A DNA stretch of 42,440 nucleotides from Calidithermus chliarophilus DSM 9957 (GTDB lineage: Bacteria > Deinococcota > Deinococci > Deinococcales > Thermaceae), in NCBI RefSeq assembly GCF_000430045.1, contig NZ_KE387023.1:930038-972477 (forward strand), read 5' to 3'. Below the pieces are notes generated by a model. It was given only the letters and a program-made list of their open reading frames with translations. It had not been told where the DNA came from and searched no databases. Of the stretch, positions 1-42,440 are shown piece after piece. How positions within the stretch are numbered: the first letter of the stretch is position 1; the number at the start of each line of letters is the position of its first letter. The position numbers and the translations under genes were made by a program.

Positions 1-101
1 GGGTGGGGGCGTGAGCCGGGGCAGGCCCGCCGCCCGGCCGCCGTAGGGCGCCCCCCGCCGGCCCTTCCGCCCTCAGCCATCCTTCCCCCAGGAGTCCTGC
101 C

Positions 102-1265
<1,164 letters not shown>

Positions 1266-1317
1266 GGGGCCCGCAGGCCCGCGGCGCTTGGTAGAGTTTG
1301 GGAAGGGTTAACGCCTC

Positions 1318-2238
1318 ATGAGACCTGAAATCCTCCACAACTCCAAGCTCCGCCTCACCGTCCTCCCCGGCTTGGGGGCGAGCGTCGGCGGCCTCGAGCT
1401 CTACCGCGAGGGCTTCTGGCTGCCGCTGCTGCGCCCGACCTCGCTGGCCGCCGTGGCCGCGGGGGCCTCGCCCGACACCTCGAGCTACATCCTGGCCCCC
1501 TACTCCAACCGCATCCGCGAGGGGCGCTTCAGCTTCCGCGGCAGGAGCTACCAGCTCCTGCCCAACTGGCCCGACGGGGAGCAGACCATCCACGGCGAGG
1601 TGCACGGCCGCCCCTGGACCGTCGTCGAGCGCAGCGAGGGCCTGCTGGTGTGCCACTTCAACGCCAACAACCCCCAGGCCCTCAACTTCCCCTTCCGCTA
1701 TACCGTGCGGGCGGTGTACTGGCTGGGCGACAGCAGCCTGCGCATGAGCCTCGAGCTCACCAACACCGGCGAGGAGGCCATGCCCGCGGGCTTCGGCTTC
1801 CACCCCTACTTCGTGCGGCGCCTGGGCGCCAGCCTCGACCCCCTGCTCTCCTTCCGCGCCGCCCGGGTCTACCTCACCAACGGCAGCCGCATCCCCGACG
1901 AGCCCCCCGTCCCGCTGCCCCCCGGCTTCGACTTCTCCACCCCCCGCCCCCTGGGCGACGCCGCCTTCGACCACGTCTTCAACGGCTGGGACGGGTCGCT
2001 CAGCCTCGAGTGGCCCGGCATCGACGTGCGCCTGCAGCTCGAGGCCGACCCCGTCTTCTCCCACCTCGTGGTGTTCACCGCCCCCGACGGCACGCTGGCC
2101 CTCGAGCCCGTCTCCCACGCCACCGACGGCTTCAACCTCATGGACCGCGGCTGGCCCGACACCGGCGTGCGCGTCCTCGAGCCCGGCGAAAGCCTCGCCG
2201 GCGAGGTGCGGATCAAGGTCCGGGCGGAGGGGTGGTAG
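1318..2238 (+). CDS. Aldose 1-epimerase (mutarotase family)
   Basis: A 306-residue GalM-like protein predicted to interconvert alpha and beta anomers of an aldose in the cytoplasm. Its place between xylA and xylB suggests it prepares the xylose anomer used by the isomerase; that substrate is inferred. Family landmarks are NRIREGRF near residue 65, the histidine-bearing HGEVHGRPW, the conserved [17 protein letters not shown], and a late glutamate in [12 protein letters not shown]. There is no signal peptide. The start is ATG at 1318 with GAAGGG upstream. The gene ends where a repeat-filled gap before xylB begins. Confidence 0.88.
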
Positions 2239-2284
2239 GTGGGGGCGGGGGTGGGGACGCGTGGCACGTGGGGGGTTCGGAGAG

Positions 2285-2448
2285 CCGTCAGCGGTCAGCC
2301 ATCAGCCATCAGCCATCAGCGGTCAGCTCGTGGCCCGGGGTTGCCCCTCCCCGTCCCTCCCCGCGCGCGGGGAGGGTGTATCCCCCCCAGCCCCCCTTGC
2401 TAAGGGGGGAACAAGGCGTTCGGCTATCAGCTATCGACCATCGACCCC
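2285..2448. repeat. Composite intergenic repeat element, copy 1
   Basis: Starts with a 7-base tandem array of the CAGCCAT type (about 2285-2330). It continues through a GC-rich core with a perfect 22-base palindrome at 2355-2376 (arms CCCTCCCCGCG and CGCGGGGAGGG) and a hairpin at 2391-2409 (CCCCCCTT, loop GCT, AAGGGGGG). It ends in CTATCGA-type heptamers. An inverted copy of the core lies at about 4034-4147, beyond xylB. The hairpins could terminate transcription, but neither has a T tract on the + strand. Confidence 0.85.
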
Positions 2449-2459
2449 ACAGGAGCCCC

Positions 2460-3959
2460 ATGAAACCCGTCAGCATCGGCATCGACCTGGGCACCAGCGG
2501 CCTCAAGGCCCTCGCCCTCACGCCTGAAGGCCACGCCGTGGCCGAGGCGGGCGCGGCCTACCCCTTGCTCACCCCCCGGCCCGGCTGGACCGAGCAGAAC
2601 CCCGCGGACTGGCTCGAGGCCGCCCGCAAGGCGCTCGCCGAACTCACCGGGAAGCTCGAGGCGGGCGGTTATACCCCGGTCGCGCTCGGCCTCTCGGGGC
2701 AGATGCACGGCGGGGTCTTCCTCGACGGCGGGGGAGAGGTGGTGCGGCCCGCGCCGCTGTGGAACGACCAGCGCACCGCCGAGGCCTGCGCCGAGCTCGA
2801 GGCCGCCGTGCCTAGGGCCGAGCTCATCCGGCGCACCGGCAACCCGGCCGTCACCGGCTTCCAGCTCCCCAAGCTGCTGTGGCTGCGCCGGGCCGAGCCC
2901 GGCGCCTTCGCCCGCACCCGCCGGGTGCTGCTGCCCAAGGACTACCTGGGCTTCGCGCTCACCGGCCGCGCCGCCACCGAGCCCTCCGACGCCTCGGGCA
3001 CCGGGGCGCTCGACCTGGCCAGGCAGGACTGGGACGCCGAATTGCTGGCCGCGCTGGGTCTCGACGTGGGCCTTTTCCCCACGGTGATCCCCTCGCACGG
3101 CGTGGTGGGCGGGCTTAAGGCCGAGTGGGCACGGGCCACCGGGCTGCCGGAGGGCCTGCCGGTGGTGGCCGGGGCGGGCGACAACGCGGGCGCGGCCATC
3201 GGGTTGGGGCTCTCGAGCGCCCGCCCGGGCGTGGGCAGCGTCTCGCTGGGCACCTCGGGCGTGATCTTCCTGCCCCTAGAGCACCCCACCCCCGACCCCC
3301 ACGGCCGCGTCCACCTCTTCTGCCACGCCGACGGCGGCTACCACCTGCTGGGCGTGACCCTGGCCGCCGCCGGCAGCCTCCAGTGGTACCGCGACCGTCT
3401 GGCCCCCGGCGTGCCCTTCGACGCGCTGATGCAGGAGGCCGCCGCCGTGCCCCCTGGGAGCGAGGGGCTGCTGTTTTTGCCCTACCTGGCGGGCGAGCGC
3501 AGCCCCCACCTCGACCCCGACCTGCGCGGGGCCTGGCTGGGCCTGAGCCTGGCCCACGCCCGCGGCCACCTCACCCGCGCCCTGCTCGAGGGCGTGGCCT
3601 TCAGCCTGCGGGACGTGCTCGAGGTCATGAAGCCCCTCGCTGCCGCGGACCGGCTCCTGGCCATCGGCGGCGGGGCCCGCTCGGAGCTGTGGCTCTCCGT
3701 CCTCGCGGCCGTGCTCGAGGCCCCCCTGGCCCGCACCCCTGTCGAGGAAGGCCCGGCCCGGGGCGCCGCCCTGCTCGGCCTGGTGGGCGCCGGGGTATAC
3801 GGCAGCGTGGGGGAGATGCTGGAGGCCACCGCGCCCGCGTCCGACCCCCTCCCCGGCCATCCTGAGCCAGCCTACGCCGCGGCGTACGAGCGCTTCAAGG
3901 CGGGGTTCCGGGCGGTGGCGGGGGTGGCTCGAGCGGGGTCGATAGCTGATAGCCGATAG
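2460..3959 (+). CDS. xylB: Xylulokinase
   Basis: FGGY-family kinase that phosphorylates D-xylulose with ATP to D-xylulose 5-phosphate, the entry to the pentose phosphate pathway. The predicted protein has 499 residues. It shows the N-terminal phosphate-binding [11 protein letters not shown] (Asp9), substrate-loop SGQMHG at 79-84, the catalytic Asp241 in [11 protein letters not shown], and a C-terminal nucleotide-binding [11 protein letters not shown]. The reading frame stays open far upstream, but AGGAG sits just before ATG 2460 and family homology starts there. The last six residues (SIADSR) and the TAG stop come from the heptamer repeat that begins at about 3943, so the original C-terminus appears to have been replaced. 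Confidence 0.97.
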
Positions 3960-4155
3960 CTGATAGCCGAACGCCAAACGCAAGACGCAAGACGCAAAAC
4001 GCAAGACGCAAAACGCAAGACGCAAAACGCAAGACGCCTTGTCACCCCCTTAGCAAGGGGGGCCGGGGGGGATAAACCCTCCCCGCCCGCGGGGAGGGAC
4101 GGGGAGGGGCAACCCCGGGCCACGAGCTGACCGCTGACCGCTGAAGGCTGACGGC
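3943..4155. repeat. Composite intergenic repeat element, copy 2 (inverted)
   Basis: Holds GATAGCY heptamers (3943-3969), an array of AAACGCA/AGACGCA heptamers (about 3970-4038), then the inverted copy of the core seen upstream of xylB. The core includes the CCCCCTTAGCAAGGGGG-type hairpin and a palindrome at 4077-4098 (CCCTCCCCGC, spacer CC, GCGGGGAGGG). It ends in GACCGCT/CAGCGGT heptamers. Its first bases are coding, as they form the 3' end of xylB. Confidence 0.85.
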
Positions 4156-4184
4156 TTACTGCCGCCTTCCACACGCCACCCTAC

Positions 4185-5417
4185 TCACTCCCGGTACAAA
4201 TCGGCCCGTGTCGGCGGGAGGTTTACGCGCCCCCGGGCGTCCGGTTTGGCCAGCAGGCTCTGGTGGATGGCGAGGTGGCCGAAGGCGAACTGGTGGGCGG
4301 AGGCGGTGAGGTAGAGGCGGTAGAGGCGGGTGCGTTCGGGGCCGACGAGGGCGGTGGCTTCGGGGAGGCGGGCCTCGAGGCGCTGGCGCCAGTGCTCGAG
4401 GGTGCGGGCGTAGTGTTCGCGCAGGTCCTCCACGTCGCGCACCTCGAAGCCGGCGGTTTCCGCCTCGCGCAGCATCTCCCACAGCGGGAGGATCTCGCCG
4501 TCGGGGAAGACGTAGCGCCGCATGAACTCGCCGGAGGCGGCCCAGGCGGGGGATTTCGGCGGGACCGGCCCCCGCGCGATGGCGTGGTGCAGGAAGAGGC
4601 CGCCGGGCTCGAGGCAGGCGAGGGCGGCCTGGAAGTAGCGCCCCAGGTTGGCCCGGCCCACGTGCTCGGCCATGCCCACGCTGGCGACCTTGTCGAAGCG
4701 GCCCCGCACCTCGCGGTAGTCGAGGGCCTCGACCCTCACGCGGCCCTCGAGCCCCCGCTGCCGCACCCGCGCGCGGGCCTCCTCGAGCTGGGTCTGCGAG
4801 AGCGTGATACCTACGGCCTCCACCCCGTAGCGCTCGGCCGCGTAGACCACCAGCCCGCCCCAGCCGCAGCCGACGTCGAGCAGGCGCTCGCCCGGCCGCA
4901 GCCGCAGCTTGCGGCAGATGAGCTCGAGCTTGGCCTCCTGGGCCTGCTCGATGGTCTCGTCGCCGCGGGGGAAGTAGGCGCAGGAGTAGACCATGCGCGC
5001 GTCGAGCCACAGGCGGTAGAAGTCGTTGGAGAGGTCGTAGTGGTGCTGCACCGCCTGGCGGTCGCGGGCCAGGGAGTGCGCCGCCCCGTGCAGGCGGGCG
5101 CCGAGCCCGCGAACGCCCGCCGCGCTCAGGGCCACCCCCCGCACCCACTCCAGCGGGGAGGCGGGCAGCTCGACGTGCTCCAGCGCCGCCAGCACCGCCC
5201 CCAGGTCGCCCTCGACCTCGAGATCCCCCCGCACGAAGGCCTCGCCCAGGGCCAGGTCGAGCGGGGGAGCCAGCCCCTCGAGCAAGCCCCGCCCCAGCAC
5301 CAGCGTGGCCTTAGGCTCCGCCGTGGCGGGCAACACCGATCCGTCCCACAGCCGCACCTCGAAGGGCCGGGCGGGGAGGACGCGCTCGAGCAGGCGCCGC
5401 AATTCGCCAGCCTGCAT
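4185..5417 (-). CDS. cfa: Cyclopropane-fatty-acid-phospholipid synthase
   Basis: SAM-dependent methyltransferase that adds a methylene across the cis double bond of membrane phospholipid acyl chains. The start chosen is ATG 5417 because AGGAGG precedes it by about 8 bases; an upstream in-frame start would add 17 residues without similar support. This gives 410 residues, close to the family norm. Landmarks are HHYDLSNDFYRLWLD, YSCAYF, the SAM-binding LLDVGCGWGGL followed by VGITLS, and MAEHVG. It stands alone, convergent with xylB and divergent from the nuclease gene. Whether this host makes unsaturated lipids for it to act on cannot be told from the window. Confidence 0.92.
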   Translation of the reverse strand: MQAGELRRLLERVLPARPFEVRLWDGSVLPATAEPKATLVLGRGLLEGLAPPLDLALGEAFVRGDLEVEGDLGAVLAALEHVELPASPLEWVRGVALSAAGVRGLGARLHGAAHSLARDRQAVQHHYDLSNDFYRLWLDARMVYSCAYFPRGDETIEQAQEAKLELICRKLRLRPGERLLDVGCGWGGLVVYAAERYGVEAVGITLSQTQLEEARARVRQRGLEGRVRVEALDYREVRGRFDKVASVGMAEHVGRANLGRYFQAALACLEPGGLFLHHAIARGPVPPKSPAWAASGEFMRRYVFPDGEILPLWEMLREAETAGFEVRDVEDLREHYARTLEHWRQRLEARLPEATALVGPERTRLYRLYLTASAHQFAFGHLAIHQSLLAKPDARGRVNLPPTRADLYRE

Positions 5418-5639
5418 GTTCACCGCCTCCTTTCCTTCAGGGTAGGCCGGACCCTCGGCCGGGCGCAACGGGTGGGCGGGTTAACCCGTCGGCGCGCGCG
5501 AGGAGGCGGGCCCTGGCTGGCCTTTAGCTGACGAGGCCGCGAGACACTGGCCCCTGGGGCGGGAGCTTTTCGGCCATAAACCGAACCGTTCCAGAGAAAA
5601 AAGCGGGGAAAACCGTACAGTGTCGCTAGGAGGGATCCA

Positions 5640-8600
5640 ATGAATTCAGCTCGCCTTTGGTTGGCGGCGGGCCTGGTGGCTGCCATCGCAGCCTGCAGCC
5701 AGGCCCCCAAGTCTTCGGCCCTGCCGGGCGGGGTTTTCCCGCTGGGGGGAACCCCGGTGGTGCTCAGCACCGTCCCGGCGGCCGGGGCCGTCGGCGTGCG
5801 GCCGGACCGGCCGGTGAGCGTCACGTTCGACGAGGCCATGGACGCGGCCCCGACCCAGACCGCCGTCAGCGTATTCCCCGGCCGCTACGACCCGGCCAGC
5901 AACCCGGCGAGCTTCGACAGGCTGCGCCTGAGCAGCGTGTGCAACGGCAAGTGGCGGGTTCGCAACCCCAACCCCCAGCCCATCAGCTTTAGCTGGGACG
6001 TGTTCAGGACCCCGCAGAAGGGCGTGGGCGTGGTGCCCGCGGGCGGCGAGGTGTTCTTCTACACCTCGAGGGGGATGCCCGGCACCACGCGCATCTTCGT
6101 GGGCGGCGTGCAGCAGGACGTGAAGGCCGCCTTCCCCGGCGCCTGCCCCCCGCGCGAGGAGCAGTTCGCCTGGAGCGCCGACTCCGCCACGCTCAGCCTG
6201 ACCCCGGCCCAGCCCTTCGCCGAGGCCAGCACCTATACCGTGGCGCTGAGCACCCTCGCCCACAGCCGCGCGGGCGGCCACCTGGCTGAGCCCTACGCCT
6301 GGAGCTTCACCACCCTGCGCACGCCGCAGTGCCCGGCTGGGGCCAGCGTGACCCGAACCTACCAGATCCAGGGCAGCGGCATGGCCAGCCCCCTGGCGGG
6401 CCAGACCGTGACCACCGAGGGCGTGGTGATAGGCGACTACCAGGCGGGCGGGCAGCTCGGCGGCTTCTACATCCAGGACTTCCGCGGCGACGACGACCCC
6501 GCCACCTCCGACGGGCTGTTCGTGTTCAACACCTCCTTCCCGGTGAGCGTGGGCGACTACGTGCAGGTGACGGGCAACGTCAAGGAGTTCGCCTCCGGCA
6601 GCGACACCCTGACCGAGCTCGAGGCCGTCAGCAGCGTGACGGTGTGCGAGGGCGGGGTTTCGGTGGAGCCCACCCCGGTAGACCTCCCCGTAGCGGCGGT
6701 GGCCGACCTCGAGCGCTACGAGGGCATGCTGGTGACCTTCCCCGAGACCCTCACCGTCACCGAGGTCTTCAACCTCGCCCGCTTCGGCGAGCTCACCCTC
6801 TCCTCCGACGGGCGCCAGTACAACCCCACCAACGGCAACGGGCTGGGCGACTCCCCCGCCCTCAACCCGCGCCGCCGCATCCTGCTCGACGACGCCTCCA
6901 CGGTGCAGAACCCCGCCACCATCCCTTACCTCAGCGGCCCCGGCCCTGACGGCACCCGCCGTGTGGGCGACACCGTGAACGGCCTCAGCGGCGTGCTGAC
7001 CTTCGGCTTCAGCGCCTACCGCGTGCAGCCGGTGGGCCCGGTGAACTTCACGAACGCCAACCCGCGCCCGGCCACCCCCGAGGCGGTGGGCGGCTCGTTG
7101 CGGGTGGCGAGCTTCAACGTGCTCAACTACTTCACCACCTTCGGCTCGCGCGGGGCCAACAACCCGGCCGAGTTCGAGCGCCAGAAGGCCAAGCTCGTCG
7201 CCACCGTCGCCGGCCTCAACGCCGACGTGGTGGGCCTCATCGAGATGCAGAACAACGGCGACACCGCCCTCACGGACTTCGTGGCCGCGCTCAACGCGGT
7301 GCTGGGGGCGGGCACCTACGCCGCCGTCCAGACCGGCACCATCGGCACCGACGAGATCAAGGTGGCCCTGATCTACAAGCCCGCCAGGGTCAAGCCGGAG
7401 GGGGCCTTCCGGGTGGACATCGACCCCGTCTACTCCCGTCCCCCCCTGGCCCAGACCTTCCGCGACCTGGGCAGCGGCGGGCGCTTGACGGTGGTGGTCA
7501 ACCACTTCAAGTCCAAGGGCTCCTGCCCCTCCGACCCCTCCGACCCCAACCAGGACTACGGCCAGGGCTGCTGGAACGTGCAGCGGGTGCAGCAGGCCCA
7601 GAAGCTTTTGGGCTTCCTCGAGCAGCTCAAAGCCACCGACCCCGACGTGGTGCTGCTGGGCGACTTCAACGCCTACGCCGCCGAGGACCCCGTGAACACC
7701 CTCACCGCCGCGGGCCTGGAGAACCTGGTGCTGCGCACCCCCGCCCCCAAGCGCTACAGCTACGTCTTCAACGGGGAGAGCGGCAACCTCGACCACGCCT
7801 TCGTCACCGCCTCGCTCAGCCCGCAGGTCACCGGCTTCACCGAGTGGCACATCAACGCCGACGAGCCCCGCGCCTTCGACTACAACACCGAGTTCAAGCC
7901 CGACGACCGCTACGCCCCCACCCCCTACCGCTCCTCCGACCACGACCCGCTGCTGATCGGGCTCAGCCTCACCGCCGACCCCGCCGCCCCGCCCGACTTC
8001 GCCCTCAGCCTCTCGAACACCGCGCCCAGCGTGCAGGCCGGGCAGGGCACCCGCCTCACGGTGAGCGCGACAGCGCTCGAGGGCTTCACCGGCGACGTCA
8101 CCCTCTCGGTAGGCCCCGGCGTGCCGGGCGTCCTGATCTCCTCGCCCACCAACACCCTCAGCCTGCCGGGCGGCCCCACCAGCACCGACCTCGACGTCGC
8201 CACCTCCGCCAGCCTGGCCTCCGGCGCCTACACCTTCACCGTCACCGGCACCGGCGGCGGCCTGACCCGCACCGCCAGCTTCACCCTCACCGTCACCCCG
8301 GCCCCCGCCACGAGCTGCGTGGTGATCAGCCAGGTCTACGGCGGCGGCGGCAACAGCGGCGCCACGCTCAAGAACGACTTCATCGAGCTGTTCAACTGCG
8401 GCAACACCCCTCTGGACCTCTCGAGCTGGAGCGTGCAGTACGCCTCCTCGAGCGGCACCTCCTGGCAGCGCACCAACCTCACCGGCTCCGTCGCCCCCGG
8501 CCAGTACTACCTGGTGCAGCAGGCCGCGGGCACGGGCGGCACCGTCAGCCTGCCCACCCCGGACGCCGTGGGCAGCATCGCCATGAGCGCCACGGCCGGC

Positions 8601-8858
8601 AAGGTGGCGCTGATGAAGAACCAGACCACCCTCACCGGCTCGAGCCCCGTCGGCAACCCCGACCTGGCCGACTTCGTGGGCTTCGGCGGCGCCAACGCCT
8701 TCGAGGGCAGCGGCCCGACCCCCGCGCTCTCCAACACCACCGCCGCCTTGCGGGCGGGCAACGGCTGTCAGGACAGCAACAACAACGCCGCCGACTTCAG
8801 CGTGGGCGCTCCCAACCCGCGCAACACGGCCGCGCCGCTCAACCCCTGCACGCCGTAG
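5640..8858 (+). CDS. Secreted multidomain endonuclease/exonuclease/phosphatase-family lipoprotein
   Basis: A 1072-residue exported protein, probably an extracellular DNase like ExeM/NucH enzymes. It begins with a lipoprotein signal (lipobox IAAC, Cys19), so it should be membrane-anchored. Domains in order: an SbsA/Big_5-type Ig region at about 40-228, interrupted by a small secreted-type insert around 100-175; an OB-fold-like region often found before such nucleases at about 237-470; the nuclease domain at 484-770, with VASFNVLNYF, LIEMQNNG, VVNHFKSKG, LLGDFNAY, NLDHAF and SSDHDPLL covering the metal and catalytic residues; an Ig-like segment at about 790-888; and a lamin-tail domain from about 891 (VVISQVYGGGGNSG, NDFIELFN). 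AGGAGG precedes the ATG. DNA scavenging is a plausible but inferred role. Confidence 0.9.
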   Translation: MNSARLWLAAGLVAAIAACSQAPKSSALPGGVFPLGGTPVVLSTVPAAGAVGVRPDRPVSVTFDEAMDAAPTQTAVSVFPGRYDPASNPASFDRLRLSSVCNGKWRVRNPNPQPISFSWDVFRTPQKGVGVVPAGGEVFFYTSRGMPGTTRIFVGGVQQDVKAAFPGACPPREEQFAWSADSATLSLTPAQPFAEASTYTVALSTLAHSRAGGHLAEPYAWSFTTLRTPQCPAGASVTRTYQIQGSGMASPLAGQTVTTEGVVIGDYQAGGQLGGFYIQDFRGDDDPATSDGLFVFNTSFPVSVGDYVQVTGNVKEFASGSDTLTELEAVSSVTVCEGGVSVEPTPVDLPVAAVADLERYEGMLVTFPETLTVTEVFNLARFGELTLSSDGRQYNPTNGNGLGDSPALNPRRRILLDDASTVQNPATIPYLSGPGPDGTRRVGDTVNGLSGVLTFGFSAYRVQPVGPVNFTNANPRPATPEAVGGSLRVASFNVLNYFTTFGSRGANNPAEFERQKAKLVATVAGLNADVVGLIEMQNNGDTALTDFVAALNAVLGAGTYAAVQTGTIGTDEIKVALIYKPARVKPEGAFRVDIDPVYSRPPLAQTFRDLGSGGRLTVVVNHFKSKGSCPSDPSDPNQDYGQGCWNVQRVQQAQKLLGFLEQLKATDPDVVLLGDFNAYAAEDPVNTLTAAGLENLVLRTPAPKRYSYVFNGESGNLDHAFVTASLSPQVTGFTEWHINADEPRAFDYNTEFKPDDRYAPTPYRSSDHDPLLIGLSLTADPAAPPDFALSLSNTAPSVQAGQGTRLTVSATALEGFTGDVTLSVGPGVPGVLISSPTNTLSLPGGPTSTDLDVATSASLASGAYTFTVTGTGGGLTRTASFTLTVTPAPATSCVVISQVYGGGGNSGATLKNDFIELFNCGNTPLDLSSWSVQYASSSGTSWQRTNLTGSVAPGQYYLVQQAAGTGGTVSLPTPDAVGSIAMSATAGKVALMKNQTTLTGSSPVGNPDLADFVGFGGANAFEGSGPTPALSNTTAALRAGNGCQDSNNNAADFSVGAPNPRNTAAPLNPCTP

Positions 8859-8872
8859 CGTGCCATGACCCG

Positions 8873-8896
8873 GCCCCCCGCCCGCGGGCGGGGGGC
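8873..8896 (+). terminator. GC-rich palindrome after nuclease gene, possible terminator
   Basis: A perfect 24-base palindrome with 12-base arms (GCCCCCCGCCCG and its complement) 15 bases after the nuclease stop. It is followed by a small second palindrome, CGGTTAAAAACCG, rather than a T tract, so intrinsic termination is likely but not certain. Confidence 0.5.
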
Positions 8897-9408
8897 TGCC
8901 GCGGTTAAAAACCGGGAGGCGCCAACCGGCCCGCCCCGCCTTGGGCTGTTGCGGCCATGCTGGCACCTTGTTCCGGAGTCGTCGCGTGCTTGGCGCCTTC
9001 TGCACGCAGGGTTTGGCCCGCGGGCGAGAGGAGGAACCTTCCCCTTGAAGGCTCGAGCGTCGCTCCCGCCCCTCGGTGACGTTAAGGTGCACCTCGAGGC
9101 TGTGCCGGGCTTGATGGGGCACTGAGCCGGGACTGAGCTAGGGGGGGTTGGTTTTTTTGGCGGTTGGTGGGGGGGGTGCTGCGGTGCTATGGTTTGGCGA
9201 CCACGGTTCCGCCGTCGGGGGAGCTAGGGGGAGGCGATTCCCCATCACCTCCCCCTCAGCTCCCCCGACACCCCCGTCACCCCCTCCCTCGCGAGCCGCA
9301 CACCCCGGCCGGGGCGGGGCAGCAACCACCGAGCGCCTGTCCCCTGGGGCGTGGGGCTGTAGTTAGCCTGCGGGGTGGGCACAACCCCAGTGGATGATCG
9401 ATTTCAAG
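8897..9408. other. Non-coding stretch with no supported gene
   Basis: About 510 bases between the nuclease palindrome and the heptamer array. Short open frames here have no ribosome site or recognisable family and look like by-products of high GC. The only structure seen is the dispersed element and its large hairpin at 9154-9271, listed separately. Confidence 0.6.
9154..9271. repeat. Dispersed intergenic element with long hairpin
   Basis: Bases 9154-9243 resemble 42241-42330 at the far end of the window; both share CCGCCGTC, GGGGAGC, AGGGGGAGGC and ATTCC in the same order. This copy also forms a long hairpin: 9214-9234 pairs with 9248-9269 with one bulged base at 9257. Function is unknown; it may be a mobile palindromic element or a 3' structure. 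Confidence 0.6.
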
Positions 9409-9494
9409 GCTATCGGCTATCAGCTATGGGCTATCGGCTATCAGCTATGGGCTATCGACTATCGACTATCGACTATCGACTATCGACTATCGAC
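9409..9494. repeat. Heptamer tandem repeat, CTATCGA family
   Basis: About twelve tandem 7-base units, first mixed (CTATCGG, CTATCAG, CTATGGG) and then six nearly uniform CTATCGA units. The array abuts the stop codon of the dehydrogenase gene that ends at 9496. Confidence 0.9.
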
Positions 9495-9495
9495 C

Positions 9496-10932
9496 TCACT
9501 GCAACCCCATCGAGATGAACTTCGCCTCGAGGTACTCCTCCAGCCCCCACCAGCCCCCCTCGCGGCCCACGCCGGAGTTTTTCATGCCGCCGAAGGGGGC
9601 TTGGGGGGCCATGGCGGTGGGGATGGCGTCGTTGATGCCGACGATGCCGTAGTGCAGGCCCTCGGCGACGCGCCAGGCGCGGGCGAGGTTGTTGGTCCAG
9701 GCGTAGGCGGCGAGGCCGTAGGGGGTGTCGTTGGCGAGGCGGAGGGCTTCCTCCTCGGTGGTGAAGGGGATGACGGGGGCTACGGGGCCGAAGGTCTCCT
9801 CGGTCATGATCTTCATGCCGGGGCGCACGCCGCTGAGGACAGTGGGCTCGAAGTAGAGGCCTTCGCGCACCTTGCCGCCCACCACGGCCTTCGCGCCCTT
9901 GGCGAGCGCGTCCTCGACGTGTTCGCGCACCTTGGCGAGGCCCTGGGCGTCCACCACCGGCCCCACCTGGGTCTCGGGGAGCAGGGGGTCGCCCAGGCGC
10001 AGGGCGGCGGTGGCGGCGGCGAAGGCTTCGGTGAAGGGTTCCAGGACGCTCTCCTGCACGAAGACGCGGTTGGTGCAGATGCAGGTCTGGCCGGCGTTGC
10101 GGAACTTGGAGAGCACCACGTCGCGGGCGGCTTTGTCGAGGTCGGCGTCCTCGAAGACCAGGAAGGGGGCGTGGCCGCCGAGCTCGAGCGAGACGCGCTT
10201 GAGGGTCTTGGCGGCCTGGGCGTAGAGGACGCGCCCGACCTCGGTGGAGCCGGTGAAGGTGACCTTGCGGACGCGCTCGTCCTCGAAGAAGGGCTGGCTG
10301 AAGGCCACGGGGTCGGAGGTGGGCAGCACCTGCAGCGTGCCCTTGGGGCCGCCGGCCTCCTCCCACAGCCGCGCCAGGTACAGAGCGCTCATGGGGCTCT
10401 GCTCGGCGGGCTTGATGACGATGGCGCAGCCCGCCGCCAGCGCGGGGGCGGCCTTGCGGGTGATCATGCCGGTGGGGAAGTTCCAGGGGGTCACGGCGTA
10501 GACCACGCCCACCGGCTCGTAGGACACCAGCCCCCGCTTGTGGTCGAAGCGCGAGAGCACCCGCTCGCCGTGCAGCCGCACGGCCTCCTGGGCGTACCAC
10601 TTGACGAAGCTCGCCGAGTACTTCACCTCCCCGCGCGACTCGGTGATGGGCTTGCCCATCTCGAGGCTCATCAGGCGGCCCAGCTCGGCCTCGTGGGCTA
10701 AGAGCAGGTCGTTCCAGCGCTCGAGGATCTCGGCGCGGGCGTAGGGGTTGGTGCGCTTCCAGGTCTCGAAGGCCTCGAGCGCGGCCTCGATGGCCCGCCG
10801 GGCCTCGGCGGGGCCGCAGTCGGCCACCTCGCCCACTATGTGCCCGTCGCCGGGGTGGGTGACGGTGAAGGTCTTGCCGGTGGTCTGCCAGCCGTCTGCG
10901 AAGTAGGCCTGGTTGGGGAGTTCCTTGATCAT
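9496..10932 (-). CDS. gabD: Succinate-semialdehyde dehydrogenase (NAD(P)+)
   Basis: A 478-residue aldehyde dehydrogenase that oxidises succinate semialdehyde to succinate, the last step of GABA breakdown. It shows PWNFP for cofactor binding, FTGSTEVGR, the general-base segment LELGGHAPF, catalytic Cys284 in AGQTCICTNR, EETFGPV, and a C-terminal APFGGMKNSGVGREG typical of GabD. ATG 10932 has AAAGGA upstream; the frame is open further upstream only through repeat DNA. It is the last gene of the polyamine/GABA cluster, after the amidohydrolase. Activity on aminobutyraldehyde or other semialdehydes is possible, since sequence alone does not fix the substrate. Confidence 0.9.
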   Translation of the reverse strand: MIKELPNQAYFADGWQTTGKTFTVTHPGDGHIVGEVADCGPAEARRAIEAALEAFETWKRTNPYARAEILERWNDLLLAHEAELGRLMSLEMGKPITESRGEVKYSASFVKWYAQEAVRLHGERVLSRFDHKRGLVSYEPVGVVYAVTPWNFPTGMITRKAAPALAAGCAIVIKPAEQSPMSALYLARLWEEAGGPKGTLQVLPTSDPVAFSQPFFEDERVRKVTFTGSTEVGRVLYAQAAKTLKRVSLELGGHAPFLVFEDADLDKAARDVVLSKFRNAGQTCICTNRVFVQESVLEPFTEAFAAATAALRLGDPLLPETQVGPVVDAQGLAKVREHVEDALAKGAKAVVGGKVREGLYFEPTVLSGVRPGMKIMTEETFGPVAPVIPFTTEEEALRLANDTPYGLAAYAWTNNLARAWRVAEGLHYGIVGINDAIPTAMAPQAPFGGMKNSGVGREGGWWGLEEYLEAKFISMGLQ

Positions 10933-10953
10933 GGGGGGTCCTTTCTGGGGGAA

Positions 10954-11035
10954 GTCGATGGTCGATAGCCGATAGCTAAAAGCGAAGGACGAAAGGCTCG
11001 TGGCCTGGGGTGAAGGGGGTGTCTTGCGTACGCCA
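10954..11035. repeat. Heptamer repeat plus fragment of composite element
   Basis: Bases 10954-10978 hold GTCGATG/GTCGATA/GCCGATA heptamers. Bases 10996-11025 contain GGCTCGTGGCCTGGGG and GTCTTGCGT, matching parts of the element that flanks xylB. It occupies the gap between gabD and the amidohydrolase gene. Confidence 0.7.
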
Positions 11036-11042
11036 CACGACC

Positions 11043-12692
11043 TCACCCATCGTGCCTAAGGCCAACCTCCGGGCTGAAATCCTTGCTGGTCCAGGTGGAG
11101 CGCACCTCGAGGCTGCCCAGCGCCTCGGGCGGCGCGGTGCGGGGGTCGCGGTCGAGGAGCACGAAGTCGGCCCAGTGGCCGGGCTCGAGGCGGCCCCGGT
11201 TGCCCTCGTCGCCCTGGGCGAGGGCGCCGCCCACGGTGTAGGCCCATAGCGCGGTCTCCAGGCTCACGCCGTTGCCTTCGCACATCGGCTCGGCCACGGC
11301 GGCCTGCAGGCCGATGAGGGGGGAAACCCGGCTCACCACCGGCCCGTCGGAGGAAAAAGCCACGGTGAGGCCGGCGGCGAACATGGCCCGCAGGTTGTAG
11401 CAGCGGCAGACCATGGCCTCGGGGAGGTACTTGAGGAAGTTGCCGCGCAGCTCGTGGATGAACACCGGCTGGGGCACGGCGATCACGCCGAGCCGCCGGG
11501 CGAGCTCGAGGTGTTCCTCCCCCGCCAGCCCGAAGTGCTCGATCCGGTGGCGGGGGCCTTGAGTACCGGCACCGCCGGGGGCCTCATGGCCCTTCACTTG
11601 AGTACCGGCACCGCCGGGGGCCTCATGGCCCTTCACTGGCGAATCCCGATACAGCCGCTCGTACACGTCTAGAACCTGGTTCAAGGCCCGGTCCCCGATG
11701 GCGTGGGTGCCGATGCGGAAGCCCTGGCGGTGGGCCTCGAGCGCCAGCTCGTAGAGTTCTTCCGTCTCGAAGCGCAGGATGCCGTAGCTGGGGGGCTCGA
11801 GGGTCTTGTAGGGCTGGCTGATGGCGGCGGTGGCCCCCGAAAGCCCGCCGTCGGCGAAGAACTTCACCGAGTCGCAGCGCAGGAAGCCGGAGCGGTGCTT
11901 TTCGGGCAGGGGGAAGGTCTCGCTGCCCCCGTCCGGGCGGCGGATGTAGAGCAGGTTGACCCGGACGGGCAGCTTACCGGCGGCGTCCAGGGCGCGGTAG
12001 GCCGCGTAGAGCGGCGGGTCTACGGCGGGGTCGGTGGCGCTGGTGATGCCCAGCGACTTCAGGTACTCCAGCCCCGCCAGCACCCAGCGCTCGTAGTCGG
12101 CCTGGGTGGGCGCGGGCATGGCGTTGAACACCAGCCCGTAGGCCGTCTCGTAGAGGATGCCGCGCCCAAAGTCGATCTCCCCGCCCGGCACGCGGGTCTC
12201 GGGCGTGACCCCCGCCGCCTGCAAGGCCGGGGTGTTCACGGCGTGGATGTGGGCGCAGGTGCGCGTCAGCAGCACCGGGTTTCGCGGGGCGATGGCGTCG
12301 AGGGCCGAGCGGTCGGGCCAGCCGCCCATGCGGGCCTCGTTCCAGCCGCGCCCCCAAAGCCACTGGCCGGGTTGCAGGGTCTGGGCACGCTCCCTCACCG
12401 CGGCGTAAAAGGCGTCGAGGCTTTCCACGCCCCGCAGGTCGAGCAGCGTGGTGCGCAGTTGTCCCACCTTCCACACGTGCACGTGCGCGTCGTTGAAGCC
12501 GGGCAGCAGCGTCTGGCCCTCGAGGTCCACGCGCCGCGTGGCCGGGGAGAGAAGAGGCTCGAGCTCGCTCATCCGCCCGGCCGCCAGGACGCGCCCCTCG
12601 CGCAAGGCGACGGCCTCGAGCGCCTCGAGCCCGCCGGGCGCGGGACCGGGGTTGAGGATGGTGCCCCCATAGATCAGGGTGTCAGCTTTCAT
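11043..12692 (-). CDS. Amidohydrolase family 3 (YtcJ-like) metal-dependent hydrolase
   Basis: A 549-residue cytoplasmic amidohydrolase of the TIM-barrel metallohydrolase superfamily. Landmarks are an N-terminal ADTLIYGGTILNP strand, the metal-binding LLPGFNDAHVHVW, ALDAIAPRNPVLLTR, RIGTHAIGDRAL, HRIEHFG and the late FSSDGPVVSRVSPL. The start at 12692 follows GGGAGG; longer versions would be translated from repeat DNA. The substrate is unknown; the cluster suggests an N-acyl or amide derivative of an amine. Residues 353-378 are two exact copies of a 13-residue peptide (VKGHEAPGGAGTQ) from a 39-base tandem duplication, placed just before the HRIEH motif and probably in a surface loop. Confidence 0.88.
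   Translation of the reverse strand: MKADTLIYGGTILNPGPAPGGLEALEAVALREGRVLAAGRMSELEPLLSPATRRVDLEGQTLLPGFNDAHVHVWKVGQLRTTLLDLRGVESLDAFYAAVRERAQTLQPGQWLWGRGWNEARMGGWPDRSALDAIAPRNPVLLTRTCAHIHAVNTPALQAAGVTPETRVPGGEIDFGRGILYETAYGLVFNAMPAPTQADYERWVLAGLEYLKSLGITSATDPAVDPPLYAAYRALDAAGKLPVRVNLLYIRRPDGGSETFPLPEKHRSGFLRCDSVKFFADGGLSGATAAISQPYKTLEPPSYGILRFETEELYELALEAHRQGFRIGTHAIGDRALNQVLDVYERLYRDSPVKGHEAPGGAGTQVKGHEAPGGAGTQGPRHRIEHFGLAGEEHLELARRLGVIAVPQPVFIHELRGNFLKYLPEAMVCRCYNLRAMFAAGLTVAFSSDGPVVSRVSPLIGLQAAVAEPMCEGNGVSLETALWAYTVGGALAQGDEGNRGRLEPGHWADFVLLDRDPRTAPPEALGSLEVRSTWTSKDFSPEVGLRHDG
11559..11636. repeat. 39-bp exact tandem duplication inside the amidohydrolase gene
   Basis: Two identical 39-base units at 11559-11597 and 11598-11636, 13 codons each and in frame. 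Each unit contains short palindromic parts (CCGGCaccGCCGG and GGGCCtcatGGCCC). Confidence 0.95.
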
Positions 12693-12710
12693 GGGTGGCC
12701 TCCCGGGATG

Positions 12711-12830
12711 CGTCGATAGTCGATGGTCGATAGCCCATAGCCGATAGCCGATAGCCAAGGCGAAGGCGTCTTGCGTTTTGCGTCTTGCGTTTGGCGTTTT
12801 GCGTACGACGTAGGACGTACGACGTACGAC
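12711..12830. repeat. Junction carrying three heptamer repeat families in a row
   Basis: Successive arrays of TCGATAGYC-type heptamers (12711-12757), GCGTYTT-type heptamers (about 12767-12803) and GTACGAC-type heptamers (about 12802-12830). They fill the gap between the amidohydrolase start and the acetyltransferase stop and separate the amidohydrolase from the gene upstream. Confidence 0.9.
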
Positions 12831-12842
12831 CCTCGCCCGGCG

Positions 12843-13508
12843 TCACGAATCCACCTCCGGGTTCCGCCACACGATGAACACCCCGTAATTCGCGCAACTG
12901 GCGTCCTCGAGGTAGTCCGGGATGATGCCCCACACCGCGTAGCCCCGCCTGAGCTGCACCGAGAGCACGGGGTCGGAGAGCTCGCCGCGCACCACGCGCT
13001 GCACGTACTGCTCGACGGGCATTTGGTCGCGGTGGGCCCCGTAGCCCTTGGGCATGGCCCCGGCCACGTGGCCCTTGAGCCCCAGGCGGCGGATGAGCCG
13101 GTGGCGGGCGGTGTAGAGCAGCGTGGAGAGGCCGTGGCCCCGGAACTCGGGGTGAACGCCGATGTCGGCGCCGTAGAGCCAGTCGCCGTCCGGGTCGTGG
13201 GTGGTGAGGTAGTTGCCGCCCACGGCCTCGAGGTACTTGTGCGCGAAGTGGGCGAAGTCCACCTTAGCGCGCAGGTCGGTGGAGCAGGCCACCACCCGGC
13301 CCGTGGCCACCTCGAGCACCGCGTGCTGCCCCTCGGGGAAGATGCGCATCTGCGAGAGGTAGTGCTCGGCCAGCATGCGCTCGTGGGGGGCGAGGTCGGG
13401 GAAAGAGGCGGCCTGGATGGCCTCGAGGTGGGGGGCCATCCAGGGCTCGCTTTGCACCACGGCGAAGCGGCCGTCGGGGCTGGTGAGGATGGGGCTGGGG
13501 TGGGTCAT
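12843..13508 (-). CDS. GNAT-family N-acetyltransferase
   Basis: A 221-residue acetyl-CoA-dependent acyltransferase. The acetyl-CoA-binding motif A is visible as IGVHPEFRGHGLSTLL, preceded by the core strand DWLYGADI. The overall pattern, including the C-terminal YAVWGIIPDYL, resembles the GNAT domain found in front of carbon-nitrogen hydrolases in some two-domain proteins; here the hydrolase half is absent. ATG 13508 begins 6 bases after the stop of the upstream binding-protein gene, so the two are likely translated from one message. In this cluster a polyamine or amine substrate is a reasonable guess, not shown by sequence. Confidence 0.85.
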   Translation of the reverse strand: MTHPSPILTSPDGRFAVVQSEPWMAPHLEAIQAASFPDLAPHERMLAEHYLSQMRIFPEGQHAVLEVATGRVVACSTDLRAKVDFAHFAHKYLEAVGGNYLTTHDPDGDWLYGADIGVHPEFRGHGLSTLLYTARHRLIRRLGLKGHVAGAMPKGYGAHRDQMPVEQYVQRVVRGELSDPVLSVQLRRGYAVWGIIPDYLEDASCANYGVFIVWRNPEVDS

Positions 13509-13514
13509 GAGGGT

Positions 13515-14543
13515 TCAGCGCGACTTCACCTGGGTCCAGGCCTCGTCGAAGAGGCGGGAGTTCTTCCCGGCGTCGAGGATGTACTCCAGCACCTTGAGCT
13601 GGGCCTCGCTGGGCCAGATGGCGGGGTTTTTGAGGGTGCTCTGCTTGAGGAGCTTCTTGGCCTGGGCGTTGGGCGTGGCGGATTGTTGATATTCGGCCAG
13701 CCGCGCGCCGATCTTGGGGTCGAGGATGAAGTTGATGAAGCGGTGGGCGGCGTCGGGGTTGGGGGCGCGGGCCGGGATCGCCATGCTGTCGATGAACAGC
13801 GTGCTGCCCTCCTTGGGGATGGTGAAGCCGTACTTGGGGTTGCCCGCCGCCGTGCGCAGGGCGTCCTGGTTGTAGACCACCGCCGCCACCGCCTGCCCCG
13901 CCAAGAGCGCCTTGGTGGCCGAGACCCCGCCCTGGAAGCCCAGGCTGTTCTTCGACTTCTTGGCCTGCAAGAGCACGTCGATGGCCTTCTTCATGGCCGC
14001 GGGGTCGGCGGAGTTGACCGACTGCCCCACGTAGCGCAGGGCGATGCCCAGCATCTCGCGCTGCGAGTCCATCAGGGCGAAGCGCCCCTTCTGCTGGGCG
14101 GGGTCGAAGATCACGCCCCAGGAGGTGGGCGGGGTTTTGAACACGTCGGTGCGGTACATCAGGCCCACGGTGCCCCACAAGTAGCCCACGGTGTACTGGT
14201 TGCCGGGGTCGAAGGGCGGGTTGGCGAACTTGGGGTCGAGGTTCTTGACGTTGGGCAGCTTGCTCTTGTCCAAGGGCTGCAACAGCTTGAGCTGGACCAT
14301 GCTGGGGATGATGAAGTCGCTGGGCACCACCAGGTCGTACTGCCCCAACCCGCCCGCTTGCAGCTTGGCGACCATTTCCTCGTTGGACTCGTAGTAGGTG
14401 ATGTTGACCTTGATCCCGGTCTGCTTCTCGAAGTCGCTGACGATGGTGGGGTCGATGTACTCGGTCCAGGTGTACACGCGCAGCTCCTTGGTCTGGGCCA
14501 GCGCGAGCCCGAGCACGGTGATAAGGGCCAGAAGGTGCTTCAT
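13515..14543 (-). CDS. Spermidine/putrescine-type ABC substrate-binding protein (PotD paralogue 1)
   Basis: A 342-residue exported solute-binding protein of the PotD/PotF family. The signal peptide ends near residue 16 (LALA then QTKE). The mature part begins LRVYTWTEYIDPTIV and carries the family's YYESNEEMVAKLQAGG, YDLVVPSDF, DPGNQYTVGYLWGTVGLMYR and NFILDPKIGA. AGGAGGA precedes the ATG. It is closely similar to the second PotD at 16217-17242 throughout, but is separated from the permease genes by an aminotransferase. It probably supplies the same PotABC transporter with a different ligand or affinity. Confidence 0.92.
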   Translation of the reverse strand: MKHLLALITVLGLALAQTKELRVYTWTEYIDPTIVSDFEKQTGIKVNITYYESNEEMVAKLQAGGLGQYDLVVPSDFIIPSMVQLKLLQPLDKSKLPNVKNLDPKFANPPFDPGNQYTVGYLWGTVGLMYRTDVFKTPPTSWGVIFDPAQQKGRFALMDSQREMLGIALRYVGQSVNSADPAAMKKAIDVLLQAKKSKNSLGFQGGVSATKALLAGQAVAAVVYNQDALRTAAGNPKYGFTIPKEGSTLFIDSMAIPARAPNPDAAHRFINFILDPKIGARLAEYQQSATPNAQAKKLLKQSTLKNPAIWPSEAQLKVLEYILDAGKNSRLFDEAWTQVKSR

Positions 14544-14564
14544 GGGGGTCCTCCTTTGGTGAGT

Positions 14565-14722
14565 GTCGTACGCTTTGCGTCGTACGTCATACGTCGTACG
14601 TCGTACGCAATACGCCAGACGCTAAACGCAAAACGCTAAACGCCAGAAACCACGACCCACCGGCTTCTTGCGTCCGGCAGTTTTTGGCTATCGACCATCG
14701 ACCATTGACTATCGACTACCGA
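14565..14722. repeat. Heptamer repeats, GTACGAC, GCGTTTT and CTATCGA families
   Basis: Bases 14565-14612 hold CGTACGT-type heptamers, 14613-14643 AAACGCT/AGACGCT-type heptamers, and 14687-14722 CTATCGA-type heptamers that end next to the aminotransferase stop codon at 14728. The array fills the whole gap between the aminotransferase and PotD paralogue 1. Confidence 0.88.
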
Positions 14723-14727
14723 CTTCC

Positions 14728-16080
14728 TCACGCCGTCGCCGCCATCGCCTGGTGCGTGGCGTAGATGGCCTCCTTCACCACGCCCAAGGCTTCTTCCAGC
14801 ATGTCCTGGGGGATCTCGAGCGCCGGCAAGAAGCGGATGCAGTTGGTGTAGAGCCCGGCCCGGATCAGCACCACGCCGCGCTTGCTGGCCTCCTTGATGG
14901 CGTTCATGGCGAAGTCGGACCACGGCTCTTTGCTCACCGGGTCGCGCACGAACTCCAGCGCCATCATCGCGCCGATGCCGCGCACGTCGCCGAGCACCGG
15001 GAGTTCGGCCTTCATGGGCTCGAAGGTGCGGCGCACGGTCTGCTCGACGCGGGCGGCCTGGGCCAGGGTCTCGGGCCTGGAGAGGTGCTCGAGCGCGGCC
15101 AGCGCGGCCACGCAGGCCAGGGGGTTGCCGCCGTAGGTGCTGCCCACCCCGCCCACGTGGGGCGAGTCCATGATCTCGGCGCGGCCCGTGACCGCGCTGA
15201 TGGGCATGCCCGCGCCCAGGCTCTTGGCCGAGATGATCAGGTCGGGGACGACGCCGGAGTGCTCGACGGCCCACAGCTTGCCGGTGCGGCCCGAGCCCGA
15301 CTGGATCTCGTCGGCGATCATCACCGCGCCGGTGGCGTCGCAGACCTCGCGGATCTTGCGCAGGAAGGAGTGGGGCACCGGGATGAAGCCCCCCTCCCCG
15401 ATCACCGGCTCGATCACGATGGCGGCGAGGGCGGAGGGGTCGATGTGGGCGGTGAGGGCGTTCTCGAGGTTCCAGCAGCACCACTCCACGTACTCCTCGG
15501 GGGTCATGCCCCTGGGCGTGCGGTAGAGGTTGGGCATGGGCAGCCGGTAGACCTCGGGGGTGAAGGGGCCGAAGCCCTTCTTGAACAGGCCCCACTTGCT
15601 GGTCATGGCCATGGTCAGGTTGCTGCGCCCGTGGTAGGCCCCCTCGAACACGAGGATCCCGGAGCGCCCGGTGTAGCGCCGGGCGAACTTGACCGCGTTC
15701 TCCACCGCCTCAGCCCCGCCGTTGGAGAGCAGGGTCTTCTTGGGGAAGTCGCCCGGGGTGAGGCGGTTCAGGGCTTCACAGACCGCCACGTAGGCCTCGT
15801 AGTTGGTCACGATGGAGCAGGCGTGGACGAACTCCTCCACCTGCGCCTTGATGGCCTCCACCACCGCCTGCGGGGCGTGGCCCACCGCCATCATGCCGAT
15901 GCCGCCCGCCAGGTCGATGAGGGTGTTGCCGTCGGCGTCCTCGATCAGCGAGCCGCGGGCCCGCTTCACCGCGACGGGGTTGGCCTGCGCGAGGGCGCTC
16001 GTCACCGACGCGGCGCGCCTCGAGTTGAGCTCCTGGCTCTTGGGGCCAGGGATGGGGGTCTTGAGCTGGATGTACGCCAT
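14728..16080 (-). CDS. 4-aminobutyrate aminotransferase, class III (actinobacterial-type GabT)
   Basis: A 450-residue PLP enzyme predicted to move the amino group of GABA or a related omega-amine to 2-oxoglutarate, giving succinate semialdehyde. It shows the PLP-phosphate region SNGGAEAVENAVKFAR, FEGAYHGRSN, the cofactor aspartate in IADEIQSGSGRTGK and the Schiff-base Lys286 in SAKSLGAGMP. The N-terminal ELNSRRAASVTSALAQANP resembles GabT proteins of actinobacteria, unlike the second aminotransferase of the cluster at 22117. The product fits the substrate of GabD downstream. Other omega-amino acids or putrescine remain possible substrates. Confidence 0.9.
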   Translation of the reverse strand: MAYIQLKTPIPGPKSQELNSRRAASVTSALAQANPVAVKRARGSLIEDADGNTLIDLAGGIGMMAVGHAPQAVVEAIKAQVEEFVHACSIVTNYEAYVAVCEALNRLTPGDFPKKTLLSNGGAEAVENAVKFARRYTGRSGILVFEGAYHGRSNLTMAMTSKWGLFKKGFGPFTPEVYRLPMPNLYRTPRGMTPEEYVEWCCWNLENALTAHIDPSALAAIVIEPVIGEGGFIPVPHSFLRKIREVCDATGAVMIADEIQSGSGRTGKLWAVEHSGVVPDLIISAKSLGAGMPISAVTGRAEIMDSPHVGGVGSTYGGNPLACVAALAALEHLSRPETLAQAARVEQTVRRTFEPMKAELPVLGDVRGIGAMMALEFVRDPVSKEPWSDFAMNAIKEASKRGVVLIRAGLYTNCIRFLPALEIPQDMLEEALGVVKEAIYATHQAMAATA

Positions 16081-16144
16081 GGGTTCCTCGGTCGAGTTCG
16101 TAGGTCGCGGAGGCTTCGGGCAGCCCGCGACAGGTGTTTTGTCT

Positions 16145-16169
16145 TAGCTATCGGCTATCGACTATCGAC
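16145..16169. repeat. Short heptamer repeat, CTATCGA family
   Basis: Three to four units (AGCTATC, GGCTATC, GACTATC, GAC) between the PotD gene end and the aminotransferase start. Confidence 0.8.
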
Positions 16170-16216
16170 GTTCTCAGGCGGCGGGATGCTGGCCTTCTGG
16201 ATGTCCATACACCCCC

Positions 16217-17242
16217 CTAGCGCGACTTCACCTGCGTCCAGACCTCGTCATAAAGCCGCGCGTCCTTGCCCAGGTCGAGGACGAACTCGAGCTTGGCCTT
16301 CACGTTCTCGGTGGGGTAGATGGCCGGGTTCTTGAGGTCTTCCTTGTTGATGAACGGCAGCGCGGCCTTGTTGGGGGTGGCGTAGCGGTTGTAGTTCGAA
16401 AGCTGCGCCCCGATCTTGGGGTCGAGGATGAAGTTGATGAACTTGTGCGCCGCGTCGGGGTTGGGGGCCTTGGCGGGGATGGCCATGTTGTCGAGGAAGA
16501 GTGCGGCGCCCTCCTTGGGCACCACGAAGGCCACGTTGGGGTTCTCGGAGGCGGCCTTGATGGCGTCGCCGTTGTAGACCACCGCGTAGGTCGCGGTCCC
16601 GGCCACCAGGCGGTTCTTCGCGCCCACGCCGCCCTCGAAGCCCACCGCGCGCTTGGACTTCTTGGCCTCGAGCAACAGCTTCCCCGCCGCCTGCACCTGC
16701 TTGGGGTCGCGGGTGTTGATGCTGTAGCCCAGGTAGCGCAGCGCCCCGCCCATCATCTCGCGGATGGAGTCCATGAGCACGTAGTTGCCGCTTTGTTTGG
16801 GGTCGAAGATCACCGCCCAGCTATCCGGGGGGGTCTTGACCTTGTCCTTGCGGTACATGATCCCCGACATGCCCCACTGGTAGGCCGCCGAGTACTTGTT
16901 GCCGGGGTCGAAGGGCGGGTTGGCGAACTTGGGGTCGAGGTTCTTGAGGTTGGGGACCTTGCTCTTGTCGAGGGGCTGGACCAGCTTGAGCGCGACGAGG
17001 GTGGGGATGATGTAGTCGCCGGGCACGATCACGTCGTACTGGCTCACCCCGCCCGCCTGCAGCTTGGCGAGCATGTCCTCGTTGGACTCGTAGAGGTCGA
17101 TGCGGACCTTGAGCCCGTACTGCTTCTCGAAGGCGGCGATGATGGCCGGGTCCATGTACTCCGACCAGATGAACAGCCGCATCTCCTTGTTCTGGGCCAA
17201 CGCCAGTGAAACGAACGCCAACAGGGCCAGCAATTTTTTCAT
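16217..17242 (-). CDS. potD: Spermidine/putrescine-type ABC substrate-binding protein (PotD)
   Basis: A 341-residue exported polyamine-binding protein. Signal peptide MKKLLALLAFVSLALA is followed by QNKEMRLFIWSEYMDPAII; the family segments YESNEDMLAKLQAGG, YDVIVPGDYIIP, DPGNKYSAAYQWGMSGIMYR and NFILDPKIGAQL follow. ATG 17242 overlaps the potC stop by four bases (ATGA) and has GGAGGAG upstream, which rules out the much longer open frame that runs into potC. It is the obvious binding protein for PotABC encoded just upstream. Putrescine versus spermidine preference cannot be decided. Confidence 0.93.
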   Translation of the reverse strand: MKKLLALLAFVSLALAQNKEMRLFIWSEYMDPAIIAAFEKQYGLKVRIDLYESNEDMLAKLQAGGVSQYDVIVPGDYIIPTLVALKLVQPLDKSKVPNLKNLDPKFANPPFDPGNKYSAAYQWGMSGIMYRKDKVKTPPDSWAVIFDPKQSGNYVLMDSIREMMGGALRYLGYSINTRDPKQVQAAGKLLLEAKKSKRAVGFEGGVGAKNRLVAGTATYAVVYNGDAIKAASENPNVAFVVPKEGAALFLDNMAIPAKAPNPDAAHKFINFILDPKIGAQLSNYNRYATPNKAALPFINKEDLKNPAIYPTENVKAKLEFVLDLGKDARLYDEVWTQVKSR

Positions 17243-18060
17243 GCGCTCCTCCGGGTGAGCCGTTCGCTGAGCAACACCAGAATGACCGTAGCCAGGAAAA
17301 TCAGGGTGGAGAGGGCGTGGATCTGCGGGGTGACCCCGCGCCGCACCGAGCCGTAGATGATGAGCGGGAGGGTTTGGGAGTCGGGGCCGGCGGTGAAGAA
17401 GCTGATGACGAAGTCGTCGAGCGAGAGGGTGAAGGCCAGCATGGCCCCGGCCACGATCCCCGGCGCCAGCAGGGGCAGCAGCACCCGCCGCACGAAGTAG
17501 CCGTACGAGGCGTAGAGGTCGCGGGCGGCCTCGTCGAGGTCTGCGCCTAAGCTCTTGAGGCGGCTCTGCACCACCAGCGCCACGAAGGCGATCTGGAAGG
17601 TCACGTGCCCGATGATCATGGCCGGCAGGCCCAGCTCGAAGAGGCTCGAGGCCTGCCGCAGCACGCTGAAGGCCACCACCAAGGCCGCCGCCAGGATGAT
17701 GTCGGGCGTGACCACCGGCAGGTAGAGCAGGTTGTCGAGGAAGGCCCGCGCCCGCCGGGTCCAGGGGTAGCGCTCGAGGGCGATCGCCAGCAGCGTCCCC
17801 AGCACCGTCGCGACCAGCGTGGACACCACCGCCAGCACCATCGTCGTCACGAAGGCCGCCTGGATGGTCTCGGTGAGCTTGGGGTCGGGCGAGAGCGCCG
17901 GGTTGAAGAGGCTCTGGTACCACTTCCAGGTGAAGCCCCCCCACGACATCCCGTAGCGGGTCTCGTTGACCGAGAAGACCGCCACCGCCAGCATGGGCAG
18001 GTACAAGAACGCCAGCGTCAGGACGGCGGTGATGCCGACGGCGGGGTGGAGGCGGCTCAT
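17239..18060 (-). CDS. potC: Polyamine ABC transporter permease (PotC-like)
   Basis: A 273-residue inner-membrane permease with about six hydrophobic segments, the first at residues 9-30. The EAA loop that contacts the ATPase is visible as LDEAARDLYASYGYFVRRVLLPLLAPGI near residues 178-207. YGMSWGGFTWKWYQSLF after the first helix is typical of PotC. GGAGG lies about 7 bases before the ATG. The stop overlaps the start of potD. It should pair with PotB to form the channel, driven by PotA. Confidence 0.93.
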   Translation of the reverse strand: MSRLHPAVGITAVLTLAFLYLPMLAVAVFSVNETRYGMSWGGFTWKWYQSLFNPALSPDPKLTETIQAAFVTTMVLAVVSTLVATVLGTLLAIALERYPWTRRARAFLDNLLYLPVVTPDIILAAALVVAFSVLRQASSLFELGLPAMIIGHVTFQIAFVALVVQSRLKSLGADLDEAARDLYASYGYFVRRVLLPLLAPGIVAGAMLAFTLSLDDFVISFFTAGPDSQTLPLIIYGSVRRGVTPQIHALSTLIFLATVILVLLSERLTRRSA

Positions 18061-18094
18061 AAGCAGCCTCCGGCCGTGCCGAACGCCAGGATAC

Positions 18095-18268
18095 GTCGAT
18101 AGCCGATAGCCGATAGCCGATAGCTAACGAGGGCTAGTGGCGTGTGGCCCACGGTCTGTCGAGGGTCCAGCGTCAAGGGTCGAAGGCCGAGGCGTTTTGC
18201 GTCTGGCGTAGGACGTACGACGTACGACGTATAACCCGCGTTTAGCGTTTTGCGTTCAGCGTTCAGCG
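18095..18268. repeat. Heptamer repeats between potB and potC
   Basis: Bases 18095-18126 hold GATAGCC-type heptamers and 18192-18268 hold GCGTTTT, GTACGAC and GCGTTCA-type heptamers that run up to the potB stop codon. About 65 bases of unassigned sequence lie between. Confidence 0.88.
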
Positions 18269-19174
18269 TCATACCAGATCCACGTCCTTTCCGCTGCGCC
18301 GGTAGACCCGCAGGGCCACCAGCGTGAGGGCCATCAGGCCCAGGCTGATGGCGGCGGCGAAGGGCCAGTCGCGGCTGGCGCCGAACTGCTGCTGGATGAG
18401 GTTGCCCACCAGCAGGTACTTGGCCCCGCCCAGCAGGTCGGGGATGACGAACATGCCCATGGCCGGGATGAAGGTGAGGATCACCCCCACCGTGAGGCCC
18501 GGCAGGGTCTGGGGCAGGATGGCCTGGAAGAAGACGCGGGCGCGGCTGGCGTAGAGGTCCCTGGCGGCTTCGATGAGGCTGGAGTCGATGCGCTCCACCG
18601 AGGAGTACAGCGGCAGCACCATGAAGGGCAAGAAGGCCGAGACCATGCCGACGTAGACCGCGAAGGAGCCGGGGTAGAGCGCCGCGCCCGGCTCCGCGAG
18701 CCCCAGCGCCGCCGCGACCTGCGCGAAGGGCAGGTCGGGGGAGAGCAGCAGTTGCCAGGCGTAGGTGCGGATGACCAGGTTGGTCCAGAAGGGGATGATG
18801 ACCAGCGTGAGCCAGAGGTAACGGGTGCGCGGGGGCCGGCTGGCGATGAAGAAGGCCAGGGGGTAGGCCAGCAGCGCCGCGATGAGCGAGGTCACGAAGG
18901 CCACCCACACCGAGCGCCCCAGGATCAGCAGGTTGTCGGGGCTCCAGCCGAAGAGCCCGTAGCCCAGCAGCCGCCTGAGGTTCTCGAGGCTGAAGGTCCA
19001 GACGACCTCGCCGTAGGTGCCCCGCTCGGCGAAGGCCACCGCCACGAGCGCCAGGCTGGGCAGCACCAGAAAAGCCATCAGCCAAAGCGCCGCGGGCAGC
19101 AGGAACAACAGGCCGCGCCTCGAGAGCGCCCCCGGCGTGGTGAGCTCGCCGTACCAGACCAGGACGCGGTTCAC
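18269..19174 (-). CDS. potB: Polyamine ABC transporter permease (PotB-like)
   Basis: A 301-residue inner-membrane permease with six predicted membrane segments, the first at about 22-48. The EAA loop is IEAARDLYASRARVFFQAILPQTLPG. WTNLVIRTYAWQLLL is characteristic of PotB and related spermidine permeases. The start codon is GTG 19174, supported by GGAGG 6 bases upstream. Repeat arrays lie on both sides, between it and potA and between it and potC, so the operon carries long repeat spacers despite its single orientation. Confidence 0.93.
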   Translation of the reverse strand: MNRVLVWYGELTTPGALSRRGLLFLLPAALWLMAFLVLPSLALVAVAFAERGTYGEVVWTFSLENLRRLLGYGLFGWSPDNLLILGRSVWVAFVTSLIAALLAYPLAFFIASRPPRTRYLWLTLVIIPFWTNLVIRTYAWQLLLSPDLPFAQVAAALGLAEPGAALYPGSFAVYVGMVSAFLPFMVLPLYSSVERIDSSLIEAARDLYASRARVFFQAILPQTLPGLTVGVILTFIPAMGMFVIPDLLGGAKYLLVGNLIQQQFGASRDWPFAAAISLGLMALTLVALRVYRRSGKDVDLV

Positions 19175-19192
19175 GGGCAGCCTCCGAAGGTG

Positions 19193-19328
19193 CCGAACGC
19201 CGAACGCCCAACGCCGAACGCCAGAACGCGCTGATAGCTACATGCAAAACGCAAAACGCCAAACGCTAAACGCTGAAAACCACAGGCACCGGCGTCTTGC
19301 GTCTTGCGTTTTGCGTCTCGCGTTCCAC
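19193..19328. repeat. Heptamer repeats between potA and potB
   Basis: Bases 19193-19275 are ACGCCGA, AACGCCA and AACGCAA-type heptamers; 19292-19328 are GCGTCTT/GCGTTTT-type units that end near the potA stop codon. Confidence 0.88.
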
Positions 19329-19336
19329 GCCAAAGG

Positions 19337-20407
19337 CTAATCATCCAGCACCACCAGCGCTTCCTTCGGCAGGTGCACCACGACCTCCTGGCCCGGCCGC
19401 AGCGCGGGGTGGGCCGCGGCGCGCACGCGCAGGCCGCCGGGCTCGAGCCAGGCTTCCTGGTGGCTGCCGCGGTAGACCACGTCGCGCACCCGCGCCCGCA
19501 GGCAGTTGTGGCCCCTGGGGTCGGGCACGAGCTCGACCCGCTCGGGGCGGATGGCGAGGTTGCCCTGCTCCCAGCGGGGCGGGGCGGGGAGCTCGAGGGG
19601 CCCCAGCGGGGTTTCTGCGCCGCCGCCCTCGCGCCGGGCGGGGATCAGGTTGGCCGCGCCCAGGAACTCGGCCACGAAGCAGGTGCGGGGGCGGGCGTAG
19701 ACCTCCTCGGGGGTGCCCACCTGGATCACCTGGCCCTCGCGCATCACCGCGATGCGGTCGGAGACGGTCATGGCCTCGTCCTGGTCGTGGGTGACGAGGA
19801 TGAAGGTGGTGCCCAGGCTACGCTGCAGGCGGCGCAGACCCACCTGCACCTCGGCCCGCAGCTTGGCGTCGAGGGCGCTCATGGGCTCGTCCAAAAGCAG
19901 CACCTGCGGCTCGTTGACCAGGGCGCGGGCCATCGCCACGCGCTGCTTCTGGCCGCCGGAGAGCTGGTGGGGGTAGCGGGCCATGAAGCGCTCGATCTGC
20001 AGCATGCCCATGACCATCTCCACCCGCTTCTGCACCTCGGCCTGCGGCACGCGGCGGCTGCGCAGCCCGAAGGCCACGTTCTCGAAGACGCTGAGGTGGG
20101 GGAAGAGAGCGTAGCTCTGGAAGACGGTGTTGACCGGGCGCTGGTTGGCGGGCATGCCCGTGATGTCCGCGCCGCCCAGCCGCACGCAGCCGGCGCTGGG
20201 CAGCTCAAAGCCGGCGATGATGCGCAGCAGGGTGGTCTTGCCGCAGCCCGAAGGCCCGAGCAGCGTGAAGAACTCCCCGGCCTTGATCTCCAGGCTCACC
20301 CCGCCCAGCGCCGTCACCTCGCCGAAGCGCTTGACGACGTCCTCGACGGCGAGGGTGCCGGTGGCGGCTCGAGCCTGTGGGTTGACTGAGGGTCGGGTCA
20401 CTGCCAT
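19337..20407 (-). CDS. potA: Polyamine ABC transporter ATPase (PotA-like)
   Basis: A 356-residue cytoplasmic ATPase. It shows Walker A GPSGCGKT, Q-loop FQSYALFPH, signature LSGGQKQR, Walker B VLLLDEPMSALD and switch histidine in LVTHDQDEA, followed by a C-terminal TOBE-type domain of about 110 residues (LAIRPERVEL). ATG 20407 lies 10 bases after the amine-oxidase stop, with GAGGAA in the gap, so the two genes are probably co-translated. It powers the PotBC channel. Confidence 0.93.
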   Translation of the reverse strand: MAVTRPSVNPQARAATGTLAVEDVVKRFGEVTALGGVSLEIKAGEFFTLLGPSGCGKTTLLRIIAGFELPSAGCVRLGGADITGMPANQRPVNTVFQSYALFPHLSVFENVAFGLRSRRVPQAEVQKRVEMVMGMLQIERFMARYPHQLSGGQKQRVAMARALVNEPQVLLLDEPMSALDAKLRAEVQVGLRRLQRSLGTTFILVTHDQDEAMTVSDRIAVMREGQVIQVGTPEEVYARPRTCFVAEFLGAANLIPARREGGGAETPLGPLELPAPPRWEQGNLAIRPERVELVPDPRGHNCLRARVRDVVYRGSHQEAWLEPGGLRVRAAAHPALRPGQEVVVHLPKEALVVLDD

Positions 20408-20417
20408 CGTGGTTCCT

Positions 20418-22067
20418 CTAGGTGCTCACCAGGGCGCTTTCGCCCTTCTTCAGTACGGCCAGGATCTCCTCGGCCACCCGCTCCCCGCTCGCGCAGCCGC
20501 CCTCCATGTAGCCCTGGGCGTCGACGGAGGTGTGCTCGCCGCAGAAGTGCAGGCCCCCCACCGCCTCGGCCTCGGCGCCGGAGAAGGCGGTCCACTGCCC
20601 CACCCGGTAGGCCGAGTACGAGCCCTTGACCCAGGGGTCGGCCGGCCAGAAGGCCCGCACCGGGGCCACGCGGGGGTCCTGGGCGGCTTTGACCCCGGGC
20701 CAGATCTTCTCGAGGTCGCCCAGCCAGGCGGCGACCTGCGCCTCGGCCGTGCCCTTGCCCACCGCCAGCCCCTGCTTCCCGCCGGTGTAGTTGGAGAAGG
20801 GGCCGCCCACGCCCTCGGGGGTGCGCTTGGGCTCCCACTGGTTCTGGAAGGGGTAGTCGGTGAAGAGCTGGCCGCTGGCGCCGTAGCGGGTGCGCCAGAC
20901 GCGCTCTTTGAACTCGGCGATGAGCTTGGAATTGGTGCCGTAGCCGATCTCGCGGATGGCCTTGAACTTGACCGCCGGCAGCGGCACGCCGATGGCCACC
21001 TCGCGCAGCAGGGTGAAGGGCAGGGCCAGCACCACCCGCGGCGCCACCACCTGCACGCTCCTGCCGCCCTGGCGGAAGGACAGCAGGTACTGCCCGTCGG
21101 AGCGCTGGGAGATGGCCTCGAGCGCCGAGTCGAGCTGGATGGAGTCGCCCACGATCTGCGCCAGGCGCCGGGGCAGCAGGTCGTTGCCCCCCTCGACGGT
21201 GTAGCGCTCGTCGGAGGCGCCGAAGACGCGGAACTGGCCCTGCCCGCCGATGAGGTAGAGCAGGTTCAGGCACGACTGCTCGTCGGCCTCGAGGCCGTAC
21301 TCGATGGTGTAGGCCACCTCGAGCAGCTCCTGCATGAGCGGGCTGGCCCCCGCCCGCACCAGGTAGTCGCGGATGGAGAGGCTGTCGAGGAAGCGGCCGT
21401 TCTTGCCGGGGTCCTTGTAGCTGATGTAGGTGTAGCGGCCCAGCCCGGTGTCGATGAGGTCGGTGTCGATCTGGCGGGCGATGGGGCGGAAGCCGTCGAT
21501 AACCTCCTCGGTGGGCACGAAGCGCCCGCCGAAGTGGTAGACCTCGGGTTCGAGGCCCTTGTCGGCGGCGAAGAGGTCGCGCAGCTCGAGCTTGAGCTCG
21601 GAGGCCAGCCGCCGGATGGAGTAGTGCCAGGAGTCGATGAGCTCGCCGCCGATCTCGACCGGGCGCGAGAAGCGGCCGCGCAGGGTGTGCATGCGCCCGC
21701 CCACGCGGGTGTTGGCCTCGTAGAGCCGGAAGGGCACGCCGTTCTGCCACAGCCGGTAGGCCACCGTCAGCCCGGCGATGCCCGCGCCCACGATGGCGAC
21801 GGGCCTGCCCAGGCTGCTGCCGGAGAGGGCGGCGTTGGGCGGGGCGCTGCACCCCGCGAGCGCCGCCCCGGCCGCGCCCAGGCCTGCCTGGAGCACCGCG
21901 CGGCGCGAGAGCCGGGCGTCCTCGCGCTCGAGGGCGCGCCGCCGCTCGGCGGCCTGGAGTTGCCGGTCCCACCCCACGACCTCGTCGGTCTCGAGGCCTT
22001 TGATCTCGGCCAGCCGGGCCAGGCGGAACGCGCGTCGGAGTTGTCCCATCAACGGAGTGCGGCTCAT
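20418..22067 (-). CDS. Exported flavin amine oxidase (Tat-type lipoprotein)
   Basis: A 549-residue FAD-dependent amine oxidase predicted to oxidise an amine to an aldehyde, ammonia and hydrogen peroxide. An unusual N-region of about 50 charged residues precedes a twin-arginine signal (SRRAVLQ, 54-60) and a lipobox (LAGC, Cys73). The enzyme is therefore probably folded with FAD, exported by Tat and membrane-anchored outside the cytoplasm. The FAD fold begins VAIVGAGIAGL at 91-100, followed by EANTRVGGRMHTLRG and IGGELID; the C-terminal FAD segment is LHFCGEHTS...GYMEGGCASGERVA. ATG 22067 follows GGGAGGTGGAG. The cluster points to putrescine or another polyamine as substrate, but monoamines cannot be excluded. 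Confidence 0.88.
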   Translation of the reverse strand: MSRTPLMGQLRRAFRLARLAEIKGLETDEVVGWDRQLQAAERRRALEREDARLSRRAVLQAGLGAAGAALAGCSAPPNAALSGSSLGRPVAIVGAGIAGLTVAYRLWQNGVPFRLYEANTRVGGRMHTLRGRFSRPVEIGGELIDSWHYSIRRLASELKLELRDLFAADKGLEPEVYHFGGRFVPTEEVIDGFRPIARQIDTDLIDTGLGRYTYISYKDPGKNGRFLDSLSIRDYLVRAGASPLMQELLEVAYTIEYGLEADEQSCLNLLYLIGGQGQFRVFGASDERYTVEGGNDLLPRRLAQIVGDSIQLDSALEAISQRSDGQYLLSFRQGGRSVQVVAPRVVLALPFTLLREVAIGVPLPAVKFKAIREIGYGTNSKLIAEFKERVWRTRYGASGQLFTDYPFQNQWEPKRTPEGVGGPFSNYTGGKQGLAVGKGTAEAQVAAWLGDLEKIWPGVKAAQDPRVAPVRAFWPADPWVKGSYSAYRVGQWTAFSGAEAEAVGGLHFCGEHTSVDAQGYMEGGCASGERVAEEILAVLKKGESALVST

Positions 22068-22116
22068 AACTCCACCTCCCCAAACCAGGACCAACGGGGG
22101 AATATGTCGTAGAACG

Positions 22117-23409
22117 TCAGGCCGTGGCGGCCTCGAAGCTGTGCCCCAGGATCTCCAGGCCCTTGCGCACCTCGTCCTCGCTCGCGACCAGCGGCACCAG
22201 GCAGCGGATGACGTTGTGGTGCATCCCGGCCTTCATCAGCAGCAAGCCGCGCTCGCGGGCCGCGTCGAAGACCCGGGTGGTGAGGGCGGGGTCGGGGGCC
22301 TTGCTCTCGCGGTCGCGCACGAGCTCCATCGCGACCATCGGCCCCAGGCCGCGCACGTCCCCGACCTGGGGGAAGCGCTCTTGGATCTCGCGGAAGCCCT
22401 CGTGCAGGATCTCGCCCAGCCGCCGGCCCTTCTCCAGAAGCTTCTCCTCCTCGAAGACCTCGAGCACCGCCAGCCCCGCCGCGCAGGCCAAGGGGTTCCC
22501 GGCGAAGGTGCCGCCCAGCCCGCCGGGCATGGGCGCGTCCATGATCTCGGCCTTGCCCAGCACCCCGGCGATGGGCAGCCCCCCGCCGATGCTCTTGGCG
22601 AAGCAGATGAGGTCGGGCTCGACGCCGGCGTGCTCGATGGCCCAGAACTTGCCGGTGCGCCCGATGCCGGTCTGGATCTCGTCGTCGATGAGCACGATGC
22701 CGTGCTTGGCGGTGAGGCTGCGCAGGGCCTTGAGGAAGGGGGTGGGGGCGGGCACGAAGCCGCCCTCGCCGAGCTGCGGCTCGATGATGACGGCGGCGAC
22801 GCGGTCGGGGGCGATCGCCGTGTCGAAGAGCTCGTGCAGGCCGTCCATGGCCCGGCGGGTGTCGAGGCCGTGGTACTCGTAGGGGTAGGGGGCGTGGTAG
22901 ACCTCGGGGGCGAAGGGCCCGAAGTTCTGGCGGTAGGGCGTGGCCTTGCCGGTGAGGCTCATGCCCAGCAGGGTGCGGCCGTGGAAGGCGTTCTTGAAGG
23001 CGATCACCCCGGGACGCCCGGTGTAGGCGCGCGCCACCTTCACCGCGTTCTCGGTGGCCTCGGCCCCGGTGGTGACGAAGAAGGCCTTCTTGTCGGCGTC
23101 GCCGGGCGCGCTGTCGCACAGCTTCTCGGCGAGCTTGATGTAGGGCTCGTAGGCCGTGACCTGGAAGCAGGTGTGGGCGAAGCGCTCGAGCTGCGCCTGC
23201 ACCGCCGCCACCACGCGCGGGTGGTTGTGCCCGACGTTGAGCACCCCGATCCCGCCGATCCAGTCGAGGTACTCGCGGCCGTCGACGTCCCAGATCTTGG
23301 CCCCCTGGGCCTTGGCCGCCACCACCGGGTGCACCTGGGAGACGCCGCGCGGGACCACCTTGTGCCGCAACTCCAGCAACGCCTGGTTGCGGGACTCTGT
23401 CGTGGGCAT
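22117..23409 (-). CDS. gabT: 4-aminobutyrate aminotransferase (enterobacterial-type GabT)
   Basis: A 430-residue class III PLP aminotransferase. Its N-terminus (VVPRGVSQVHPVVA, WDVDGREYLDWIGGIGVLNVGH) is close to that of E. coli GabT. It also has TTGAEATENAVKVAR, NAFHGRTLLG, IDDEIQTGIGRTGK and Lys272 in FAKSIGGGLP. AGGAGG precedes the ATG. It likely converts GABA to succinate semialdehyde for GabD at the end of the cluster. A second, differently derived aminotransferase is at 14728, so one of the two may act on putrescine or another omega-amine. Confidence 0.92.
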   Translation of the reverse strand: MPTTESRNQALLELRHKVVPRGVSQVHPVVAAKAQGAKIWDVDGREYLDWIGGIGVLNVGHNHPRVVAAVQAQLERFAHTCFQVTAYEPYIKLAEKLCDSAPGDADKKAFFVTTGAEATENAVKVARAYTGRPGVIAFKNAFHGRTLLGMSLTGKATPYRQNFGPFAPEVYHAPYPYEYHGLDTRRAMDGLHELFDTAIAPDRVAAVIIEPQLGEGGFVPAPTPFLKALRSLTAKHGIVLIDDEIQTGIGRTGKFWAIEHAGVEPDLICFAKSIGGGLPIAGVLGKAEIMDAPMPGGLGGTFAGNPLACAAGLAVLEVFEEEKLLEKGRRLGEILHEGFREIQERFPQVGDVRGLGPMVAMELVRDRESKAPDPALTTRVFDAARERGLLLMKAGMHHNVIRCLVPLVASEDEVRKGLEILGHSFEAATA

Positions 23410-23485
23410 GGGTTCCTCCTTTGGCTCACCAGCCTATTGGGGCCCCCGTGCGCCCGGCTATGGCGCCGGGCCACGAATTGCGCCC

Positions 23486-25084
23486 TCATTTATTGTGGCC
23501 CAGCTCCAATAGCTGCAGCCCGAGCTGGAGGCGGAACTGGGCCTGGGGGTCGCGCAGGTCGAGGCCGGTGAGCTGCTCGAGGCGCTCGAGGCGGTACCTC
23601 AGGGTGTTCTCGTGGACGCCCAGCGCGTGGGCGGTGCGCTTGAGCTGGAAGCCGTGCCGGGCCAGCGCCTTCAGCGTCTCCAGCAGCGCCTCGCGCCCGC
23701 GCTCGGCCTCCAGCGGCCCGAACAGCTCGCGCAGCAGGTCCTGCTGGGCCTGGGCATCCCCGGCCAGCACGCGCGGCAGCAGGAGCTGGGCGTAGGTGCT
23801 CACCCGCCCCGGGCGCAGGTGCGGCAGCAGGGCCTGCGACTCGCGGTAGCTCTCGGCCACCCCGGCCCAGCCCGCGCGGGCGCGGGAGAGCCCCAGGCTC
23901 AGGCCCTTCTGCGGCAGCCGCTCCCACACCCGCGCCGCGTCGAAGCCCTCGGGCAGCAGGAAGAGGACCTGGTTGAGGAAGACCGAGATCAAAGGGGCCA
24001 GCCCCTGCTCGCGCAGCAGCTTGCGCAGGCCCTCGGCCAGGCGCTCGCGGCGGTTGAAGCCCTCCGGGCTCAGCGGCACCGGCTCCTCGAGCACCAGCAA
24101 AGCCAGGTAGTAGCGGCCCTCGGGGTGGAAGCCCTGCAGGCGGGCGCGCTCGAGGTTGTGCGGGGTGGGCTCGAAGCGGCCCTCCAGCAGCGCGTCGAGG
24201 AAGGCGTAGCCCAGCCGGGCCTCGCGCTGGGCGATGTCGCGCTGGTGCATCAGGTGCAGCCCCGCCACCGTCGCGGCGTGCTCGGCGGCGCGCATGTCGA
24301 GCTCGGAGAGGGGCTCTTCCCCCTCGATCAGCCACACGCTGCCCACCAGCTCGCCCCCCAGCCGGATGGGGCAGACCACCCGCCCCACCATCCCGATCTC
24401 GGGCCGCGCCGGCAGCCGCAGCGGCCCCAAGCTCTCCCGCAGCCGGCGCTCGAAGCCGATCTCCTGCAGGTAGTGGCTGAGCTCGGGGGTGGTGCCGCCG
24501 GAGGCGATGGAGCGCAGGCGCAGCTCGTCCTCGCCGCCGGTGAGGGCGTAAGCCAGCAGGTTGCCCTCGAGGTCCTCGAAGACCACCGAGCGCCCGATGA
24601 GCCCGCTGAGCACGTCGGCCAGGGGTTGCAGGCCGCCGGCCTCGAGCGCCGAGAGCGTGAGCGCGCGGTGGATGGCCTCCGAGCGCTCGATGACGCTGTA
24701 CTGGCGGGCCAGGAGCTGCTGGTTGAGCTCCCCGATCACCTGGGAGAAGGGCACCTCCCAGGGCAGCTCGACGGCCGGGATGCCCGATAGCTCGGCCTCC
24801 TCGCGGGCGACCTCGGGGAAGCTCTCGAAGAACTGGGGGACCGCCAGCACGACGGCCGCGGGCTCGGCCCGGGCGATCTGGCGCATGAAGGCGCGCAGGG
24901 CCTGCTCCTCGCGGGGCCAGGCGTAGCCGGTGGTGAGGAAGAGGAAGCCGGGCCGGATCCACTCCTGGGGGTCGGGGATGTCCACCGCGTGCGCCCCCAG
25001 CACCCGGCTGTTCAGCCGCGCTGCCGCCGCGACCACCCGGGCCCGGCTGAGGGCGGGCAGGCGGAGGGCCTCGAGCAGGGTCAT
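23486..25084 (-). CDS. PucR/CdaR-family transcriptional regulator
   Basis: A predicted 532-residue cytoplasmic regulator. The N-terminal PucR-type sensor domain begins MTLLEALRLPALSRARVVA; a central GAF/GGDEF-like region follows; the C-terminal helix-turn-helix is LKRTAHALGVHENTLRYRLERLEQLTGL. The start at ATG 25084 fits the family N-terminus and possible leaderless transcription, because TTGACA (25124-25129) and TAGAAT lie just upstream. In-frame TTG codons at 25093 or 25129 are alternatives, but the latter would overlap the -35 box. Such proteins control purine, amine or sugar-acid catabolism; as first gene of the cluster it is likely its regulator. Confidence 0.88.
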   Translation of the reverse strand: MTLLEALRLPALSRARVVAAAARLNSRVLGAHAVDIPDPQEWIRPGFLFLTTGYAWPREEQALRAFMRQIARAEPAAVVLAVPQFFESFPEVAREEAELSGIPAVELPWEVPFSQVIGELNQQLLARQYSVIERSEAIHRALTLSALEAGGLQPLADVLSGLIGRSVVFEDLEGNLLAYALTGGEDELRLRSIASGGTTPELSHYLQEIGFERRLRESLGPLRLPARPEIGMVGRVVCPIRLGGELVGSVWLIEGEEPLSELDMRAAEHAATVAGLHLMHQRDIAQREARLGYAFLDALLEGRFEPTPHNLERARLQGFHPEGRYYLALLVLEEPVPLSPEGFNRRERLAEGLRKLLREQGLAPLISVFLNQVLFLLPEGFDAARVWERLPQKGLSLGLSRARAGWAGVAESYRESQALLPHLRPGRVSTYAQLLLPRVLAGDAQAQQDLLRELFGPLEAERGREALLETLKALARHGFQLKRTAHALGVHENTLRYRLERLEQLTGLDLRDPQAQFRLQLGLQLLELGHNK

Positions 25085-25097
25085 CGTCGTCAATGCT

Positions 25098-25129
25098 GAT
25101 TCTAGGTTTCTCCAGGGTGACTTTGTCAA
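25098..25129 (-). promoter_or_regulatory. Putative promoter of the regulator gene
   Basis: On the minus strand TTGACA (25129-25124) is followed about 19 bases later by TAGAAT, which ends roughly 14 bases before the chosen ATG. The spacing is slightly long. It overlaps the palindrome at 25115-25138. Confidence 0.45.
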
Positions 25130-25138
25130 AAGTCACCC
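25115..25138. promoter_or_regulatory. 10-4-10 palindrome at the regulator promoter
   Basis: Perfect arms GGGTGACTTT and AAAGTCACCC with spacer GTCA, overlapping the putative -35 box. It could be an operator. However, CTCCAGGGTGA and TCACCCCGACC bracket both this site and another at 29406-29438, so it may instead be a member of a dispersed repeat. Confidence 0.55.
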
Positions 25139-25245
25139 CGACCGGCCCTCGCGAACATGCCGCCGCTAGGGGGTGGCGTACGCCACAGCCGCCGTGCGGC
25201 TAACCTGGCGGGGCGGCATGCTCGGGAGCGAGAGGGAGAATGAGG

Positions 25246-25295
25246 GCTCCGGCCTGGGTTTGTTACCCTACCTCCTGACAAGCCCAGGCCGGAGC
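25246..25295. other. Long stable hairpin
   Basis: Arms 25246-25258 and 25283-25295 are perfectly complementary over 13 bases (GCTCCGGCCTGGG) and extend inward five more pairs with one G-U, leaving a 14-base loop at 25264-25277. The loop reads CCTCCT on the + strand, so AGGAGG on the - strand. There is no T tract. Its role is unknown. Confidence 0.6.
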
Positions 25296-25580
25296 TACTT
25301 AAGTGTCCTGGGGGGAACCTGCTTACACGTCCTCCCGGCTCGCGCTCGAGGCGGCCGGTTCTGCCTTCTGCCGGATAATAGACCCGGATCGTGGATCGAC
25401 CGCGTAATTTCCCGACAAACTGCCTCTGAAAAAGGTTCTCATGAGATATTAACCTATAAACTGGACTGCGAGCCTTTCTCGACCACAACGCTTATCGCAT
25501 CGAGAAACCGGTATCGTTTTACCTACAGAGTTGCTTTAGCGGGAATGGACGCAATCTGAACTAAATTAAGAAGCTTCTAG

Positions 25581-25586
25581 TATAAT
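25581..25586 (+). promoter_or_regulatory. Candidate -10 box
   Basis: A consensus TATAAT in the AT-rich segment upstream of the lipoprotein gene. No good -35 box is seen 16-18 bases before it. Confidence 0.4.
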
Positions 25587-25720
25587 CTCATTCGTTCTAA
25601 TAGATGTGCAGTGCGTGAGCCCTATCCGTGGGGAGAAGGGAGGTCTGGGCGGTTGTAGCCATTCGCAGGTGCCCTCGAGCTGTGTCGATCAATTTGGTCC
25701 AAGGAATTTGGGGGTTGTCG

Positions 25721-27241
25721 ATGAAAGCAAAGGCTTTACTGCTGGCAGTGGCGATGACGGCATTGGCCGCGTGCGGGACGCAACAGGCGCCGCAAAGCGG
25801 CGGGGTGGGACCACAGACGAACTCGGGACCGCGGGTGGACCCGATCTTCGTCGCTGGCAACCCGACCTGTCAGGACCTCGGCTATACCTACGAATTCAAG
25901 CTCGACCTCGACCCTGCTTCGGGCGAGTACACCGACGCGGCGACGGGCGTCAAGGTGACGATCACGAACAACGTCGCAGGTGACGGGGTTCTCGACGCCT
26001 GGTCGGCAACTTTCGAAGGAAATCCCTTCGGGATCGACGCCGTGATCATGAAGGGTGGGCCTGGCGCCAACGTTTACGTCTACAACCCGGAAGCCACGGC
26101 CGATGGCAACCTCGTGACTCCCACCAACCCCAGCAACGGGAAGCCCTACGGCATCTCCCACGTCAGCTTCTGCTTCGACTTCAACGTCATCGTCACCAAG
26201 ACCGCCGACCCCTCGCTGAAGCGCACCTGGACCTGGAACATCGAGAAGAAGGCCGACCAGAGCAGCCTGACGCTCTCGGCAGGGCAGTCCTTCATCGTCA
26301 ACTACACGGTGAAGGTGAGCGCCACCTCCACGGACAGCGACTGGAAAGTCGGCGGGGAGATCAAGGTCAAGAACCCGGACCCCAACTACGCCGCCACCCT
26401 CACCAGCGTCACCGACGTGATCTCGAAGGCCGGCGACCCCGACGTTGTCGCTACCGTGAACTGCGGGGTGACTTTCCCCTATAACCTCCCCTCCGGGCAG
26501 ACCCTCACCTGCACCTACACGGCCAGCCTCCCCAACGGCGACACCCGGACCAACACCGCCACCGCCGCCACCGCCGGCAAGGTCGAGGGCGGTTCGGGCA
26601 CGGCCACGGTGGACTTCAGCAAGGCCACCATCACCCAGGTGGACGACAAGGCGGACGTCACCGACAGCCTGCAGGGCAACCTCGGCACCGCGAGCGCCCC
26701 GGGCACCACCTTCACCTACAGCCGGACCCTCAAGTACGACGCCTGCGGGCAGTACACCTACGGCAACACCGCCTCGCTCACCACCAACACCACCGGGGCG
26801 ACCGGCTCCTCGTCGTGGTCGGTCGCGGTGAACGTGCCCTGCGCCACCGGCTGCACCCTCACCCCCGGCTACTGGAAGACCCACTCCAAGTACGGCCCCG
26901 CGCCCTACGACGACACCTGGGCCCAGGTCGGCGAAGACGCGGCCTTCTTCCTGAGCGGCCAGACGTACTACCAGGTGCTGTGGACCCCGCCCGGCGGCAA
27001 CGCCTACTACATCCTGGCCCACGCCTACATCGCCGCCCGGCTCAACCAGCTCGGCGGTGCCGACTTCACCGCGGCCCAGGCCGCCTTCAACTCGGCCACC
27101 GCGCTGTTCGGTACGTACACCCCGGCGCAGGTGGCGGCCATGAAGGGCAGCAGCACCGTGCGCCAGCAGTTCATCAGCCTGGCGGCCACGCTCGACAACT
27201 ACAACAACGGCCTCATCGGCCCCGGCCACTGCAGCGAGTGA
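25721..27241 (+). CDS. Surface lipoprotein with C-terminal GYWKTH-type domain
   Basis: A 506-residue exported protein of unknown function. The lipobox is LAAC with Cys18 and the signal is MKAKALLLAVAMTALAAC. The middle (about 150-370) looks like secreted beta-sandwich repeats: WTWNIEKKADQSSLTLSAGQ, then several stretches rich in Thr, Ser, Asn and Val. The C-terminal 125 residues open with CTLTPGYWKTHS, a motif recurrent in secreted bacterial proteins, and contain paired cysteines. The chosen start is ATG 25721, which places the signal peptide at the N-terminus; AAGGAA lies about 15 bases upstream, a weak site. It stands alone after an AT-rich leader. A structural or adhesive surface role is a guess. 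Confidence 0.8.
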   Translation: MKAKALLLAVAMTALAACGTQQAPQSGGVGPQTNSGPRVDPIFVAGNPTCQDLGYTYEFKLDLDPASGEYTDAATGVKVTITNNVAGDGVLDAWSATFEGNPFGIDAVIMKGGPGANVYVYNPEATADGNLVTPTNPSNGKPYGISHVSFCFDFNVIVTKTADPSLKRTWTWNIEKKADQSSLTLSAGQSFIVNYTVKVSATSTDSDWKVGGEIKVKNPDPNYAATLTSVTDVISKAGDPDVVATVNCGVTFPYNLPSGQTLTCTYTASLPNGDTRTNTATAATAGKVEGGSGTATVDFSKATITQVDDKADVTDSLQGNLGTASAPGTTFTYSRTLKYDACGQYTYGNTASLTTNTTGATGSSSWSVAVNVPCATGCTLTPGYWKTHSKYGPAPYDDTWAQVGEDAAFFLSGQTYYQVLWTPPGGNAYYILAHAYIAARLNQLGGADFTAAQAAFNSATALFGTYTPAQVAAMKGSSTVRQQFISLAATLDNYNNGLIGPGHCSE

Positions 27242-27318
27242 CCGGCGGACAGTCCCCGGGACCCGGCCAGGCCGGGTCCCGGCTTGGCATTCGCCCGCCG
27301 CCGGGGGACAATCAGGCC

Positions 27319-27816
27319 ATGGGCGTTCGCAAGGTGGAGCAGATCAGCGGGCGGGTGGGCGGAGAGGCGGCCGGGTTCGACCTCGAGCTCACCTGGGACG
27401 GCACGCGCCTGAAGGGCCGCGTCGGCGGCGCGGTGGTGGGCAAGGACGTAAACCTCAGCCTGCACAGCGGCTTCGTCACCGGGCGGGTGGGGGGCAGCCT
27501 CGAGGGCTTCGACGTGGCCGGAAGCCTTCAGCCCCACGCGGTCGAGGTGCGCTTCGGCGGCAACACCCTGGGGCAGGACCTCAGGCTCGAGCTGTCGCGG
27601 GGCCAGGTTCGCGGGCGGCTCGGGGGCAGCCTGATCGGCAACGACGTCGCCCTCGAGCACTCCGGCGAGCAGCTCAGCGGGCGCATCGGCGGCCGCAGGG
27701 ACGGCAAGGACGTGCGCCTGAGCACCCAGGCCCCGCCGGAGGTGGCGGCGTTGGCGGCGGCCATCGCCTTCCAGTTGTTCGAGGAGTCGGCGGCGGGGGC
27801 GGGCTCGAGCGGCTAG
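27319..27816 (+). CDS. Protein of six 22-residue GRVGG repeats, function unknown
   Basis: A 165-residue protein I do not recognise. After seven residues (MGVRKVE) it consists of six consecutive units of exactly 22 residues (8-139), each with the pattern GRΦGGxxxGxDΦxL, where Φ is Val, Leu, Ile or Phe; unit 4 has VRFGG instead. A 26-residue tail follows, partly helical (AALAAAIAFQLFEE) and ending in Ser/Gly. There is no signal peptide. Regular short glycine- and strand-rich repeats suggest a beta-solenoid or stacked beta-hairpins; this is inference. The chosen ATG gives an intact first repeat. A decayed relative of the last unit lies at 29549-29641. Confidence 0.75.
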   Translation: MGVRKVEQISGRVGGEAAGFDLELTWDGTRLKGRVGGAVVGKDVNLSLHSGFVTGRVGGSLEGFDVAGSLQPHAVEVRFGGNTLGQDLRLELSRGQVRGRLGGSLIGNDVALEHSGEQLSGRIGGRRDGKDVRLSTQAPPEVAALAAAIAFQLFEESAAGAGSSG

Positions 27817-27865
27817 CCTCTGCCCCCTCGAGGACGAGCCGGAACGCGGCATGACCTAAGCCGGC

Positions 27866-27908
27866 TTGACAAATGACCAGCGGTCAGTAAATATATGACC
27901 TGTGGTCA
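27866..27908 (+). promoter_or_regulatory. tetR promoter with two identical-pattern operators
   Basis: TTGACA at 27866-27871 is followed 16 bases later by TAAATA. Two palindromes of the form TGACCnnnGGTCA lie at 27874-27886 and 27896-27908, 22 bases apart (about two helical turns). The first sits between -35 and -10, and the second covers the GTG start codon. This arrangement strongly suggests autorepression by the TetR protein encoded next. Confidence 0.8.
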
Positions 27909-28573
27909 GTAAGCTTCGTGCCCGTAAACAGCAGGACAAAGAAGCCCGCCGGGAGCAGATCCTGGCGGGAGCGCTCGAGCTCTCGCAGCAGGTCGGCTTC
28001 GCCGAGTTCACCATGACCGCGCTGGCCGCGCGGCTAGGGCTGGCCAAGGGAACCCTCTACCTCTACTTCCAGACCAAGGAAGAGCTCTTTCTCACCCTCT
28101 ACGAGCGGCTGCTGGGGGAGTGGTTCGACGCGCTGGAGGCCGAGCTGAACGCCGAGGGGGCTTGGGACTCCATCCGGATGGCGTGGGTGCTGCGCCAGAC
28201 CCTCGAGTCCCGCCCCCAGCTCACCCGGCTGCTGGTGCTGGTGGAGGGCATCCTCGAGCACAACATCAGCCTCGAGCGGGCCCGGCAGTACAAGGGCTGG
28301 CTGGCCCAGCGGGTGCAGCAGGCCGGCGCCCTGATCGAGCGACGGCTGGCGTACCTGAGCGCGGGGGAGGGCACGAGGGCACTGGTCTTCACCCAGGCCC
28401 TGGTGGCTGGGCTGCACCAGATGAGCCACCCGGCGCCGGTGGTGGCGCAGGTGCTGGCCCAGCCGGAGTTCGCCGCGCTGCGGGTGGAGTTTGGCCCCGC
28501 GCTCGAGCGGGCCCTGGAAGCTTTGCTGCGGGGGCTCAAGCCCCGCCTCTCCCGAAGCGCCGAGATCGGCTGA
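27902..28573 (+). CDS. TetR-family transcriptional repressor
   Basis: A 223-residue regulator. The DNA-binding N-terminus has RREQILAGALELSQQVGFAE followed by the helix-turn-helix MTALAARLGLAKGTLYLYF. The C-terminal ligand domain is variable and gives no substrate clue. The start is GTG 27902, only about 8 bases after the -10 box, so the message is probably leaderless, in keeping with Deinococcota promoters. The start lies inside the second operator. It is followed 27 bases later by the short-chain dehydrogenase gene, its likely target. Confidence 0.9.
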   Translation: MVSKLRARKQQDKEARREQILAGALELSQQVGFAEFTMTALAARLGLAKGTLYLYFQTKEELFLTLYERLLGEWFDALEAELNAEGAWDSIRMAWVLRQTLESRPQLTRLLVLVEGILEHNISLERARQYKGWLAQRVQQAGALIERRLAYLSAGEGTRALVFTQALVAGLHQMSHPAPVVAQVLAQPEFAALRVEFGPALERALEALLRGLKPRLSRSAEIG

Positions 28574-28600
28574 AGGCGCGGGAGCAAGGAGAACCTAACG

Positions 28601-29401
28601 ATGAACGGCAACACCAAGAAAACCGCGTTGATCACGGGGGCTTCCGGGGGCATCGGGGAGGCGCTGGCCCGCGAGCTGGCCCCCAAGGGCTACGACCTGA
28701 TCCTGGTGGCCCGCAGCGCCGGCAAGCTCGAGGTACTAGGGCGAGAGCTCGCCCAGAAGCACGGCATCACCTGTCACGCCCTGGCGGTGGATCTCGCCAC
28801 CCCCCAGGCCGCCGGCGAGGTGGTGAAGGGGCTGGGGGCCAGGGGCCTGCAAGTGGACGTGCTGGTCAACAACGCCGGGTTCGCCGACTTCGGCGACTTC
28901 GCCCACTCCGACCCGCTCAAGCAGCAGCAGATGATCCAGCTCAACGTGGGCACCCTCACCCTCCTGACCCGCGCCCTGCTGCCGCAGATGCTCGAGCGCC
29001 GCTGGGGCCGGGTTCTCAACGTGGCCTCCACCGCCGCCTTCATGCCCGGCCCCCTGATGTCGGTCTACTACGCCAGCAAAGCCTACGTGCTCTCCTTTTC
29101 CGAGGCCATCGCCGAGGAGCTCGAGGGCAGCGGGGTCAGCGTCACCGCGCTGTGCCCCGGCCCGGTGGAGACCGGTTTTCAGAGCCGCGCCGAGATGCAG
29201 GGCTCCAAGCTGTTGCGCCAGCGCTTCAACCCCCTGATGGACGCGGCCACCGTGGCCAGGGAGGCGGTGGCGGCGATGGAGCGCGGCCAGCGGGTGCTGA
29301 TCCCGGGCCTGATGAACCAGCTCCAGGCCCTCGCCCCCCGCTTTCTGCCCCGCGGCCTGATGCCCAGCTTCGTCAAGAACGCCCAGGCCCGCTCGCAGTA
29401 G
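28601..29401 (+). CDS. Short-chain dehydrogenase/reductase (SDR)
   Basis: A 266-residue classical SDR. It carries the Rossmann nucleotide motif TGASGGIG near residue 12, LVNNAG, catalytic Ser in NVASTAAF, and the Tyr156/Lys160 pair in YYASK, followed by CPGPVETGF. It probably oxidises or reduces a carbonyl or hydroxyl group with NAD(P)(H). The substrate is unknown; LVARSAGKL after the second strand fits NADP(H) preference. AAGGAG lies 11 bases before the ATG. Cotranscription with tetR is likely. Confidence 0.9.
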   Translation: MNGNTKKTALITGASGGIGEALARELAPKGYDLILVARSAGKLEVLGRELAQKHGITCHALAVDLATPQAAGEVVKGLGARGLQVDVLVNNAGFADFGDFAHSDPLKQQQMIQLNVGTLTLLTRALLPQMLERRWGRVLNVASTAAFMPGPLMSVYYASKAYVLSFSEAIAEELEGSGVSVTALCPGPVETGFQSRAEMQGSKLLRQRFNPLMDAATVAREAVAAMERGQRVLIPGLMNQLQALAPRFLPRGLMPSFVKNAQARSQ

Positions 29402-29405
29402 GTGG

Positions 29406-29438
29406 CTCCAGGGTGAGGCGGTAAGGCTCACCCCGACC
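29406..29438. repeat. Dispersed inverted repeat, second copy
   Basis: CTCCAGGGTGA and TCACCCCGACC bracket an 11-base middle, as they bracket a 12-base middle near 25110-25143. It follows the SDR stop by a few bases and can fold as a hairpin (GGGTGAG with CTCACCC). Confidence 0.6.
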
Positions 29439-29548
29439 CAAGGGAGTAGGGGAGCGCCATAGTGGGTTGGCCTTTCGCGGATTCCAGTTCGCGGTGTTCG
29501 CGGGGCTGGCGCCGACGGATCGGGCTGACCCGCTGCTCCCGACCTCCG

Positions 29549-29641
29549 GAACTCGCCCAGGGCCAGCTCGAGGGCCGCCTCGGCAGGAGCCTCATCGGCG
29601 ACGACGTGCGCCTCGACAGCGCGGCCCCCCCGGCGCTAGCG
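29549..29641 (+). pseudogene. Remnant of a 22-residue-repeat protein gene
   Basis: In one frame this stretch encodes one complete 22-residue unit (QLEGRLGRSLIGDDVRLDS plus AAP) and the first residues of the tail, PALA. It matches the last unit and tail start of the intact repeat protein at 27319 (QLSGRIGG...GKDVRL...AP, PEVAAL). Upstream there is no recognisable remainder, and the frame runs into the oppositely oriented ABC permease gene, which ends at 29636. It appears to be the 3' end of a deleted paralogue. Confidence 0.65.
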
Positions 29642-30523
29642 CCGGCGCATCCGGCTCATGGCAGCCGTAGCCAGCAGGGTGGTCAGCACGGGGGCGATCC
29701 CCACCACGGCCAGGTCGGCGGCCATGGGGAGCTGCTGGTAGTGGAGGCTCACCGCGCGCAGCAGGTCGAGGAAGTAGGTCACGGGGTTGAGGTAGACCAG
29801 CACCTGCAGCCACAGCGGTAGCTGCACCACCCACCCCCCGCCGATGGCGTTGATGCCCAGGCGGTTGAGCTCGTCGCGCAGGGCGTCGGGCAGGTCCAAA
29901 AACCCCACCCCGCCGATGATGCCCTTGAGGGGGAAGATCGAGCCCGACAGGAAGTACAGCGGCTGGATCACCCCGTTGGAGATGCTGCCGAAGCCCTCGA
30001 AGGTCGCCATGCGCGAGGCCAGGAACATCCCGAAGCCGGTGACGGTGAGGCCCAGCAGGGCCATCACCCCCCACGCCAGCAGCAGCCCGCCCAGGCCCGG
30101 GTTCACCCCGATGAGGGGGGCGAAGAGCAGGGGGATGGAGCCCTGGAGCACCGCCACGCTGGCCCCGCCCAGCAGCTTGCCCAGCGCCACCGAGAACATG
30201 GGGGCGGGGGAGACGAGCACCTCCCGCAGCAGCCCCACCTCGCGGTCCCACACCAGTGCCACTGCCGACTGCAGCGCGGCGAAGAGCACGTTGAGGGTGA
30301 TGACGCCGGGGAAGATGTACTGCGCGTAGGTGTAACCCTCGATGTCGCGGAAGGAGGCCCCCAGGCCGAAGCCCAGGATCACCAGCCACAGCACCGTGCG
30401 GGAGAGGCCGCCGAAGACCTGCGAGCGGTCGCGGGCGTAGCGCAGCAGCTCGCGCCGCCACATCACGCCCACCACCGCCGCGTCGAAGAAGGGGGCCCTG
30501 GGGGCCCGGGCCAGGGCGCTCAC
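29636..30523 (-). CDS. ABC-2 type permease of the PQQ alcohol dehydrogenase system
   Basis: A 295-residue inner-membrane protein of the ABC-2 (export-type) permease family with about six hydrophobic segments. Conserved features include WRRELLRYARDRSQVFG, YIFPGVITLNVLF, the cytoplasmic loop DREVGLLREVLVSPAP and PLYFLSGSIFPL. The start is GTG 30523, overlapping the ATPase stop by four bases (GTGA), which points to translational coupling. Permeases of this kind accompany PQQ-dependent alcohol oxidation genes in Pseudomonas (PedC type). The transported compound is not known; export of a toxic alcohol or aldehyde, or of a cofactor, are both possible. Confidence 0.87.
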   Translation of the reverse strand: MSALARAPRAPFFDAAVVGVMWRRELLRYARDRSQVFGGLSRTVLWLVILGFGLGASFRDIEGYTYAQYIFPGVITLNVLFAALQSAVALVWDREVGLLREVLVSPAPMFSVALGKLLGGASVAVLQGSIPLLFAPLIGVNPGLGGLLLAWGVMALLGLTVTGFGMFLASRMATFEGFGSISNGVIQPLYFLSGSIFPLKGIIGGVGFLDLPDALRDELNRLGINAIGGGWVVQLPLWLQVLVYLNPVTYFLDLLRAVSLHYQQLPMAADLAVVGIAPVLTTLLATAAMSRMRRR

Positions 30524-31323
30524 CGGGTGTGCTCCCCGCCCTTGCGGGCGAAACCCAGCAGGCGGTCGCGGGGGCGGGCCTCCTCGTCGCGCAGCTTGCG
30601 GCCGGTGAGCTCGAGGAAGACCTCCTCGAGGCTGCCCTCGGCCCGGCCCAGCACCTTCAGCTTGAGCGCGGCCGGGGCGCCCTCCGCGATCAGGCGGCCC
30701 TGGTCGAGGATGCCCACCCGGTCGCAGGCCTCGGCCTCCTGCAGGTAGTGGGTGGTCATGAACACCGTCAGGCCCTGCCCGCGCAACCCGTCGATGCGCT
30801 CCCACAGGTGCCGCCGCCCCTGGGGGTCGAGGCCGAGGGTGGGCTCGTCGAGGAAGAGCACCTGCGGCGTGTGCATGAGGGCGCGCGCGAGCTCGAGCCG
30901 CCGCTTCATCCCCCCGGAGAAGGTGCGCACCGGGCGGCGGGCGGCCTCCGCGAGGCTGGCCCACTCCAGCGCCTGGGCGATGGCCGCCTTCAGCCGCGCG
31001 CCCCGGATGCCGTAGAGCACCCCGTGGATCTCGAGGTTCTCCTGCGCGGTGAGGCGCTCGTCGAGCGCGGGCTCCTGGAACACCACGCCGATGGCGGCCC
31101 GCACCGCCGCCGCCTGGCGCACCACGTCGAAGCCGACGACCCGGGCCTCGCCCGAGCTGGGCGGCAGCACCGTGGTGAGCATGTGCACCGCCGTGGACTT
31201 GCCCGCCCCGTTGGGCCCGAGGAGGGCGAAGAGCTCCCCCGCCTCCACGGCGAGGCTGAGGGCGTCCACCGCCACGGCTTCCCCGAAGCGGCGGCTGAGG
31301 TCGTGGCACTCGATGGCGGGCAT
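30520..31323 (-). CDS. ABC-2 type ATPase of the PQQ alcohol dehydrogenase system
   Basis: A 267-residue cytoplasmic ATPase with Walker A GPNGAGKS, Q-loop VFQEPALDERLTA, signature FSGGMKRR, Walker B VLFLDEPTLGLDP and the switch histidine in MTTHYL. The EEVFLELTGR tail is typical of DrrA/CcmA-like exporter ATPases. ATG 31323 lies 2 bases after the upstream gene's stop; GAGG in the upstream coding end is the ribosome site. It pairs with the permease that overlaps its 3' end. Confidence 0.92.
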   Translation of the reverse strand: MPAIECHDLSRRFGEAVAVDALSLAVEAGELFALLGPNGAGKSTAVHMLTTVLPPSSGEARVVGFDVVRQAAAVRAAIGVVFQEPALDERLTAQENLEIHGVLYGIRGARLKAAIAQALEWASLAEAARRPVRTFSGGMKRRLELARALMHTPQVLFLDEPTLGLDPQGRRHLWERIDGLRGQGLTVFMTTHYLQEAEACDRVGILDQGRLIAEGAPAALKLKVLGRAEGSLEEVFLELTGRKLRDEEARPRDRLLGFARKGGEHTR

Positions 31324-31325
31324 GG

Positions 31326-32315
31326 CTACCTCAGGACCCCCCCGGCGGCCTCGAGCGCCCCCAGGGTCTGCTCGCAGGCGGCGCCGACCCGCGCCGTCCC
31401 GCCCGCGCGGATCGCCGCGGGCAGCGAGTCCTGCAGCAGCGCGCCCAGCCGGTCGCCGAGGGCGGGCTCGAGCGCGCCGAGCGGGTCGGCCAGGTGGGCA
31501 CGGTAGTAGAAGCGCGCGGCGGCGGCGTGCTCGAGGGCCAGCCGCCCGGGCCCCGAGCGCGCGGCCTGGCAGGCCTGTTCGGTCTGCCGGCGCACCAGCG
31601 CGACCAGCGGGGGCAGCTCGCGCGGCAGCAGGGGCGTGCGCACCGCGGCCTCCAGGGCGAAGGCGACGTCCAGGCTGGCCCGCTCGGCGTCCTCGGGGTC
31701 GCGGAAACGCGCGGGCGGGGCCGGGGAGGGCAGGAGCGCGGCCAGGGCCTCGAGGCCCTGGGCCACCCGCGGGGTGGCCTCGCGGCCGCGCAGGGAGGGC
31801 TCGAGCCGGCCCCACAGCACCCGCGCCCGCTGCAGGGCGCCCCAGCCCAGCCGGTACGCGCCCTCCTCCCCCTCCGCCGCCTCCTCGTAGCCCTCGGCCG
31901 CCGCCTCGACGAGCTGCGCCAGCAGCGCGGCCTGGAAGGCCGCGTCGGCGCGCAGCTCGCGGGGGATGAGGGCCTGGCGGGCCTGCTCGAGCAGCACCAG
32001 GTTGGCCCCCAGGCTCGCCCGCAGCCGCGCCGCGTCGCGCTGGCGGGCCCACTGCCCCGCCCGGCGCAGGGCCTGCTCGAGCCGGCGGTACAGCCCGGCG
32101 TCGCGCCGCTCCAGGCTCCCCGCGAAGAGCGGCCAGTGCTCGAGCTCGGCGGCCTCGGCCAGCTCGCCGGCGGGCTCCAGGGCCAGCGCCGCGAGGTGGA
32201 GGCCGACCTGCTCGGAGGCCAGGGCGAAGCGCAGGGGCTCGGCCCGCTCGACCAGCAGCGGCCCGGCGGCGTAGGCGGGGGCCAGGAGCAGCGCCAGCAG
32301 GGCCAAAGGCCTCAC
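31326..32315 (-). CDS. Secreted alpha-helical protein of unknown function
   Basis: A 329-residue protein I do not recognise. It has a signal peptide (MRPLALLALLLAPAYA then AGPLL) and is otherwise rich in Ala, Leu, Arg and Glu, so it should be almost all helix, perhaps a helical-repeat or coiled structure. It has no cysteine-pair haem or metal motif and no PQQ-type propeller signature. The start is GTG 32315, overlapping the stop of the beta-propeller gene (GTGA), and its stop is 2 bases from the ATPase start. It is therefore an integral part of the PQQ operon and presumably acts outside the cytoplasm with it. Confidence 0.8.
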   Translation of the reverse strand: MRPLALLALLLAPAYAAGPLLVERAEPLRFALASEQVGLHLAALALEPAGELAEAAELEHWPLFAGSLERRDAGLYRRLEQALRRAGQWARQRDAARLRASLGANLVLLEQARQALIPRELRADAAFQAALLAQLVEAAAEGYEEAAEGEEGAYRLGWGALQRARVLWGRLEPSLRGREATPRVAQGLEALAALLPSPAPPARFRDPEDAERASLDVAFALEAAVRTPLLPRELPPLVALVRRQTEQACQAARSGPGRLALEHAAAARFYYRAHLADPLGALEPALGDRLGALLQDSLPAAIRAGGTARVGAACEQTLGALEAAGGVLR

Positions 32316-33328
32316 TGCACCACCCCGATCACCACCGAGTGGGGGCCCCGCCCCGCGGCCACCTTTTTGACCACGCTCAGGCTGGCGGCGTCGATGACCG
32401 TGACGCTGTCGGAGAGGCCGTCGGCGGTGTAGATCTTCTTGCCGTCGGGGCTCACCGTGACCCCCCAGGGCCGCCGCCCCATGCGCTCCTTGACGGTCTT
32501 GATCAGCTTGTTGGTGGCGGTGTCGATGACGTAGATGGTGCTGGTGCCGCCCCCCGCCGCGAACAGGCGCTTGCCGTCGGGGGAGAGGGCGAGCTCGACG
32601 AGCCTCGAGTCCAGCCCCAGCGCTACGGTCTGGACCACCTGATGGGTCTTGGTGTCCACCACCGAGACCGTGCCGCCGATCTCGGCCGAGACGTAGGCGC
32701 GGCTGCTGTCGGGCGAGAAGACCACGTGGCGCGGCCGGTTGCCCACCAGGAAGTGCTTGACCAGCTTCAGGCCCTTGGCGTCGATCACCGTCACGGTGTG
32801 GCTGGTCTCGCCGGTGACGTAGACGAAGCGGCCGTCGGGGCTCACCGCCACCCCCTCCGGCTCGACCCCGGTGGGGAAGGAGCCCAGCACCTGCTTGGTC
32901 TTGAGGTCGAAGCCGGTGCCCTTGGCCGCGTTCTCGTTGGAGGCCCAGAGCTGGCCGCCGTCGGGGCTTACCGCCACCCGCTCGGGGTTGGTGCCGATGC
33001 GGTACTCCGCCACCACCTTGTTGCTGGCGACGTCGATGGCCACGATCTTGTCGTCGGGGGTCTCGAGGCGGGGCTGGAAGTCGCTGAGGGCCACGTACAC
33101 CGTCCGCCCGTCGGGGCTCACCGCCATGCCCCGCGGGCGCACCTCGCCGGGGCGGCCGGCGACCTGGATGGTGCCGATGACCTGGTCGGTGGCGACGTCG
33201 ATGACCGTGATGCTGGCGCCGTACTCGTTGGACACGTAGGCCCGGTACTTGGCCTGCGGCTGCGCCAGCGAGAAGAGGGCGGGCAGCAGCGCGAGCAGCA
33301 GGGCGAGGGGGGGCAAGGCTTTGGGCAT
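32312..33328 (-). CDS. Secreted YVTN-type beta-propeller of PQQ alcohol catabolism
   Basis: A 338-residue exported propeller. The signal peptide ends near residue 22 (FSLA then QPQAK). The rest holds about seven repeats around SPDGR/SPDGK and Y-V-T/S motifs (YVSNEYGASITVIDV, AVSPDGRFVYVTGETSHTV, AVSPDGKKIYTADGLSDSV). Proteins of this type are regularly encoded beside PQQ-dependent alcohol dehydrogenases; their exact function is not settled. ATG 33328 overlaps the preceding stop by one base (TGATG). Confidence 0.9.
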   Translation of the reverse strand: MPKALPPLALLLALLPALFSLAQPQAKYRAYVSNEYGASITVIDVATDQVIGTIQVAGRPGEVRPRGMAVSPDGRTVYVALSDFQPRLETPDDKIVAIDVASNKVVAEYRIGTNPERVAVSPDGGQLWASNENAAKGTGFDLKTKQVLGSFPTGVEPEGVAVSPDGRFVYVTGETSHTVTVIDAKGLKLVKHFLVGNRPRHVVFSPDSSRAYVSAEIGGTVSVVDTKTHQVVQTVALGLDSRLVELALSPDGKRLFAAGGGTSTIYVIDTATNKLIKTVKERMGRRPWGVTVSPDGKKIYTADGLSDSVTVIDAASLSVVKKVAAGRGPHSVVIGVVQ

Positions 33329-34650
33329 CAGCGTCCTCCGAAGCGGCAGTTGAAGTCGCGGGGGCCGTCGCCGAGCTGATCGAGCCGCTCGACGGGGTCG
33401 GTCCCGGGCTTGACGATGGCGGGGGCCTCGCCGACGAGGCTGGCCAGGCCCACCCGCTTGGAGAGCTCGAAGCCGGGGTTGGGCTCGGCCTTGATCTTGA
33501 CCAGGTAGAAGGGCTGGCGGAGCTGGTGGTCCCAGGGCCGGAAGGACACCCCGATCCCCTTGTGCACGTCGAAGACGGTCTGGGGCCGCTCGAGGTAGGG
33601 CACCAGACGGCCGGCCTCGAGGCTGCGGGCGAAGAAGGCGCTCTCGTAGAGCATCTTGACCGACTGGTAGGCGGCCCAGCCGGGCGAGTCCATGGGCTGG
33701 CCCCAGCGCTGCTGGAAGCGCGCGTTGAGCTCGCGGGCGCCGTAGTTGTCGAGGGTGGGCTCCCACAGCAGCGGGCGGTAGCCGGCCGCGCTGCGGGGCG
33801 CGACGCGCAGCAGGGCGTAGAAGTAGTCGCGGGTCTGGGTGAGGGGGTCGGGGAAGCCGGTGACCTGGGCCCGCAGGCCGGAGGTCTCGTACTGGCCCAG
33901 AAAGGTCATCTGGTCCTCGCCCCCCAGCAGCAGCACCACCACGTCGGCCCGGGCCCTGCCGATGGCCTCGAGCTCCTTGCTGAAGTCGGGCTGGCCCGCG
34001 GCGACGGCGGCGGTGCCGGCGACGTTGGCCCCCCAGTGGCGCACCTCGAGGGCCTTGCGGGCCCGCGCCAGCAGGGCCTGCCCCCCGGCGTCGCGGGTGT
34101 GGACCAGGAACCAGCGCCGGAAGTTGGCCCGCACGAACCAGTCGGCCAGGGCGTCGAGGTACATGGCCGCGCTGGCTTCGACGTGGAAGGTCAGGCGGTT
34201 GCAGGCGCGCCGCAGGGCGTCGCTGGCGTTGCCGATGTTGAAGAACAGCACCCGGCGCTCCTGGGCCACCTTGGCGATGGCCTCGGCCTGGCCGGGCCCG
34301 ATGCCGCCCACCAGGGCGAAGACCCCCTCCGTGGCGACGAGCCGCTGCGCGGCGCGGGCAGCGGCCTCGGGGCTGGGGGCGCTCGCCAGCAGCACCTTGA
34401 CCCGCGTCCCCAGCAGCTCGGCGTTCTCGCCCACCTCCTCCCCGGCCATCACCGCGCCCATGCGGGCGATCTCGCCGCCGATGGCGTGGGCGGAGGAGGA
34501 GACGGGCTGCTCGAGGCTCCCGGTGCGGGTGGGCACCACCACCCCGATGCGGATGAGCTTGGGGGGTTGGCCCTGGCCCAGGGCCTGCGCGGCCAGCAAG
34601 CCTCCCCCCAGCGCCAGCACCTGGCGGCGGGTGAGCCGAGGTTCTTTCAT
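33328..34650 (-). CDS. Tat-exported ABC-type substrate-binding protein of PQQ system
   Basis: A 440-residue periplasmic binding protein related to the branched-chain amino-acid receptor fold and to binding proteins annotated with PQQ alcohol dehydrogenase systems. The N-terminus has a twin-arginine signal (LTRRQVLALGGGLLAAQALG). Features include IRIGVVVPTRTGSLEQP, VFALVGGIGPGQAEAIAKVA and the C-terminal CRFGGR. ATG 34650 overlaps the MoxJ-like gene's stop by four bases (ATGA); a longer open frame upstream runs through that gene and is rejected. No importer permease accompanies it, so it may sense or carry rather than import. Confidence 0.88.
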   Translation of the reverse strand: MKEPRLTRRQVLALGGGLLAAQALGQGQPPKLIRIGVVVPTRTGSLEQPVSSSAHAIGGEIARMGAVMAGEEVGENAELLGTRVKVLLASAPSPEAAARAAQRLVATEGVFALVGGIGPGQAEAIAKVAQERRVLFFNIGNASDALRRACNRLTFHVEASAAMYLDALADWFVRANFRRWFLVHTRDAGGQALLARARKALEVRHWGANVAGTAAVAAGQPDFSKELEAIGRARADVVVLLLGGEDQMTFLGQYETSGLRAQVTGFPDPLTQTRDYFYALLRVAPRSAAGYRPLLWEPTLDNYGARELNARFQQRWGQPMDSPGWAAYQSVKMLYESAFFARSLEAGRLVPYLERPQTVFDVHKGIGVSFRPWDHQLRQPFYLVKIKAEPNPGFELSKRVGLASLVGEAPAIVKPGTDPVERLDQLGDGPRDFNCRFGGR

Positions 34651-35465
34651 GGCTTCTTGACCTCCAGCACGGGTTTGGGCAGGGGGATCTGCGGCACGCC
34701 GTACTCCTTCAGGATGGCCTGGATCTGGTCCCAGCGCCGGACCAGGGCGATGTTGAGCCGGTCGCGCAGGGCCTCGTCCCCTGCCCGCACCCCGATGACC
34801 ACGGGGTAGACCATGGAAATGGCGGGTAGCTCGAACTCCGGCTGCACGGGGACCACCTTGAGCTTCGTCGGCTGCCGGCGGGCGAAGTAGCCCGCCACCG
34901 GGCCCCACACGATCGCCACGTCCACCTGCCCCTTGGCCACCGCCTCGACGATGGGGGAGGAGGGGGGCGAGGCGGCGGGGTCGGTGGCCTCGAGGATGAC
35001 CGCCTTGGCCGACAGGCCCCGGTTGGCCAGCGCCTCGAAGGGCGGCACCCCCGGCGTCTCGACGGCCACGCGCAGCTCCTTGAGCACCGGGTCGTCCATC
35101 GAGGCGACGGCGTAGGGGCTGTCCTCGCGGTAGACGAAGACGAAGCTGCTCTGGTAGTACGCCAGCGTGGAGAGCGTGCCCTCGTAGCCCTCGCCCAGGC
35201 CCAGGATCAGGTCGCAGTGGCCCTCGCGCAGGCGCATGTGGACCATGCTGGGGCTGCGTTTCCACCACACGTAGGTCAGCCGGGCCCCCAGGTCCTTCGC
35301 CAGGAGCTCGGCGATGCGGTTGTCGAAGCCCTGCATCTGGCGGTTGGAGAAGGGCAGGTCGTCCGGGTCGGCGCACACCCGCATCTCCCAGCCCTGCGCG
35401 GCGCCGAGCTGCCCCAGGAGGAGGAGGGCGCAGAGGAGGCCGGGCCAGGCCGAGCGTCCCCTCAT
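34647..35465 (-). CDS. MoxJ/XoxJ-like periplasmic binding protein
   Basis: A 272-residue exported protein of the quinoprotein-dehydrogenase-associated binding-protein family. After the signal peptide (ends near GAAQG) comes the diagnostic MRVCADPDDLPFSNR followed by GFDNRIAELLAKDLGARLTYVWW and HCDLILGLGEGYE. In methylotrophs the related MoxJ/XoxJ is needed for maturation or activity of the methanol dehydrogenase. GGAG precedes the ATG, and its stop overlaps the next gene. The dehydrogenase gene lies 148 bases upstream. Confidence 0.9.
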   Translation of the reverse strand: MRGRSAWPGLLCALLLLGQLGAAQGWEMRVCADPDDLPFSNRQMQGFDNRIAELLAKDLGARLTYVWWKRSPSMVHMRLREGHCDLILGLGEGYEGTLSTLAYYQSSFVFVYREDSPYAVASMDDPVLKELRVAVETPGVPPFEALANRGLSAKAVILEATDPAASPPSSPIVEAVAKGQVDVAIVWGPVAGYFARRQPTKLKVVPVQPEFELPAISMVYPVVIGVRAGDEALRDRLNIALVRRWDQIQAILKEYGVPQIPLPKPVLEVKKP

Positions 35466-35613
35466 GGCGCTCCTTCCGGCCCCCGCCCAGCGGGGAGCCG
35501 GGCATCACGGGTGCGTCGTGGCATCTTCAGCGGCTCCTGATCTCACGGGCTTTCGTGTTGGAAGGGGGCAAGGGAAGAGGCCGCGGCTCCTTCCCTTGCC
35601 CGCTCGAGGTCGT

Positions 35614-37401
35614 TCAGTTGGGCACGTGGAAGACGAACAGGAAGTTGCCCTTGCGCTGGAAGGCCCCGACCGTGCCGTTGCCCACGTCGTCGAGGTCGAT
35701 GGCGCGGTTCCCGAAGCCCTTCGACCCTACCAGGATGGCCACGTACTGCTTGCCGTCGGGGCCCAGGTAGGTCATGGGGTTGGCGTAGGTCCCGGCCCCC
35801 GTCCTGAATTGCCACAGCACCTGGCCGGTGCGGGCGTGGACGGCCTTGAAGTAGCCGTCGACGGTGCCGTAGAACACCAGGTCGCCGGCGGTGACCACGG
35901 TGCCCGAGCGGTTGTGGAAGGGTTCCTTAACGCTCCAGGCCTCGCGCTGGTTAACGGGGTCCCAGGCCATCAGCGCCGAGCGGACGTTGGCGGCCGAGAG
36001 GAACTTGGCGGTGCTGCGCACGCCGATGTAGCGCTCCCCCGGCTTGTAGTCGACGTCGATGGCTTCCTGGTCCATGCAGATGTTGAGCACGGTGGTGAAG
36101 TAGAACAGCCCGGTGCGCGGGGAGTAGGAGGCCGGCTGGAAGTTCTTGCCGCCGATGAGGTAAGGACAGATGTCCTTGATCACCTGGCCGGGCACCAGCA
36201 GCTTGTCCTTGTTGAAGACGGGCCGCCCGGTCTTGAGGTCGTAGCCCGAGGCCCAGTTGGTCTCGACGTAGGGCTTGGCCGAAAGCAGTTCGCCCGTGGC
36301 GCGGTCGAGCACGAAGAAGAAGCCGTTGCGCCCGGCGTGGACCAGCGCCTTGCGCGTCTGCCCGCCGATGTTGAGGTCGACGAGGTTCATGTCGCCGACC
36401 TCGTCGTAGTCCCACTGCTCCTGCGGGGTGAACTGGTAGGCCCAGATCAGCTCGCCGGTGTCGGGGTTGCGGGCCAGCACCGAGGCGACGTACTTGTTCG
36501 ACCACACGAAGGGGTCGGGGTTGTTGGGGTCGCGGCGGTACTTGGGGTTCCAGGGGCCGCCGTTGGAGGTGCCGTAGTAGATGAGGTTGAGCTCGGGGTC
36601 GTAGGTGATGTAGCCCCAGGTGGTGCCGGTGCCGCGCTGCCAGGAGTCGCCGAACCAGGTCGCGGTGCCGGGCGACTTCACCTGGTCGTCGGGGTAGAAG
36701 GGCTTGAAGTTGGGGCCGATGAGCATGTCGGCGTCGGGGCCCATGCTGTAGCCGCGCCACTTGCGCTGGCCGGTGGCCAGGTCGTAGCCGGTGACGTGCC
36801 CGCGGTTGCCGAACTCGCCCCCTGCCATGCCGACGATCACCGTGTTGCCGGCGATGATGGCGGGCGCGGTCTGGACTTCCTGCTTCTCGATGTCGCCGTT
36901 CTGGGCCTTCCAGACCTCTTTGCCGGTCTTGGCGTCGAGGGCGATGAGCTGGCCGTCGAGGGTGGCGATGATGATTTTCCCCTGGGCGTAGGACCAGCCG
37001 CGGCTCATCAACCCGCAACAGGTCACGGGGATGGCCTTCTCGTTCTGTTTGGGCTCGTACATCCACTTGATGACGCCCTCACGCCCGGGCCGCAGGTCCA
37101 GGGCGTAGACCTGGTTGGGGTAGGGAGCCATGATGTACATGGTGTCGCCAATGACCAGGGGCTCGCCCTCCACCCCGTCCTGTTGCACCCCCAGGGCGAA
37201 GGTCCACGCGACCTGCAGCCGCCGGGCGTTGAGTGTATTGATCTGGCTCAGAGGGCTGTAGCGCAGGCCGTCGTAGCTGCGGCCCGTCATCACCCACTGG
37301 CCCTGGTCGCGCTGCAGGGATACCAGCTCCGGGTTGGCCATTGCCCAGCCCAAAAGCGACACCGCCGCCGCCAGGAAAATTCCTCGGATATTACCCCGCA
37401 T
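35614..37401 (-). CDS. PQQ-dependent alcohol dehydrogenase, predicted lanthanide-type
   Basis: A 595-residue periplasmic quinoprotein with signal peptide (ends near WAMA) that oxidises an alcohol using PQQ and a metal. It has the adjacent cysteines 128-129 (VTCCGL) that form the ring disulfide, metal ligands Glu196 (GMAGGEFGNRG) and Asn280 (GTSNGGPWNP), and catalytic Asp331 in EQWDYDEVGDM. Asp333, two residues later, is the extra aspartate seen in XoxF, ExaF and PedH, where it binds a lanthanide; calcium enzymes have Ala, Ser or Thr there. Lanthanide dependence and substrate (methanol or longer alcohol) are inferred. GAGGAG precedes the ATG. It lies between the cytochrome c gene and moxJ-like gene. 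Confidence 0.93.
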   Translation of the reverse strand: MRGNIRGIFLAAAVSLLGWAMANPELVSLQRDQGQWVMTGRSYDGLRYSPLSQINTLNARRLQVAWTFALGVQQDGVEGEPLVIGDTMYIMAPYPNQVYALDLRPGREGVIKWMYEPKQNEKAIPVTCCGLMSRGWSYAQGKIIIATLDGQLIALDAKTGKEVWKAQNGDIEKQEVQTAPAIIAGNTVIVGMAGGEFGNRGHVTGYDLATGQRKWRGYSMGPDADMLIGPNFKPFYPDDQVKSPGTATWFGDSWQRGTGTTWGYITYDPELNLIYYGTSNGGPWNPKYRRDPNNPDPFVWSNKYVASVLARNPDTGELIWAYQFTPQEQWDYDEVGDMNLVDLNIGGQTRKALVHAGRNGFFFVLDRATGELLSAKPYVETNWASGYDLKTGRPVFNKDKLLVPGQVIKDICPYLIGGKNFQPASYSPRTGLFYFTTVLNICMDQEAIDVDYKPGERYIGVRSTAKFLSAANVRSALMAWDPVNQREAWSVKEPFHNRSGTVVTAGDLVFYGTVDGYFKAVHARTGQVLWQFRTGAGTYANPMTYLGPDGKQYVAILVGSKGFGNRAIDLDDVGNGTVGAFQRKGNFLFVFHVPN

Positions 37402-37551
37402 AATTTCTCCTCTACCCGCGTTCCTCGAGTCTCACCTCTCGCTTAGACAACGGATCGGTCACCTTTTCCCGCACTCACCTCCTCGCTGAGAGTCCTCCTA
37501 AGGTCACCCTGCTGAAGAAAGCGACCCCGCCGCAGCCCGGGCTGGTCCCGG

Positions 37552-38346
37552 CTAGCGGTTGGCCTTGACCTCCTCTGCGGTCGTGACGCCGAACTGGTTG
37601 CCCCAGGAGTTGCGGATGTAGGTGGTCACTGCCGCGACCTCCTGGTCGGAGAGGGTGCCGCCGAAGCCCGGCATCTGCTGGCCCCCGCCCAGGATCTGGC
37701 GGATGGTGAAGCGGGCGTCCTTGAGGTTAGGAACCCCGGCCAGCTTCGGACCCACGCCGCCGGCCCCGTTGGCGCCGTGGCAACCCGCGCAGTAGCGGGT
37801 GTACAGCGGCTCCCCCTCGGCCATGAGCTTGGCCATGGCCTCGCTTTGAGCCGGGGCGGGCTGGGCGGGCTGGGCAGGTTGGGTCGCCTGGGCCGCCTGC
37901 CGGATGGCCTCACCCTTGGGCGACACCAAGAACCAGTTGCCCCCCACCCCCTGCCCGCCGAAGTCGCCGGGTTTCTGGTCGCGGGCGTAGTAGTACAGCG
38001 GCCAGCCGTTGTACGTGATCTGCGAGCCCGCCCCGTCGGTGCGCTTGGTGAAGCCCAGCAGCTTCTCGTCCACGCCCTGGCCCGCCAGGGGCTTGGCCTT
38101 GTCCTTGAACAGCAGCGGAGGCCAGTTCTGCGCGCAGGTGCCGTAGCAGGTGACGGTGTCCTTGGTGTCCCGGGTGAACAGGTACAGCGAGCGGCCCTTG
38201 AGGTCGGTGAGGTAGGCGCCGTAGGTCGGGCTTTGCGCGACCAGTACGTCGAGTTCCTCAGGGTCGTAGGCGGTGGCCCCGGGGAGGAGCATCGAACACA
38301 CCACACCGAGCACGACGAGCCGTTTGATCCTTACCCCTTTGCGCAT
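37552..38346 (-). CDS. Exported cytochrome c fused to Y-X4-D secreted repeats
   Basis: A 264-residue periplasmic protein. After a signal peptide (VVLGVVCSMLLPGATA), residues about 30-155 contain two repeats of the secreted Y-X4-D type: YGAYLTDLKGRSLYLFTRD with CYGTCAQNWPPLL, and ITYNGWPLYYYARD. A Pro/Ala/Gln linker joins them to a C-terminal cytochrome c domain with haem motif CAGCH and a probable axial Met in QQMPGFGG. It is the likely electron acceptor for the PQQ dehydrogenase downstream. The start chosen, ATG 38346, has GGAGG 6-7 bases upstream; an earlier in-frame start lacks this. Confidence 0.9.
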   Translation of the reverse strand: MRKGVRIKRLVVLGVVCSMLLPGATAYDPEELDVLVAQSPTYGAYLTDLKGRSLYLFTRDTKDTVTCYGTCAQNWPPLLFKDKAKPLAGQGVDEKLLGFTKRTDGAGSQITYNGWPLYYYARDQKPGDFGGQGVGGNWFLVSPKGEAIRQAAQATQPAQPAQPAPAQSEAMAKLMAEGEPLYTRYCAGCHGANGAGGVGPKLAGVPNLKDARFTIRQILGGGQQMPGFGGTLSDQEVAAVTTYIRNSWGNQFGVTTAEEVKANR

Positions 38347-38367
38347 CTTGGCCTCCAAAAGCCGGAC

Positions 38368-38382
38368 GTATTGTGGCAATAC
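38368..38382. promoter_or_regulatory. Palindrome upstream of cytochrome c gene
   Basis: GTATTG, spacer TGG, CAATAC: a perfect 6-3-6 inverted repeat 22 bases before the cytochrome c start. It is a candidate operator for the PQQ operon. Confidence 0.5.
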
Positions 38383-38610
38383 GCCCCGAACCAATCGAAT
38401 AAAACTGCTTCTGACCCGACTTGCTTAGCTTTAACTTTTATGGTTCTAAGATAACCCATTTGCTATCCACAGGCAAGCAACCGCCGCAATTCGCGTCGGC
38501 GGGGCAATCCCCGCCGATCCGGCTTCCGTGCTTCGGTGCTGGTTCCAGGAAAGCGGCGAGCTCACCTGCCCAGGCATGGGCAGGGCGCGGGTTTGTTTAG
38601 AGCAACCATA

Positions 38611-38620
38611 TTTGATCAAA
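38611..38620. promoter_or_regulatory. TTTGATCAAA palindrome
   Basis: A perfect 10-base palindrome 44 bases before the iclR -35 box. It shares TTTGAT/ATCAAA half-sites with the palindrome at 38672-38687, so both may bind the IclR regulator. Confidence 0.5.
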
Positions 38621-38663
38621 CCAAACACCCGACTCGAGCGCCGGAGCGCATAGTGTTTGGGAT

Positions 38664-38692
38664 TTGACAGAATCAAATTTATTTGATCTAAT
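38664..38692 (+). promoter_or_regulatory. iclR promoter with embedded operator
   Basis: TTGACA at 38664-38669 and TCTAAT at 38687-38692 are exactly 17 bases apart. Start codon 38702 is only 9 bases past the -10 box, implying a leaderless message. Between the boxes lies ATCAAAT-TT-ATTTGAT (38672-38687), a perfect 7-2-7 inverted repeat and likely autoregulatory site. Confidence 0.75.
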
Positions 38693-38701
38693 CAACCCAC
38701 C

Positions 38702-39499
38702 ATGGAACGCTACGTGATCCAGGCGGCTTACAAGACGCTACAAGTTCTGCTGGCCTTTACCCACGCCCCCCACCGCTTCTCGCTGGTCGAGCTCACCGAG
38801 CTGACTGGGATGGACAAGAACCAGGTCTTCCGGGCGGTCAAGACCCTCGAGCACGCCGGTTTCCTGAGCAGCGAGCCCGACGGGAAGCTGGTCCTGACCT
38901 CCGTGGTCAACGCTCTGGCGGTGGGCAACCCCCGCCTGGCCGCGGTGTCGCTGCCCCGGGCCGCCTCCAGCCACATGTCCCGCCTGTTCGAGCAGTCGGG
39001 CGAGACGGTCGCGCTCTACGCCTACGACGGGGAGCAGGCGGTGTGCATCGACGTGATCGAGAGCGCCAAGGCCGTCCGCTGGTCCTCGATGCTGGGCAAG
39101 CACTTCCACCTGCACGCCGGGGCGGGGGCCAAGACCATCCTGGCCTACCTCGAGCCCCGCGCCCAGCAGGCCTTCCTGGCCAAACTGCCCACCCTCCCCA
39201 AGTACACCCCGCGCACCATCACCGACCCCGAGCTCATGCGGCGCGACATCGAGCGCACCTGCGAGCGGGGCTACGCGGTCAGCGACCGGGAGTACGACGC
39301 GGAAACCCGCGTCGTCGGGGCCCCCATCTTCGGGTCGAACGGGCGGGTGGCGGGCTCGATCACCGTGGGCGGCCCCGCCTTCCGCATCGACGACGAGCAC
39401 CTGCAGATCTACGGCCACATGGCCGTGGGCACGGCCGCCGAGATCTCGGCGGAGATGGGCTTCCTCAGGCTGGGCTCGAGGCGCCTCTCCGCCTCCTAG
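38702..39499 (+). CDS. IclR-family transcriptional regulator
   Basis: A 265-residue regulator with an N-terminal winged helix (ALKT-type opening YKTLQVLLAF, then LVELTELTGMDKNQVFRAVKTLEHAGFL) and a C-terminal effector domain with HLHAGAGAKTILAYL and a late VAGSITVGGPAFRI. IclR proteins sense small acids or aromatics from catabolism. It is divergent from the PQQ operon and in front of an ABC importer, so it may control both; this is inferred from position. The ATG is probably leaderless, given the promoter 9 bases upstream. Confidence 0.93.
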   Translation: MERYVIQAAYKTLQVLLAFTHAPHRFSLVELTELTGMDKNQVFRAVKTLEHAGFLSSEPDGKLVLTSVVNALAVGNPRLAAVSLPRAASSHMSRLFEQSGETVALYAYDGEQAVCIDVIESAKAVRWSSMLGKHFHLHAGAGAKTILAYLEPRAQQAFLAKLPTLPKYTPRTITDPELMRRDIERTCERGYAVSDREYDAETRVVGAPIFGSNGRVAGSITVGGPAFRIDDEHLQIYGHMAVGTAAEISAEMGFLRLGSRRLSAS

Positions 39500-39573
39500 C
39501 CGCCTTCGGCCCAAGGCACGCCGGGCGGTTGAGCGGTATACTGTTGGAAGTTCAAGCAGGAAAGGGGTGGGCC

Positions 39574-40560
39574 ATGGGCGCAGGCGTGAGGTTGTTGGCG
39601 CTGCTCGCCATCCTGGCGGCGGGCAGTTGGGCTTTGGCTCAGGAGCCCCGGGTCGTGCGGGTGGGGCTCCAGGCAGGGGGCACGTTCAGTTGGGTGGTCT
39701 ACGCGATCGAGCGTTTCGGCATCGACAAGCAACTGGGCATACAGGTCAAGGAGGTGACTTACCCCTCCAAGCAGGCCACCCAGATCGCCCTGCGCTCGGG
39801 CGAGGTGCAGGTCACGGTGGACGACTTCATCGAGGCGGTCCGGATGCAGCAGCAGGGGATCCCGGCTCGAGCGGTCTACCCCTACAGCCTGGTGACGGGC
39901 GGGGTGGTGGTCCGGGCCGACAGCCCCATCAAGAGCGTCGCCGACCTCAAGGGCAAGACCATCGCCGCGCAGAGCCTGGGGGACAAGAGCCTGCTCATCC
40001 TGCGGGCGCTGGCGGTCTTCAAGTACGGCTTCGACCCCCAGAAGGACAGCAAGGTGGTGGCCGCCGCCCCGCCGCTGATGGCCGAGCTGCTGCGTAGGGG
40101 CGAGATCGACGCGGGCCTGCCCTTCTGGCACTTCGTCGCCCGCCAGGTGGCCTCGGGCGAGTCGCGCGAGCTGATCTCGGCCGCCGCCATGCTCAAGGAG
40201 CTCGGCGCCCCGCCGGACCTGCCGCTGCTGCTGATCATCGCCCGCAACGACGCCGACGCCGGCACCATCGAGCGCCTGCTCAAGGCGGTCCAGCTCGCCA
40301 ACCAGCGCATGAGGGAGACCGACGCCTTCTGGAAGGAGATCCTCGACAGAAACCTCTACGCCCTGCCCGACCCCTCCCTCATGCCCGCCGTGCGCAAGCG
40401 CTGGGAGGCGGGCCTGCCCCAGCGCTGGGACGCGGGGGTGGTGGTGGGCCTGACCAACCTGGTGCAGCGCATGGTGCAGGTGGCGGGCGCGGAGGTGGTG
40501 GGGGTCTCGCGCTTCGACGCGCGGGCCTACAGCACCCAGTTCAGGCCGCTGGGCGACTAG
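39574..40560 (+). CDS. NMT1/SsuA-type ABC substrate-binding protein
   Basis: A 328-residue exported binding protein of the SsuA/TauA/ThiY fold. The signal peptide ends near residue 23 (SWALA then QEPRV). VVRVGLQAGGTFSWVVYAIERFGIDKQLGI, YPSKQATQIALRSGEVQVTVDD and SPIKSVADLKGKTIAA are typical of the family. AGGAAAGGGG precedes ATG 39574; an in-frame extension into iclR is rejected. The ligand could be a sulfonate, an aromatic acid, a pyrimidine or another small organic molecule. It is followed by permease and ATPase genes. Confidence 0.88.
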   Translation: MGAGVRLLALLAILAAGSWALAQEPRVVRVGLQAGGTFSWVVYAIERFGIDKQLGIQVKEVTYPSKQATQIALRSGEVQVTVDDFIEAVRMQQQGIPARAVYPYSLVTGGVVVRADSPIKSVADLKGKTIAAQSLGDKSLLILRALAVFKYGFDPQKDSKVVAAAPPLMAELLRRGEIDAGLPFWHFVARQVASGESRELISAAAMLKELGAPPDLPLLLIIARNDADAGTIERLLKAVQLANQRMRETDAFWKEILDRNLYALPDPSLMPAVRKRWEAGLPQRWDAGVVVGLTNLVQRMVQVAGAEVVGVSRFDARAYSTQFRPLGD

Positions 40561-40626
40561 GGGGAAAGGCGGCGACCGTGCTGAAGCAACCGTCTATGGC
40601 CGCAACGCGCCCGGGGCAGGGGTAGC

Positions 40627-41430
40627 GTGGAGACCCTGCCCGCGCGGGCCCAGCCCCGCGCCACGGGGGAATTGTCCCGTTCGCTGGGGCTGCGCCTGCT
40701 GTCGCTGCTGTCGATCGTGCTGGCGTGGCTGCTGTTGTCGTGGCTGATGGGGCGCACGGTGGTCCCGGGGCCGCTCGAGACCGTCGCCTTCCTGGTTCGC
40801 GAGCACGAGCGCGGGCAGTTGTGGCTGCACGTCGGCATCACCTTGTGGCGGGTGATGGTGGCCTTCACCATCACCATGGCCCTGGGCGTGCTGATCGGGG
40901 TGGCGGTGGGGGCCTCGCGCACCCTCGACCGGCTGCTGGAGGCCTGGGTGGTCACCGGGCTGGCGGTCCCCCGCATCCTGCCGCTGGTGGTGTGCTACTT
41001 GCTCATCGGGCTCAACGACACCGCGGCCATCGTGGGGCTGGTGATCATCCTGGTGCCGCAGGTGGTGGTGCAGATGCGCGAGGGCATCCGCGCCATCGAC
41101 CTCAAGCTGGTGGAGATGGCCCGCGCCCTGCGCCGCCCCCGGGGCCAGATCTGGCGGCAGGTGGTGCTGCCCCAACTGGCCCCCTACCTGCTGGGCACCG
41201 CGCGCGGCGCGCTGTCGCTGAGCTGGAAGATGGTGGTGTTCGCCGAGCTGCTCGGCCGCACGAGCGGGGTGGGCTACCAGATCAACTTCTACTTCCAGAT
41301 GTTCGAGATGCGCGGCATCCTGGCCTACGGGCTGGCCATGACCCTGGTGCTGGCGGCCGTGGACCTCACGATGCTGGCTTTGGGCGAGCGGGCCTTCCGC
41401 TGGCGGCGGCCGGTGGAGCGGGTGGTCTGA
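40627..41430 (+). CDS. ABC permease (SsuC/TauC-type)
   Basis: A 267-residue inner-membrane permease with about six hydrophobic segments. The ATPase-contacting EAA loop is seen near EMARALRRPRGQIWRQVVLPQLAPYLL, and WKMVVFAELLG is typical of SsuC-like permeases. The start used is GTG 40627, with a G-rich ribosome site; a later start would remove little beyond a polar N-terminus. Its stop overlaps the ATPase start by one base. Confidence 0.9.
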   Translation: METLPARAQPRATGELSRSLGLRLLSLLSIVLAWLLLSWLMGRTVVPGPLETVAFLVREHERGQLWLHVGITLWRVMVAFTITMALGVLIGVAVGASRTLDRLLEAWVVTGLAVPRILPLVVCYLLIGLNDTAAIVGLVIILVPQVVVQMREGIRAIDLKLVEMARALRRPRGQIWRQVVLPQLAPYLLGTARGALSLSWKMVVFAELLGRTSGVGYQINFYFQMFEMRGILAYGLAMTLVLAAVDLTMLALGERAFRWRRPVERVV

Positions 41431-42200
41431 TGGCGGGGATCCGCTGCACGGCCCTGCGCAAGGTGTTCGCCTCGAGCCGGGGCCCTAAGGTGGTGCTGGA
41501 GGGGGTGAACCTGGAGGTGAGGAGCGGGGAGTTCGTCGCCGTCCTGGGCCCCTCGGGCTGCGGCAAGAGCACCTTGCTCAACATCCTCAGCGGCCTGGAG
41601 CGCGACTACGAGGGCCGGGTGAGCTTCCCCGGCTTCGCCGGGCGCGGTGAGCCCGTCCTGGGCTACGTGTTCCAGGAGCCCCGCCTGCTGCCGTGGATGA
41701 CGGTGCGGCAGAACATCCACTTCGCCCTCGAGGCCACCCCCTCCCCGGAGGCGGGCGCGCGGGTGCGGAACTGGCTCGAGCGGGTGGGCCTGGCCGACTA
41801 CTACGACTACTACCCCAACCAGCTCTCCGTGGGCATGCAGCACCGCGTGTCCCTGGCCCGTGCCCTCATCCTCGACCCCCAGGTGCTGCTGCTCGACGAG
41901 CCCTTCAGTTCCCTCGACGAGATCACTGCCATGAGCATGCGCGGGGAGGTGCTGGAGCTGTGGAAGGAGCAGCGGGGGACGGTGCTGCTGGTGACCCACA
42001 ACCCCCTCGAGGCGGTCTACCTCGCCGACCGGGTGCTCATCATGGCCGCCAACCCCGGGCGCATCGTCGCCGAGCTCGATCTCACCGGGCGCCTGCCGCG
42101 ACCCCGCGACCCCGAGGACCGGCGGCTGTGGGAGCTCTCCCGCGAGACCGTGCGCCTGCTCTCCCCCCACCTCCGCCTGGGCAGTGCGGCCGGCGGCTGA
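41430..42200 (+). CDS. ABC transporter ATPase (SsuB/TauB-type)
   Basis: A 256-residue ATPase with Walker A GPSGCGKST, Q-loop FQEPRLLPW, Walker B VLLLDEPFSSLDE and switch histidine in LVTHNPLEA. The signature is LSVGMQHR rather than the usual LSGGQ. FQEPRLLPWMTV is a hallmark of nitrate/sulfonate/taurine importer ATPases. ATG 41430 overlaps the permease stop (TGATG), so the pair is probably translationally coupled. Confidence 0.93.
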   Translation: MAGIRCTALRKVFASSRGPKVVLEGVNLEVRSGEFVAVLGPSGCGKSTLLNILSGLERDYEGRVSFPGFAGRGEPVLGYVFQEPRLLPWMTVRQNIHFALEATPSPEAGARVRNWLERVGLADYYDYYPNQLSVGMQHRVSLARALILDPQVLLLDEPFSSLDEITAMSMRGEVLELWKEQRGTVLLVTHNPLEAVYLADRVLIMAANPGRIVAELDLTGRLPRPRDPEDRRLWELSRETVRLLSPHLRLGSAAGG

Positions 42201-42440
42201 GCCTGGGAATCACCTCGACACCGTCCCATGCCCTTTTTCGTTGTTTTAGCGGATGGAAGGGGGTGGTTTTGGGTGGGGTGGTTTGGTGTCCCCCGCTCCG
42301 CCGTCAGGGGAGCGAGGGGGAGGCCATTCCACGTGGCGAGGGCATCGCAGTACGCGATCCGGCATACGCCGGAAACCTGCTCCCCCTGGCGGCCCCCGAG
42401 GGACTCGCGGGCATGCCGCCGGGCCTCAGTGCCCGCGTAC
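42201..42440. other. Non-coding tail with dispersed element
   Basis: No gene is supported in the last 240 bases. Positions 42241-42330 resemble the element at 9154-9243. The rest contains inverted GC-rich segments (GAGGGGGAGG and CTCCCCCT; CCGGCATACGCCGG at 42359-42372) that could form hairpins. Confidence 0.55.

Follow-up and report, generated by a model that had tools for sequence, protein, structure and literature searches.

Gene organization of the xoxF locus

The window, meaning the whole 42,440-nucleotide stretch of DNA analysed here, came from the genome of Calidithermus chliarophilus DSM 9957 (4.69 Mb, 99.97% complete). The initial annotation had placed the DNA in a probable Deinococcota genome, which was right: Calidithermus, a hot-spring relative of Thermus, belongs to the family Thermaceae of that phylum. 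An operon on the minus strand encoded, in order, a COG4315-cytochrome c, a dehydrogenase, XoxJ, a PedA1-type protein, a PedA2-type protein, a 329-aa protein, a PedB-type protein, and a PedC-type protein. The gene for an IclR-family regulator (38702-39499, plus strand) was divergent from this operon, and its product was 81% identical to that of the C. roseus gene in the corresponding position.

The open reading frame at 35614-37401 (minus strand) started with ATG and encoded a XoxF-like PQQ alcohol dehydrogenase of 595 aa, an assignment drawn from TIGR03075, PDB matches, alignment, and phylogeny. The GC contents at its three codon positions (0.60, 0.44, and 0.95) showed the structure of a coding sequence, and a Sec-type signal peptide was recognized by eye. 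In the profile search, the protein scored 599 bits with TIGR03075 (PQQ methanol/ethanol dehydrogenase), the cut-off of which is 480. The closest solved structures were all XoxFs, namely SolV XoxF2 (4mae, 543 bits), XoxF5 (6dam, 484 bits), XoxF1 of Methylacidimicrobium thermophilum AP8 (7o6z, 478 bits), and another XoxF5 (6oc5, 472 bits), while the top MxaF structure (5xm3) reached 413 bits. An AlphaFold2 model built from four sequences, the protein and three relatives, had a low pLDDT of 58. No relative turned up in viral contigs when these were scanned with the XoxF alignment; no Rfam match was present in the window, and a promoter scan found nothing.

Directly upstream of the dehydrogenase, the gene at 37552-38346 (minus strand) encoded a fusion of a COG4315-type repeat (Lipoprotein_15) and a cbb3-type cytochrome c domain with one CxxCH motif. 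The locus resembled those of XoxF in having an adjoining XoxJ and a cytochrome c gene nearby, but the cytochrome was not of the XoxG family (TIGR03872, 27 bits versus a cut-off of 148). Homologues of the fusion were found beside XoxF in C. roseus (locus L032) and in f3 (loci L043-L048), a second family of the same order as Thermaceae. The fusion is predicted to be the electron acceptor that replaces XoxG and may represent a new acceptor for XoxF-like enzymes. Three copies of it were seen near the C. roseus dehydrogenases (L032:5727-7442 and 11579-12343).

Downstream of the dehydrogenase, a XoxJ/MxaJ-type periplasmic protein was encoded at 34647-35465 (minus strand). It matched TIGR03871 above the cut-off (244 bits), and its top PDB match was the XoxJ structure 6onp (E value 1.7e-36). 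XoxJ and the PedA1-like binding protein, separate in the window, formed a single fused ORF in C. roseus (L032:9355-11436) and in the f3 loci L043-L048. C. roseus also had a second, distant PQQ-dehydrogenase-like protein (L032:12359-14032) beside the first, with its own fusion of XoxJ and binding protein; by alignment, this protein contained neither the adjacent-Cys pair nor the Glu and Asn ligands.

PedA1A2BC-type transporter genes

All four PedA1A2BC gene types were found together with the PQQ dehydrogenase, downstream of xoxJ and on the same minus strand. They encoded a PedA1-type substrate-binding protein (33328-34650; Peripla_BP_6), a PedA2-type YVTN beta-propeller (32312-33328), a PedB-type ABC ATPase (30520-31323), and a PedC-type ABC-2 permease (29636-30463; ABC2_membrane). 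Their scores all fell below the curated cut-offs: 126 bits for TIGR03863 (PedA1), 245 bits against 287 for TIGR03866 (PedA2), 219 bits against 302 for TIGR03864 (PQQ_ABC_ATP, PedB), and 114 bits against 241 for TIGR03861 (PedC). In Pseudomonas putida, PedA1A2BC is a lanthanide uptake system required for growth at low La3+, and its loss raises the need for La3+ about 100-fold (PMC6839425). PedA1A2BC is absent from P. aeruginosa PAO1, a strain without a rare-earth dehydrogenase (PMC12997753). By analogy with P. putida, where the same binding protein, propeller, ATPase, and permease types occur, the transporter of the window would handle lanthanide. The window differs from that system in the sub-cut-off scores, in the extra 329-aa protein between propeller and ATPase, and in having IclR as the sole regulator adjoining the locus.

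Across the phylum, XoxJ was present in 14 and the PedA2-type propeller in 13 of the 111 Deinococcota genomes, and the same 13 genomes had both (Fisher p 5e-16). The 329-aa protein (31326-32315), with a signal-like N-terminus and no Pfam or NCBIfam match, was conserved between pedA2 and pedB: its counterparts occupied this position in C. roseus (47%) and in G043, a small Thermaceae genome (45%), with weaker ones in the f3 loci. It is a candidate for a new part of lanthanide handling.

The region of the XoxF-like gene on pSymB of S. meliloti (L055) was similar, with a PQQ dehydrogenase, a cytochrome, a XoxJ-type protein, an ABC binding protein, and a YVTN propeller as in the window; its glutathione-linked formaldehyde genes and SoxYZ-like/metallohydrolase genes had no counterpart in the window.

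Probable PqqT-type ABC importer

Beyond the IclR regulator, a PqqT-type ABC transporter (39574-42200, plus strand) was encoded divergently from the xoxF operon. It consisted of a periplasmic binding protein homologous to PqqT of Methylorubrum extorquens and putatively PQQ-binding (39574-40560), an ABC permease (40627-41430; BPD_transp_1), and an ABC ATPase (41427-42200). The homology to PqqT (9b1u, 9b1v) was full-length, at 32% identity, and the permease and ATPase genes followed that of the binding protein. When the genome was searched with PqqT, this protein was the single match at E values up to 0.1 (1.9e-30). Structure 9B1V has been named as PqqT with PQQ and Gd (PMC12828617).

From these features we infer that the transporter imports PQQ. 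A rival reading, which we consider unlikely but worth weighing, keeps the lanthanide PQQ dehydrogenase and lets PQQ enter by diffusion, the transporter carrying a ligand of the sulfonate, nitrate, or thiamine-precursor type. The binding protein does lie within the broad NMT1/SsuA superfamily, whose members have many ligands, and its identity to PqqT is no more than 32%. Against this, PqqT was its top PDB match (9b1u/9b1v/9ooz, 2e-29) and the next binding protein, SsuA (2x26), reached 0.0017, which places PqqT 26 orders of magnitude ahead. The distribution of the gene in the phylum also argues against another cargo. PqqT-like genes were found in 18 of 111 Deinococcota genomes; they tracked PQQ dehydrogenases, being present in 13/15 genomes with a PQQ dehydrogenase match versus 3/86 without (p 7e-12), and overlapped XoxJ in 13 of 14 genomes (p 4e-12), both p values being inflated because related genomes were counted as independent. 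The two PQQ-dehydrogenase genomes that had no PqqT-like gene (G015 and G050) were those with the weakest dehydrogenase matches. The PqqT-type genes of C. roseus were arranged as in the window. In G043, a single strand carried one gene run of the dehydrogenase, xoxJ, two binding proteins, the propeller, the ATPase, the permease, and the PqqT-type protein with its own permease and ATPase. The first gene of the G043 module (L068, 7371-18703) encoded another kind of PQQ dehydrogenase (37% identity), in which the metal Asp pair was kept and the adjacent Cys pair was absent.

Metal and PQQ sites of the dehydrogenase

In XoxF, PQQ is held between a Trp and a disulfide, a lanthanide polarizes its C5, an Asp serves as the base, and the alcohol is oxidized to the aldehyde with transfer of the electrons to cytochrome c. 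C128-C129, E196, N280, D331, and D333 of the dehydrogenase, which the initial annotation had listed, were all at the positions it gave and aligned with C104-C105, E172, N256, D299, and D301 of SolV XoxF (4mae). The alignment showed the four metal ligands in every one of the nine full-length sequences of the Deinococcota clade, namely the window protein, that of C. roseus, and seven from f3. The second Asp (D333 in the dehydrogenase) is replaced by Ala in MxaF, and it was absent from each of the calcium references in the alignment (MxaF, ExaA, ADH IIB, ADH IIG, and 1kb0).

The floor Trp (W262) and two arginines (R134 and R358) were also kept. At the positions that contact PQQ in MxaF (MxaF numbers), E55, C103-C104, R109, T159, E177, T241, W243, N261, D303, R331, and N394 were conserved, and three residues were altered: S174 was A193, W476 was R498, and W540 was F563 in the dehydrogenase. 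The two tryptophan replacements also set the protein apart from XoxF, whose DRNG and VNE motifs read GRNG and VGD here. Since the ligands and most of the PQQ contacts were kept and few were changed, the metal and quinone sites appear to be largely intact, with a different rim of the pocket.

Phylogenetic placement

In a tree of 53 sequences, the Deinococcota clade (nine rows, support 100/100), made up of the window protein, the C. roseus protein, and the f3 sequences, was sister to all sampled methanol dehydrogenases, and MxaF was nested in XoxF. A tree of 33 sequences had the same topology (clade of eight rows, 100/100; methanol dehydrogenase side 94/89). On the 33-sequence tree, the AU test rejected two alternative groupings of the dehydrogenase, that with MxaF at p 0.008 and that with PedH/ExaA at p 2e-77. 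The clade was sister to XoxF1/2/3/5 and MxaF, so the dehydrogenase lay outside the sampled XoxF clades. XoxF3 was probably represented by rows L054 and L058, since the dehydrogenase gene of L054 was followed by cox and assembly genes, as reported for the neighbourhood of XoxF3 (PMC10875860). The sister placement is provisional and could shift with added phyla, because XoxF4 and most non-proteobacterial XoxF were missing from the tree, and so, as the contig scan gave only three loci, were Acidobacteria, Gemmatimonadota, and Rokubacteria.

The family link drawn in the initial annotation, to XoxF, ExaF, and PedH, thus held for XoxF and failed for ExaF/PedH, and the protein is predicted from its sequence to work like XoxF without belonging to any sampled XoxF clade. 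The proposal that the enzyme uses rare-earth metals stands as a prediction supported by the extra Asp in all nine clade members, the rejected MxaF grouping, and the XoxJ and PedA1A2BC-type genes in the operon. There is a small chance that, the extra Asp notwithstanding, the protein instead depends on calcium or is equally active with both metals: two tryptophans that contact PQQ in XoxF/MxaF are replaced, and lanthanide binding is itself a prediction. The conservation of this Asp throughout the clade and its absence from the calcium references, the company of the PedA1A2BC-type genes, and the tree all speak against calcium.

Absence of PQQ biosynthesis genes

PqqB, PqqC, and PqqE were not found in the source genome, and the same held for C. 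roseus and for those f3 genomes that were searched; in the control genomes G101 and G102, all three were above the cut-off (1e-96 to 1e-165). None of the 111 Deinococcota genomes had PqqE. These missing genes, the PqqT-type importer, and the PedA1A2BC-type set go beyond what had been annotated, and XoxF systems differ from that of Calidithermus in the first respect as well as in the cytochrome. Scavenging of PQQ by bacteria that do not make it is widespread, via the outer-membrane receptor PqqU (PMC12124388). Since the three proteins were not found, PQQ would be taken from outside, and the PqqT-type importer would be its main supply in Calidithermus; in M. extorquens, by contrast, PqqT supplements a PQQ maker.

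A weak match to PqqE was given by a SPASM-type radical SAM protein of the source genome (G000:C3:1776715; 67 bits, cut-off 381). It offers a foothold to the idea that PQQ is made by a divergent route missed by the PqqB/C/E models, to which we assign a still smaller chance than to a calcium enzyme. A nearby gene reads, by eye, like a ferrochelatase (L049:11270-12223) and therefore points to haem synthesis, so we discounted the match, taking it for a SPASM protein that probably serves haem synthesis; moreover, a divergent route has to account for three separate missing pathway proteins. Least probable of all is a quinoprotein-like propeller that is "empty", having given up PQQ, which could explain the absence of PqqB, PqqC, and PqqE and to which a TIGR04528 (acido-empty-quinoprotein) match of 311 bits might point. 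That score is far under the cut-off of 650 and below the 599 bits for TIGR03075, the protein keeps its disulfide, its floor Trp, both Arg, the metal ligands, and the base, and a PqqT-type gene adjoins.

Proposed function of the locus

Taken together, the locus probably equips a PQQ scavenger with a lanthanide-PQQ alcohol dehydrogenase and with importers for the two cofactors. The residues, the tree, the gene order, the missing biosynthesis genes, and the co-occurrence that form the basis of this reading were obtained by computation. The metal, substrate, electron route, and cargo of both transporters are what we infer from them, the enzyme part by homology to XoxF. In this scheme, PQQ would be taken up from outside through the divergent PqqT-type ABC importer, and the PedA1A2BC-type transporter would handle the lanthanide. 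The periplasmic, lanthanide-dependent dehydrogenase, of a Deinococcota clade sister to XoxF and MxaF, would hold PQQ between Trp262 and the Cys128-Cys129 disulfide and bind a rare-earth ion through Glu196, Asn280, Asp331, and Asp333, the ion polarizing the C5 carbonyl of PQQ. With Asp331 as the base, a primary alcohol, possibly methanol, would be oxidized to the aldehyde, and the COG4315-cytochrome c, whose gene lies immediately upstream, would receive the electrons. XoxJ would support the maturation of the dehydrogenase.

A broader proposal, which we put at slightly less than an even chance, is that Deinococcota hold separate early-branching lanthanide alcohol dehydrogenases that live wholly on scavenged PQQ, with an import unit of PqqT-type and PedA1A2BC-type transporters and the 329-aa protein of unknown family encoded alongside. 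If this is true, hot-spring Thermaceae are lanthanide users dependent on PQQ from their neighbours, and the metal-binding Asp predates the split of XoxF and MxaF. A clade that branches before this split and carries the extra Asp bears on the question of whether lanthanide came before calcium in methanol dehydrogenases, and lanthanide metabolism in hot-spring communities would be tied to the exchange of cofactors if a PQQ scavenger carries both importers next to the enzyme.

XoxF-like genes of the clade were present in 7 of the 111 Deinococcota genomes. A literature search, in which papers containing both terms were mostly judged by title or abstract and one had the terms in unrelated passages, found no report of XoxF in Deinococcota, so the phylum seems to be an addition to the lanthanide users, and a cultured type strain, C. 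roseus, exists. The initial annotation had seen novelty in a wider range, such enzymes being best known from Proteobacteria, and in a heat-stable version. Both points are weaker than presented, since earlier reports of XoxF cover Verrucomicrobia, Acidobacteria, Gemmatimonadetes, and Rokubacteria (PMC10875860), Binatota (PMC8262859), and a thermophile, M. thermophilum AP8, with an optimum of 50 °C (PMC8546591).

Other genes in the window

At 9496-25129, the window carried a cluster with an aldehyde dehydrogenase, an amidohydrolase, two class-III aminotransferases (one of GABA type), an amine oxidase, an ABC transporter, and a PucR-type regulator, which looks like a cluster for amine or polyamine use. 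The gene at 5640-8858 (plus strand) encoded a protein of 1072 aa, possibly a secreted nuclease or phosphatase, in which Big_5, endonuclease/exonuclease/phosphatase, and lamin-tail domains were combined.
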